Origin: Morchella semilibera
Lineage: Eukaryota; Ascomycota; Pezizomycetes; Pezizales; Morchellaceae
Reading direction: 5' to 3'
NCBI GenBank assembly: GCA_009192285.1
Contig: WBVU01000010.1
Coordinates: 1,672,111 to 1,736,110 of the forward strand
DNA length: 64,000 nucleotides
The position numbers and the translations under genes were made by a program. Shown here piece after piece: positions 1 through 64,000 of this stretch. Below the pieces are notes generated by a model. The model saw nothing but the letters and a program-made list of their open reading frames with translations, made no database searches and was not told the DNA's origin. The first letter of the stretch is position 1. Every line of letters starts with the position of its first letter.

Positions 1-696
1 AATTCCAGTACCATGAAAAAATGATGCTATAGAGACTATCGATTCTTAGCGATGTTGATGTGAATACAAGGTTTCGATAGATACATGTATTTTTGATAAC
101 CCGATAACCTTTCAACCCCTCCTTAACCCCACCATAACTACATGTACATGTGCAATAGATCCTTGCAAATCCGCACGCATGAGTACCTCCGACATTAGTC
201 TTGGTCTATACGTAAAAAGCTTCATCCGAAAGGTTTGTTCTATCAGTTCTATCAAGAATGCCCAAATAGCGAAAGTATTAAAGCGAGTGATCCGCAGCCT
301 AGTTTGCAAAGGAGAAATAGCCAACACGTTTAACATGAGTTACTATAAACCCTGATATCGAGAGAGAAATCAACTGTCTAGAGGGAAACAAATGCAGCCC
401 CAAGAAACCCTTCACGAAAATACCCGACGTTTGAAAGGAAAATAGGAAAACAGCTCCAACAAGAACAACCCTTGAGAAGAAAGCTCCATATAATTTCTGC
501 CGGTACGCCCCCATCACCCAAATTCCGAACGACAAACCCGCTTAGATGAGCTCGGATATTTATGAAACAAAAGCGAGAAAGAAAAGGAAAGATAAACCGT
601 TTATCGGGAGAAGCCCCTAGTTAGACCATGCCTTTTCCCGATAAACACAGAGTATTTTGGAATATCGCAGATTATATGTGGGCAGAGAATCTACAA
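1..696. other. Left-edge non-coding region
   Basis: This is the 3' flank of the short-chain dehydrogenase gene. I see no recognisable gene. A 71-codon hydrophobic reading frame on the minus strand (ATG at 514) matches nothing I know and is probably 3'-UTR noise. Two copies of the TACATGTA octamer lie at 82 and 139. Confidence 0.5.
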
Positions 697-1937
697 TTAC
701 CAACAGCAGTAACCACCCTACGCCCAAAATCAGAATAAATTACGAGCACGAGAAGGCTGAAGGGACTTACATCAATAATAATATCAGACCCAGTCATAAA
801 GGTAGAAGCATTGGATGCGAGGAAGACAGCAGTGCTGTTCAATTCATCAACATTTCCGAGACGGTTCATGGGAGTGCGCGAGCACCACAACTTCTTCTGT
901 GCCTCAAGAGCAGGAACACGGTTCAAAGCGGTATCTATAGAACGTTTTAGCTAACACATTCAAGAACAAATTGTTTTGAGTACTGACCCATATAACCTGG
1001 GGAGATTGAGTCTAAAATGATGTGAGCAACAGATTCAGATTATGCTTGACGGGGAGATTCCGGTTAACTTACTAACGCGAATGTTGAATTTGCTCCATTC
1101 AGCGGCAAGGGATTTTCCGAGCTGGATAACACCGGCCTTTGAAGCATTGTAGCAAGACTGCTCCTGGGGCCAATTGACAATGTGTCCGGACATGGATCCA
1201 ATGAAGATGATAGAGCCTCCGTTTCCTTGCTTGATCATGATTTGACCAGCCGCCTGGGCGCACAAGAAAGTACCAGTAAGATTAATGTCGATAAGACGAC
1301 GAAATCTCTCGATATCGTAGGTCTCGGCCGGCATGTTGGAGCTAGGAAACATACTATTAGTGTTGTTCATGCAGATAGTTTAGCAGCTGAGGGTGGTAGC
1401 TTACTCGGCAATACCAGCAGAGCAGAGAAGAACATCGACACTTCCCAAGTCGGCAGCAATCTAACCTTGGATATTAGGTATTTGTACACTGTAAAAGCAA
1501 GGAACTAGGATATCGCACACTAGTCATGACCTCTCTGACGGCCTCGGCATCACGAACGTCAACCTTGTAGAATGCAGCAGGAATATTGTATTTCTTGTTC
1601 AGTTCAAGAGCAGCAGAATCTCCATGCTCTTGCAAGACATCCATGATGGCAATGGCCTTGCAACCAACTTCACAGAGAGCCTCAGACATGCAGAAGCCGA
1701 GACCACGCGCACCACTTGATCACACCGATATTATTAGTAATTGAAGCCGTGATGGTTATTGTTAAGGATGAACACAAACCCAGTGACAACAACAACTTTC
1801 CCGGTCAAGAGAAAGCGCTGAAGATTGTCCGGAAGTGCGGAATATCCAGCACTGTGAGCCTGGGTAGGAGCCGCAATAGCAGCATCAGGGTTCATCTCGG
1901 CCATGGTAATATCCGGAGAGAGTGTCGGAGTAGCCAT
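697..1937 (-). CDS. Short-chain dehydrogenase/reductase, sorbose reductase / arabinitol-mannitol dehydrogenase type
   Basis: NAD(P)-dependent oxidoreductase of the classical SDR family, predicted cytosolic, probably interconverting a ketose and a polyol. Exons by splice-site reading: 1780-1937, 1519-1714, 1405-1460, 1341-1073, 1011-988, 934-771 and 717-697, giving 295 residues. The Rossmann motif TGGARGLG is at residues 52-59. The catalytic Ser is about residue 188 (GSMSG), and Tyr201 and Lys205 lie in YNASK. The SPGYMDT segment and the C-terminal DGGY ending are typical of the Sou1/L-xylulose reductase/arabinitol 2-dehydrogenase branch. The start at 1937 gives an extra N-terminal stretch of about 40 residues before the fold, usual for fungal members. 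One exon is only 24 bases long. A purine-rich tract lies about 210 bases upstream. The exact sugar substrate cannot be told from sequence. Confidence 0.9.
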
Positions 1938-3852
1938 TTGCTTAATTGAAGTTGGTTGGTAAAGGTGGGGCGAAAGTCCGGAGGTGGGGTTGATACTTAT
2001 CCCACTTTTATTTGCAGGAAAGACTGCGGGGTTGTTTATGAGGGATTATTTTCAAAGGATACAAAACGATGGAAGGAATAACGAGATGGATGTTTTCTGA
2101 GATGATGATAAGTGGAAGAAAGTGGGAAACAGTCGAGTATTTAAAGGTGGGGGAGAGGAGGGGAATTGGAGGGGGAGAGGGGAGAGGGGAGAGGGTCTGT
2201 TGATCGGCCAGAGAATTACGACTCACGGACAGGAGTGATGGAGAGCTACCGATTTGAGCAACTTAGCAGGTTTTCTTGAAAGTAGCAAGGTGGAATAGTG
2301 CCGGTTTTGTGTGAGTGCGAGGCCTGAACGAAGAGGTTTTTTTTCCTGTCAAATATTTCCAGTGGAGGGGCGGGTGGTGGGAGCTGGCAAGCACAAAGTA
2401 GAGCGGAGAATCCACCGCTTACGATTTCTCTGACTAGGTACTACTGACTAGGTACTATTGACAGTTCACTGCTTGCTGATGGTATTCTTCTTCGCCTCAG
2501 CTTAGTTGGTGGTGTTGAGTAGCGGAAAATCTAAAATATGTAGATCGACAAGCAAAGCGCTGTAATAATTTTAAGCACAGACCTTCGCTTTCTTCCTTCC
2601 AGAATATAGCCTTGGACCACTATTTAGGGTCGTCCTATTTCACGGGAACTGGGGACCAGCAAGCATTTTTAGCGCTAGGACTTTGACGCAGGGCCCAAAA
2701 CCTTTTGAGGACAACTACAACTACAGAAAGCAGAGATGGACATCAGCAGTGCCTACTGAATGCGTGGGGTAGTGATGAGGCTGTGAAACAAACACCAAGC
2801 AATGTACTTAAAGAGGAAGGAAAGAAAAGAAGGAAAGAAAAAAAACCTCTCCCGTCAAATGGTAAAATGACTGAACAAAGTTTTCCCACCGAGATGAACA
2901 TTTGTGCAGTAGACAAAACGTGTATGTTCCTCCACAATATCTGGCTGTAAACTTTCTCCCTCTCCTCTTTTCGAGGCTCCGGCCGCATAATTCACGAGAT
3001 GCGTACTTCACATTAACTTTGGGAGAAGTGGTTCGGTATGGCATCATACAATTGGTACCAATTGAGCTGATGAATGGTCTCACCGCCGTAAGATTGAGTT
3101 GCATGGCCGAGCTACTACATTGAGAAATTTTTAGGTACAAACATAACCTCATCTCTAGAAACATAAAGCTCCATCATCCAGAGCAGTTACATGTAGCTAC
3201 CATGTCGATACCCCTGCTAATACTCTACATCCAATCCAGGATCCCCCACGCGGGAGGTGCGGCTCCAAGAGGAGGCACCCCAGAAGCCGTCCACCTGATC
3301 AAGCCGCACTGATACTCCCCAACATCTTACGGCAAGAGTAAACTCATTCCGAAACATTAAAAAAAAAAAAAAAAAAAAAAACGAACGAACGAACGAACCA
3401 AAATTGAACCCAGCGCAGCCTCTTTCTCAGTTGGCAGTGCGCGGAGACCAGCAAAAAGTGGGTACATAGACGAGTATAGGAAGGGGCCATGATAGCGTGA
3501 ATAGGATTATGTATGTAGTTTTTTATGCGAGCCCGGGATTCATTTAATTTTGGTATCTTTGGCTCACTGTAGTTACATATAGTTGTCTGCCTCCCCAAGA
3601 ATTTGGTGGGGTGCACGTCGGGTGTAAAATCTAGATGAATGACTAAACTTAGGAGTAGAGTGAGAAGAGATGGATCTCGCTTACAAGAGCCGGAAAAAAG
3701 CAAATAAACAAAAAGGTTTGCGAAATTGGTTGACGCAAAGAAAAGAGCCGAATACCAAATCTGTTCTCTAAAAGACCGTAACACGCAATCAATCGTACAT
3801 GACGCCGTTTCCGGTTCTGAAACAAACGTCCAAGCACAGGCAGTAATTACTA
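1938..3852. other. Intergenic region, promoter side of the dehydrogenase
   Basis: No gene recognised. It holds a purine-rich G/A tract at about 2145-2196, within a likely promoter for the dehydrogenase. An A-run of about 22 bases followed by an ACGA tetranucleotide repeat lies at 3358-3398. One TACATGTA is at 3188. The reading frames here are short and of biased composition. Confidence 0.5.
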
Positions 3853-5596
3853 TTACATGCTCTCAACATAGTTGCTGTGTAGAATTGAACTAATAAGCTT
3901 TAATCCAAGATGGGGATACGAAGTCTGCAAAGGCTCACCTGGGGAATATTCCTGTTCTTCCATCAATCTGGCCAGTCCACCAATCCTAAAGGTTATTAGC
4001 TTATGGGACCTCGAGCAAGATAAACACAGAACGCTGAACAAACATTTTTTGAATCGGTTTTCTTAGTAATTGTTATTATATCACCTTTCTTAAACCCTGC
4101 GCAAACTTCAGCGGATATACTCTCGATAGAAAATAATTCAAATATACCTAAGTCTCCGGGTTGATCGGCCTCAAAGGTGTACAAGGCCACAGCTTGGTTT
4201 GCACCCAGTGTTGATACCCTAGGTTTCGGCTTAAAGACAGGTTTGGGGGCGGTTGGTCTACCGGGGGCAGGCCCCTTGTCAGAGTATGTACTCTGGAAAT
4301 GTTGACGCTGGAATTGATTTCCACCATGGGTGTCGTATGCGTCAAAGGTTTGTCCAGGATCTGGACGATGCGCTTCCCTCCAGGCCGAATCTCCTTCCCT
4401 GTCGTATACGTCGTCCTGCCATGCCGAAGATCTAGAAACCCTTTGACTACCTATAGAGCCTGCCCTTGATCCCCTTCGATCACGATATTCACTTTCGCCG
4501 AATGCGCGCCCATTTTGACCTTCCCAAATGCTTGGGTCTCTTTCGTTATCATACTTCGGTATATCGTTATATATATCGTCATAATTGGCGCCAGTAAAGT
4601 TTCCAGAAAACACTCGAGAGTTGAGAATACGAATGAGAGCATCGGCATCAGGAGGCGGATTTATGCTACCGCTGAGGAGTTGCCTGCCGGTGACATTACC
4701 TCCGTAGAATTTTTTGTTCGCATCCTTGCGTTCCATTATTACTGAACCCTCTAGGGAAACGCCTGCGAAAAGACCTTTGGTTTTGCTGTCAAAGAAATGA
4801 GCACAAATAACGCCGAAGTTTAATACGAAATAGCAACGAGACAAACCTATAGGAGAAGATAGCGGCAACTGATCTCAAACTAGCCATTCCACTAGCCTCT
4901 GCATTTCTTCCCAAGGGTCCTGCAGCAACAGAGACGTTTCCTCCTAGTGTAATGCTTCCCGCCTGGGCAAATGTCTTAACTGCGCTTGAGTCGTTTAAAA
5001 TCATAACAAAATCGGTCAACTCGGCACCAATCTGACCCCCAAACCCGGCGCTGTGTGGTTTTCTGTTAGTTATTTCCCTAAGATACTCCATAATAAGTCA
5101 AGCATGAAACCTACCCTGCTGTGGCGATCGCGGATGGAGCAGACCATGCTAAGTACTTGTTAACAACCCTATTCAGAGAGGAGCCACATCCTTTTGACTC
5201 AGAAGCTTACACCCATCATGTTTACGGGCAATAACCAAACCCGAACCATATCTTGCAGAAAGAAGAAGACCGGCCTTCACTACCGTAATTATTGCCAGCC
5301 CCTATACACAAAGTTTTAGTTATATGCTCTTTCGGTCTCTCCAAAGATTTGCATTTATAGGGGACACAACGATAAATATTACGCACTTTGGCATTCGAAA
5401 GAACTGATGGTGGAATAATTTTGTCTGGGCCAAACGCTTGCTGTGGATCGACGAATGAGGCTAGAATTCTTGAGGCTTTTCTACATTCGCTGTTAAGACT
5501 CGCGGGCAAAGGATTGCTATTTATAACCCGGGTGTTAGGATATACTACCGCATAGTAATAGGCAGCTATGAAAGAAGAAACTAACTTGATGGGCAT
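3853..5596 (-). CDS. YSC84: SYLF and SH3 domain protein, Ysc84/Lsb3 family
   Basis: Cortical actin-patch protein of the Ysc84/Lsb3 family. In yeast it binds Las17/WASP through SH3 and lipids/actin through SYLF, and acts in endocytosis. Nine exons by splice reading: 5596-5586, 5516-5387, 5301-5211, 5148-5115, 5050-4847, 4785-4148, 4096-4044, 3985-3939 and 3874-3853, giving 409 residues. Exon 1 encodes only MPIN up to a split codon, so the protein starts MPINNPLP as the family does. The SYLF domain spans about residues 1-210 (ECRKASRILASFVDP, GAGFGGQIGAELTDF, GPLGRNAE). A low-complexity Arg/Ser/Pro/Gln linker follows, then a C-terminal SH3 at about 350-409 with ALYTFEA, the DWW motif and the GIFPSNYVE ending. 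All splice phases agree. The 11-base first coding exon is easily missed by automatic annotation. Confidence 0.95.
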
Positions 5597-6875
5597 GGTG
5601 CATAAAACTCAAGGCTGACAAGTAATGTAGTGAGAGATAAGATTAAGCGGGGTAAATAATAATATCAGGGGTTCCAAGATGCTCAAGGGGAGCTTGGAGC
5701 TAAGTAAAGTGGATAGTTGATGAGCGAGTAAATTATTAGAAGGATAATTACTGTAAATAGTGTGCGCAAGTAGACAAACAGGTATGTCAAACGAAAGAGT
5801 GGGTTTAAACAATGAAAGAAGGTGAGGTGAGAAAGACCAGGAGACGTTGGAATAGGCTCTGCAGGGTCGTCGTCAGCCCCCGGGACCGAGGAGCCGTTAC
5901 GCCCACGATCTTGCTCCGCCACTGGTCGGGCGCGTCTTGGTTATCTCCGCCGAGAACACGCTAGGAGCTGACAGGAGCGTCACTATCGTACATACATGTA
6001 CCCGGGTGTGTGGGTAAGTGATCAGAATCTGATAAGTGAATGTTGTAGCGAATGCGTGTGTTTGTCTTATCAGATTCTGATCACTTTTTGCGACACCCTA
6101 GTACTCCTGTCCTTGTTATCCTGGTGTGACTCTCCCGCTGCACGTGCTCACGCGAAAAAATGAAACCCCCGAAATGGAGGTGCAGTGCACTTATGCCTTA
6201 ATAGAACGTATAATACCTATTATTGTACAACCTATTTGTACTATCAACCTTACCTAGAAGACAGATTATGTCCTATACAAGGGTGAGGTCGGGTTTATAA
6301 AAACTGTAGTCGAATTCTATCGAAGGCCTAGAGGAACCACATTGTGATTTGTTATCATAAAGACCCGCAGTGGAAATTGGTGCCGTTGTAAAGCATATCT
6401 TTTATCGCAACATGCCTACAGCTACCTACAGGGTTGAAGAATAAAGTGATGACGATGTGGCGCAACCCTAACTGAGCTGTTATAAATACAGGGGTATTAT
6501 AAACTTCAGTGGGTTTTGTGAAATTTGCAAAGCTACATCCAAAACCTAATTGAATGGAACTGTTCGACAATCGCAGTTTCTCGAAGCATACGAAGCAAGA
6601 GACAGACAAAGATTAACTACAGACTCTGCAAGGAAAGACTTCGAAAAAGAAATACGGGTAAACTCCGATCCTAAACCTTACCTGACATGAATAACCTAAA
6701 ACCATGTAATGCAAACTCCAGGTTTCTGACCTGCGGAAACCCATAAATTCATAGAGGCAAATAGAAAAAGGTAAGAAAGAGAAATAGCAGAAAAGAAAGG
6801 GGGTGAATTGGTGGTAGGTATGAGTGCTGGGACTTAAACTGTGCTGAGGCGACTCTGAGCTTAGTACAGCCACCT
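5597..6875. other. Intergenic region with perfect inverted repeat
   Basis: This is the 5' flank of the Ysc84-like gene and 3' flank of the next minus-strand gene. It holds a perfect 21-bp inverted repeat (6016-6036 and 6066-6086) and a TACATGTA at 5993. No coding region is recognised. Confidence 0.5.
6016..6086. repeat. Perfect 21-bp inverted repeat, 29-base loop
   Basis: The arm at 6016-6036 (core GTGATCAGAATCTGATAAG) is exactly reverse-complemented at 6066-6086, separated by 29 bases. It could form a stable hairpin in DNA or RNA. It lies about 420 bases upstream of the Ysc84-like start codon. It could be a fold-back relic of a small transposon or a hairpin in a transcript. I see no family match. 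Confidence 0.85.
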
Positions 6876-8741
6876 TCACTGCAGGCTCATCTTCATAATG
6901 CCATCACCGGTATCTGTAAGTGGTTAATTAAGTGCACACTTTCCCAGATGTCTAGGCATAAAAATTAAAGTCGACGTACCACTCATGCCCTGAAAATTTA
7001 GTCTTTTACCTCCCCCATTTGCCCCACTAAGAGGTGGTGAAGCTGCAAGGATTGGGCTATGCGAAAGACCTGGTGATACAGCTCTGCGTTTAAAAAATTC
7101 TGGCTCAAACCGCTCATCCTGTGTTCGTCTCCTTTTAGGGCGACGCATATCGGCAGGAACATTGGCTACTGGCGAAGAAACAGTTGATTCAGAATTCATC
7201 TGATTCTCAGCATTAGCTTCACCCCATAAAGTCTGTAATATGCAATGCTTACCATTATATCGCCATCAGAGGTCATTCTCAACCCAGGAAATGCTGGAGG
7301 GCTCCCGCCGAGCCCATCCATCTGGTCACCGAACCAGAACCCGCCATGTTTTTGTGCTTGTTTGGAAAAGCTAATGCCAATTCCTTTATTTCCTGTCAGG
7401 CCCATATTTTCCCCGCTGCTACCCATGCTTTCGTCCTCCTCGCGGATGTCAGATAATTCCTGGTCCATATTTGGTTGTGTAGGAATAGCTGTGGAGGGAA
7501 CATTCTCCTCGTCATCTTCACGGATCTGGCGTGTAATCTCTGCCTCGCGCTTGACTTCCATGTCAACCGGCGATGCCTCTTCCTGTAACGCGGCTTTAAT
7601 ACGTTGAAAGGTTTTGGTTTTGGGCTATTAAAGCACAAATCATTTAGTCATCAGCACAACGGAAATTCTTATGTTAGCACCTTACCAATAGCGACCCCCT
7701 TCTAGATACAGGTCTCCTGATAGGATCTGGTCTCTTTTCATCATCGTTCCCTCTGCCCCCAACAGCCAACGAATTGCGTAGAGCAGTCGTGAGACTATCC
7801 TTTCTCCTTGCAGCCCCTTCTTTTGAACGCCCAAAATAGCCAACGCCGAAACTACTGTTCTGCACAGGTGGAGTGGTTGGTGAGGGGCTTGCGAGAGAGC
7901 TATTCGATGCGCTGGCAGATGACAAGGAACTATGCCTTGAGCTTCTTCCAGCACGGCCACCCAACCGGGCCTTTTGGTGATTCATAAGCGATATTGAAGC
8001 TGCAGACTCCGTGCCTTGTATTGCGGGCGTAAAGGGGGTACCAAGTTCTAAATCTAAATCCACATCTAAATCTTCGTCACTTGATGAATCGCTATCGTCA
8101 CCAGACGGTGCATAATCCATCATTGAAGCGGACCCAAGAGAGGAGGCGTGGGATGACGAATGGTGGTAATGATGATGGTTAGCAATTGGAGAATCCGATC
8201 CTTTGTTGTTCCGAGGTATAGGGAAGCTTGTTGAAGTTGATGGCGAAGAATCCGGTGATGGTTGTTCCGCTAGTGTGGAGTGGTGTAGCGACGTGCCTAG
8301 GTGCCGAAGCTTTGGGTTAGCTTTAGTTCCTGCAGCATGCTGATGAAACGAAGATGTGGCCATACAAGCACGCGCAAAGTCGAGCCTTGGACGTCGAGCT
8401 ACAGAATATCCCAGTGCAGGATCAAGAACTGGCGATAGGGGCCCACGTGAAGGCATTTTCAGAGAGAGGGGCCCGGGAAAGCCCATTCGACGTGGGGTGA
8501 ATGGCGCCTGCAGCTGGTTTGGCGTCGACGTTGTTTGGGGGCTGTCGCGTCCAGTGGTATTGTTATTTGGCATCGGACTTTCAGATTTCTTGTCGGGGTT
8601 TTCGTGGTCTCCGCTGAAAGATGTATCTAGTGGAGCGTCTGGTATTGAGGCTTTGAGTTGGGAGGAAAGCGAAGAGGGGATGGGCCTTGCACCGAAAACG
8701 GAAGAGTTAGAAACCGAGGATTGATCGCTGGCCTTTTGCAT
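6876..8741 (-). CDS. Conserved fungal protein of unknown function, Ser-rich with basic C-terminal segment
   Basis: I recognise the pattern as a conserved filamentous-fungal protein but cannot assign a function. Exons: 8741-7686, 7624-7253, 7199-6980 and 6913-6876, giving 561 residues with consistent splice phases. The N-terminal 350 residues are disordered and rich in Ser, Pro, His and Asp, with an acidic run near 215-230. The conserved-looking parts are RRGSLLPKTKTFQRIKAAL at about 347-365, an acidic stretch with IREED/EESMG, a GFWFGDQMDG segment, and near the C-terminus RRPKRRR followed by RFEPEFFKRRAVSPG, ending in a short GMSDTGDGIMKMS tail. The basic patches look like nuclear localisation signals and the many SP/TP sites suggest phosphorylation by proline-directed kinases. 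Both are inferences. Confidence 0.85.
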
Positions 8742-9067
8742 TTATGTTCCTATTAATGCTACAGCTTCTGACTTCTATTATTCCGTTGTGGTCGTGAGTG
8801 ATCGAATAACAAAACATTGGCAACCATGTGAAGTTCACCAATAGTGTAGACCATCGCAGGTGTAAGTGGGGGTGGTTGCATCACTTGCCAAGCCTCTGAT
8901 CTTTTCATAGGTTATCACTCGTACACCTAGGCAGGGTAATTGATCTGTTATATACCCATTCGCCTCGAGTTAGACCCTGCACCTCTCCTTACTGTTGAGA
9001 CCAATATTTATCAAACTGTACACAACAGTTGCCCTGCTCCGAGCTTACCACAGCCCTATCGGCCACA
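8742..9067. promoter_or_regulatory. Divergent promoter region
   Basis: This 326-base gap separates the starts of two divergently transcribed genes: the minus-strand conserved fungal protein and the plus-strand Saf4-like splicing factor. It must hold both promoters. I see no clear TATA box or named binding motif. Confidence 0.5.
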
Positions 9068-10259
9068 ATGCAAGGGTTCAATATGGGGTATAGCATCTCT
9101 ACCTAAATCCATAGCATAACCCACTAACCAATTTATTAGGCGGTATGTCCCGCCAGAACACGAAGGCGTTATATCCGGAAACAGGTTAAACAAAAAGAAA
9201 CCGCCTGGCTTCCATGGAAACACTCAGACAGTTCGTTTTGAAATGCCTTTCAATATCTTCTGTCTGCATTGCGATGGACATATTGCCCAGGGTGTTCGTT
9301 TCAATGCAGAGAAGAAGAAAATCGGAAAATACTACTCCACGGCAATATTCAGTTTTCGTATGAAACATAGTGTGTGTTCAGGCTGGATAGAGATCCGGAC
9401 AGATCCAAAGAACACAGCATATGTAGCTGTGGAAGGTGCAAAGAGGCAAGCTGCAGATGCAGACCATGGGGTGGGAGTAATCAAGGTCAAAGATCCAGAG
9501 GAGATTTCAAGATCGGAAGACCCATTTGCGAAGGCAGAGAAGAAAGTGATGGATAAGACAGAGGCAAAGCAAGGAGCAGAGAGAATTGCAGAGTTGCAGG
9601 GGCTCAGCGACCGACAGTGGCAGGATCCTTATGAACATTCCCGCAAAATGAGGAAGATATTTAGAGTATACACTCCTCTTCGAGAATTCTAGTGTCCGGG
9701 CGTTCTTGGAGGGTGTTTTGCTAAAAATCGATTGTTTTTGCTTTCCAAGGCAGAAAGAAAGGAACTTCAGGAGAAATCAGCTGCGACTGAGGCTATCCGG
9801 GAACGTGCTGGTCTCGCAATCGAGCTATTAGACGAAATACCCGAAGATGCCCAAAGGGCAAAGCTGGTTGAATTTGGGCCGGATTACAGCCAAAAGGTTG
9901 ACCAGGCACATTCAAAGCCTTTATTCCCGGTCTCTGAGCCAGTCAGAAAAGTTCCTGGACAAAGCTCGAGTGGAAAGACAAAAGCCCAATCAGCAGCGGA
10001 TACGACTCGAGAAAGATTACAAACTCAGTTAAGACAGAACACCAGAGCCAGAGTAGACCCTTTCCTCCACGCAGATTTTGACAAGACACGACCAAGCCTA
10101 AACCTCAAGCTTTTGAAAAGAAAGCAGGCAGACAATAACGCCATTGGTGAGGCTGAACGAACGTTGGATGCCACGACGGAGAAAACGTCGATTTTGACCA
10201 GTGCAGGGATTGTTAGACCAGGTGTATCTCTGGGCTTGGATGGATATGAATCAGAATAA
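9068..10259 (+). CDS. saf4: Splicing factor of the CWC16 family, Saf4/CCDC130 type
   Basis: Nuclear pre-mRNA splicing factor of the Yju2/CWC16 family, CCDC130/Saf4 branch, which associates with the spliceosome around the catalytic steps. Exons 9068-9087, 9140-9665 and 9750-10259, giving 351 residues. The tiny first exon encodes MQGFNMG and joins to RYVPPEHEG, the family's usual N-terminus. The signature block runs TVRFEMPFNIFC (about 37-48), then FNAEKKKIGKYYST and FRMKHSVCSGWIEIRTDP. Likely metal ligands are Cys48, Cys51 and Cys86. Where animal proteins have a fourth Cys, this one has His83. The C-terminal half is charged and coiled-coil-like (AERKELQEKSAATEAIRERAG) and ends in a low-complexity tail. 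Both introns have clean donors, branch sites and acceptors. Confidence 0.93.
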
Positions 10260-13200
10260 GACTGCTATTAGATACCCAAATTTTGACCGTGTTATTGTGA
10301 TTCCATTGCTTTGCCTCGGATCTAACATACTACGAGAAAAATTAATTCACCAAATGGCTCACTAGGATCCATAATATCTGAGAAGATTCTTTTTTAATCA
10401 ATGATTTCTTTATGTGGGAAGGTGAAATATCACCCGCCCCTGAGGCATGAAACCAATATTAAACTATAGTTATTGATCGTTCCTTGACTTCGGAATCATA
10501 GTAATGTTAGTTGATGATTTCCCTCTCGGGCCACATGAGTGGACCTTATTAGACCTGATCTTAATTTGACCTGCAGGTGCTAACTGTCAGAGCAATGTTG
10601 AATATTCAGAATGTGCCTCTAGTAATTTATGGGACAATCTGGAGATTCAAGCAGATCAAGGAATTTCCATTATTTTTTGGTCAGGTTGGTTCCAATCTCT
10701 ATCTCAAGTTTTTTCAGTGAGCATATAAGGAATCTTGGGCTTGATTGGTGAATCCGCAGTGATACCAAGTACAGGTTACCAAGATGCTGTCTCCACACAC
10801 ACACTTTATAATCTATGCTCGACATGATGGATGTTGTCTTTTGGACCAACGTAGCATACATAGGATGTTCTTCCCGAATTTGTATAGTAGGGGGGGCATG
10901 TGAAAAAATAAATCTGTCCTGTCTTTGCGAGGCTGGGGGGGGGGGGTATTAGTACTCATCTGTCAAAGGAGGATGAGCGATAACGAAATTGGCGGAGATA
11001 ACCCGCACATACAAAAATGCCCACGAGTTGTGTAACCTTGAGAACGTCCGAGCTCTTTGCCCTCTAGAGTAGGTACTCAACGGCTGTTGATACCTGATTC
11101 GAGGCAAGGCTTTTTCCGGGAAGCCTTCTACTGTCTGAGCGAGTTTCCACAGAAATCGAATTGGGCTAGAATAGGTACTCTATAGTTGATAAAGTGAGAT
11201 CTTGTGATCCGTAGGGTTGCACCAAACATTGTAATGTAGGAGTCAATAAGCAATCCCCCTACAGCTGGAAACTCGGGTATTCCGTTCAAAAGGGCGAACG
11301 GGTAAACTTTTAGGCAGCTGAGGGTAGATGAACTACATGTATGCTCTTACTAGTAAAGTATGTACCCGTTGGATGAAAATCGATACAGCTACAGTTGGTC
11401 TCTTGCATATTATGACCTCGGGAAATAAGCATCACTGTTGTAATTTTTGCATCAGCAAGTATGCCAATCAGTGCATCAGAACGCTAATGATGACTTCAGC
11501 AGGATTTCTGCTTGTTGTAAGTAGCTTTCCTGAGATGGCAAGAAAAGATATTGGTGACAAGTGCAGCTCCCCTTCCCTTACTCTAGACTACCAGCTACCA
11601 ACAGGCATCATCGCGTATGTATGTAACCTGACTGCTTTGTCAATCCTCTTGCGCCATCAGATGAATTTAGAACCGATCCCCGGAAGTTCCCAGCATATCA
11701 GGCATGATTAGCGTTTTTGTTGTTTTTGTGGGGTAGAGACGTTTCCCGATGATCATCGTAGGCCCCAGCGTCGCTTATGTATCCGATTAGCAACATCTCA
11801 ACGACGTCCTTCCTCGTCGCTCGATGATGCCATAACTCAGGTACGCGAGACCCTCAACGTACATACGCCGCGCTCACTTCCCGGTTTTCTGGATGGTAAA
11901 ATACCACCCGTGGCTACTATACTACATGTACCATTTCCGTTGCTTGCTTGCATCACCATTCTTTTAGGGGAGAGATAGTTATACTGAAATTGGAAAGGTT
12001 AGTTGCACTTTTTCGTTCTAAAAACTAGAAGATCCTGTGAGTTATTTATTTTTTGCCATAGCGGTAATGACTAATTGGCCATGAAGTAATCCTGGTGGCA
12101 GGTCGCCTGCTAGTTCGGAGGCGGGCTAAAAGAGGTTCTGTGGAAACACTCGGAGGAACACAGCGCGTTCTCTCGGAAACCTCCCCGGTGATCATCCGGA
12201 AAAACTTTCATGATCCATGCGAAAGTGGAAATCACTACCCGGGCTTATTTAATTACTAGGGAGCAGCTTAGAGGGGGAGAGGGGGGGAGAGGGGGGGGGG
12301 CGTATATTCCAATTCTACAGTTCACATACAGTAGCCAGTCTCTATGTACTTGCCAAATTTTTATCAATAGGACGGGGGTAGGTAATGGCTGTAGCAACCG
12401 AAGTCCTATTGATAAAAACTTGACTAGTAGTATGATATTTTAGCTCGACGAGTCAAGACTCTACACAGGGTGACTAATGATGAGGTGCAGAGACTTCAAT
12501 CTACCTTGTATTTGGATTTCGACGCCCCAAACACTTTAGAATTCCTATTAGTGATATGGAACAAAATGGTTCAAACTACACTGCACTGTTCTCCGGCTTA
12601 ATTGCCTCATGACTGCTGATACACATGTTGGATCTACAAATAATGATTGAGATAGGGACTGTGGATACCCCAATCCATTGATTGTTTGCCGGCAAGGGAG
12701 CTGGCATTACTAGAGTGATAACTTTTTGTTTGGGTGAATGCCCCAATGTTGAAGGAGTAACGGTGGTATGTAGCCTGTTTTGGAAACAGTAGCATAATTG
12801 TTTTTTAGGCCACTGCGCCGCAACCAAAACTCGAGTCCTAATACTAATTCCCTTGCTGTGATGCAGTGGTTAAAATAAACTATGTGTGTATTCAAGAGAG
12901 AGGCTTTAGTCCTTTCAGGAGTATATACTCTTCAATCCCGACCTAAAGAAAAACCAACACTGATCCACTATCCTTGTAGCTTTCCCCGGAGTGAGCATCT
13001 TATTTTGTGGGTTAGCCTACAGAATCTGGCGGGTCACTCACTCTTAAAGATCTTTCTCATATGGCCATAGAAATACTTGTCCGCGTCATCACTACGGCGA
13101 ACCTCTGTTTGTTTCAAACAAACCAGTGTTTCCTGGCTATCGGGTCCCTTTATATCTATACCATGGGTTGCGGTTCTGCGGACAGAAATTCCTGAGTTAT

Positions 13201-14276
13201 ACTGGTCTACATTGAAACAGAATAGGGTATGGGGTCCTTACTGCAAGGGTCCTTGCCTTCCTGCGAATCGGGGAGCCACAAAAAGGCACTACTAGGGTAG
13301 CAGAGCCTCGTGCACTTCTCCTTCTGGAAGCACGAAGAACTTCAATAACAACCACCTGACTGATGAATTGTTTGTCGTTATATTTGATTCATCATCTGGA
13401 GTCGATTTCTTCACCGCACCCTGATTGCCACCATTGGGCCACCCCTACCACCGGTCACGCAAGCATGGTAAGACAGTCCATGACGGGCATTCTTAGGGCA
13501 ACCGGAAAACGAGGGGAAAGATCCGGGGACAGCAAGGCAACTCAAGCGAGAACGGGGAATAGGCATGTCTGTAAATAGTTCTGGGAAACAAAGAGGGTGT
13601 GGCGGGATGAGCTCTGGATGAATACAACCTCTGGAACTCACTTTAATGTGGAAGTGCCAGCGAACACGTCATTCAAATCTAGAGCCTCTCAGGCAGATAT
13701 GTGAGTGAGAGGGATATGTGACGGGGCTAGAGGAAACGGAACGGGGAGGGGTAGAGGCGTGAAAATGTATGTATGTAGAAGGGAAATCATAATTACGCAC
13801 CGAAAGGGGGCGTAGTTATCTTTCTACAGACGCCTCTTTCAGGGCTTTGAAACCTCATGTTGTGGGAATGTGTTTTTTTTTTTTTGAGGCATCTTCGGTC
13901 GCACAATAATCAAAATTGTATCTCGACTTCTGTGGGGATCACCGACGCCCTTTTTGAAAAAATAATAAAAAGAGAGTGAGTTTCAATTGCTAAAGATGCT
14001 TCCAATGCCGAAAAGGAAACAATTTGATTCTGATATCCTTCTTTTAAACACTCCATATGCTGTGCTCTGCAAAGCTACACTGCGGCTGCAGTCTTGATAG
14101 TGGGGTTTTGATATGCCCCTCCTTCCCCGCTTAGATACTTGTCAACATCCATAAGGTAATCTTCCGTAGTTATTGATAGCGACAACAAGCATCAAAACCT
14201 TCAACACCACCTCAACCAAATTTAATTCATCCACCTCTAACCACCCCGAATATACCTCAGCTTATTCGACCCTAAC
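10260..14276. other. 4-kb intergenic region without recognisable genes
   Basis: No reading frame here looks like a protein. It contains TACATGTA at 11334 and 11933, a G-rich run at about 12271-12300, and a 16-bp perfect inverted repeat at 12358-12418. T-runs and AT-rich stretches near 13870 lie upstream of the E2 gene. Decayed coding DNA cannot be excluded. Confidence 0.45.
12358..12418. repeat. 16-bp perfect inverted repeat, 29-base loop
   Basis: The arm TTTTTATCAATAGGAC at 12358-12373 is exactly reverse-complemented at 12403-12418. Six further outer bases on each side mostly pair, giving about 20 of 22. The loop is 29 bases, the same as in the hairpin at 6016-6086, although the arms are unrelated. 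It may be a fold-back element or hairpin transcript. Function unknown. Confidence 0.8.
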
Positions 14277-15233
14277 ATGACTGCCTCCCCGCTTGCTTCT
14301 GCAAATCTACTGCGTAGGCAGCTCAAGGGGATGCAGTCCGACAAGGACCTCTCAAATATCAGTGTCGGTCTTGTCGATGATAACATCTACGAGTGGGAGG
14401 TTATGCTTATGATATCTGACGACTGCAAGTTCTACGGAGGTACACTGCTCTCAACATCTAGGCCTCGGCAGGGGGACTTTATACCTAACAGGAATTGTCG
14501 TTAGGTGGTTTCTTCCGGGCACGTCTGTCTTTCCCTATGGACTACCCACATAATCCCCCCCAGATGAAATTCGAAACGCCAATTTGGCACCCAAACAGTA
14601 TGTCTGTTAGAAATCTAGAACCTGCACCTCTTGTATATATTGACTGGCTCTGACGCTGTTAGTTTATCCGGACGGCAACGTCTGCATCTCTATCCTCCAC
14701 CCCCCTGAAGAAGACCAGTAAACATCACCCTTGCTTTTCACTTCCACGCATACACACATACACACATAAATCCCCTCCACTGACCTCCTAAAACCTCAAT
14801 GCCCCTCTCGTTTGTGATTGCGTAAAATGATGCCGCGTGGTATACTGATGATGTTCCCTCTTCGCAATTGTTACCCTGCAGATATGGATATGAGTCGGCC
14901 GCTGAGCGTTGGCTCCCTGTGCATACACCAGAGACAATATTGATATCAGTCATTTCTATGCTGAGTTCCCCTAATGACGAGAGTCCCGCCAACCTGGTAC
15001 GTGAAACCTCTGTGTAAATTTTAATTATTTTTCTTTTCTTGCCATCGTTTTGAAAAGAAGAAACAAAAATGAAACAAAAAGGAATTGGTCCAACGAGAGG
15101 CCAATGCATTAACCAGGTCGTAAACAATCTTACTGACGTCTTTCCACAGGAGGCAGCAAAGCAGTGGCGCGATGATCCCGTCGAGTTTAAGAAAAAGGCG
15201 AGGAAGTGCGTCAGGGATAGTCTAGAATGGTGA
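14277..15233 (+). CDS. ubc15: Ubiquitin-conjugating enzyme E2, Ubc15/UBE2G type
   Basis: E2 enzyme that carries ubiquitin as a thioester and passes it to a substrate with an E3 ligase. Exons 14277-14439, 14505-14597, 14663-14717, 14882-14996 and 15150-15233, giving 169 residues. The UBC fold covers nearly the whole protein. The HPN motif is at 83-85 and the catalytic Cys93 lies in [10 protein letters not shown]. After it comes the acidic insertion ([14 protein letters not shown]) that marks the Ubc7/UBE2G group. The [13 protein letters not shown] block and the N-terminal [12 protein letters not shown] resemble fission-yeast Ubc15 more than Ubc7, as does [12 protein letters not shown] see no transmembrane tail, so a soluble enzyme is expected. 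All splice phases agree. It converges with the next minus-strand gene. Confidence 0.95.
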
Positions 15234-16517
15234 AGAAAAGCAATTGTTCGCTTTTTAAGAAAGATAAAAAAATGACAAATATAATCTCTGTCCCGTTGTA
15301 TGTCTATGGCGCCTGAACAGGAAGGGGTGGTTGGCTGCTGAAGGACCGGTTGGAAGGCCGGTACTTTTCTGGTTGGCTAGTTGGATTGAGAGCCTGGTCA
15401 GGTTCTCTTGTGTATGTACTAGTACGATACAAAAATTTCTTCCCTTTTGCCAATAGTTTTGCGAATGATACCTGATCCATATTTTGCGATATGATACTCG
15501 ACGGGTACCTGTACCCCGTGAGCCTATTTATCTGGTTTTTAAGTCCGCATGGTTGCCCTCCACCCCTACTATCAAAAAAGTCCTACTGGCCATGGCTGCT
15601 TTTTTTTTCGTATCTGCCAAGAGCATAACCAATGCGTGGGACTCCAACCCTCCTCCGCATCGGTCTGCCCGGCTGTCTGCTGCAAGGTAATAACAATGCG
15701 CACGTAAGGCGGAGTCACTGTCCACGGTCAATTCAGTGTTGTGGTCCTATGGGGGCATAGCCGATGGCGGAGAGACTACCTTTACTTGTGGAGTCCCATG
15801 CGAAAGGGTCATGTGTTCAGCCGAAGAAAAAATCAATTCTCTCTCTCTCTCTCTTTTTTTTTTCTTCTCAGGACAAGGCTATTCTTCCAATCAGATTCTT
15901 TTCTTTTGAAGCTACATACATACAACCCCGATACCTGTGTGCCAGCTATCGCGAAAAATACACAATAACGGAGACTGAAAAAGAATATATATATATATAT
16001 ATCTCAAAAGCTGAATCTGGCCCGATTAGGGTCTCAAATTCCTAAAACTACAATAGACAATAGAATACCACTCAAAAAGGTTTTTTTCTCGCTCGACCAA
16101 GCGAATCCAACCGGCCAGACTCCAGAAGAAACAAAAAATGACGCCTGGCCTTTAAAAAGGCAATTTGACAAAGGGAATAAAAGCACACCGGCACACGAGA
16201 AGAAAAGAAGTAACCGAATACACCGATATGCCATAGAACAAGACGCCCCGTAGGTAAAGAAAACACATAAGAAAAGGAAGGGAAAAAGCCAGAGGGGAAA
16301 GGGGAAGAAAAAAAAAACAGAGGACCACCCTTCACCATAACATGAACCAAACAATGCCACACACCCACCCCCGTTCGTACCAAAAGAAAACCCTTCATTA
16401 AGCCGTAAAATGTTGAGGATGATGATATGTCGAAAAATGTATAATACTCAAATGTACTGCCAATCCCCAAAAACAATATTTTATACAGATGCAACCAATC
16501 TAATCGTACCAATCCCA
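15234..16517. other. Convergent 3' intergenic region
   Basis: This lies between the 3' ends of two converging genes and probably holds their untranslated regions. It contains a CT repeat running into a T-run (about 15839-15863) and a TA dinucleotide repeat (15984-16002). No gene is recognised. Confidence 0.5.
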
Positions 16518-18240
16518 TTACCACCCAGCTACATGGTATTCATGCAGCCCTTGATCAAAATAATGATTCCATGAGTTATTTTTGGAAGCATTGCCCTTTG
16601 AGACACTGGCTTTTGTGGAGGAAGCTGCCTTGCTCGAGCATTCGTTGACTTGTGGGAAGTCATTCAGCTTCGTGACATCATGTGCAGTGTGTCGTCGCTT
16701 GAGAACAGCAGTTGCAGTGGTATTCTTTTGTTGTCTCTCCCAAAGAAGGTGTCTTCGAAGAGATTCAGTCAACTCAGTGGCAAGCATGTTTCTACGAGTA
16801 GTACGAGGTGAAAGGGCAGGCGGGTGCATATTGCTGGTTGTCATGATAATTGGCTTTGCGCGGGTAATCTCGGCGGTTGGCTTAGCAGTGAGAGGGGATT
16901 CTCGCTGGAGCGAAGGAGCAAGAGATGGGCCGGAAGGTGAAGTGGTCCTTGACCTCAAAGCGGGGGTAGATCGCGAACCAGCATTGGCAAGAGCTGCAGC
17001 ACGCTTTGGCTCGTGAAGCATGGTGGATAGGAGAGAGCGTCTGGAAGTCAACATTTGTCGGCTCTCAACACGCTGGAACATTGTGTCCGGGTTGTAGCTT
17101 GAGTGAGCACTATCATCTGTAGATGACTCCCAATCCGATGAGTCCTCATCAATCGCACTCTCTGATATCACCTCCTCGTCCTCAGAGTAAACGTCGTCAT
17201 CTCTGAAAGTTCTTGTGATAACCTCAGATCTGAACGATGTCCTCTTTGTTCTCTTTAGCCCCTCAGAAAGCTTGCTCTTTCGCATGGGTGGGCCTTGTGT
17301 GAAGCTATCCTCAGAGTCGCTCTCATCATCGTCATAAGCAGATGAGGATGAGCCAATGATGAACATCGACTTCTTTTGAGCCTTCTTAGGCGCTGGCGAT
17401 GCCACCTTCTTAATAGGAGCAGCTGGCTCAGAAGTTAAGCATGCATTTGAGCGATTTGAGCGAACTGATACTGAAATATTCTGACCAGGTGTGAATCCAC
17501 GAACAATACTGTGGGCGCTAACACTCGTAGAGTATGAATCGGCAGATCCTACTGGTGTTGAATGGGCTGCTGGAAGAGCAGGTGTGCACATTGATTGTTC
17601 GGGCATTGTCTCCTGAGCTCCAACTTCTGTAGCAGTAACTAGAGGACGTTTTGAAATCCAATCATCGGCACTAGACTTGCTTTTATCCAGATCTTCCATC
17701 AACTTAACCAAATGCACTGGTGTCATGTGTTTCTCCTTGCCCCGGTAGCGCTCAGCTGAGTCAGTTCGCAGCAGACATGATCTTGACTTAATGTTGACAG
17801 CATCTGATCGTAGCTCGTAATCTGATGTGGCTGATTCGACACTTGAAGAGAGCTCTGGAACATCTGAGTATGTGTCGGAATCTTGTCTTCTGGGCTTCCG
17901 TGGAACTGTTGCAGTGGGAGCAGCAGCAGTGGCGGTTGTCTTGATAGGTGCAGCTGTCACAGTGGTCTCCTCGCAGCAAAAAGTCTCCCGATTCCACACC
18001 CTCCAACTAAGATTTTCTAGCCTCCTCCCATTCTCCAATGATTCCGCACATTTTGAGAAGACTAAGAGAAGAAGAAAAAACCATTGTCAGCACATTTTGA
18101 CACCGGAAATCGAGCAAAGATGATTGTTCCGCAAACTCACTTGTCCACATGCTGAAAAGATTGTCCACATTCCTGGGATCGACTTTGGCGATGTGGTTGA
18201 TGTCCAAAGACAGCATAGGGCTGGATAGTCGCGAAGGCAT
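16518..18240 (-). CDS. AreA GATA-like domain (DUF1752) and DUF3295-like fungal protein
   Basis: Fungal protein with an N-terminal nitrogen-regulatory GATA-like domain (PF08550/DUF1752 type) and a C-terminal DUF3295-like region. Exons 18240-18141 and 18061-16518, giving 547 residues. Joining across the 79-base intron gives the domain core VDNLFSMWTIFSKCAESLENG followed by RRLENLSWRVWNRETF at about residues 24-63. The middle is Ser/Pro-rich. A long acidic stretch (DDDESDSED and DEDSSDWESS) follows, then FQRVESRQMLTSRRSLLSTMLH. The C-terminal block TTRRNMLATELTESLRR with LLWERQQK and AVLKRRHTAHDV is the most conserved-looking part. There is no GATA zinc finger, so it is not itself a typical GATA factor. 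A role in nutrient or nitrogen signalling is a family-level inference. Its 5' side faces a very long intergenic region. Confidence 0.88.
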
Positions 18241-21200
18241 CTTCGCGAGTTGTACTATGTCGTTATATGGTGGATGTTGGTATTGGTGGTTTGAGGGAAA
18301 GTGATCGATAACGAATGACCGATGGTGATTGTGATTGTTGTTTTGTTGATTAGCGGTTGCTAGTGTGGTGGTAGTGCGTGATTGACTTCTTTATTGTTGG
18401 GGGTAATGATGGATATATATGTTCAGATTGAGGTGATGTTCCAACAACTGTACTCTTCCGATAACTTTGATGTTCGAATGTTGAGAGAAGTAAAAGGGCA
18501 CGGGTAGGGGGATAGCAATGGCTAAGTAGGCTGTTTAAGTTGGGCAGGATGCGAGGGGGGGTTATAGGTGTCGGCTGGGTTGTCCAACTGGGCTGGGGTG
18601 TGTGGATGTACATTAGCTCTGTGGGTTACGGGCTGGGGGAGGGATCGGATGGGGGGTGGGGACTGAGCGACACAGAGTGAGCGGGCAAGCGTGGAAGGAA
18701 GATGTGGGTCAGGTCTGAGACACCACTGGTACTGGGGCTTACCCGTCGGGCTTGCCTCGGGAGATTGGGGGCATTTGGGCTTAAGGTCAACCGGGGGTAC
18801 GGTTACTTGGACAAAGGACAAGAAGAAAAAAAAAACTCTTCCTTATTTTTCCTGTATTTTTTTTTTCGCCCTGTCTGGATGACATGCGAGGCAATGGTGA
18901 GCTTTTTGGGTGAGCCCACTCTACATACATACACATACATACTTCATACATCGACTTGGAGTCTCTATAGAACAAAGCCCCCATGTAGAAACCTACATGT
19001 ATTCCAATGCACGCATTATCTAAAATGAAAATAGCATATGGATGAATGGGGAAACCGAAGAAAAGAAGATTGTAAAGGGAATATATTCGTCCCCCTCCCT
19101 ATTTCTCTCTCCATCATAACTGGGACTAATGGAAAAAGCGCAAATGAAAATCATTAGGGGTGGTGGGTTGGCCGGATTCCTAACTTGTTTTCAGACGACT
19201 TCAATCAACGCAAGGAGTCGTTCTCTGTGGGGGTTTCTCTGTGTCCGGACACTTGTCCACTGAAATCTATTACTTTTACGCTGCCCGAAACAATTTTTTT
19301 AAACAAAAAACAAAAAAAATAAAGTCACGTTCACTTTGAATCTTTTTTTCTCAAATTATCACACTTTAGGTTTTTCCTCGCCCCTTGTCTCTAGTGATAC
19401 CTGGAATGTCACCCCCCCCCCCCCCTTAGGGCGACAGACACCGCCTCCGCTGACCCACCAAGGTCTTACACCTTTACTCACCCTCAGTAAGTACAATACA
19501 TACATGTACTTACGTATAACCCATAACCTGCTCCCAAGTTGTAAATTGGCCGGATAAAAGATGTGGGGTATGATACTTGCTTGTCTTGTGTCTCTCGCTC
19601 TCGAGCCCATCAGAACCCTACCTTTATCCAGAGTATGATGAGCAGCGAAGCCTGGCACTGGACAGAAGACATGATGCCGGGCTAATGGAACGCAGCATAG
19701 AGACCTTTCACCTGACACGGACGCAAGTAGGTACTCTACTCTACATCCTTCATACTCTGTAGAGTACCACCGCCCTTGCGCTGCGACCGTAACAGATCGC
19801 TGGGATAGCATCCCATGCCATGCTGTTCCCCCCAATTGGCCTTTCCTCCCATCATCATTATCCAATCCTCCACTACCCCCCCCCAGTAAACCACTCCTTC
19901 TAAACCCTTAGTCCTGCCACATTGGGCATCCCCCATCTCGGCACTTTCTCCTGCTTCAAGCTTCCTGAATGTTTGTACTCTGAATAGCAGTGGGTTTCGG
20001 AACCGCTCCCTGCACCCGGAATCATAACGTTCCAAGAACCGTTCATTTAAAGGGCGACTGTATTGTTCAAACAATTAAACAGTGATAGGGATAACAATAA
20101 TAATATCAATCTAACTACAGAGTATGAAAGCCCGGTCAAGTGTTGTATCGAATTCCCGAAATTCCCATGTATGGCACGCAGTATTGATCCCTCACACTCC
20201 TGTCAAAGAAACAAGCAGCCACCCCAATTTCTTGGTATACATATCAAAGGCTAAAGATCGCGAGGGAAACATCCATCTTATTCCTTTGTTTGCAAATAGC
20301 TATGGGTTTTAGATCACCTTCTGACAAAGTGGAAGCGTCAGACACAAAAGAAGCTCTCCACAGATTCGACATAAACACGATCAGCTGGCTGACCATCGAT
20401 TCGCTCACGCATTAAATCCTCGATTTCCCCACAATCACATCTATCATTCGCTTCGATGAATATCCTTTTTCTATTTTAATCAAAAAACAAAAACAATCCA
20501 ATTTCTGTTTCGTCCCCAGAAACTGTACCTATGACTGCGCGGTAGCGAAGAAGCAGGACCCTGTTGGGGTGAGAAGCGCCAGCTGGCCACCCTAGACCAC
20601 GTGCAGCCTATTCAGGGCGCAACGGTGCTCTCTAACCCAAAGAGGACGAGCTGCCCATCCTTTCACGATCGGCTGCTTCCGCCACAGAAGGTCTTGCTGG
20701 TTGCTCCTTTCGCACTACGACTCCTCCGGCCGGCAGCGAATTTTCCGACCAAAAATAAATCACACCAACGTATATCTCTCTACTCTACTCTAGCCTACGT
20801 ACCTAGCTGTAAGCCGTAGCTGTAGTGTACACTCTAAAGGATTAAAAGGGCTCTTCAACCACCACCCCCTTAAAGCTTCATCTTGTGAATATGTAGGTAG
20901 ATACCTATCTTATCTATCATTTGCTCCCATAAAGAGGGAAGCAGAAGCGTGTGGGAGCGATCAACGGCCGAGAACGCTCATACCACCCAACTACTCGTAT
21001 TATCAGAGCAGGTGGCGGTTTCAACTACGAGGACAGCAGCATCAGCACCAGAAGCAACACTGCCTCCGTGACTGACTGACTTCGCCGTTGGATAGTGGCC
21101 TATCTTTTTGCTAGTGAAGAATTGCTAATGTGCTAACAGATCTGGAGAAGGAAAGGTAAGGTTTCTTGTGCTCGACAGTCATCCGTCAGCGTTACTCCGG

Positions 21201-23189
21201 ACTTTTATTGAAGCTGCTTACCGAACATGCGGTAGTTCGTGACCAGCTGGACTAGGAAAAATAAACTACCGTCGTTGTCGTCGTCGCCGCTGCCCTCACC
21301 ACCTAGTATTATCACATACCAACTGCAACGTTGCACGTAATGCTGCTTCTTCCTTCACCCTGAACAGGTTCCACTTTTGTCATGAGGATCAGAATATTAC
21401 AGATGAATTCCCAAGGGTATGGATCCATGGGCAGTGGGGGAAGGAAAAGGCGTAAGGACAAATTATTGCAAAGGGTTCGTCTCGTCATCTGTAGGCATAT
21501 GGTACGTGTGGTATGGTTTACCCATCACATATTTTTGCTGTTATTAGTTTTTTTTGTCTTGTGTCCTGCTTGTCCAGAAAGAAAAAAAAAACCAAAAAAA
21601 GAGGAGCCAGCCCTGAAGAAGGAGAAGGGGTGAAGATGATAGCTAGTATTTGTTGGCGCTCGAACCTGATCACGTTCTGTGTACGCTATGTCCCATCTTT
21701 CGTTAGTTCTCCACGCGTGACAGACACCGACTATTACATTACCGCGGGGTTATCCGGTGTTCGAGCCGTTGATCCGCCAGTGGTGGTGGTGCACCACACT
21801 ACACACAGACACACATAGGAGAAACCGGGTGGCTTTCTGATTACAACAACGCTTCGAAAAAAAAAAAAAAAAAAAGGGCGTAGGGAGTAAAGGTAGGGGG
21901 GAACCTCCGATATCTCCCGGGATCGCTGCTGTGCGGCGCTCTCTAGTGCAGTAGCGGTGGCTCACGCACTCTTTGCTTTTTTCAAAAAATTTCAGCCTCT
22001 CTACCCCACTGTCCCGCTAACTTCCGTCTAGGCTAAATTGGTAGCTAGCAGAAGTTTGATCATTGCAATGGGATGGGTAAGGGGTTGATCACGTCAAGTC
22101 AGCAAGCAAGCTAAGAAAGCAGGGGTTGTTGATTGATTGGCCTTGGCAAGGCTTACCTTTGCAAACTATTACTACATTTGTTACATGCAACAGTTTCTGG
22201 GCTTGGTCGAGTGAAAGGGGAAGGTAGAGGGCCATGGGAAATGCCCACGTTTTTCGAACCGGGTTCACTTTCGTGGGGAAATAGGAGGGAAATCCTATGA
22301 TAAGACATAACCACTATCACCTATAGCGACCCAGTAAATTCCTAGGAATGGTTTGTTGAGACATGGGAGAGTCTGGAGGCGGCCAGGCAAGTCAAGGGTG
22401 GGCGTAGGCTAGCTATGTTTGGTTACTTTTTCATAAACCATGGTACTCTAGATACCACACTCTCTCTGTCACTCTCGCTCTTGTCTCCCTCCCTACCAGG
22501 CCTCGAGGGACAATATGTAACTCAATTTTCACCACGTGAGCATGTTTCCTTTGCCCTCTTTCTGAGAGACTGTGCTGAGTACTCAAGAATTCTGAGACCT
22601 CCCCCCACCCACCCCAGTTCCTCGGTCATATGGGAGGGGGGGAGGGATCTGGGTAGGTGTAATGTTTGTTTCGATCGCTTCCTCCAAGTGCCGAAGGAGG
22701 GAGTGGAAGTAGAGTAAGCAAGCACAGTGACGTCCTTCCGCAGTACCTCAATGTCTCACCGCGCCGCAAAAAAAAAAAGGGTCTTTATTGTTTGCTTTTT
22801 TGACAGCAGTGGCAGCCTCATAATCCATCATAGTCACACCTCACCTCACCTCACCTCACCTTACCGGAGACTTTACTACCTAGGGGCTGTCCGGTTTCAA
22901 GGTGGAAGGAAGTAAAGGGGCCCTTATTCTTCAGGACGCAGGTGGATACTGCAATTAAGAGACCAGAAACCCATTGACCTGGTCAGTCCCTTTCCCTTTC
23001 CCCCCGGCCTGGCTGGGTGGTCTGTAAATGGGGAGTGGAGCAAATTATTTCTCGGCGACCTTTTGGAGTGAAAATTTTTTTTTTTTTTTTGCATGTCCCA
23101 GCTACATAGCAAATGGGTTTATTTGGGAGTTGACGGTCCGAACTCAGTGTGTGCAATTTTAAAGGGTGTCACCAAGGCCTTCTAGAAGG

Positions 23190-23400
23190 TTTTTCTTTTC
23201 TTTTCTTTTCTTTTTCTTTTTTTCCCTCTCCTCCCGAGCGAACGCCCTTCTCATTTGAATTCAGGCTGAGTGTAAGCAAGTGGTGGATGGAAGAAACGAA
23301 AAAGAAGGTATCGTGAAATATTCCCCGCTGAAGCGTTGACGGCCCGCACCCTCCCTTCCCTTCCCTTCCTTCCCTTCCCTTCCTTTCCCTCCCTTCCCGG
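23190..23400. repeat. Polypyrimidine tracts (TTTTC and CCTTC repeats)
   Basis: Two stretches are almost pure pyrimidine on the plus strand: TTTTC units at about 23190-23226 and CCTTC units at 23343-23400. The second has mirror-like symmetry of the kind that can form triplex DNA. No gene overlaps it. Confidence 0.7.
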
Positions 23401-26126
23401 CAGAAGAGCCTATCGCAACGGTTGTGCATGTGCCTGCATGAACAAGCAGCAGCCATGGACTATAAAGTGGACGACGATACGATACGCAGAATATAGGCAG
23501 GGCATTCTACATCGTACATATTGACTGCTCTACTCTATATTATTTTTATCATCTAGAGTATGTACATACATGTATGTGGTGCATTACGGATACACTAGAT
23601 GTAGATACAGTATGGTACCGTAGAATATACGCAGATATAGATTACAGACTTGCATAGGACAAAATTCTTATCGATCGACGAGCAGCTCGCTTCGCATGCC
23701 CGCCTTTCCGCCCACTGACCAAAAAATGATTACTGTGCTTAATTGTATGTATGGAGAAAGAGAAGTCCGGCCCCGTCTAGATTATTTTCTCCCTCCTCCT
23801 TCTCCTCCTCCTCCTCCTCCTCCTCCTCTTCTTCCTACTCTCTCCGGCCTTGATCATGCATGCTGAACATGAAAACCGGGGACAAAGACGGTCTGCTTAC
23901 AGACTCTCTACTGAATATATGTTTAGTAGCCTATAGACCACCCCCCTCCCTTTGCGGATCGTTTCACCACCGCCACCACCACCACCAACCGGAAGCCATA
24001 AGATGAGGAAGGGGAAAAAAAATTCTCACCCCCTCTCACTCGTATCTCCGCATCCGGTGATTCGTTGCGCAGGCGAAAAAACGCATACAGGCCAGGCCCG
24101 CCCCGGCCGGCATTCCGGCGGTCGCGCGCGCGCTAATTTTGTTTTTGACTCGGTTAATTTAGTGTACATGCGAGACCAGGGGTGGAGAGTCGCGCTTGCG
24201 TGGGACCGGTTAAAGACAAGAGACACTATTAATCTCCCCCCCCCTCCCCCCCCACACCCGTTACGCCTGACTTATTTGACTTATATAACTACCTGAAGAG
24301 TGAGAGAGGCGGTGGCTGGGGGTATAATACTTGACGAGTTTTTGTGTTTACTCTCGACCTCGTAACTCACCGTAGATATATGGTAGATCTGGACGAGGAT
24401 GGAGAGAGAGGCTAGGGGTGACCCGTCCCTTACATATATCTACATAGCTTTAGTACATGTGGTATATTATCTACGCTATATATACGGCAAGGGTGTTGCT
24501 ATAATATAGCGAGCCCCGATACGACAGCAAGTAGAGAGTATGGGGTAAACGAGGCCTTTCAGAATCACATTTTCATTTTCCCACCGATGTCGTTCCTCTT
24601 CGGCGCAGTGAAGCACCGAGATGTCACAAATTCACAATCACATTCATATCTTCGAGTGTCCGGGCGCGAGCGCCCCCATCCTTCATGAGACGAAACAGAA
24701 TTGTCGGTGAAGCTGGTGCTGGCTAAACCCCCCCCCCCCTTCTCTCCGGGGGATATCAGCAGGATTGACAGCGTTCTAGAAACCCTTCTCTCCCTCTCGC
24801 TCTGAGCTAGCCTTTCGCTCCGGTAAAATATTTTGCCCCTCCACGACGAGCGTCGGCCCCCAAACCTAAATAACGGCGAGGCGAGAGGGAGCGATCGCGA
24901 CCTAAGCGTTCTCACAAAATGTTGATCTATGTCTCCCGGGAAAGACGGGGAGCGCTCGTGATAAAAATAAAGTCCTGAAGGAATAGCTTCTTGTGCTACA
25001 TATGTATATTCGGGGGGTTGCGGTCGATTGCTGTTTGCGTGAGTTTGGTGGAGGGGAGATTTTCGATTTGGTTTGGGGGTTTGGTTTGGGTCTGGCCAAG
25101 AAGGAGGGTGAGTACCTAGTGTGCGTGCGAAAGATGAAACGAAACACTGTTAATCATTGTGTGAGTGTGTGTGAGTGAGTGTGTGTGCGCAGGGCCTACT
25201 CATTGGCCGCAATCTCCACAATTGATCGAAAGTCTGGGGAAGTGCAGACAAGAGCGCCATCACCACCACAGCAGCCACCAAAAAATCATACATATCGTAC
25301 CTCTCTCCGGCCGGCATGCCCCTCCAGCAAGATAACTCAGCAGCGAGCGGGAAAACGATCGAGAGGGCAAACGTGCATCTCTCTGTCTGTAAGTAAGCAG
25401 CCTTAATTCCTTACCCTGTCAATATGTCGTACCTTTGACTGCCGGCGCACCGCTTGCTTGCTTGCTGTTGCCAAGGCGATGTTCGTTCTGACTCACTCGC
25501 ACAGAGCATCTGAGCGGATGTACCTGTATCTCTACCCCGATATGGATAGCACTCTACGGAAAGATAGGACAAAGAAGGATATACAGAGATACAAAAAATA
25601 AGAACCTAGCGACAACGAGTATTGCCTGGTACTACAAATCCGCACCCATTTTCCTTGTACTTCATAATGTTACAGCCGTCAGGGTAGCTCGGTGGTTAGT
25701 GACTTATGGTAATTGGCTTAAAAAATTTAGTCTTAGATACAGTCATGAAGTGGATTTGACATAAAAAGCAAAAACCCAAACACAAAAACATAACTATCTG
25801 TTGCAATATCTACCTTCTGAGTGCTTAACAACGAAGGCTACCAGCGAGTAGATGCAGCCGATCCTTGGACACCAGAAAACAACAGTTGATCAGCTCTGAG
25901 GTGTACCACTATTACTGCTTGGGAGCTGAGATGACGCTTGGGTGCGACTGATCGTTCTAAAACAGGGGCGGGTGAGCGGGGGTCGGCATTTAACAGTCAA
26001 CTCGGTTACACCTAGTTTTAACGCAAAAGGTTTGGGGTTGTTGGTAGGAATATTTTTTAATTAGTCATCGAGGCAGCCCCCTCCCCCTCAAACCCGGAGA
26101 CATCTACCTGAACTCGGTTGAGTTTC

Positions 26127-26215
26127 TGTTGATTGATTTGATTTGATTCTGATTTGATTTGATTTGATTAGGATTGGGATTGGGAGTTGGGATTGGGATT
26201 GATTGATTGATTGAT
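26127..26215. repeat. GATT / ATTGGG tandem tract
   Basis: Imperfect tandem units of TTGAT/TTTGAT pass into four ATTGGG-like units and then TTGA tetramers. The middle part resembles a degenerate telomere-type repeat but differs from the usual fungal TTAGGG. It is most simply a microsatellite. Confidence 0.7.
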
Positions 26216-29200
26216 TACAAGCTACGTCGTCGTCGTCAACGAAACAAAACGTTCGCCGGCCCGCCACCGGTTATTGTGGGGAAAAGGGTTCGCCCAGGGA
26301 GATACGGACTGGGCATCATTCCCGGGGTAACGACGCCCCCCCCGTAAGGTAAGGGCGTAACTGTCAGGTTGCGGTTACGACCAAATACAGCCATACATGT
26401 ACATGTACTTATGCTGGTAACCTAATATGCATAATTCACACATGACAATCAACCCCCCCTGGGTTTTACGCTGTCCAGGGAATGCTGCAAAGTGAAACTA
26501 CCAGGCATGGGCGCTCTCCCGTTACTTACTCACCTAGAATAAATTATCATCAAATAAAAAATCGTCAACTACCTTACTGTACTCTATAAGGTCCATGAAC
26601 CATGAAGAGGGACAAAAAAAAACAATTTCCAGGTCACGAGCAGAGAATGATGGGGGTGGGAAAAGGAAAGAGAAAAAAAAAAAAAAGGAAAGAGGATTAC
26701 CCCAATTCCAACCCCAAGTCAGCCAAGTTCATGGCCAGTCCCAACCGCAATCACCCTTTCTGCGGAACCTCCTCATCGGTAAACTTCCGCCTACAACTAA
26801 ATAGATTCATGGCGACGACATTACGGCTTGAGCGCGTAGCATGTAATTTTCTGCCCACTGGGGTACATCATATCCATACCCAGGACCTGGAAACAGACAG
26901 CGGTTGCCTTAGAAGAGAGAGGAGATGGTGGGATAGAACTGCTTTGGTACCAATTCTCCGTCCGATCTGGAAACGCGGTTTCTCGATGTGTAGAATGTCG
27001 AGATGCGTTCATAATCGCGAGAAGGGAATGTTGATGTGATGTGAGGCAGTTAGCAGCAAGGTCGAAAAAAAAAAACAATAATAGCAATGTCATGCAATTG
27101 GCACAATGCAACCCGTGACAGCAATAACAACAACATATTTGGTTGTAAGCAGATTTGATCAGGTGGCTAGCTATTTTTTTTTTTTATTATTATTTTTTTC
27201 CCCTATGGTACTTTTTCCTTCCTTTTCCTCTTCGCTCTAACTACGTACGTACGGATAGGTACCCGTTCATTTGGTCACGGTGCGATCGGGCGATGATGTG
27301 CTTTAGAACAATTCCTTTTTCCTTTCCTCTTTCCTATCACTGGTGGTACCCGCAGCATCAAGCAGCCTCATTGCTGCTGCTGTTGTTGTCATTTTTGTTG
27401 GCACTACATGCTTGTGTAGGTAGAGTACATTTTCTTTGCGTGTAGAATCAAGGACATGTAGGTACTCTGCATACCGCTCCTTCTCTAACAATGCAATGTC
27501 TGTCTCCCTTTCCTCAGGTTGAGCTCAACCAATGTCAACTCACGATCACGGCTTGTCCATCTTTGAGTTTCCCGCACCACGCACGTCCAATCAATTAGCT
27601 AACTGCAGGTCCCAATCTAAATATCAATTCCGTGCATTAGCGAGGACGAGGTGGTGCATGAGGAGCTTTAAAAAAAAAAAAAGTACTGCTGATTTCACGA
27701 TGTCTCAAGAATCGCACATAGCCGGGTTAGTGGGATTTGCAAAAGGGCTGAAAGTGGGAGGTTCCTGGCTGGTTGAAAGATTTTTTTTTACTCTCTCCTC
27801 CCCACGTGTTCTAGGTTTTGGGATGTGCTGCCAAGAAATGCTCTGCTATGAGGGGGAAATGATCAATGGTCCGACATTTTATTTGATGGGCCAGGCCATG
27901 GGATAGTATTTGACACCGATTTCGCAATAAGGACCAAAGATGGAGCTATTCCAGCCAGGGCGGGGCAGGTACCTACAGACCTCTACCTACATACAAAACT
28001 TAAAACCAACTTTATTAACTCCTGCTTCTCCTCCACTACCACCACCACCACCACCACCGCCACCGGGACCTGCTTCCTTCCCCACAACCCGTGGTCCCCC
28101 CGCGGTCCTCAATCCCAGGCGTACATACTCGGCTATCGCTGTTTGCAGTGTCCATCGACGGACACGACGACCAGTGACTGATGCCGGTCGGCGTACCGCA
28201 TATCATAAAAAGCAAACACGCTTTCCTTCTAAAAAAAATTTTGCAGAGGGAGGGGCTATATAATATGATTGATCTCCAGACTCTCCCCATGTGATCAGCA
28301 ACTTCAATTGAAACCCCATCAAAGCAAGTATCCTACTGTAAAGTAAGCAAATCTCGATCCGATCGAGATGAGGGAGCGCGGGGAACATATGGATAGGAGG
28401 CTGTTTCATCTTATGTATGTACGTACGGTTTGCCTTTTGTAGAGTACCAGTGATCTGATCTGCGACATTGGCGGTTTGTTTCCATCTGGGGGTGTTAGTT
28501 TTTTTTTTTTTTTTTTTTGCTTGCCTGTGCATGGCATGCCGCACACGTTTTTGTTGCCGCGGTCTCCGCAGTTGTCAGTGGATAGTAAGGTTAAGGCAGA
28601 CAGGCACTGACTGACAACTTGCGGGTAGGTGGGTAGGGTATTATCGTTGAGTTTAGATACAGAACTGCTTACTCTACCTCACCCCAGTGCAGAGTTTTTC
28701 TGGTATGGGCGTCGATGGGATCGGAGATCGGACTATAGGTACTCTAGATATATCAGATGATACCAAAACACCACCACGACAACCCAGAGCTCCTCCAACT
28801 CTAAAAATTTTCTGACAGCTAAGCTATGCTAGTTCCAACACTTACCACAGTTATGAGAACCCTGGTAGCTAGGGAGAGCGACGACGCAGATGTGTACCGA
28901 TAAAGACAGTCCTGCGATCTGATATCGTCGGGGGTTTTTTGAATTCACATTTCACATTTTCGCTTTTCTGGGGTTTGGCCTTAGGAATTGGCGATCACCG
29001 TTTTTGCAGCTGATCCTGATCGTGGGCCTCAGGTCGATTGGTGCTCTGGGGCGTGAATTGGCGTTCCTGTTGCGAAGCAGAGAGAAAAAACGTTAATTGC
29101 GAGATTCAATATCGTGCAGTGCAGCTTCCCGTTCGGTCACAGAAACCCGGGGTACATGAAGGCATCCAAATACAGCATGCGTGGGGGACGGTTGGATGTC

Positions 29201-32200
29201 AATTGGGGCCGGGTCTAATCAGGCAGTTGCAAGTTCCTTTCCTCCTTCACCCGAGCTTCCAGAACTCGAATGTGCGATAGAGAACGAGAGTAATTACTCA
29301 ATATGGAACTGTAGATACGAGGGGCTCAGAGAGCGAAAAGAAAAGAAATTTATTTGCTACATAGATAGATTTGAAAAGGAGTATCCCGTACTGTGACCCC
29401 GAAGCTCGTGCGAGCGAGCGCCCCCAATGAATAGACTGTATGTAAAGCCGAGTGATTTCTTGTGACATTTAGCTGTTCAGTTACCTGCTGGCGCGTGCGT
29501 GCTTACTCTCTTGCGTGCTTTCGGGCGTGGGGGACGACAACCACAACACATTAACCCGCCCACCACCACCACCACAACCAGCGCCATGCAATAGTGACAA
29601 GCCTACATGTACATGTATTTACTCAAACAGGCATCTAGATACCCTCCCCCCCCTCTCTTTCTTCCGCCATCACGCTAATAAATAGATCTGGCTCACCCAT
29701 GCTGCTCATCTCAACATGAAGCTTATTATTATGTACTCCTTGGGAAAGATGAGAATTTCGAGGGGGGCAGTGGGATTCGAAATTTCCGAATTCTAGACCG
29801 GTACGAGCAGGTAGAATACCTACACCTCCTTAACTTGGGTTTGGGCTGGCTGTGTTGGTGAAATTTCTGGAGGGCTGGAAAAACGAAATATACCGGACCG
29901 TGGAGCGAAGATCTTACCAGTCATGGCCTACCTTACCTTAATAGGTATTTACATACCTCAGGTATCTACATACCGTCACCAGTTCACTACGCAGGTAGTT
30001 AATAGACCCATGAGTGAGTGGGTGGGTATATTTTTGTTTTGACGTGACCGGTCAGGGTCGACACCAATTAGCCCTACTGTATGTAGCTTTGGCCTGTGGG
30101 AGGGGGGGGGGGGGCGCGAATCCCTATCAATCATGAAGGGTCACAGAGCAGAGGTGCTACTGAAGGCCAGGACATGAGGTCAAGAACCAGTCAGCCAGCA
30201 GCTCATACTGGGTGGGGTAACCTAAGAGGCAGAATCCGGACAAGCAAAGAGTAGGATCACTTGCTCACTCGACGGCGTCTCGTTTCGCTTTTCTCAATTT
30301 TAATATAGCATCATCTGCAGCGGTTAAGCTTTTCCCTCCATCCACCATAAGATCTAATTGGAAACATAGCTAGAACTTCAATTTGCCTCGCTGTTACTGT
30401 ATATGTTACTCTAACCGCCCGGACCAGGTGATAGATGCCGGGGAGAAAGTAGAAAGAGAGAGAGGTGGGGGGGTTTCCTTCTTTCCCCTGAGAATCATAT
30501 CAATTGGAGCTGTGTTGGGTGCCGCGCCCTACATGTGATAGATATCTCGCTCTCTTCTATGTCTCTATGTAGTATTTATTTTGTCTCTATGTAGTATTTT
30601 AGGGTGTCATGTAGCACCGGCTGCATTCACATATCACGGACGGCCGTCTCCTCGTCTCCAAGGAGAAAATAGCCGTCAACGGCCGCGGCCACGGTATCTT
30701 TGGAATCTGCCGCACTGCACTAGAAGGGAGTGGTGGTGGTGGTGGTTCCCCTCCTCCCTCTGCTCCTCTTCCTCTTCCCCCGGTTACATCTCAAGCTCTG
30801 CGCTGATCACGAAAAATTTATAATGTGTCATATCGTGCTGAAGATTCTCCACATGGGATTCCCACCCGCCTAGCATATGAATGGATGGCTGGCCTAGGAG
30901 TTATTCGGCAATCCGGAGAGCATGTAACCTTCCCTTCCCCCTACGTACCCTACTGCACCCGGTACGGTATCTAAAAGTACCTATGTGTACCTTTTTCTTG
31001 CCTAGGCAAATTTCAACCCCATCAATTAAAGCCCCGTCACGGGACGATCCCGAGCGAATTTAAATTTCCCTTTGTACTATGTAGTTGGCTAGATGTAGAT
31101 AGGGTACTTTTGTTTCGCCAGGTTTAGGAACCGAGAACCTCGATTGTCTACCTCGTACCGACGTCGGCAGTGCACTGGGGAACGAATTAATGGGGAACAC
31201 CATAATAACAAAGAATACGAGAAAAACCCACTTGAGTTGCTCTATCACTCTGTCACTCAGTCATCTTCCCTTCCTCGGCCGCGCGGCACCCGAGGGTTGT
31301 TTTATGTAGGTAGTAGATAGTGGTAGTTCGAGAAGTTAGTATTAATTGGCGAAACAAAAACCAGCCGAAAACGTGCAAAACAAAAGAATGTGGGGTGCGT
31401 TTTTTCTTTTTGCATTCCTGGATGCTTACACTATTCTTATTTTATTTTTCTCTCTTTATTCTCTACTGGCCATGGACGGCTGGGCTGGGGCCTTATGATT
31501 ACACTTCTGTCCCGGGCGTTTATTTGGAGATTTTTCCACTTTCCCCGCTGCCCTTTTTGGAGGGTGTTTACGTATTAGAGGAGAGAGTTGCAATGCAGAA
31601 TTAAACAGAGGCAGAAGCAGTTGACCTGCGCGCTGGCTGGCCGGATTTGTGTGTTGGGCGCATGCCACGAGTCCAGCTGGCTGGCTGGTGAATTTATGAT
31701 CCGCAGTGGTGAGTGATCAATATCGCGGTAACTGATTGGAACAAAACACGGCATAACAGAATCACATATATACATACAACATCATCAAAAAAAAAAAACA
31801 ATAGGGAAGAAAAAACAACGAACTATGACTGAGTAAGGCTGGCGAAATGACACAGACTCCCCTCCTTCTAGGCCCTGAACAGGGGAGGTTGGAGGGTAAT
31901 GGGCAGGTTTTGTTTGTATGTATGTATGTAGTTCGTTTGTTTGACATGATGGGTTGTGCGTTGAGCCTATAGCTAAAAAGAATCACTCGCTCAGGAATGT
32001 TGTTGTTGATGATGATGATGATGATGAGGCGGCTAGCCAGTTCCCCAACTCTATACCATTCATTGTGGACCCGTGGTTGCCTTGTTGTTTAATTTTGGCT
32101 AGTTAGCAGATCATCAGAAACAACGGCCAACGAACCTACTACATCGTGAGGTGATGAATAGCATATGTAGGTCCCTTTCTCTTCTCGTGCGGTGAGATAT

Positions 32201-35200
32201 GTGTAACTCTCCATAACCTATCCAAGATGGAGCTATTGTCGATGTATGCTATTTACCCAGAGTTATAGAGTATACAGGGTAGCGAAAGAGTTAGTAGGGG
32301 AAAACCTGGGGGGAGGGAACCTGCCTGGTAACAAGTCACCCAATTAAGACCTCGCACCGGGCCTGAGTTTTTGAGGCGAAAGATATTTGCATCCCCGCGA
32401 TATGGATGTGAATCGGTTGAATTGTTTGGTATCGTATCGTTTGATAATCACCATATCTCACTCGGGTGCAAGGATGTCTCTTTTTTTTTTTTTTTGGCGC
32501 CTGGTACGTACTTACATGTAGCCTCTCCAAGCCTGGGCCCTTGCTCAACCAGCAACCCCCCCCCCCCCCTCCCCCCCCCCCACGCACCCCGGTACTTCCC
32601 TTTTTCCCCTCCACAGAGGACTCCGGGTAATCCGCTTATGCACCAACAACAAAGCACAGAAAATGAACTAAGAATATATGCACAGATCGATGGGTCCCGT
32701 CCATCGTAGGCTGTGGAGAGAGGAATCTGTGGAGCGCAGCTGACCAAACAATCTTTGACACGAATGAAAAATCAAGATTTTTACGTGAGGTATATATCTT
32801 AGCTGCCTCTGGACGTTTTGAGAAAAGGCCTTCTCTCTCGTCGGTGGATAAACAGGTTGACGTTGATCCTTAGTTGCCCTAGGTCATGGGGGCGCTCATC
32901 AACACAATAAGTTTTGGACCCTGATACTCTGGTAGGTAAGCCTATTCACTTGTTGGGCTGCCACATGAAGAATTTAAGTTGTGGTAATTGATAGCATGAG
33001 ATAGTAGGCTACCGAAGATCATGTACTCAATCCGACACGCGAGTGATTTGTCATGAACTCGGGCGTTGCCCCACAAAAGCAAAGAGCCTGTTTAGCCTAT
33101 AGAAACTGGGTTATACCGTGAGACGAGTGATAATATGTGACGTATTCGATCTTTGGGAGGCTTCCTCGAATATTGGTCTGATTGCCGTGCGTTTCTTCCT
33201 TGACGGATTTTAAGATCTCGCTAAATATTTTCCGGAGTTCCCGGAAAAGAAATTGACCCATACCCGGTACCGGTTGATCAATTGAGGTGAGGTGGTTCGT
33301 GCGTATTTAGCCAATCAAACCGGACACCCGCTTTACGAAGATCAAGGCTAATTTGCGAGACAAGTTAGACTTTTTGACATCTAGGTACAATAATGTACCT
33401 TGATGTACATGTATGTACATGTAGCTGAGTATTCCCGGAGTACTTTGCCCCGGGGAAGGGATGGATCAACGTATGTATCTCGAGTATCGCGATCTCTGCT
33501 CGGGGGGTTTGTGGCTTATTTTGTTCGCGCCATGGGGACCTTATTTCCCCCTTGACATATATATCTGCTAACCGCTAACTGCTAGAACTTTCCAAACACA
33601 ACTGGGTCCGCATACCATACTGCAAAAAAGCCCCATCAGCTACACGGAGCACGGACGAGGTTACGCTCACAAACGCTCCGGGGTGACAACCACTGGTCTA
33701 TGATCTGAGCGATTCAAGGCATCTCGGTGGATAAGTTGGGGAATATTCCAGCATCTGAGCTTATTTCATGCAAAAGTTTCTCTGGATCAATCGATTTTGA
33801 CCACCGATCAGATGACAGCGCGTGAGGCGGTATGTGATCAAAGAGTGTCAATCCACCTGATCGAGGCTGCGGACGCCGGGCATCAAACAAATCTGCCACG
33901 TACGCGTAACTCACTATATAAAGTCTTGAATGTCTAAGAGACAAACTTCAAAGGCGGAGCCTCCAAAACTAGAGCCGTCTTAGACTACCGATTGGGTCGA
34001 CTCTCGCCTTACAGCCGTGGGTAGCCTTGTGAATCGAGGCTATGTTTGGGGATCTATTTCCTCTGATAGTACCAAGCTCCGTTAAAATGCGTTGCTGGTT
34101 ACAGTATCATTGACAATCGAAGTTCAAGCTTCTGCAGGGCGTATCCGTGACCTCTAGATCTCATCTCTAGATAAGAGTCCCCGAGAAGAGTCAGGATTGC
34201 GAAGCCCCATCAATATAGATCATCTCAGCCTCACTTTCTCCGGGGTTATTGATAGCGTTCAGTGGCATGGTATGATTCATACCATGGGTACACCTACCCA
34301 TATGGTTTGGGGGCGTTGGGCTATCAATACTCTCGTATCATGTGCCCAGCGGATAAGCTTCTCGATTTGAGGAATATTGGTTCATCATGAGGCGGCATTG
34401 TCTTGCATTATCATCCTTTTTGAATAGGGTCTACAAGATAGGTGATTCGATTTTCTGGTGAAGCGTGGCTATGCACATTAATGGTGATAGTTAATATCCC
34501 CGTAAAGTTCGGTCTAGATTTACAAGAATCGTAGTATCAAGATCTGTGTGGGGATATGATAGTGGGTCCTCGATACAGACAACCCTGGTTCTATCTCTTG
34601 AGCAGTTGAGTTTCTAATTCTATTCTTGGGTGTCTAATGTGATAAAGCTATTTGCTTAAAATAGGTACGATATAGTTGGGTTCGGTCCGGATTCGGCATA
34701 TATATTTATAAAGGAGGCCAGAGCCGTTTGAACTTGGGCTACATGTATCTATAGAACGCCATTATCGAGATTAATCGTTAAAGCTCGGGCTGCAGCCGGG
34801 ATTTTAGCTGTTCTAGTAAAATTAGGTTATACGTGTATGTGGTCGGCTATGGATCCATGAATTTACATAGTTATATCGATCTTCAAGTTCTCATAGTTCC
34901 AGTGCAAATATAACATGATCATCACTATGAAGCGGTAAATGTGTCAAAAGTAATTTTACCAGCAGTAGTAAATTGTTTACCACCGGTAGTATAGGCGCTG
35001 AATTTCAGTCAATGTGCTAGCATAAATGCTAAATTTCAGTCTTTATGCCATGCTGTACTAAATTAGTCATTGATACCAACACTTATGAAAGTTTCTCGCT
35101 GGTGGACAATAGGACTCATATATTGGCCAAAAGGTCTGTGCTTTTACCATAAAATGTGACATTATAAGGTATAAGTGATGGTATTATTTTCCACCGGTGG

Positions 35201-35530
35201 TATTTTTGATATATGTATCGCTCTATACTATACACATTAGTTAAAGATGAGTTCTTCCAATTACTTTTAGAAATTATACATAGAGAGAGCAGTGACGAGA
35301 GCGGGGATGGAGGAAGTAGAAGGTCGGATCCACATTCTAGATACAATGTATCAAGTCCTCGTGCAGAGCTCATGACACTTCATGCACAGTTAGTTACAAT
35401 GAGATGGATCTAGGAATCTTCTAGAGACGTTGAGCTAGAGGTAGAACTTACTATGTAGGAAGCCCATGATTGTATTTTATTAGTGTTTTGAGAATATTTG
35501 GACCGAGCCGTCTCGTACACCAAATAAGTA

Positions 35531-36528
35531 CAATTCGGAAAAATGGGGTGTGATTCATACCGTAGTTTTACAATAGTATTACTGTCCCTTTGTAAGTACT
35601 ACACTCTGAGGATACTTGGGTTAATTCCAGATTTCTTTAAATACCGTATTTCATGGCAGACGTCCTGTCGAGACAATACGCTTGTTTGTAAATTCCGCTT
35701 GTTTGTAACAACTGTTGTGGGACGGCATGACTACTCCAGCTTTAAGATTACGTAATGTTAAAATAACAGTCTTACTATGGTATTCTTGCGGTATTTGAAA
35801 AGAAGCCGTCTTTTGTAGATGCTAGGAGTGTGCTGGTTTAGGTGTGGCTTGTTGCAACTAGCGCACTTTAGGATAAAGACGGCTTGTTTAGATAAGCTGT
35901 TGTATTATGATATGACTAAGGCTAGTTATTTATTACGTATTAGATTAAAAGCGGCACACAACAGGATGGATACGGTCGCACCCTAGTCACCTACAAGCTG
36001 CAGTAAGTTTCACACCACCACCCACTGACCGCTTGTTGCAAAATACTGGTTCATAAAAACACTATAGTAGACTGGAATTACAGATCCTATTGTAGTAGTA
36101 CTTATCCCATCACACAACCACTTGTATTTCAAAACAGATTTGCAATCAATTAGTCACACTACTGCATCACTACTACATTTCCCCCATAAGACTAGTAGCA
36201 GTACTGTATCGTTTCCATACCCAAACCGCATGTACGAGCGAACTTTTTAGCAAACTTTCTTGTATTGATATTTGCGCTAACCACTTGTGGACTCGCTAAC
36301 CAGATTTGGATCGACAGTTTTATTTTATTTTATTTGTTTTAAAATACAAGCTTCGCTAATATACAAAGTCACGACCCCTAACCCTGACTCTAAAAAATAA
36401 AGGGCGAATGGAAAGGTTAAACTTACAATTATTGGATTCGGTTATCAGAATCAAGTTACCTAGAAAACATGATGTTACTAATGAAATATGTTATTAAGAA
36501 CACATACATGCATGTAATAACGGGGATG
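35531..36528. other. Left subterminal region of the transposon
   Basis: Non-coding part of the element. It carries repeated GCCGT/ACGGC and TACCG/CGGTA motifs in both orientations between about 35550 and 35960, probably transposase-binding sites by analogy with CACTA elements. The minus-strand exon array begins at its right edge. Confidence 0.5.
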
Positions 36529-36883
36529 ACTTACTTGTAGAGATACATGATGTGTTAGACTGAGATTATCTGAAAGCGTTAGAAATGTACGGATCACAGG
36601 TACATGTATTGTACTTACTTCGACTCGCGCTGGATCCGCGCAGAGACACGTGAGTGAGGTCATCTGAAAGTGCGATGTTAGTAATACATGAGATAGAGGG
36701 ATGACTTACTTGGATGGATTCGCGTAGAGACGCGGATGTGCGGATGAGAAGATCTGAAAGTCAGTAACACGCGATGTTGGAGTAGAGAGCACTTACTCGT
36801 GTAGAGATTGTAGATGGGTAGAGGCGAGATTATCTGAGAGCGCGATGTCAGTAACACGCGATGCCGTAGCAGAGAGCACTTAC
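36529..36883 (-). repeat. Tandem array of duplicated micro-exons and introns
   Basis: On the minus strand four introns have perfect GTAAGT donors and TTTCAG or CTCTCAG acceptors: 36883-36834 (50 bases), 36796-36754 (43), 36709-36664 (46) and 36618-36570 (49). A fifth GTAAGT donor is at 36534. They enclose exons of 37, 45, 44 and 35 bases: 36833-36797, 36753-36710, 36663-36619 and 36569-36535. The introns are clearly homologous: the first two share GTAAGTGCTCTCT and ATCGCGTGTTACTGAC, and the third and fifth share GTAAGTCATCCC. The exons are alike too, most starting AT(A/G)A(T/C)CTC. The array arose by duplication of an exon-intron unit. A minus-strand ATG at 36970 could feed it. Two reading frames stay open through the joined exons until the last one, so coding status is unclear. 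Confidence 0.8.
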
Positions 36884-36970
36884 TACATGTATGCGATACC
36901 GATAAGAGTAAAGCTTACAATGTATCCAATCCGAATTGTAAGGCATGAACCCATACTCGGATGCCTCCAT
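36529..36970 (-). CDS. Possible micro-exon gene inside the transposon (hypothetical)
   Basis: Hypothetical gene model built on the exon array. An ATG at 36970 opens a frame (MEASEYGFMPYNSDWIH) that runs to the first array donor at 36883 and continues through the joined exons. Another donor, GTAAGC at about 36920, would shift the later exons into a second open frame whose exon peptides look alike (NLASTHLQSL, DLTHVSL, NLSLTHHVSL). Either product would be about 70 residues, with no domain I recognise. The 3' end is uncertain and lies near or left of 36529. It could equally be a spliced non-coding RNA. Low confidence as a protein gene, higher as a spliced transcript. Confidence 0.3.
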
Positions 36971-37451
36971 CGGTGATGATAATGTACGTTGGGTGGTTTG
37001 GTGATGATGATTGGGTGATGGTGGAGAAGAGGAGGAATGTGGAGATGGGAGGATCTTAAACGTAGATTGTGGGCTCTTAGGGCATAAAAACCCTTTACTT
37101 CTTGGCGTCGGCTATGCCTGGAAATTTCTATCTCCACCTCTCTATAGAAACAACAAATCCACCCTTTTCTACACTCTAATCGCTGCGTACCATACATGTA
37201 TACATGTATGTATGCACTTGTAACAGACGTACATGTATCCACAAAAAAATGCCCAACCCCTCTTTGGTATACAAATTGGAAAAAATGCCGTACTCCGAAC
37301 AAGAGACAAAAGAATAAGTGAAACACAACAAGGCTGGGAAAGACATGCTTCTAGGGTTGATAAAAGAGAAAGGAAATGCATATGAATAATAGGAAAAGAT
37401 ATATAAAAAATAAAAAAGAATACGAAATCTTCAGCTTCCAGAAAACCGCCG

Positions 37452-39109
37452 TCAAGCCATTTGGGCGAACTGACTACTATCGTAGTCTTCTTCCTCATCC
37501 TCTTCCTCTTCTTCTCCCCTTTCCGGTAACTGCGATCCGAGTAGTTCATTCTCGTTCGCGCGAATCGGTTCGTCTAATTCGTTATCTGCCGCGATAGCGG
37601 CGTTTGCACCAGCATCAGAAGCTGCAGCATTGTTCTGTATGGTCTCGTCGCCTTCGTCATCCGAGAAAGGTATGAAAGCATCGTCGTTATCAAGAAGGTC
37701 TTTATCCTTCGTTTTCCTGAAGCGGACCTTACTAGGCGGTTTGCTAGGCAATAGGACGATGATATCAAGACCCAGATTCTTATATTCGGGTCTAAGCCCA
37801 ATAAGTCTAACTTTATCCATGCAAGCTATTCTATTGTATACCAATGGGTCGTGACGCGCCATATGTGAGTATCTGCTGCATGTTAGACGCGTTCAAAACC
37901 GTCGCATTAAAAAATGAGATTGGTGAAATAGCTTACACCAAAGAATAAGTAAACATCGTCCTGAATAGGAGATCTGCATTTGGTTGCTCAATTGTGGTTT
38001 TCCAGTCGACAACAGCACGCGTAGTCCCCATGAGCCGGTAGAAGTTCTCGAAATTGTAATGTGAAGCGTATGCATTACGCAGGTTTTTGCCTGAGAGCTC
38101 CACAACCCATGCATTTTCCTTCTCGATCTTAGCCTGTAAATCATCTACCTGTGCATAATACGAGGAGAACCAATTCTTCCGCCAACTCAGAATTCGCTGG
38201 TACGCATCCCGGTATCCTCTGGAGTTGACGTCAATTCTCTTTGCTGAGGATTTGGTAATAATCTCGATGATCTGTTCATCGTGTATCTGTAGATAGCGAC
38301 AGAAATATATACGCGAAAGAGATATTATAGCGTTCCAAAACTCTCCCCCGTCGCCAAATTCAGCATCAAACCTACTACTATCATATGGGCGCTTAGGGGC
38401 AGTGGTTGCGTAGAGAGCCTTGTCAATTGTAGCCTGTATTTCTTCGTTCGTCATCCCATCGGGAGCCTATACATGTATGTATCACACCATCAGCAAATGA
38501 TACGTGACATGGTCTCGTTATTCGTGAACTCACGCGGATAACATAATCCTTTTCAGCGACGTGCTCTTCCTCATCATCATCATCGGCAATGACGAATGGA
38601 TTCTCATCCACTTGTTGAATTTCTTGCCTTTGCCGAAACTGGACAGGTCTGGAGGCCTGGATGGGCGCGGTTGCAGGCGCAGCGGCTATAATAGCTGGCC
38701 GGACTGTGGGTCTTTGGGGCCGAGAACCACCGCCACCGCCACGCATGCCCGGTGTGACATTATTACGATTTGATACCTGTGTGGCTACTACCTGTACTTG
38801 TGTGGGCTGACTGGACTGATTGGACGCTTGACCCGATGACTGGTTCTGTGTGATTCTCTGGTTTTGTGTTGAGCCTTGTGTCGAGCGTCCAATTGTTTGT
38901 GTCTGCTGTGAATAATCAAATATATTAGGGAAGTTAGGAGAGGGTGGGGCATTTTCAATAATCGAGGCAGGATTAAAAATATTTTGATCAGAACGTCGTG
39001 GGAAATTAGGCGTTGGACTAACGGATTGACGAACTCGTCTAGAGGAAGGGGTTACGCCGGCACCGCCTATTCTCCTCCTCGGGGTTCTTATAGGCCCTGT
39101 GGTTGACAT
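37452..39109 (-). CDS. Transposon accessory protein B, unknown function
   Basis: Minus-strand gene inside the transposon. Exons 39109-38534, 38466-37937 and 37875-37452, giving 509 residues with consistent splice phases. The ATG at 39109 is chosen because the longer frame has no upstream ATG. The N-terminal 190 residues are disordered, Gln/Asn/Ser/Thr/Pro-rich with RTPRRR, a Gly run and an acidic DDDDEEE patch. The middle (about 195-400) looks folded, with Trp/Tyr-rich segments such as GEFWNAIISLSRIYF and RILSWRKNWFSSYYAQ and a helix DLQAKIEKENAW. The C-terminus is strongly acidic (EEEEEDEEEDYD). I recognise no family. CACTA-type elements often carry a second DNA-binding or anti-silencing protein, so a helper role is plausible but inferred. 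Confidence 0.7.
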
Positions 39110-39456
39110 GACTTCGAGCGCTGATGATAATAATGACTTCAAGGGTTGAGTTCATAGAGATACACGTAGTGGATGATGTGAGTGGGGGGGGGTTGATGAT
39201 CGTGAGAATTGACTCGTTGTTTTGGTGCCTCCATACCCTAATTGGGAATGACGGGTGTCGCTTAGTAGTCACGTGAGCCACAAACACGCGACATGACCCT
39301 GCATAGCGCGATCTTGTTGTTACACAGGGTCCATAGAACGATATAGAAGGTAAAGCTTTGTAGTATTTCAAATCACTCTGTTACACGACCTAAAACTTAT
39401 TGTTTACATGAGATATTGTTTCCAGAGACGTTATGAAATCCATCGCTGCCCTCCTG

Positions 39457-40024
39457 TTAATTTTCGTCTTCCTCCTTAACATCCACCTTGATCTCCTCAT
39501 CATTTTCATTTTCATCCTTGATATCCGCACCCCCGTCCTCCGCAGCCCCTTCGCCATTTTCCTGCTCCTCTTTTTTGACCTTACCGACAACCTCCCATAT
39601 GATAGTCGCGTGATAACATTCCTCGTCGTCCCAGACGAAGGGAGAGAGTGAACGTAGAGTACCCTGGATGATATACCCCAAATCAAGGATTTGAATCATA
39701 TATTCAGAGTGGTTGGCTCTAATCCATCCACAACGCAAGTAGCCGTCCTGGACTTCGACTCCCCAGATGGGGTGGCATGGGGTTGAATTGGAGCCCAATG
39801 CCTTAACGAGCCTGTAGACAACTCCAAAAGAGGGAGGGCATTGGTTTTCGATACCACGGTCTCCGCCGACGTCTATATTATAGATGAATTTAATGTGATG
39901 TTAGCAAAATATGTGTATTTAACAAAAAAAAAAAGGGACGTGTAGTGAAGACGGGGAGCTCACATATCATACGAGCCATGCCAAATTCCCTAGCAACATT
40001 GATACCTTCGATGTAGTCGGACAT
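39457..40024 (-). CDS. Transposon accessory protein A, unknown function
   Basis: Small minus-strand gene inside the transposon. Exons 40024-39964 and 39872-39457, giving 158 residues, with a clean GTGAGC donor and TATAG acceptor. The N-terminus reads MSDYIEGINVAREF. The core (about 25-115) has a compact, globular look with several Trp and Cys residues (CHPIWGVEVQDGYLRCGWI, then SPFVWDDEECYHATIIWEV). The tail is highly acidic and Glu/Asp/Lys-rich. No known domain is recognised. It lies between the transposase start and accessory gene B and points away from the transposase, so it may share a promoter region (40025-40567) with it. Confidence 0.6.
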
Positions 40025-40567
40025 GATTTCTAGAAGACAAGTGCGATGAAGCAAAGCGAATCACAGACGATGAATGAGTGATGAGTGATGAACGATGATG
40101 CAGGTAGAACCAATGAGTGATGAATGGTGATGTTCTAAACAGGAAGGTGTGTGGAACAGGAAAGTGGATGTGCGGGGCACATGGTTGAGGCTTGGCTACA
40201 ATGCGAACCATGAATCTCGAAAACATCAGATTCCGAGTGATTGAACATGATTCTATATGTACACACACAACACAACACACAAGCTGCTTACAATCGCCTG
40301 ATAATAGAAATAAAAAACGCATGTAAGAACACAATTCCGATAATAAATCCTTAAAAAAATGGACGTTGTTACATTCTGCTGGGTTCGCCTATTTGTTCAG
40401 AGCTGATGGACTTTCCCTATTTGGTGAAGAGTTTCCTGATTTAGTGAAGGATTTCCCGATTTGGTAAAGATCGAGTGAGGCTCAAGGAGAGCCCATGACA
40501 TGATGAGGCTCAAGGTAGGCTCAACCCATGCTCACCACTGTTGAGAGTTGATCGCACATCACATCCA
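40025..40567. promoter_or_regulatory. Divergent internal promoter of the transposon
   Basis: A 543-base gap between the starts of accessory gene A (-) and the transposase (+). It holds short direct repeats: TGAATGATG/TGAGTGATGA variants at about 40070-40130, and TTTGGTGAAGA/TTTAGTGAAGG-like units at about 40420-40470. It probably drives both genes. No consensus factor site is identified. Confidence 0.45.
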
Positions 40568-43500
40568 ATGAAGCGCCGAGGGACTCTTGCACATCTTCCT
40601 AAACCTAAGCGGGGCTGTAAGTACATGTACCTGGGCGTATTTCACTCGGTATATGGGATTACCACTAACAAATTAATTGCGTGTTATCAGTGCCGGCCAG
40701 ACTTGGTGGGCCTCCGGCGAGGACACCAAGAGCTCATACAACATCGCCAACACACGTACCAACCCCCGAAGGTATACCACCTGAAGAGATCGGGGTATAT
40801 GAAGATCAATCCCAAGATGCCGTGGCTATGGCGGTTGAAGACGATATAGACTCAATTATCTCTCCTATACCAGGGCGCTTGCCATTCCAACAGCTATCTA
40901 CCAACATTATGGGTGTATATTACGGAGATCGGGACGCAGAGGATGGTTCTGGTACAAGTGATGTGGATGGTGACGATGCGGTAGTAGATGAGAACGGAAT
41001 AGTAGAAGAGGGGCAACAAAAGAAAGTGGTCGCAGAGGGTGGGGAGATTTCGGAGGAGATTACGGGGGAGGGTTCGGGGGAGGTGGAGGTGGCGATGGAA
41101 AAAGAGTTGGGCTCTGTTACAACCAACACCGCCCCCACCACCGGACCAGAAGAGGCAGATCCCAAGGCCCATGTCGTTGTAGAGACCATCGCCGACGGCC
41201 CGGCCGACAACGAGAGGATGGGGGCGGTGGATGATTTCCACATTGCAATGATGCTTTTCGTTACTAGCTCGGATATCTCGCGATTGCAATACAAAGCTCT
41301 GACGGAGGTATTGACTCTTGCTACCATCGAAGGCCTTCGTACGCTCGCAAAAAGTATAAAGACCCTCAGAGAGAATACCAGAAAGTCGTTTCCCTTGTCG
41401 CAAATCAAAGCTCGACCTGTCGGCGTGAGTTTAGATATCACTCCACCCAAAACAGAGACCCCTCGGCTGGCATATTATTTTGATGCGTCAGAATACTGCA
41501 AACTATGGCTGAGCGACCCAAAGATTCGCAGCATTCTACACACAGACATGGGCATTATCGTCGACAACCCATCAGAATTATGGCATGGTGATGCATGGAT
41601 GGAAAGCGTTCGTTCGACATCTGGGGTCTTCGCTAGAATTGGGGTCTCACAAGGTGCTGCAACACCCGATAACGTCCTATTGCCATCCGACTGTGTCAAA
41701 TACGAAGACCAAACAGGAAACATTGTTTACGGCCGGGTAAAAGCGATAGGAATCGATAGAAGAAGGACGCCACAAGGGACTTATCCCACAAATCGGTCAT
41801 ATTCAGCGATTGTGAATCGTCTAATACCAGTGAACCAAGTACCAGTTGATTTCCATCGCTCTTCAATAAACGATACTTACCCGTCCTACCCATCAACACT
41901 ACCAGAGTTGGTCCTTTTCGAGAACAGGGATATCATCCCGTGCTCTAGTATAATATCCAAAGAATGGGTCTACTTTACGGATTACGAGTCACCGGAAAGC
42001 CTCAAAGACAGTTTACTACCACACCCACCCACATTCTGTGTGCGTGAAATCGTGTATTTGATATGGAATAGGCCCTGCATTCGGCCGGTGCATAAAAGGC
42101 ACAGGGTAGCAGCAGAAAATGAACTCATCCATCTCACGAGGAAATATGTTCTAGAGAACTTTGTCGAAAAAGAAGGTGCAGTGCGCCGCCGTCACGTATC
42201 GGTTCCGTTTTCTATCTTCCTAGATGGTTTCGGTCTGTATCGAAATGCGTACCACAGTCTGAAGGGCATGTACATCACCCCTGCTGGGCTGGATTCCGAC
42301 TCACGGTCTCAGATGGCGAATATGTTCGTTCTGATGCTGGGGCCGTTTGGGTCAAACGAATTGGAAATGGCGGCTTGTTTGACGAAAGATAGCGATTTAA
42401 CCGGGCGTGGTTTTGATGCCGAGCTACAAAACGGTGATGCAGTCTTTATTACAGCTTTCCCGCTTCTATTTACCGGAGATCTACCACAGCAGAACCAAAA
42501 CTCTGGAAATAAGACTCATAACGCAGAATACGGCTGTAGGTATTGCTTCGTGCATGATAGCGCCCGTGGAGACTTGATGCAGGATATTCACGAAAATGGG
42601 AGATACCAGGCGCCGAGTAGGTTACTCTACGAGACAGCGATGAAGATACTTACCAAAAGCGGGCGATCAGCGGCGTTGCAGAAGGTTGGATTAACAGCCG
42701 AAGGACCGTACTTCACTAGATGCTACCCAATGTTGGACCCCCAACGATCTAATCCCAATGACCCAATGCACGCCGAACTCCGCCTATGTAAATACTTCTC
42801 CGAGGCTTTGATAGAAGGCATGCTATCACCATCTGGGATCCTAGCCTACCGCGAGGCATGGAACGATGTCGATGTCCCTTATGGTTGGGGACAACCCCAA
42901 AATCCGGTGAGCCACAAAGGCTCGATGGTCTTCAGCGAGCACGGTCGTATGGCTATCATGAATCCGTTTGTACTGATGCATCTCTTCACAAACGAGAGCT
43001 CTAAACACCACACACACACCTCCGAGAAGCCATATCTGAAGGCCGGTATTGAAGCGAGAGTTAAATCAACATTTGCTGAGATTCATGGTTTCGGCAGTGA
43101 TACCCTGTACCAAAGCGCTAGATTCTACATCGTTAAGACTTCTTATACACTTGCGAGGACTGTGCATCTAACATTGAAGAAAACATTAACACAAGAAGAG
43201 CAAAAAGAAATGTATGCCGCCGTTTATCAAGTGAGCCCCCCCTTATCTCAAACGGCTTGAAGAGCCAAGGACTGACTCCATACATGTATGCACGTAGATG
43301 CGTATGCTACTCCGACAGTTCTTCAAGTCTACAGGTGGAGGGAAGGGCAGCTTTCAGAAGTATGCAGACGTCCCTAACATACACCTCGGACTCCATTATG
43401 CTCAAGACGTTATGAATTTTGCTACTACATTCAACGCGACGACGGCAATGGGAGAACAGAAGCATAAAGTTTTTAAACAGCACGCTGGGCATACGAATTC

Positions 43501-44218
43501 CCACGAAACAAATTTGCAGTTACTCAAGCTGATCAACACAACCCAAACGATACGATTACTCTTAGACGACACCTTTCCTAATCTCACGATCTCAAAACAG
43601 GTTCAGGATGTTGTCGCGAAATGCCCAACGCTAAGGTTTCGCTTCCTGGGCCGTGCATTAGCGGAAGAAGCCACTCGAGATGATAGTACTGCCTTTTGCA
43701 TAGGTATCGACGTATCTCACTCCCTCCTACTATCGGCGAGAGCGGGTCGGCCGCTCACACTAAAGAGTATATCAAACCAAGACAAAGAGAGTCATCTCCG
43801 AGAACTAAAAGAACTCTACAAGATTGAGCACGGGGTTGATATTGATAATTTGAGGATGCGGCTTCACTATTGGCACTATTTTACAGGGAAACCACATGCG
43901 AGCGCCCGGGTCGATGGACAGCATGATTTTAGAGTGGTAATTGGAGGTTTTGTACGGTTGCGTGGTGACTCGGCGTTCTATCGCGTTGATGCCATAATTA
44001 CTCTGACGATAGGGTCTCTAAAGAGATCATACTTTGTTTTGATGTTGCTACAACGTGACGAGGCAGAAGAAGTTGAGGCTGCCCCGTTCCCCGTGCTTAA
44101 ATTGACCACAAAGTCAACAATTATCGGTATTAGAGCGCTGGACCCTGTAATTCTGCACTTTGTCAAGAAAGATGACGCTTCCTGGTGGTATAATCCTTTT
44201 GTTCCGCACTTCATATAG
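40568..44218 (+). CDS. Transposase, CACTA/Plavaka-like
   Basis: Catalytic protein of the element. Exons 40568-40616, 40691-43230 and 43298-44218, giving 1,169 residues. Both introns have good donors, a CTAAC or CTGAC branch site and acceptors, and each contains a TACATGTA. The N-terminal 190 residues are acidic and disordered. The core shows the RNase-H-like layout of CACTA-type transposases: FSIFLDGFGLYRN (Asp528), then SLKGMYIT and LMLGPFGS, then TGDLPQQN (Asp613) followed by a Cys pair, CRYC (632-635). A His/Cys-rich middle and the MNFATTFNATTAMGEQKHK segment follow in exon 3. The third catalytic acidic residue cannot be fixed by eye. No stop interrupts the frame, so it looks functional. 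Family: EnSpm/CACTA-like, possibly the fungal Plavaka group; superfamily confidence is moderate. Confidence 0.8.
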
Positions 44219-44752
44219 TAAAGTCACAGAGAATGTAAAATACATGTAGATTCAATTAAAAAACAATACTACATGTACACGTACATTGTTTGGATATATT
44301 TTTTTGCTCTCAAAATCTACATGTAAAACCGCGATATAAATGCGGTAACGATACAGTATTACTATAGGCTTATTATTGTATTTGAAATATAATGCTGTTT
44401 TAGAAAAGCCGTATGCGAGCAGGGGTTTTAGACATGCGTCTGAACAAGAGACTAGCAATATTACGGTGACAGTACCGCATGCCAAGAAATGCTAAAGAGA
44501 TACCGCTCGCCTAATGCACTTTCAAAAAAGCCGTAAGGATACGGCAGGGATACCGCTCCCTGCAGACTACGGCTTGTGTGACTAATAGCGCTTTTTAACA
44601 AATGCCGTACTAGCTTGGGACTAATGAACCGACGCATGTTTCTTAATCTACCTTTTTATAAAGACGGCTTTTTTCTAATAACCATAGTTTTACTGTCATG
44701 ATTAGAATACAACATTCATGCGGCACCGATCACACCCCGATTTCCGGTATTG
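44219..44752. other. Right subterminal region of the transposon
   Basis: Non-coding. Between 44390 and 44690 it carries about ten GCCGT/ACGGC and TACCGC motifs, matching the left subterminal zone. Three TACATGTA copies lie at 44241, 44270 and 44318. The terminal inverted repeat ends at 44752. Confidence 0.55.
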
Positions 44753-45304
44753 TACATGTAGTTGAGGGTTCAGTAAGTGGCCATGGTTTAGAGGAACACC
44801 GGGGGTATGGGTGTCATAATACTGGTTATGTTAACTACATGTATACATGTATGTATTTAGCTATTTTTTTGAACCAGTACATGTAGTTAAACTATACGGC
44901 GATTAGTTTTTAATATCCTGGAGGATTGGGGAATTCTAATGTGTTTGCTATATCATACAATGAATGCTTTTTGTCGTAATAATGACTAATTGTTTTTGCT
45001 ACGCACATTGCATGTACTATTACTAGCCTTTGAGATGATTTAACCACACAAATTCCAAGCGGGGCTCAATAACCTTAACCGAGTGAGATCACATGAACTT
45101 CAAACCGCCAAATAAAATATCTTGGCTCTATGCGTATTATACCACGAAGACTCGTGCACAGCAAATACAGATGGACACAGGACGAGGCCTTGAAACTGTC
45201 TATGAGCACAAAAGTGAGCAGAGGCTGGTACCCCCTGAAGCCCGGCATGTGTATTTGTGTATTTTTTTTTCCAATGCCTTTGCTAAAATAGGTTAAAACC
45301 AGTT

Positions 45305-45387
45305 ACTTCGTTAGCTCAGTGTGGCTTTTAAGAAATTTATCCCTGAAGAACACCTCAATGTCGCGGGTTCGACCCCCGCACGAAGCT
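45305..45387 (+). pseudogene. tRNA-Lys(UUU)-like sequence lacking half its D arm
   Basis: The T arm (45363-45379, GCGGG/CCCGC around TTCGACC) is perfect and includes a B-box. The acceptor arms ACTTCGT (45305-45311) and ACGAAGC (45380-45386) pair except at the first position. An A-box-like TAGCTCAGT follows the 5' acceptor. TGTGG and CCTCA can form the anticodon stem with one mismatch around CTTTTAA, giving a UUU (Lys) anticodon with an intron of about 21 bases. The 3' half of the D stem (expected GAGC) is missing, so this is probably a truncated, non-functional gene. A short T-run follows. Confidence 0.55.
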
Positions 45388-45758
45388 CTCATTTTTGTCA
45401 ACAAGGCCGAGTGTTGGATCTAATGTTATACATATGTGCTGTCAAACTCCAGCTACTAGATATGGTTACGTTATTGAACTGGTTGAAAATTTTCACACAG
45501 CCACTAGAGATCACTATCAGTCGCAAAGAGATAGATAAATCTCCATTGGAATTCATTGAATCTAAATAGGCCTTTTTACTACATTACTACATCTAGTGTC
45601 CCTACTGCGCATGTGGGATGTACATGTACATGTAGTTACTTTATCACGCATGCGGGAGTTTAAAAAAGTGGAAAAAGATGAAAAATGATTTATATTTCGT
45701 GTTGAGGGGCATCGGGCATTTTGCAAGGTGAAATACGTAAAGCAGTAAATCTAAGATT

Positions 45759-46073
45759 TTATAGGTAATTTCGGGTACAAGAGTGCTCACTTATCTTGTA
45801 CCATTCCTGCAAATAATCCTTCTTGTCAATTAAACCCCATACTGTTTCCGGAGTGGTTGAGATCTTTATAGCGAAAGTTGTAATGTCTTCACTTAATTCC
45901 GGTCCTCCGGCCGCTGCATACACCCAGCCGCCCTTGCCATCTTCCGCTTCCAAAAAAAATAACTGATGCTTCCCCCCAGATTGACTGCTGGTTTGGGGAC
46001 GTTTAAGAAGGGATGGTTCTCGTGAAATTGATTGATACTTCATACATGCGTAGGGTTCTTGTGAAAGATACAT
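45759..46073 (-). CDS. Orphan reading frame, possibly a gene fragment
   Basis: A 104-codon frame starting with ATG at 46073. Unlike most frames in this region its composition is balanced and protein-like (LFFLEAEDGKGGWVYAAAG, then ISTTPETVWGLIDKKDYLQ). A GTGAGC donor near its 3' end could extend it into another exon, but I could not build a convincing continuation. No family recognised. It may be a remnant of a captured or decayed gene. Confidence 0.25.
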   Translation of the reverse strand: MYLSQEPYACMKYQSISREPSLLKRPQTSSQSGGKHQLFFLEAEDGKGGWVYAAAGGPELSEDITTFAIKISTTPETVWGLIDKKDYLQEWYKISEHSCTRNYL

Positions 46074-48116
46074 ATATACATATATATATCAATAAGTAAT
46101 TGGGGGCGTTGTCGAAGGGCGATTCGCTCGCCGGGGCCGACTCTATCTGTCATCACTTCACCAATTAGGTCATTGTAGGGTGAAGGCTCATGTACCATAG
46201 AGTTCAGCTAGGACATTGCCTATGTAGTTTTCATTTGCGACCATCCTTTCGACCCGTAAAGCCTCATGAGCCCACCGTATGAAAACATGTTTTCACACTT
46301 AACCCAGCGCTGATAGTACCTGGTACCAATGGCTCCTCGGAGAGCATTAGAAGGAAAAAGACCTTACGAAAGGGTTAAGATTTCCTTCCGCGTCGTACCC
46401 TGGAAGGGGGGAGGGATTGTAGAAAACTAATATATTTTCAGCTGTGAAAGGGTCAACTATGTGAATCTTCCTCCTCTTTGAAGGCTCCATCTCCCGCATA
46501 GCTTTCGCCGGCTTGTTCCTTCCTTTTTGCTCATATATAACGCACTATCCTCTTCCTCCTCATTGTTTTCACCTTCTTCGCCACCCTCTTCTATAGTAGC
46601 ACAATTTTGACCACTTCTGCTTCTGCATGTATCTCCTCATTACCACCATTTGCTTTGATACCCCTTCATCTTTAAGCCCAAACTCTCCATTCAGCATCTC
46701 ATCCTTCTCCCCGCAAGAGTTTCTGGCCCAGAGGCCGATTTCAACCCCCCGATATCGTTAGTGTCATTCGGTACGTTTACGTACTCATAGGGTCTTGCCA
46801 TCTCTATCCGCTGACATAGATACCACTATACTAGCTCTGGATACCCTGAAGATACTAAATTACCTCCCCGGAGCGTTCCGGCTATGTAGGTCTTTTATAA
46901 ATTCGAGTCGAATGTTTCTTGTTCTTGAGAATTATTGTCGAGAGTAAATTGGGCATCAGGGACTACAGAGAGTTCTCTTTGTTGTGATTGTCAGGTTCGG
47001 GGCGCACCGCTTGGAATTTCCAATGGGCAGATCTCTGACACTCGTAAAACCTACCCAAACAATAAAGGGTTGATTTTGGGGCCGACCTATACACTCCGTA
47101 GACGACTTGTCATGAAGAGCTGGTGGTAGGCCTGGGGTAGTTGGAGGTGAGTTGGTTTTTCCCAACGCGCGTTCTCAGCTCGATTTTCGATTTCGGGGTA
47201 ATCATCGAAAATGAGGGTACCGCAAATATCCTCCGAGCCACTTTCTCGTTTATTTTTAACATAAGCTGCTGTAGTGTTCTTTTCCAAGTTAGTAGTAGCT
47301 TCCGAAATTCCTTCATCACCAATATCGCCGAATTCCCTACTCTAGGCGTTGTTTTTTGGATAAGTATATGAGCTCTGGTCTATATCTAACATAGGATATA
47401 GCTTGCGTAACCCAGTATCGGACTCATATTCCGAAGATACATCCGGGATTTTTAGGCTCTGCTTTGGGCAGAAGCATTAAGGTGGGGTCAGGTTTTGGAA
47501 CTTGATCTTAGCTTTCAAGCTACCACATCCAAGTGTTGACTGTCTGAGGCCTGAACCTAAAACTTTCCATCCGCTGCTTTTGCTCCTTGATGTCTTGAAA
47601 AGCCGGATTCAAGTTCTTTTAAATTTTGAATCAGCAGGGAATTATTGGATCTATTTTCATAGACTAGCTATATTTGAGATTTGGGAGAGGCGGCTAGATT
47701 TCTTGGTAAACTTGTCCTATAGCTACTGCAATCTTGTTCTGCCGAAAGATTGGAGACATGAATGGATATTTTTAGCATGAGAGGCCCCGAATCTTTAAAT
47801 TACGAGCCTTCAGTAGTGCTCTTGAGATATTTGTAAGAATAGATAGATTCCAGGCCCGAATTGGCTTGTATATGTGACCCGGTATGGCATTTCCTTCGTC
47901 CTCGTCCCTGCTAAAAAAGGAAAAAAAAAAACACCAGCAGGAACCCCAGCTATGGTCACAAATCTACAAAACCTTGATTGTTACCCCATTCTTCATGGCT
48001 GGAAACGATATTTTTCGACGGGGAATAATAGGAACTTGCATTCCTAGTTCAAGGGCCGGTGGTAGGTGACATTATGGGGTCGTGTGGGGGTGAAGTAAAT
48101 AAACCAGGAAGGACTA

Positions 48117-48287
48117 CAGTATAAAAAAATGGGGTGAAATCACTACCATAGGACTACGGAATTTAGTGACGAATACCAGGTTAAACCGGCATTAGAGGAA
48201 GTGCGCTGTACAAATACCGTATTCTTACCGCATTGCTAGCGTATCAACGGGAATACCGTAGTGATCCCACCTCTCTTTTTGGCACTG
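48117..48287. mobile_element. 171-bp non-autonomous element (MITE) related to the large transposon
   Basis: The left end CAGTATAAAAAAATGGGGTG matches the left end of the 35531-44752 element at 21 of 31 ungapped positions, including a 12-base identical block. Its own two ends are inverted repeats, 22 of the first 30 positions matching ungapped. Inside are several ATACCGTA/TTACCGC motifs like the subterminal motifs of the large element. It has no coding capacity. The left flank is TA; the right flank is CA, so the expected TA duplication is imperfect. Confidence 0.65.
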
Positions 48288-48349
48288 CATGTGTTCACGA
48301 CCCTTACTGGACTTCATCAGTACAAATTCGCCCTGAGTATACCCCTTAG

Positions 48350-48450
48350 CTGGCGAAAAATGCTGCCCACCCTGGTGGAGCTTTCTCATCAATTAATTGA
48401 TTTTACACCAAAATTTTGATCCTCTATTATAGGGTGGGCAGCATCGCCAG
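48350..48450. repeat. Fold-back sequence next to the MITE
   Basis: CTGGCGA...ATGCTGCCCACCCT at 48350-48373 is reverse-complemented by 48431-48450 apart from a 4-base insertion in the left arm. The loop is about 57 bases and AT-rich. It could be another short transposon relic. Confidence 0.7.
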
Positions 48451-49195
48451 ACCAAGGGATGTAAACGCCCTATAAAGGTACAACTTTTGGTCCCAAGTAC
48501 CCTTATTAGAGATTCGACTATACAGGCCAAGAGGAACACCAGGAAAATAAATAAATGCCCTGTAGGCTGTACTACGAAGAACGTCTTTGGTGTGTTACCT
48601 TGGTACATGTACCACTGGTCCGTGCACCGCCTCAAACCACCGATAAGCATAGCCACGTGAGAACAGTCCCTGTTCCAGAAGTGGGGTTATCAGATAACAA
48701 ACTCAATGAACAGTGACGATTGCCTACCTTGGAAGACGGAAATGTTCATAGGTATATACATTTTAACTATGTAGGTGTTTGTTGCATCTCGATGCCCAAC
48801 TGCATGGCATGTGCAGCAAGATGCCATGGATGAGGGAAGCGCTGCGCAGTTGTACGTAGACAGACAGTGGGGCCACAGTATCAGCCCCGCAGAGATAGTT
48901 TATTACTAGGACCAAAGCTCTTTCTCCCCCTCACCTGTCATCTTTCTTTGTGATCACGAAGTCTACAAAAACGCCTTTATTTATCGGTTTTGCAGCAATC
49001 TGTATGTGCACCCTTTCCCAGTCCTTTATGTCACGGATATATAGCTAGGGATAGGAAGCAAGAGTGGCTAACGTCGTACATAAGGCTCCTGAAAGTGAAG
49101 ACGACCATTAGCGATGTTTGGGTCATCTGTAATTCACATTGACAAACTTATTTACTACATACTAAAGATATCGGGACTAATGTGTCTTTACAACT

Positions 49196-50558
49196 ATGAA
49201 GAGAAAACAGTTTTCCGCTGTGACAGTTCACATCGAGCGCCTCACCTCGGAGGAATACGATGAGCACGATATGAGTGGTATCCCGGAGCTTATTGAATCA
49301 ATAAAACTCCAAGATACAGGTCCCACTGAAGCCAGCAGAGCTATTCGGAAGAAGCTGTGTGTGCTGAAACTGTCCATCTGTGAATTCACCGGAAAGACTT
49401 GCTGACATTTCCCTAGCAAGTATGGAAACGTTCATCGCCAGCTTCGCGCACTCACAGTCCGTCCCACCAAAACAATCTCCACCCCTCTCTCTGTTTCTCT
49501 AATAATCCATAGATTCTCGATGCCCTGATTGGTAATGCTGGTATTCGCTTCCAACGCTCGTTTGCGGACGAACCTCTCCTTGAACGTCTCCGCATCGCCG
49601 CAACGGACTCCATGACCGACCCCGACGTTAAAGCAAAGTTGAAGGTAGTATTTGGGCAATGGGCTGTAGCATATAAGGATACACAGGGCCTTCAAAGCGT
49701 TGCAAATCTCTATAAACAGCTTCCACAGCGCCAACGGTCTAGGCCACAGCCCAAAGTACTCAGAGAGACATCCCCAGACCATGACAGGGAACCAAGCACT
49801 TCTACTGGACGCAAACCGGCCCCGACTTCGCCAAAGTCTCCCAAACCAACCTCTATCACTCTCGGACAGAGTGCGGATTTGGGTGTCGGACAAAGGGGTC
49901 ATAAGAAGAGTGCGTCAAAGAGCAAGTCAAAAACGCCGCCATTCAACCTTGAGAAGGAGAAGCCAGCAATGCTACAGAGTCTCGCAAATGCATCTGTTGC
50001 CTCTACGAATCTCAAAAACGCGTTGAAGCTTATCAATCGTGAGAAAGAGCAGCCTTCTGGGAACTCGGAGGTTTTGAAGCGTTTTGAGGATTGTAAGGCG
50101 CTGCGACGAAGTATTCTACGATACATCCAGCATGTCGAGAGTGAACAGTGGCTTGGCGGGTTGATACATGCAAATGAGGAGTTAGTTGAGGCGTTGACAC
50201 TTTATGAAGTTCTCGATAAATCAATCGAGGAGGACTCCGACAGTGAAGATGAAGGGTGGAACGACCCACCGGATAGAAGCGTTGATTCTGTGAACCAGGG
50301 GTTTAGTAAGATGAGAATGCATGGTGAGGAAGAGGATAGGCCACCTAGGCCAGATACAAGATGGAAGGGGAAGGGAAAGTCATATGAGGATGAGCAGGGG
50401 GAGGAAGAGGAAGAGGAGGAGGAGGACCCAGACGACCCCTTTGGAGATAACCAGTACAGGATCGAGGAGCCAGAGGACAAGAGGCCTTGGTGAGTTCGTC
50501 AATACATCAATTATTCGGTAATTCTGGGCTAATCTGTTTTTACAGGAGAGTGGTTTAA
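49196..50558 (+). CDS. LSB5: VHS/GAT domain protein, Lsb5-like
   Basis: Homologue of yeast Lsb5, a Las17-binding adaptor linking ubiquitin/Arf-type signals to cortical actin and endocytosis. Exons 49196-49356, 49417-49456, 49513-50489 and 50546-50558, giving 396 residues. An ENTH/VHS domain covers about residues 8-140 (TSEEYDEHDMSGIPELIESI, RAIRKKLKYGNVHRQLRALTILDALI, FADEPLLERLR). A basic Ser/Pro linker precedes a GAT-like helical region (about 215-300: LANASVASTNLKNALKLI, CKALRRSILRYI, LIHANEELVEALTLYEVLD). The acidic tail has a DPDDPFGDNQ motif. Intron 2 uses a weak GTCCGT donor. The last exon codes only a split Trp codon plus RVV. If that intron is retained the protein ends at Trp, so the final exon is slightly uncertain. 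Confidence 0.93.
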
Positions 50559-52765
50559 GACAAAATGAAGCCCATCTCATAGGAACCCAACCACATGCAC
50601 CAGGTTTATTTCTTATACAACTGGTATTTCTTTATTCTTTCTTTCTTTCTCTCTGTTTTACCCGAGTGAGATGATTTGACATTGATGGTCGAGGGATCAT
50701 CCTTCCTCGTCCGTGAACCTTTGTAAAAGTTGGTGATTTAAGCCTTTAGCTAGCCGGCCCGACTTTGTGTAGCCTAAAAGCCGTTGTGATTGTAACTTCA
50801 GAGAGCGTTGTCTATGACTAAAGTGTGTATCGTATCATTGGCCATTCTTACGCGTAGTGTTAGAAGAGTTTATTATATTCCAATTGAACGATTAGTAAGT
50901 GTAGCCTGTCCTTGTTGAAGTGGTACGAGCTGAGGTAGAATGGGGTTGGTAGGAATAGGATGGTAGCATTTGTTTTGAGATCAAAATTTCAACGCATCCC
51001 ATGAGTTTGTTACTGTCCTTTGGAGCTCTATTAAGTGATATCTAGATGTACTAATAATATTATATATGTATATGTAGTTTTTGCTGTAGTAGCTGCATTC
51101 ACCGCATACTACATACTTGTTTCCGGTAGTCTCGGAAGACGCAGGAGGCTTCGTGAGTTGGCCTGTTTCCATAACACGGGATGCCTTCCCGGAACTTCTG
51201 AAACGTCTCGAGGGCAATTAAACATAGAACAACCAAATCTGGGCCGAACTCTAAATGTCACAGGATGCTCATCATCTGGGCCCGCCCTACGCCAACCCCA
51301 GGGGCCCCAATTCCGATGATACACAATCGCAAGAAACTCATGGGGCTTAAACATGTAGCACATTGACCCCACTATTTTAACAGTGCATGTAAGTATGGGG
51401 ATATTCAGATGTAGTTATACACACTGCCAATCCCGGTGGTTTCCCAGATACTGGATTGTGCCATTAATTTATACTATAGAATAGCATGCAAGTACTTTAC
51501 ATGTAGGTCGTATGGTACTATTAAGACCCTAATCATAAGATTCCTGAACATAGTTCATGATAAGTGATGATTATGTTATATAGGCCTATGTATTTAAGCA
51601 TCGATCTGGTTATTGGCCTATGGCCAGTATCCTACTTAAGGGCGACAGGCGGCCTAATTAGATCTTAAGTACATCATACACTACATAAAAGGGTCGACTA
51701 CTAACATGGCCATATGGATATAGTAGTCAAATACTTTTTACATCTCTTTGATGGCAAAAAGCCAATACCCTCAAATCTAACCAATCGTATCCTTCAAAAA
51801 CCGACCGGTATACTACGTATTTCTTATAACCAGATCAAAATATCTCCGAACCACAGAGATCTACATGCATGTCTATGATTAATTGAAACTCTTGGGGTGA
51901 AGTATGTATGAGTCAAAAGTAATATAAGCCTACAACCAACGGGCCGGGAATGGTGATCATGTCTTAGTTGTTGATGACCGGCTAATAGAACTGTCAGATT
52001 TGTTTTGCAACGGCCTCTGTCTGCCACGGAATTTCTGTTGTGTGTACCTACTCGCTCATGAGGTGACGGTGTTTCTTTCCTAATGGCCATATATTAAGGG
52101 ATTATAGATTGGCGACACTGACACGAAAACCGTTGTGAGACGCAATCCGCCTTCGCTAAGTGGGCGAGTGGGTTTAGGTACCCTTGGAGATGTTTTTTTG
52201 TACCTTGCGCTTGAGGGTTGAGAGCTGTATACATGTAGGCCTTCGTCTCTCAATTGCAATAAAATGCTACCCCTCCAAGAAAAACAGGTCTGGTGTGGCC
52301 TTACTAACAGACCTCGTTTTCACTTAATGGGAAATTTAACTCCTCTATTCGGCACTTTGCGCAAATGATTGGTGCCGATCTCATGTTCCGCAAATCAGAA
52401 TAGAGTAGCTCTATTTGCGCAAAGCCTCTATTATATGGGGGGGAGATATTAAAATACCCCACTACTCATTACCGATAAGGGGTCGGCTACCAACACTGAA
52501 TTGACGCAGGGACCAGCAAGTGCCACCCGCATCTGGGCGGAAACGGCAAGCAACCGGGATCGGAACGTGATGCCGGAAAAGGTATTGATAGCCAGCTAAC
52601 TATAATAGAAATAGACCAGACGGAATTACAAATCTGAGTCCTGCAGTCACGACAACTCACCTAAAATCTTGATATATATCTACAGCAGTATCGTACCCGT
52701 TTGTTGACAATTATCCCGGCTCTTGTCATCTTCCGCATTACCGTCCGCCGTGAAAACCTCGTAAG
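50559..52765. other. Intergenic region between the Lsb5-like and transporter genes
   Basis: Probably the 3' flank of the first gene and the promoter of the second. It contains a TTTC-type repeat near 50630-50660, a possible small membrane-protein frame at 51074-51319, TACATGTA at 51498 and 52230, and short inverted repeats with a TTTGCGCAAA core near 52350-52430. Confidence 0.5.
51074..51319 (+). CDS. Possible 3' exon of a small membrane protein (hypothetical)
   Basis: An open stretch of about 81 codons ends in TGA at 51319. It begins with a strongly hydrophobic segment (FAVVAAFTAYYILVSG), then a basic RRRR cluster, then a Ser/Gly/Pro/Gln-rich tail. There is no in-frame ATG. A TACTAAT branch site at about 51045 and an acceptor ending at 51073 lie just upstream, so it could be a terminal exon. 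I could not fix a first exon. No family recognised. It may be chance. Confidence 0.2.
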   Translation, partial: VVFAVVAAFTAYYILVSGSLGRRRRLRELACFHNTGCLPGTSETSRGQLNIEQPNLGRTLNVTGCSSSGPALRQPQGPQFR

Positions 52766-54605
52766 ATGTCTAGAAACACGCAGTCGAGAGATCCCTTGGA
52801 CGAGACCTCACCACTGCTCGGGGGTGCTCCTGTAGCTACCGAGATTATTGGAGAACGCGTTATAGGTAGTAGTGGCTGTGCTGAGCCTCTGAAAGATGAT
52901 GTGGATCTTCCAAAAGAATTGTCATTGGCGAAATTAATAGTTGTGATGCTGTCGGTGTGGGTATGTTGACCGTATAGATACCTGTGCCCTTGGTTGAATA
53001 CAATGTATCTAATAACGATATATTATCCTACAGGTCGGTGTATTCCTTGCAGCGGTCGATACTACTGTCATTTCCACCCTTCTCGCTCCAATCTCAAGCT
53101 CCTTTTCATCCTTCTCATCAATATCCTGGGTTGCGAGTGCATATCTCATCTCCAATGCCGCTCTACAGCCGTTACTTGGCAGGCTCACAGACATCTATGG
53201 TCGCCGCTCTGGACTTATAGTCTGTAATATTCTGTTCGGGGCTGGTACTTTAATGTGCGGTCTTGCAAAGAACGAGTACACCATGATCGCAGGACGAGTG
53301 ATCGCTGGAGCTGGCGGAGGAGGCTTGACTGCGATTTCCTCTATTGTTGCTAGCGATCTGGTACCATTAAGGAAGAGAGGAATTGTCCAAGGAGGGGGAA
53401 ATTTATCATATGGCGCAGGAGCAGCTCTGGGAGGTGTATTTGGTGGTTTTATCCATGATCGTATTGGCTGGAGATGGGCGTTCTTGATACAGGTAAACAC
53501 ACGATCGATCGGGAGATTGTATAGTGCTGACGGGATGAACAGGTGCCCTTTATTATCGTGTCTGCGGTTATGGTCGCCGCATTTGTGAGGATTCCTATCA
53601 AGAAGACAAATATTGCACGCCACAGGAGAATTGACTATCCGGGTGCATTCACACTTGTAACGTCGTTGGTACTGCTATTGATTGCGCTCAATACCGGCGG
53701 TAACATGCTGCCGTGGACCCACCCGCTCATCTTGGTGTGCCTCCCACTTAGTGTAGTGTCGCTGCTGGCATTTGGTTATATCGAGAAGAATCTGGCACAA
53801 GAGCCTATCATCCCTGTAGCTCTCTTAGGTGACCGCACAGTATTGGCAGCTTGCATGACCAACTGGTTCATGGTTATGAGTGTATTCTCTTTGGTAACTA
53901 CACTTTCTAGACTCCCAACTTGTGTCCGCCTAATAACGTAATTACATGTAGTATTTCTACTGCCCAATATATTTTATGGTGCGCGGGCAATCTTCCACCG
54001 ACGCCGGTCTTCGTCTGACACCCTTCGCCGCCGGCATCTCTGTCGGCTCTCTGAGTACTGGTATCGCTATGAACCGCTCCGGCCATTACTACAAACTTGG
54101 GCTCCTTACTATGTTCATATACAACTCCGGTGTCGCCGCAATCTGTACATTCAGCCTAAGCACCCCGCTCTTCCCGCAGTTCTTCAACTTCTTCGTTTTT
54201 GGGTGCGGCTACGGTGGTGTCCTTACTGTAACGCTTCTAGCACTAATCGCCGCTGTTGGTCGGGAGGACCAAGCCGTGGTTACGTCTGCTAGCTATGCAT
54301 TCCGCTCGACGGGGAGTACAATCGGTACCACGGTCGGAAGCACAATTTTTCAGAATGTATTGAAAAGGAGGCTGGTGGATTACTTAGGCCATAGTGAGGA
54401 AGCGAGAAGAATTATTGAACAGGTGAGGGAGAGGTTTGATGCTATAGATAGCATACCGGGCGAGTATTTGGATAGGATCAAGGGGGCTTATATGGACGCC
54501 TTGCATGCCGTGTTCTATGCAAGTCTAGGCATGGGGGTATTGGCGATGGTCTGTTCTGCGTGGATGAGAGAGCACAAGCTACATAAAACTTTAGATAGGA
54601 ACTAA
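52766..54605 (+). CDS. MFS transporter, DHA2 family, vacuolar amino acid / multidrug type
   Basis: Proton-coupled antiporter of the major facilitator superfamily, 14-TM DHA2 group, close in style to fission-yeast Fnx1 and yeast Vba proteins that load basic amino acids into the vacuole. Exons 52766-52960, 53034-53492, 53543-53893 and 53952-54605, giving 552 residues. A soluble N-terminus with a DETSPLLG dileucine-type motif (about 12-19) suggests vacuolar sorting. Then come TM1 with FLAAVDTTVISTLLAPI, motif A GRLTDIYGRR and the motif C-like GAGAALGGVFGG. A second half begins SVFSLYFYCPIYFMVRGQS. The C-terminal end is a short cytosolic tail. The third intron contains a TACATGTA. Substrate (amino acids versus drugs) is not certain from sequence. 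Confidence 0.92.
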
Positions 54606-54928
54606 GGAGAAAGGGCCTCGGCAGTGGGATAGAGTAGACAAGATACATATGTACTCAGTTGGCAATCAATGATTTTTCTTGAGAAAAATTTTCGGGCAAT
54701 GATATCGTATTTGAATTCACTGCGGGTAGACGCGTATAGTGGGTTCTGAAACTGCGATCTGGGATCTGGGGCATATGCAGTTTTCCGTTGTCAATCACAT
54801 AAATGGAATGTCAAGTACTACTAGCATCCCAACAACCATTCATCGCCCATCACTCGTGTATAATAGTTCATATATAGGTAGAGAGAAGAACAAAACAAAT
54901 GCCCAAACGGCTCGAGCTCGATTATTCC
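54606..54928. other. Convergent 3' intergenic region
   Basis: A 323-base gap between the 3' ends of the transporter (+) and the methionine sulfoxide reductase (-). It probably holds both 3' untranslated regions. Nothing else is seen. Confidence 0.5.
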
Positions 54929-55702
54929 CTAGTTACTTCCCTGCGCTGGGCCGTCATTGAACTTCAAACTCACGCTATTAACGCAATGTCTCTCATCTGT
55001 GGGAGTCTTGTACCCCTCTCCTTTAAACACATGTCTAAGCTTTATTAGCCCAACTCTCTAGCTAGTTCACGCCCTCAAAAGAAACCTACCCCAAGTGTCC
55101 GCCGCAATTCTTACACACGATCTCAATCCTGGACATGCCGAGGGTCCTGTCCTCGTGCCGCTCAATAGCCCCGGGAATGCCCTCGTAGAAAGCGGGCCAT
55201 CCGCAGCCAGAGCTAAACTTAGTGGTGGATTTGTAGAGAGGAGCATCGCAGCCAGCGCAGTTATAGATACCGGACTGGGAGTGTTTGTCGTATTCTCCGG
55301 TTCCAGGGCGTTCAGTACCCTTTTCACGAAGGACTCTGAATTGCTCTGGGAAATGTTAATGTACTGAGCTCTCTACTCTGGAATGTTTATGTTTGAAATG
55401 TGAGTGAGATGAGTGACTGAGTAAGTGAGAGAGAGTGTGTGTGCCGGGAGGATTTCACCTGGAGACAAAACTGCCTGCCACTCCTCATTGGATTTTTGGA
55501 CTGGGTACGACATGTTGTTGCTAGTGGAAGTGCTGAAGGATGATCCTATGAAAGGGAGAGAGATGGATGGTAGGAACTTTACGGTTCTTATAGTTTTAGG
55601 CGCGATAAAGGACCGTCTGACAACGGCTGCTGTATGGGTTGCAGGCGAGGAAAGTAATAAACGAGAAGAGGCGGTGAGAAGGCTTAGAGATGTGAAAGGC
55701 AT
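54929..55702 (-). CDS. msrB: Peptide methionine-R-sulfoxide reductase (MsrB)
   Basis: Reduces methionine-R-sulfoxide in proteins back to methionine using thioredoxin, an oxidative-damage repair enzyme. Exons 55702-55459, 55345-55090 and 55034-54929, giving 201 residues. The MsrB domain runs from about residue 68 (KSNEEWQAVLSPEQF) to the end. The two zinc CxxC pairs are Cys111/Cys114 (NCAGC) and Cys159/Cys162 (CKNC). The likely catalytic Cys184 is in RHCVNS, with Cys129 in SGCGWPAFYEG. The first 63 residues are rich in Ser, Arg, Leu and Thr with few acidic residues, typical of a mitochondrial presequence. A second ATG at 55513 (residue 64) would make a cytosolic form of normal MsrB length. It resembles yeast Mxr2. 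Confidence 0.95.
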
Positions 55703-57097
55703 GGAGCATTTGAATTATTATTTGGAATTATCAATACGATATTACTGTTTAAATAATTCGAGGCTTTTCTTATCCGAGTGTGGCGGGGGTGGATAGACAA
55801 GGGCTGGACTGCTTGGCGCATGAGGTCATCATATTTAGGGGAGCTTAATTTCGATCATTGACATCATGACCGCTTCCCCCGGACGATCTCCAAGATTAGT
55901 AGCGTAGTATCGGACCTGAAATGCGATCTAGCCCTAAAGGGAGGTCCTCAAATCTGGGGGCGTAATAAGTGGGCTTACTGAGGATGTTGGATTTGGGATG
56001 AACTGTTCATCCTAAACCTTAAATCACTACTAGCTAGAATAGTTGATACAAATCTTTGCTCACGTGGCTTGGGGGGGGGGCTGTGGTTTCAGGTTGGGAC
56101 ATCTTCTTGAAACATCGGATGGATGCTTACAAGCAGACATCTACCCACAAGCTTGATTTTCAAGCTTCAAACTGATACGTGATACGTATAGTACGAGAAT
56201 AGGGATGTTTCTACGGCCGGAGGAGCTTCTTGAAGGCCGTTGACACGGGAGAAATGGTGCTTGTTGTGCAAGGGGTACTTTCTTAAAGGTCACGTGAGCA
56301 GGCGTCAGTGTCAAGATTCCTTTTTCTCGAATATCTGATTTCATGATTGAAAGCTATCTGCGAAGAACAAAATATGTTCTTTTCTAAAAAAAAAAAAAAA
56401 TTAGCACGTAACGTACAAGAGTAGGGTTTGAGTCATAGAAATTCTAAAGAGGTCCTTGATGATATTTATATTCGTTCCCAAACAGAGGAACGTGTTGCCT
56501 AAACAAACATCAATTTACGACCAGGCCAAAACACAACCATTCACCCCGCCAACCAGCGCGTTGTGAACTCCATAGTACATGGGCTTGTGTACGTTTTTCA
56601 TAGTGTACCCGTGTACATTTCTGAGGAGAGGTCGTGCATTTACCCAAGCCTTTCTAATTTTCTCTCTCACAGAACCGCTTGTCAACATTCTCCCCTTCTT
56701 AACTCTCAACCTACCCAATCCTCTCCTCATATAACCTATAATTATTCTTTCTGCCCACTCGCGTCCCTCCTTTCTCCCCATCCACTCAGCTAATCAGTGG
56801 TTTTGCTGGCACATCGCATCGCAGGCTTGCTGTCTGTATCAAGCATAGAGACAGATCGCTGCCCCTGATCCTGCTATGTTGGTAGATTAGTACTTTGCCT
56901 GTGTGTACTGCGTTGCTTTCCGATTTTCAAGTTGCATTTCACAACCACACATCTACTACATACACACCCGACACCCGCCGCATACGAGGGAAAAAAAAAA
57001 AAAAGCCCCCCTCTCTCCAACTAGGCTAGGGTCGAGTTTCAACACATCATCCGGACTCGGCTCTTAAATACCTACAGTATCTTCGACTGCCTTTTCT
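55703..57097. promoter_or_regulatory. Divergent promoter region
   Basis: This 1.4-kb gap lies between the divergent starts of the sulfoxide reductase (-) and the Dbf4-like gene (+). It contains an A-run near 56386-56400 and a pyrimidine-rich stretch at about 56680-56790, as is common upstream of fungal start sites. It also contains an A-run at 56992-57004. No MluI-type (ACGCGT) or other cell-cycle box is seen. No gene is recognised. Confidence 0.45.
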
Positions 57098-59256
57098 ATG
57101 GCACAAGTATCGATTCCCCCCTCACCGGCCGCCATGTCCCGACGAGCTCCTCTCTCAAATCTTCCCAACGAGGTAAACTCAAACCCGTACTCAAGCATCA
57201 CAGCAGCCGTAGCGAAACGCCAACGGTCTCTCAGCACCGCACAACGAGAAACATACGGCCAACAGCCCCCGCAAAAGAAACAAATCGTTGAAGTACTGCG
57301 TACTCCTGTTCGCAATTCCAATGCCGATTCCAAAGTCAACCCATCAAGGAGACAGGCTGCCCGCACCAGAACTACTACGGCAACTCCACCAGCATATAAT
57401 AATGGTGTAGGAAATAATAACAGTCAACAAGTTCAAAGGAAGGCCGTCGCGAAAGTAGTTAACGATCAACAAAATAGTTTAGAAAGTGTACGCGCGTGGC
57501 AGAGACACTATCGACGGGTGTTTCCTTCTTACGTCTTTTACTTCGAAAGTTTACCAGAGGATGTTGCTGCCAAGTTTCAGAAACAGATACAGTCCCTTGG
57601 AGCAGTACGTTATCCTCATTTTGCCCTAGGGGACTCCTTCATGGTATTTTTCTAATATACGCGTCTGCAGAAATTAGAGAAGTTCTTTTCAAACGAAGTT
57701 ACTCATGTCGTAACCTCTCGCCCTATCCCTCCTGAAACCTCAGCCACTACCAAACCTGCTCCCGGGGCCACAATCAACCCATCGTTATTAGAGCGCGAAA
57801 CCAAATCCAGACGGGTTGCCATTCCTAGGCAGTAAGTTAGCCATGCTAAATCAAGAGGGAGTCAGTACACTGCTAATGCTTATATCGTGGTTTCTAGATC
57901 TCATGAGGCATCACGTGATGTCGAATCTCGAAAACCAGGACGCGGGGGAAGTGATATACTACTAAAGGCTCGTGAATATGGGATGAAGATATGGGCACTA
58001 GAAAAGCTTCAGCGAATGATGCATGCCATGTTCGACACTCAGTCTAATCAGACTACTTCCTATGGCCGAGAAAACGATCGGGCAGCACAGGCTCCCGCCA
58101 TGAATGTTGACCTCTCACATGTCCTTCGGAACGAAAAGATTCATGGCCCGACAGATCGAGATCCCAATGCTGTCCCTAAGGATTTGGTCTTTTTTAAAGG
58201 TCCCTTTCTCTATGTCCATGACATGCTTGCGATCAATCGTCCTATTATGGTAAGAGAATACCAGAAAGTTAAAAGTCGAGAACAGGGCGCCTGGCCGCAA
58301 TTCCGAAGTGTTAGCGGGGGGCGTTGTCCGTTTATCGAAGAGGCCGTCCACAAAAAACGGGAGGAGGAGAGAGAGAGACATCTTGGTAGGGTCGAGCGTG
58401 CGAAAGAGAAGGAAGCTGCAGTTACTATGTCCAAGGCAAAGACTTCTACAAAAGTCCAACAACAGGTTGAAGAACAGCCTAGAGTTAAGGCCAAACGTCC
58501 CGTACTCGGCGAATTCAACAAGAATGAAAGTTTTCTCAACAACAGTAAACCAAGTCAAGTAAATTCCAAGGCCGACGAAGATGTATTTCAAGTGCCATCT
58601 GCAAAGCGGGATAACTCACACCCTAGTAATGAGATGGCTTTTACGGCCACAAATCCTGAAAAGGGCCGGGAACCCACAAAGTTTGGTGCGGAGCCTGTTG
58701 CATCTGGTGTGCAACCTTCCAATATCACCTCAGCTATTCGCTCTCAAATGGTTTCCTCTCTCGCTGATCAGCCGGGCCAACGCGCGGGAACCAGCAAGGA
58801 GTTATATGAGCTTAAGCGCAAAGTAGCTGGGAATGTCTTGATTGGGAATGTCAATGGGAAGGGTATTGCACACTCACAGCGTATGCTTGACTTAGCTAAG
58901 ATTGCGGGTGGAAAAGACCGTGAGCCGAAAGCCTTGAACGATCGCAAGAGGAAGCTGGGCGTCGAGGAACCAGTAGTGGTCCTTGAAGATAAAGAGGTCG
59001 AAGAAACCAGGGTAAAGCCGAAGATCAAAGAGGGTATAAAGAAGGAGACCCGCCCTGGCTACTGCGAGAACTGTAGGGAGAAGTTTGAAGATTTCGAGGA
59101 TGTAAGTGGTAACGACATTTCTCATTCGTAATATAGCTAACCTGGAACCTCCAGCATACCTATTCGAGGCGTCACCGTAAGTTTGCTGCCGATAACAAGA
59201 ACTGGACAGAACTTGATAATCTATTGTCTCAACTCATCAGACCCCCAAGGGTTTGA
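57098..59256 (+). CDS. nimO: Dbf4-type regulatory subunit of Cdc7 kinase (NimO/Dfp1)
   Basis: Activating subunit of the Cdc7 (DDK) kinase, which fires replication origins by phosphorylating the MCM helicase in the nucleus. Exons 57098-57604, 57671-57831, 57898-59101 and 59155-59256, giving 657 residues. Motif N (BRCT-like) spans about 128-195: WQRHYRRVFPSYVFYFESLP, SLGAKLEKFFSNEVTHVVTS. Motif M is about 310-365: GPFLYVHDMLAINRPIMVRE, then WPQFRSVSGGRCPF. The C-terminal DBF4-type zinc finger uses Cys612, Cys615, His625 and His631 (CENC...HTYSRRH) and is assembled only after splicing out the 53-base last intron. An in-frame second ATG at 57134 has a stronger context (GCCGCCATGTCC) and begins MSRRAPLSN, so the true start may be there. 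Confidence 0.95.
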
Positions 59257-60410
59257 ATAAAAATACTCTAAATCCTCAGGATCCAGAGAACCAAAGTGAC
59301 AATCATGCAATTCAGCTTAATATTCTGCTGAGCTTAGTCACCCAATTTATATCTACAAAGCAATCCCCTTATATTTAGCCCCACACTCATTACTGCTTTT
59401 TTCTTATCTTCTTTGCACTCGATTATCATTTTAAATCCCTATAGTTTTTTTTTTGGAACGAGCTACGACTGGAGAGGGTTAGTGGAGTACGGAAATGGGG
59501 AAAGGAAGGGGAGGACGGTGGAGGGAGGGGGTTGGCTGCATTTGTAAAATCATCAGGTATCAGGTAGCATGTTAGTACTGTTGTCTTCCGACGACGGCGA
59601 AGGTAGTGCCTTTACAAGTATTTGTAAAAGAAAAGAAAAACCTTAAAAAAACCTTGTAGAATACATGTATGTAAGAAGGTGTTTTATACGGAGTTAGTCC
59701 CCTTTTTTTTTTTTTTTTTCTTTTTTCGTTTGTCTTTTGCTTGCATTTTCTGGAGGAAGAAATGCTGTAGCAGCATCATGTAAGGTTATGTAGCGAGTAC
59801 CAATGATATCCCAAACTTCTGGTCACAAAATTCACTTCAATAGTTTTTTTTCCGTGTATGTAATCGGAGGATCATGGTTTCATCTTGAGATCGAAAAGAT
59901 TTCATCGAAGCATGAGATGTGTGGTGGGAAGTGTATTAAGGTTAACATCGACCAGGGTACAGTTTTGTACGGGCTGGGTAAACTAATTCGTGGCCTCTTC
60001 TTTTGGTGCTTGATGCTTGGCAATAGCCAACAAGTACCTACAGTTCCAGCAATTGCTTCCCCAGTAAATTGATCACCCCCCTCGAAGTCTTTCGTCTCTT
60101 TCTTGATATATATCTTCCCCAAGGCCGCAGCACTATTGCTTTGTTGATATATTTTTCATCAAGTTCAATTGTCAAATCTCGAGACACATTATAAGTAAGC
60201 TTTCTCTGGTTGCCCTCTTACCCTCCACACGCAACCCTATTAGTGTGGGACTGCTGTGTTATTTAAGCTCTCTACACAGATGCCTCATGCGTTTCTCTCC
60301 CCTATATTTTCCCTATCACACCAGCTAACAGTTTTGATTCCCACAATCAGCTGCGGAGAATTTGATCCGCTTTAGACGCACCAGTACATCGAAAGGTATA
60401 CCCATAAATA
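59257..60410. other. Intergenic region between the Dbf4-like and KH genes
   Basis: It holds the 3' flank of the Dbf4-like gene and the promoter/leader of the KH gene. It contains a purine-rich tract about 59490-59530, TACATGTA at 59662, a T-run at 59703-59719 and a pyrimidine-rich stretch just before 60330. No gene is recognised. Confidence 0.5.
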
Positions 60411-63400
60411 ATGGCTGAAACCAACGGCGCCAATGGCACTCCCACTTTGGAGGAGAATGCTTTCCCGGCTCTTGAGCCAGTCACTCCGGAAAAGCCTGTC
60501 GAGGGTGTCGCGGCGTCTACCAACGATGATAATGAGACCCCCGAAGCCCCCAAGGAACTTACTGCGGCCGAAAAGTTGATGCAGCAGCATTTGGCTGCTG
60601 GAGAGCCTGCTGAAGCCGAGGCTGAATCTAAGGAATCCCAAGCTCCCGCTGAAGCTATTATTGTTCCCCAGAAGGCTTCTGCAAAACAGAAGTCTGCAAA
60701 TGCATCCGCTCATGACCTGGATCTTTCCTCCGTTGAAGCCTTTCCGACTCTTGGTGCCCCCACCAAGGTTGCCCCTGTCGCAATGAACTGGGGCGCAAAA
60801 ATGGCTGCCCCTCCAGTCAATAGTAGCAGTGGCACCCCCGAATTCGGCGTCAGGGCCCCCGCAGCGTCATTCGCCGGTAATGCTGGTCAGCAGACTGTTG
60901 AATTAACTCCAGCACAGAAAAGGCCTATCTCAGAGCTTCGGAAGCCCGTTAATGAAATTGTTAAGGATATTATGAAAAAAACCTCAACCAAGATCGATCT
61001 TGCCAAGACCTCTACCGGCGTTTCTGTTTTCGTTGTCAAGGGAAACGAGGCTAGTAGGCAAAGGGCCCGTAGAGAGATCTACAAAGAGTTGTCACTTAAG
61101 GTATGTTAAGTCGTTATATAAAATTCAACAATTCACATTGACTATACTAAAATTTCTGTTTGAGTCTTTAGGCCTCTAAGACAATCCAGGTTCCGGCAGT
61201 TGTAAGGCCTCATATTATTGGAAAGGGTGGTTCAAGAATTCAAGAACTCGAGAGGGAAACATTGACTCATATTAGAGTACCCCAACAAAACTCTTCTGAA
61301 GCACAGGCACCTGTTGGGGATTACGATGATGAAATAATGATTGATGTTGTCGTTGAGGGCGATGAATTTGGCGTTGCATCAGCGATTGAAAGGATCAGGG
61401 AGATTGTAGGCGAGCGAGTAAGTTTTGGTCACATTTCCTCTCTATGCAAATGACTAATTGAAATTTAGACCATTGTTACCACTACCCGTATCTCGGATAT
61501 TCCTGGAGAATTATATCCATTCATACAGGGCCCGAACCGTAAAAACCTGGCAGAATATGAGACCAAGGTTGAGAGGGTTTCAGTGCCAGACTACTTTTTC
61601 AGTGCTTCAAGCCAGCCATTCAGTCCCCCTTCAGGTCCAATTGTTATTACCGGGGAGAAAAGTGCTGTCCAGGAGGTCCGTGCTGCCATTGAAAAGAGGG
61701 CCGAGGAGCTCAAGGCCCAGAATTACGGACATATTTTGGTGCCCATCCCTGCCGCCAAACATAGGTTCTTCACAGCGAATGATGGATGCCGCATCAATGA
61801 GGTTCTTGAAGAAACAGGATGCACAGTTATCTTTCCCTCTAGTGGAAAGGCCAACAGTGCAATCGTTTACGGGCCAGCAGACCAAATTGGAAACTGTTAC
61901 ACAAAGACTAACGCTATTTCTCAGGCCTATCAGTACCTTGGCCTTGATGTCTGCAAGGCGTATCCTAATGCTCCAGGTGGGGCAAAGTTACATGCCCGTG
62001 ATATTACTCGCTATTATATCCAGAGGGGCGAGTTCGAAAGCTTGGAATACGAACTTGGTGTTGAAATCGCCCCACCCAGCATCGAGGAGCTTTATAACCC
62101 AACCACCTCCTGCATTATTGAGATCACGACCCAGTCCAAGGAGGGATTGGAGGCAGCTCGTTCTAAGATTCAGGAGATGTACCTCCAGGCCAAGCCCTTC
62201 ATGGTTGCCCGTCTAGATGTAGAGCCACTTCACCACCGCCACATAGTCAAAAAGGACACGCTCCTTGAGGGGCGTCCTGTCAAGATTCTATTTCCAGAAG
62301 ACTTGGATGAGCCCGAGCTCGTTCTTGTATATGAGGGGGGATCCACAGAGCCGGAAGAAATCGGTGCAATCTTGGAGAAGGTAAAAGAAGAGATACTTGC
62401 CTTTTCAGGAGAGCAGGTTTCTATTATCTCCAAGACTATCAATATTCCCAAAGAGTATAGGTTCCCTCACTAGAATTCTCCACATTCGCTAATCATTACC
62501 TTAGAAATCATGCCAAAATTCGGGGGGAGAGAGACACAACCCTCAATGCCTTGAACCCTAGCTCTGTTCTGGTTCAATTTGGTATCCCGAAAGCACGCCC
62601 CGGTAAACCGACACCAACCGGAGATGAGAACACTATTACCGTCCGTGGACCTCAATCCAATGTTGAGGCCACTATTAAGAATATAAACAATTTCCTTGCT
62701 TCAGAAAACCCAGAGGCGATCATTACCGAATCTTTTGAATACCCTGCGCAGTTTTCCGGGAACTTGATTGGTGTGAGGGGCGCAAATATCAACAAATTGA
62801 GAGACGACCTTGGTGTTGAAATCAACCTTAAAGAAGGAAAGGGTGAAATCAAGGGTGTCCGGGTGGCTGTTGATGCCGCCAGGAAGAAGCTCACCACCCA
62901 AATCAAGGAATTGGAGGATAAAGCAACCGTTAGGTTAGTTATACCGCAGCAATTCCACTCTACCATAATTGGTCAGAAGGGAGAATCTGTACGGAGACTG
63001 GAGGCTAGGTATGATGTTCGCATCAACTTTCCCAGGTCATCAAAGGCAGATTATGCAGAAGAGTACGACACCTGGAACAAGCAGCAAGGGCCTAATGAAG
63101 TCGTTATTAAGGGGGGTAAGAAGGGAGTAGAAGAAGCTCGTGTAGAAATCATAGCACTTCTCAAATACGAGGAGGCCAAGAGCCATACCGTAGAAATCCC
63201 TATTGCTGCCAAAGCTGTAGAGTTTATGTTCAGGAACTCGGCAAAGGAGATCAAACAACTCCGCGAGGAGTCAGCAGCTAGGATCGACATACCACAAAGA
63301 CCAGAGGAAGGCTCAGAGGAGCAGATGGTTATAAAGATTCGAGGAACAGTAGAAGAGGTGAATGAAGCAAAAGCCATTCTTTCAAAGATCGTCAAAGACG

Positions 63401-64000
63401 CCGAGCAGGCAACTGTCCGAAAGATCAACGTTGATAAGAAATACCACCGCTCTTTAATCGGTCAAGGAGGTAAGATGCTTCATTACTTTACGCATTTAGA
63501 TTCAATACTGATACTTCAAAGGGAAAACCCTCAGAGAGATTGTTGTTGGGGCCGGTGGGCCGGATGACAGGACTGCGCTTGCCCGCATGGTCCGATTCCC
63601 TAACCAAGACTCCGAAGGTGATGAGATCACTGTTCAAGGCAATGCAACAGTTGTCGATAAGATTATCCAGGCTATTGAGAAGATTGTCACGGAGAAGGAG
63701 AACCAAATTTCCATCAATGTTGAAGTCGCCCCCGAGAAGCACAGGAAGTTGATTGGGCGTGAAGGAAGCATCCGCAAAGAGCTTGAGGCTAAATTCAAGG
63801 TCACTATCGATATTCCAAACCGCAACCGTCCTGGTCAGACCGTCAGCTCTGATATTAAGATTACCGGTGCCGAGGAAGACGTCGAGAAGGCTAAAGAACA
63901 TATCCTCGAGCTTGTTAAAGACCCTGAAGGCGAAACAATCATGGTTCCCCGCTATCTGCACCACTCGATCTCGGATATTATCCGTGAGCTCTATAAACGG
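60411..64000 (+). CDS. SCP160: Multi-KH RNA-binding protein, vigilin/Scp160 family (3' end beyond window)
   Basis: Cytoplasmic mRNA-binding protein of the vigilin/Scp160 family (fission-yeast Vgl1), linked to polysomes, the ER and ploidy/heterochromatin control. Exons 60411-61100, 61172-61417, 61469-62460, 62505-63469 and 63522 to beyond 64000. 1,124 residues are visible and the frame is still open at the edge. The first 190 residues are low-complexity and acidic/Ala-rich (FPALEPV, VEAFPTLG). KH repeats follow. Clear GXXG loops are IIGKGGSRI, LIGVRGANI, IIGQKGESV, LIGQGGKTL (spanning an intron) and LIGREGSI. Others are degenerate, as is normal in vigilins. Splice phases agree throughout. Full-length relatives are about 1,200-1,300 residues, so only a short C-terminal part is missing. 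Confidence 0.93.

Follow-up and report, generated by a model that had tools for sequence, protein, structure and literature searches.

We propose that the word TACATGTA in the genome of Morchella semilibera is, in most of its copies genome-wide, probably the excision footprint of TA-inserting cut-and-paste transposons with CA...TG ends. In this model, the target TA would be duplicated upon insertion, and excision would keep two transposon bases per side, so that end-joining would give TA-CA-TG-TA, i.e. six bases more than the empty site. This product is known from the worm element Tc1, and the same excision step would have operated in the present genome. Ladders of the word would build up when one TA, or a TA next to it, is visited again, and selection would remove scars from exons. 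The original prediction had put forward this scheme together with a large element in the window (the whole 64-kb stretch analysed here) as a possible cause. Its core is supported in part, by ANNTANNT flanks, a clean and a second six-base allele, similar densities in introns and intergenic DNA, and elements seated inside TACATGTA; the large element as the cause is not supported.

Abundance and distribution of the word

The window contains 39 exact copies of TACATGTA, and among 8-mers only A8 and T8 are more frequent. In a 122-kb sample, 51 copies were seen, while 3.1 (order-2 Markov) or 7.3 (order 4) were expected. Genome-wide, TACATGTA occurs 22,206 times vs 3,723 for the reversed word, and the 14-mer ladder 501 times vs 90 for its reversed control and 289 predicted by the per-TA rate of the window; the reversed-word controls overlap TACATGTA, and their counts (3,723, 90 and 1,407) are inflated because ATGTACAT is contained in TACATGTACAT. 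The words TACATACA and ATGTATGT are likewise over-represented.

By spacing analysis, most copies are single words. Exact matches lie at 82–89, 139–146, 3188–3195, 5993–6000, 11334–11341, 11923–11930, 18994–19001, 19501–19508, 23567–23574, 32513–32520, 34740–34747, 44878–44885, 48604–48611, 51498–51505, 52230–52237 and 59662–59669, and a pair with a spacing of 10 at 33406–33423. The overlapping ladders and abutting pairs that had been predicted are present: the ladders, reading TACATGTACATGTA, at 26394–26407, 29604–29617 and 45621–45634, and the pairs at 37193–37208 (words starting at 37193 and 37201) and 44836–44851 (44836 and 44844). Spacings of 26–35 bp are frequent (8 of 137) and unexplained.

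The predicted absence from exons also held, in that 0 of the 39 sites, yet 967 of the 3,963 window TAs, fall into predicted exons (Fisher p 3e-5), as called by a simple purpose-made predictor that probably misses genes. Four sites are in predicted introns (3.6 kb) and 35 are intergenic (39.5 kb), at similar densities. The intronic sites are at 38470–38477 (g7), 40622–40629 and 43281–43288 (both g9), and 53943–53950, where the word forms the end of the g11 intron with its TACATGTAG acceptor. Distances from window sites to predicted gene starts are scattered. Counting in 19 TE-rich loci (77 kb) gave 14 sites, which initially seemed contrary to scars; coding DNA is mixed into these loci, and the count was replaced by the MITE test described below. 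L013 and L014, both in this set, appear to be duplicates of a single region.

Six-base alleles, decay and flanks

A MITE on the plus strand at 34926–35202, with inverted ends of ~65 bp and not of the TA type, has sister copies that served as a paralogue test. One copy (L086:170) carries TACATGTA exactly where its sisters have TA: the 28-mer left after collapse has 112 matches among sister copies (at most 5 mismatches, several with 0), and the full string with TACATGTA has no match among them. This insertion lies inside the MITE inverted repeat with no adjacent repeat to slip from. A second, near-clean six-base difference, TA vs TACACGTA and not polarised in direction, is found at 44276, where the window reads TACATGTACACGTA (44270–44283) and the paralogue L007 has TACATGTA alone; the words at 44241–44248 and 44318–44325, likewise within the large element, are common to both. 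The empty-versus-scarred alleles found thus amount to one clean and one near case, both between within-genome paralogues.

In the MITE test, a clean TA-only match was found for just 1 of the 14 words in MITE regions; 8 of the 14 lie in flanks, where a homologue is not expected, and the words at L060 (two), L111, L079 and L110 had no such match. MITE bodies contain 4 words per 2,208 TAs and MITE flanks 8 per 624 (p 0.001). Between paralogues that are 96–98% alike, the word is shared in 5 of 5 comparable cases. Paralogues also differ by TA-anchored segments of other lengths and letters. The contigs C9 and C10, compared as haplotypes, show 8 mismatches across four alignments (63.6 kb) and, being near-identical, are therefore unable to reveal TA vs TACATGTA alleles. 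At 36916, TACAATGTA in the window differs from TACATGTA in C10 by one base and is no scar, and a clean six-base case was not found in the divergent block at 25468–26025. Intron conservation was rejected as a sign of function: in a homologous transposase intron, the word is present in the window and in L013 at different positions, and L011 has no TACATGTA anywhere.

In the decay series, one-mismatch words number 96 vs 75.7 expected, which is below steady neutral decay of the ~55 excess intact words, and two-mismatch words 746 vs 748; by type, the one-mismatch excess lies in transitions (45 vs 25.6), with transversions at 51 vs 50, as decaying scars would show. The partial footprint TACATA is enriched (154 vs 112), yet its flanks are one-sided (A-3 in 67/154, T+3 in 47/154) and, because of this, we do not claim it as a scar.

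With each TACATGTA reduced to a single TA, the surrounding sequence becomes ANNTANNT, as in targets of the Sleeping Beauty/Tc1 type. A-3 and T+3 occur together in 8,039 of the 22,206 genomic copies (36%) vs 8% of sampled TAs, and of the 116 half-sites from 58 sites, 65 carry the fitting base (A-3 or T+3) vs 27% of TAs. According to the published target descriptions consulted, A-3/T+3 is common to Sleeping Beauty, worm Tc1 and Passer. G at -1 is present in 37 of 144 TACATGTA flanks.

Candidate source elements

The large element occupies 35531–44752 on the plus strand and contains a predicted transposase-like gene (40568–44218). As already noted in the original prediction, its ends are of the form TA-CAAT...ATTG-TA, with the left TA duplication at 35529–35530 followed by CAATTCGG, and CCGGTATTG followed by TA at 44753–44754. 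Both ends recur elsewhere, the left (86%) on C22 and C21 (loci L003 and L004, themselves a near-identical pair) and the right (96%) on C19 (L007), and in every sister locus the similarity stops at TA; therefore, a TA target duplication is credible. Further words within the element lie at 36601–36608, 36884–36891 and 37230–37237. Without the element, this site would have the sequence AAG-TACATGTA-G; the element therefore appears to be inserted into a pre-existing TACATGTA (44753–44760), the first TA of which is the right TA duplication. This position, 35 protein-level matches (gene fragments counted separately) and two sister ends that lack the flank signature leave its role as the scar source unsupported. 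Its inverted ends resemble those of Plavaka/CACTA-like transposons, but the Plavaka domain does not exceed the cut-off: window ORFs have no Pfam match, Plavaka included, and for the paralogue L012 Plavaka is matched weakly, at 16.1 bits, under the cut-off of 26.3. Plavaka transposons are linked to CACTA elements, and the window element would be a candidate member. A search of the window for TA-flanked inverted repeats as a local source gave two weak matches, neither convincing.

We infer that the scars would instead stem from at least one family of Tc1/mariner or pogo type. At E <= 0.001, the genome has 69 DDE_3 and 96 DDE_1 transposase matches, near-duplicate contigs counted. TA elements with CA...TG ends are present among them, i.e. 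the DDE_3 insertions L046, L048, L049, L120, L122 and L123 and the pogo-like L051 and L052, with boundaries of the Tc1-like elements picked among nested solutions (for L046, the CA-starting one with 1 mismatch over a nested one with 0). The Tc1-like L121 has CT rather than CA ends, and element ends were not found at the DDE_3 loci L045, L047 and L124 or the DDE_1 loci L053, L055 and L056. L123 and the large window element each occupy the first TA of a TACATGTA, and an element in this position is the intermediate needed for a ladder; L120 sits in TACATGTG. In the seven resident Tc1-like insertions, G/C adjoins TA in 13 of 14 half-sites, a preference that scar flanks do not share. Because of this difference, these families do not stand out as the source, and a detailed flank match between them and TACATGTA was not found. 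At the two pogo-like sites, A-3/T+3 fits in just 2 of 4 half-sites.

Alternative explanations and known systems

The main alternative, which we consider unlikely, is that TACATGTA is a putative binding site under selection, an extended A..T palindrome bound by a homodimeric factor (e.g. a TALE/Iroquois-like homeodomain) or a general chromatin factor. In Phytophthora, where the identical word lies upstream of 12,070 genes, a role as a binding motif has been proposed, and the Irx homeodomain preference was cited (PMC3520976). The genome has one match to a Homeobox_KN gene, decayed neighbours of the word are few, paralogues have 5 of 5 words in common and sites are closely clustered, all of which favours this reading. 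TACAT outside the full word likewise prefers A at -3 (38%), a behaviour that a half-site might show. By contrast, intron density resembles intergenic density, distances to predicted gene starts are scattered, the 501 overlapping six-base ladders would be hard to bind twice, the MITE inverted repeat has a clean TA to TACATGTA insertion and, in our judgement, the sites far exceed the number usual for one factor.

Simple-repeat or palindrome instability, in which ACATGT-like slippage or hairpin-templated insertion creates the word, would fit the excess of TACATACA and ATGTATGT and the repeat-like ladders. It is nevertheless improbable given that copies are mostly single words and that nothing repeated lies beside the L086 insertion to allow slippage, and it leaves the -3/+3 flank rule unexplained. 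Most improbable is that TACATGTA has another origin and attracts TA elements as a preferred target: L123 and the window element are seated in TACATGTA and L120 in TACATGTG, but 5 of 7 Tc1-like insertions lie outside the word (among them L120, which is next to TACATGTG), and neither the word excess nor the clean six-base allele would be explained.

An origin by excision has a precedent in the C. elegans Tc1 footprint (taCATGta), for which published accounts give the identical eight letters, a TA target, CA...TG ends and the A-3/T+3 preference. Similarly, Sleeping Beauty and Passer, Tc1/mariner and pogo relatives, have targets described as ANNTANNT and AAGTACTT, like the scar flanks. However, the Tc1 footprints are rare as described in PMC3520976, whereas here a putative footprint is found genome-wide, in a fungus. 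The same source presents Phytophthora motif-1 as a likewise abundant non-coding palindrome, which its authors read as a regulatory site after weighing a Tc1 footprint and setting it aside. Literature matches for the whole word were Phytophthora papers only, and a genome-wide accumulation of the TACATGTA scar was not found among the matches listed for footprints and Tc1. The Sleeping Beauty footprint keeps three transposon bases, and footprints of this three-base kind show no clear excess in the present data (TACAGTA/TACTGTA, 25 vs 19).

More tentatively, ~1 site per 77 non-exonic TAs in the window could be an excision scar and TACATGTA a genome-wide, partly datable record of jumps; the Phytophthora motif might then also be a footprint, at least in part. 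If so, a word hitherto read as a regulatory motif would be a mutational scar, past transposon activity would be countable and datable even without a surviving element, and a scar control would be required for motif searches wherever Tc1-type elements are plentiful in a genome.

Abundance and genic distribution of the word

The original prediction held that the eight-letter word TACATGTA, in which CATG lies between two TAs, is the scar left by excision of TA-inserting cut-and-paste transposons with CA...TG ends. The word occurs 39 times in the window (C9:1672111-1736110) and 22,206 times in the genome (56.8 Mb, 23 contigs). In 122 kb, 51 copies were observed against 3.1 expected under an order-2 Markov model, and no other TANNNNTA word approached this excess in that comparison. 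The ladders of overlapping words and the abutting pairs noted before were confirmed at their positions in the window.

Genes, called with a simple predictor of our own, have short introns and several exons each, and include those for Ysc84, Dfp1/Him1 and KH proteins, features that point to a fungal genome. Four of the 39 words lie in introns (3.6 kb) and 35 in intergenic sequence (39.5 kb), and word density is therefore about equal in the two. None lies in a predicted exon, in line with the absence from exons noted before, although these counts are approximate because the predictor probably overlooks many genes. Two intronic words are the splice acceptor itself, TACATGTAG, one at 53943 and one at another locus, L030 (judged by a tblastn match); an acceptor would stay working after insertion into a TAG. 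Distances from words to predicted gene starts are scattered. The ~19 kb at 18300-37400 contain no predicted gene and may be truly gene-poor or hold genes that were missed.

Flanks of the word and candidate source families

Words carry A three bases before or T three bases after the target TA (A-3/T+3) in 65 of 116 half-sites (58 words, 158-kb sample) compared with 27% for TAs generally (p 4e-11). Among the commoner TA-X-TA words with X of up to four letters, CATG ranks highest for A-3/T+3 (56%), with TACTCCTA at 50% (11 copies); the value is 67% of 12 for the simple repeat in which X is TATATA. Genome-wide, 8,039 of the 22,206 words (36%) read ANNTACATGTANNT, while both flanks are present at 8% of sampled TAs. 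Without CATGTA, ANNTACATGTANNT becomes ANNTANNT; this collapsed form is the target described for Sleeping Beauty (PMC2756404). The targets given for worm Tc1, CAYATATRTG (PMC9635669), and the pogo-type Passer, AAGTACTT (PMC9976928), share A-3/T+3 with the flanks of the words.

Among 11 DDE_3 loci, L050 duplicates L049, element ends were not found at three (L045, L047 and L124), and seven are Tc1-like insertions (L046, L048, L049 and L120-L123). These seven match A-3/T+3 at 12 of 14 half-sites, and six have CA ends, L121 having CT. They share the target form A-N-G-TA-C-N-T, with G/C adjoining the TA in 13 of 14 half-sites, whereas the words lack this preference (of 144 half-sites at 72 words, 37 have G at -1); the pogo-like sites L051 and L052 show A-3/T+3 at two of four half-sites. 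Judging from these target sequences, the resident Tc1-like families are thus probably not the sole or main source of the words.

The large element at 35531-44752 is flanked by TA, as noted before: TA at 35529-35530 precedes CAATTCGG and CCGGTATTG precedes TA at 44753-44754. Its left 0.7 kb is common to L004 (86% identity) and its right 0.5 kb to L007 (96%), the likeness ending at the TA in both. Because its joined outer flanks, AAATAAG-TACATGTA-GTTG, restore the word, the element appears to have inserted at the first TA of a pre-existing TACATGTA. Its transposase-like gene (predicted at 40568-44218) has 35 genome matches, counting fragments and duplicate contigs separately. Its ORFs gave no Pfam match; of two paralogue stretches tested, L012 gave a Plavaka match below threshold and L011 none.

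The first TA of a TACATGTA is also occupied by L123, a Tc1-like element whose 368-aa open frame matches DDE_3 and whose inverted ends are identical for 18 bases (AAATG-TA, then CACCC...GGGTG, then TA-CATGTATCC). Excision of L123 would yield a ladder, and L123 would represent the occupied precursor state. The ladder TACATGTACATGTA occurs 501 times in the genome versus 289 expected from the per-TA rate of the window over 22,206 sites, an expectation that should go up since A-3 is always present at the right-hand TA of a word. The shortest of 137 word spacings (window and first 221 kb of C1) are 6 (four), 8 (three), 10 (three), 11 and 14; spacings of 6, 8 and 10 collapse to TA, TATA and TANNTA. 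Spacings of 26-35 bp are frequent (8 of the 137), and excision gives no explanation for them.

Alleles with and without the word

The MITE at 34926-35202 has inverted ends of ~65 bp and, by eye, a target duplication of 7-8 bp. It belongs to a family of well over 60 copies (those at L058-L119 among them) with long inverted ends, many of which start TATGGAGC. Searches gave 224-269 candidate places, 38-40 of them scored per search, and 62 regions were compared; identity to a majority consensus is 86-97% for the window copy and the first 38 of these regions. MITE sequence (22.5 kb) holds four words (two in L060, one each in L086 and L111), unaligned inserts two more (L079, L110), and the short flanks (5.9 kb) eight. 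Per TA, this is 4/2,208 in MITE bodies versus 8/624 in flanks (p 0.001), with 39/2,996 in the window; we infer that the bodies are younger than their flanks.

One of the 14 words in MITE regions gives a clean allele: L086 reads GGTAAAAT-TACATGTA-CTTTTGACACATT, and its collapsed 28-mer matches 112 sister-copy places (up to five mismatches, several with none) while the full string matches none. L060:252 has a single collapsed match with four mismatches, and the other 12 have no collapsed match among sister copies. At L060:168, 12 extra bases at a TA relative to L119 (six mismatches in 28) are suggestive only.

Across 199 kb, a TA-only paralogue was found for eight of 1,185 TA-N4-TA sites (TATA three, CATG two, CACG, AAAT and TTAA one each). 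One CATG and the CACG are a single, unpolarised change, a six-base shortening of L007 relative to 44270-44283 or the converse; with TATA excluded as slippage, CATG or CACG accounts for two of four independent events. TA-anchored differences of 2, 3, 5 and 6 letters are also present (17, 8, 3 and 6 events). Over the window, C9 and C10 are near-identical except for a sharp-edged, strongly diverged block at 25468-26025 (557 bases versus 346 in C10, L040). They also differ by an additional 87-bp repeat unit in C10 at ~36784, in a C-tract region at ~32570 and by one base at 36916-36924 (TACAATGTA in the window, TACATGTA in C10), possibly an assembly error.

Decay of the word and its origin

Under neutral steady decay, one-base variants should be about as numerous as intact words. 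Masking the word leaves 96 one-mismatch neighbours versus 75.7 expected, the four transition types giving 45 versus 25.6 and the eight transversion types 51 versus 50; two-mismatch words show no excess (746 versus 748). Because one-base variants are fewer than neutral steady decay predicts, either most activity is recent or the word is protected by something. This thin decay tail is the strongest evidence against an origin by excision. All five comparable words are common to paralogues 96-98% alike (three in the window and L007, one in L048/L049, one in L051/L052), as expected equally from steady scarring and from selection at such low divergence.

Chiefly for these two reasons, together with data from Phytophthora, we retain as an unlikely alternative that TACATGTA is a binding site. 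Among the papers searched, the whole word appears in three, all on Phytophthora (PMC3520976, PMC3597505, PMC6165875). In one of them, 12,070 genes have it upstream; its authors point out that the word matches both the footprint of C. elegans Tc1 and a preference of Irx homeodomains, and they reject the footprint reading (PMC3520976). Footprints are described as end-joining products with TA duplication on the flanks (PMC2874221). We suggest that excision of TA-inserting transposons, although at odds with the thin decay tail, is probably how the word arose and is the best available explanation of TACATGTA in this genome. The case for it comes from the flank rule, from two alleles (one clean, the other nearly so), from the lower word density in MITE bodies than in their flanks, and from where the words lie relative to genes.
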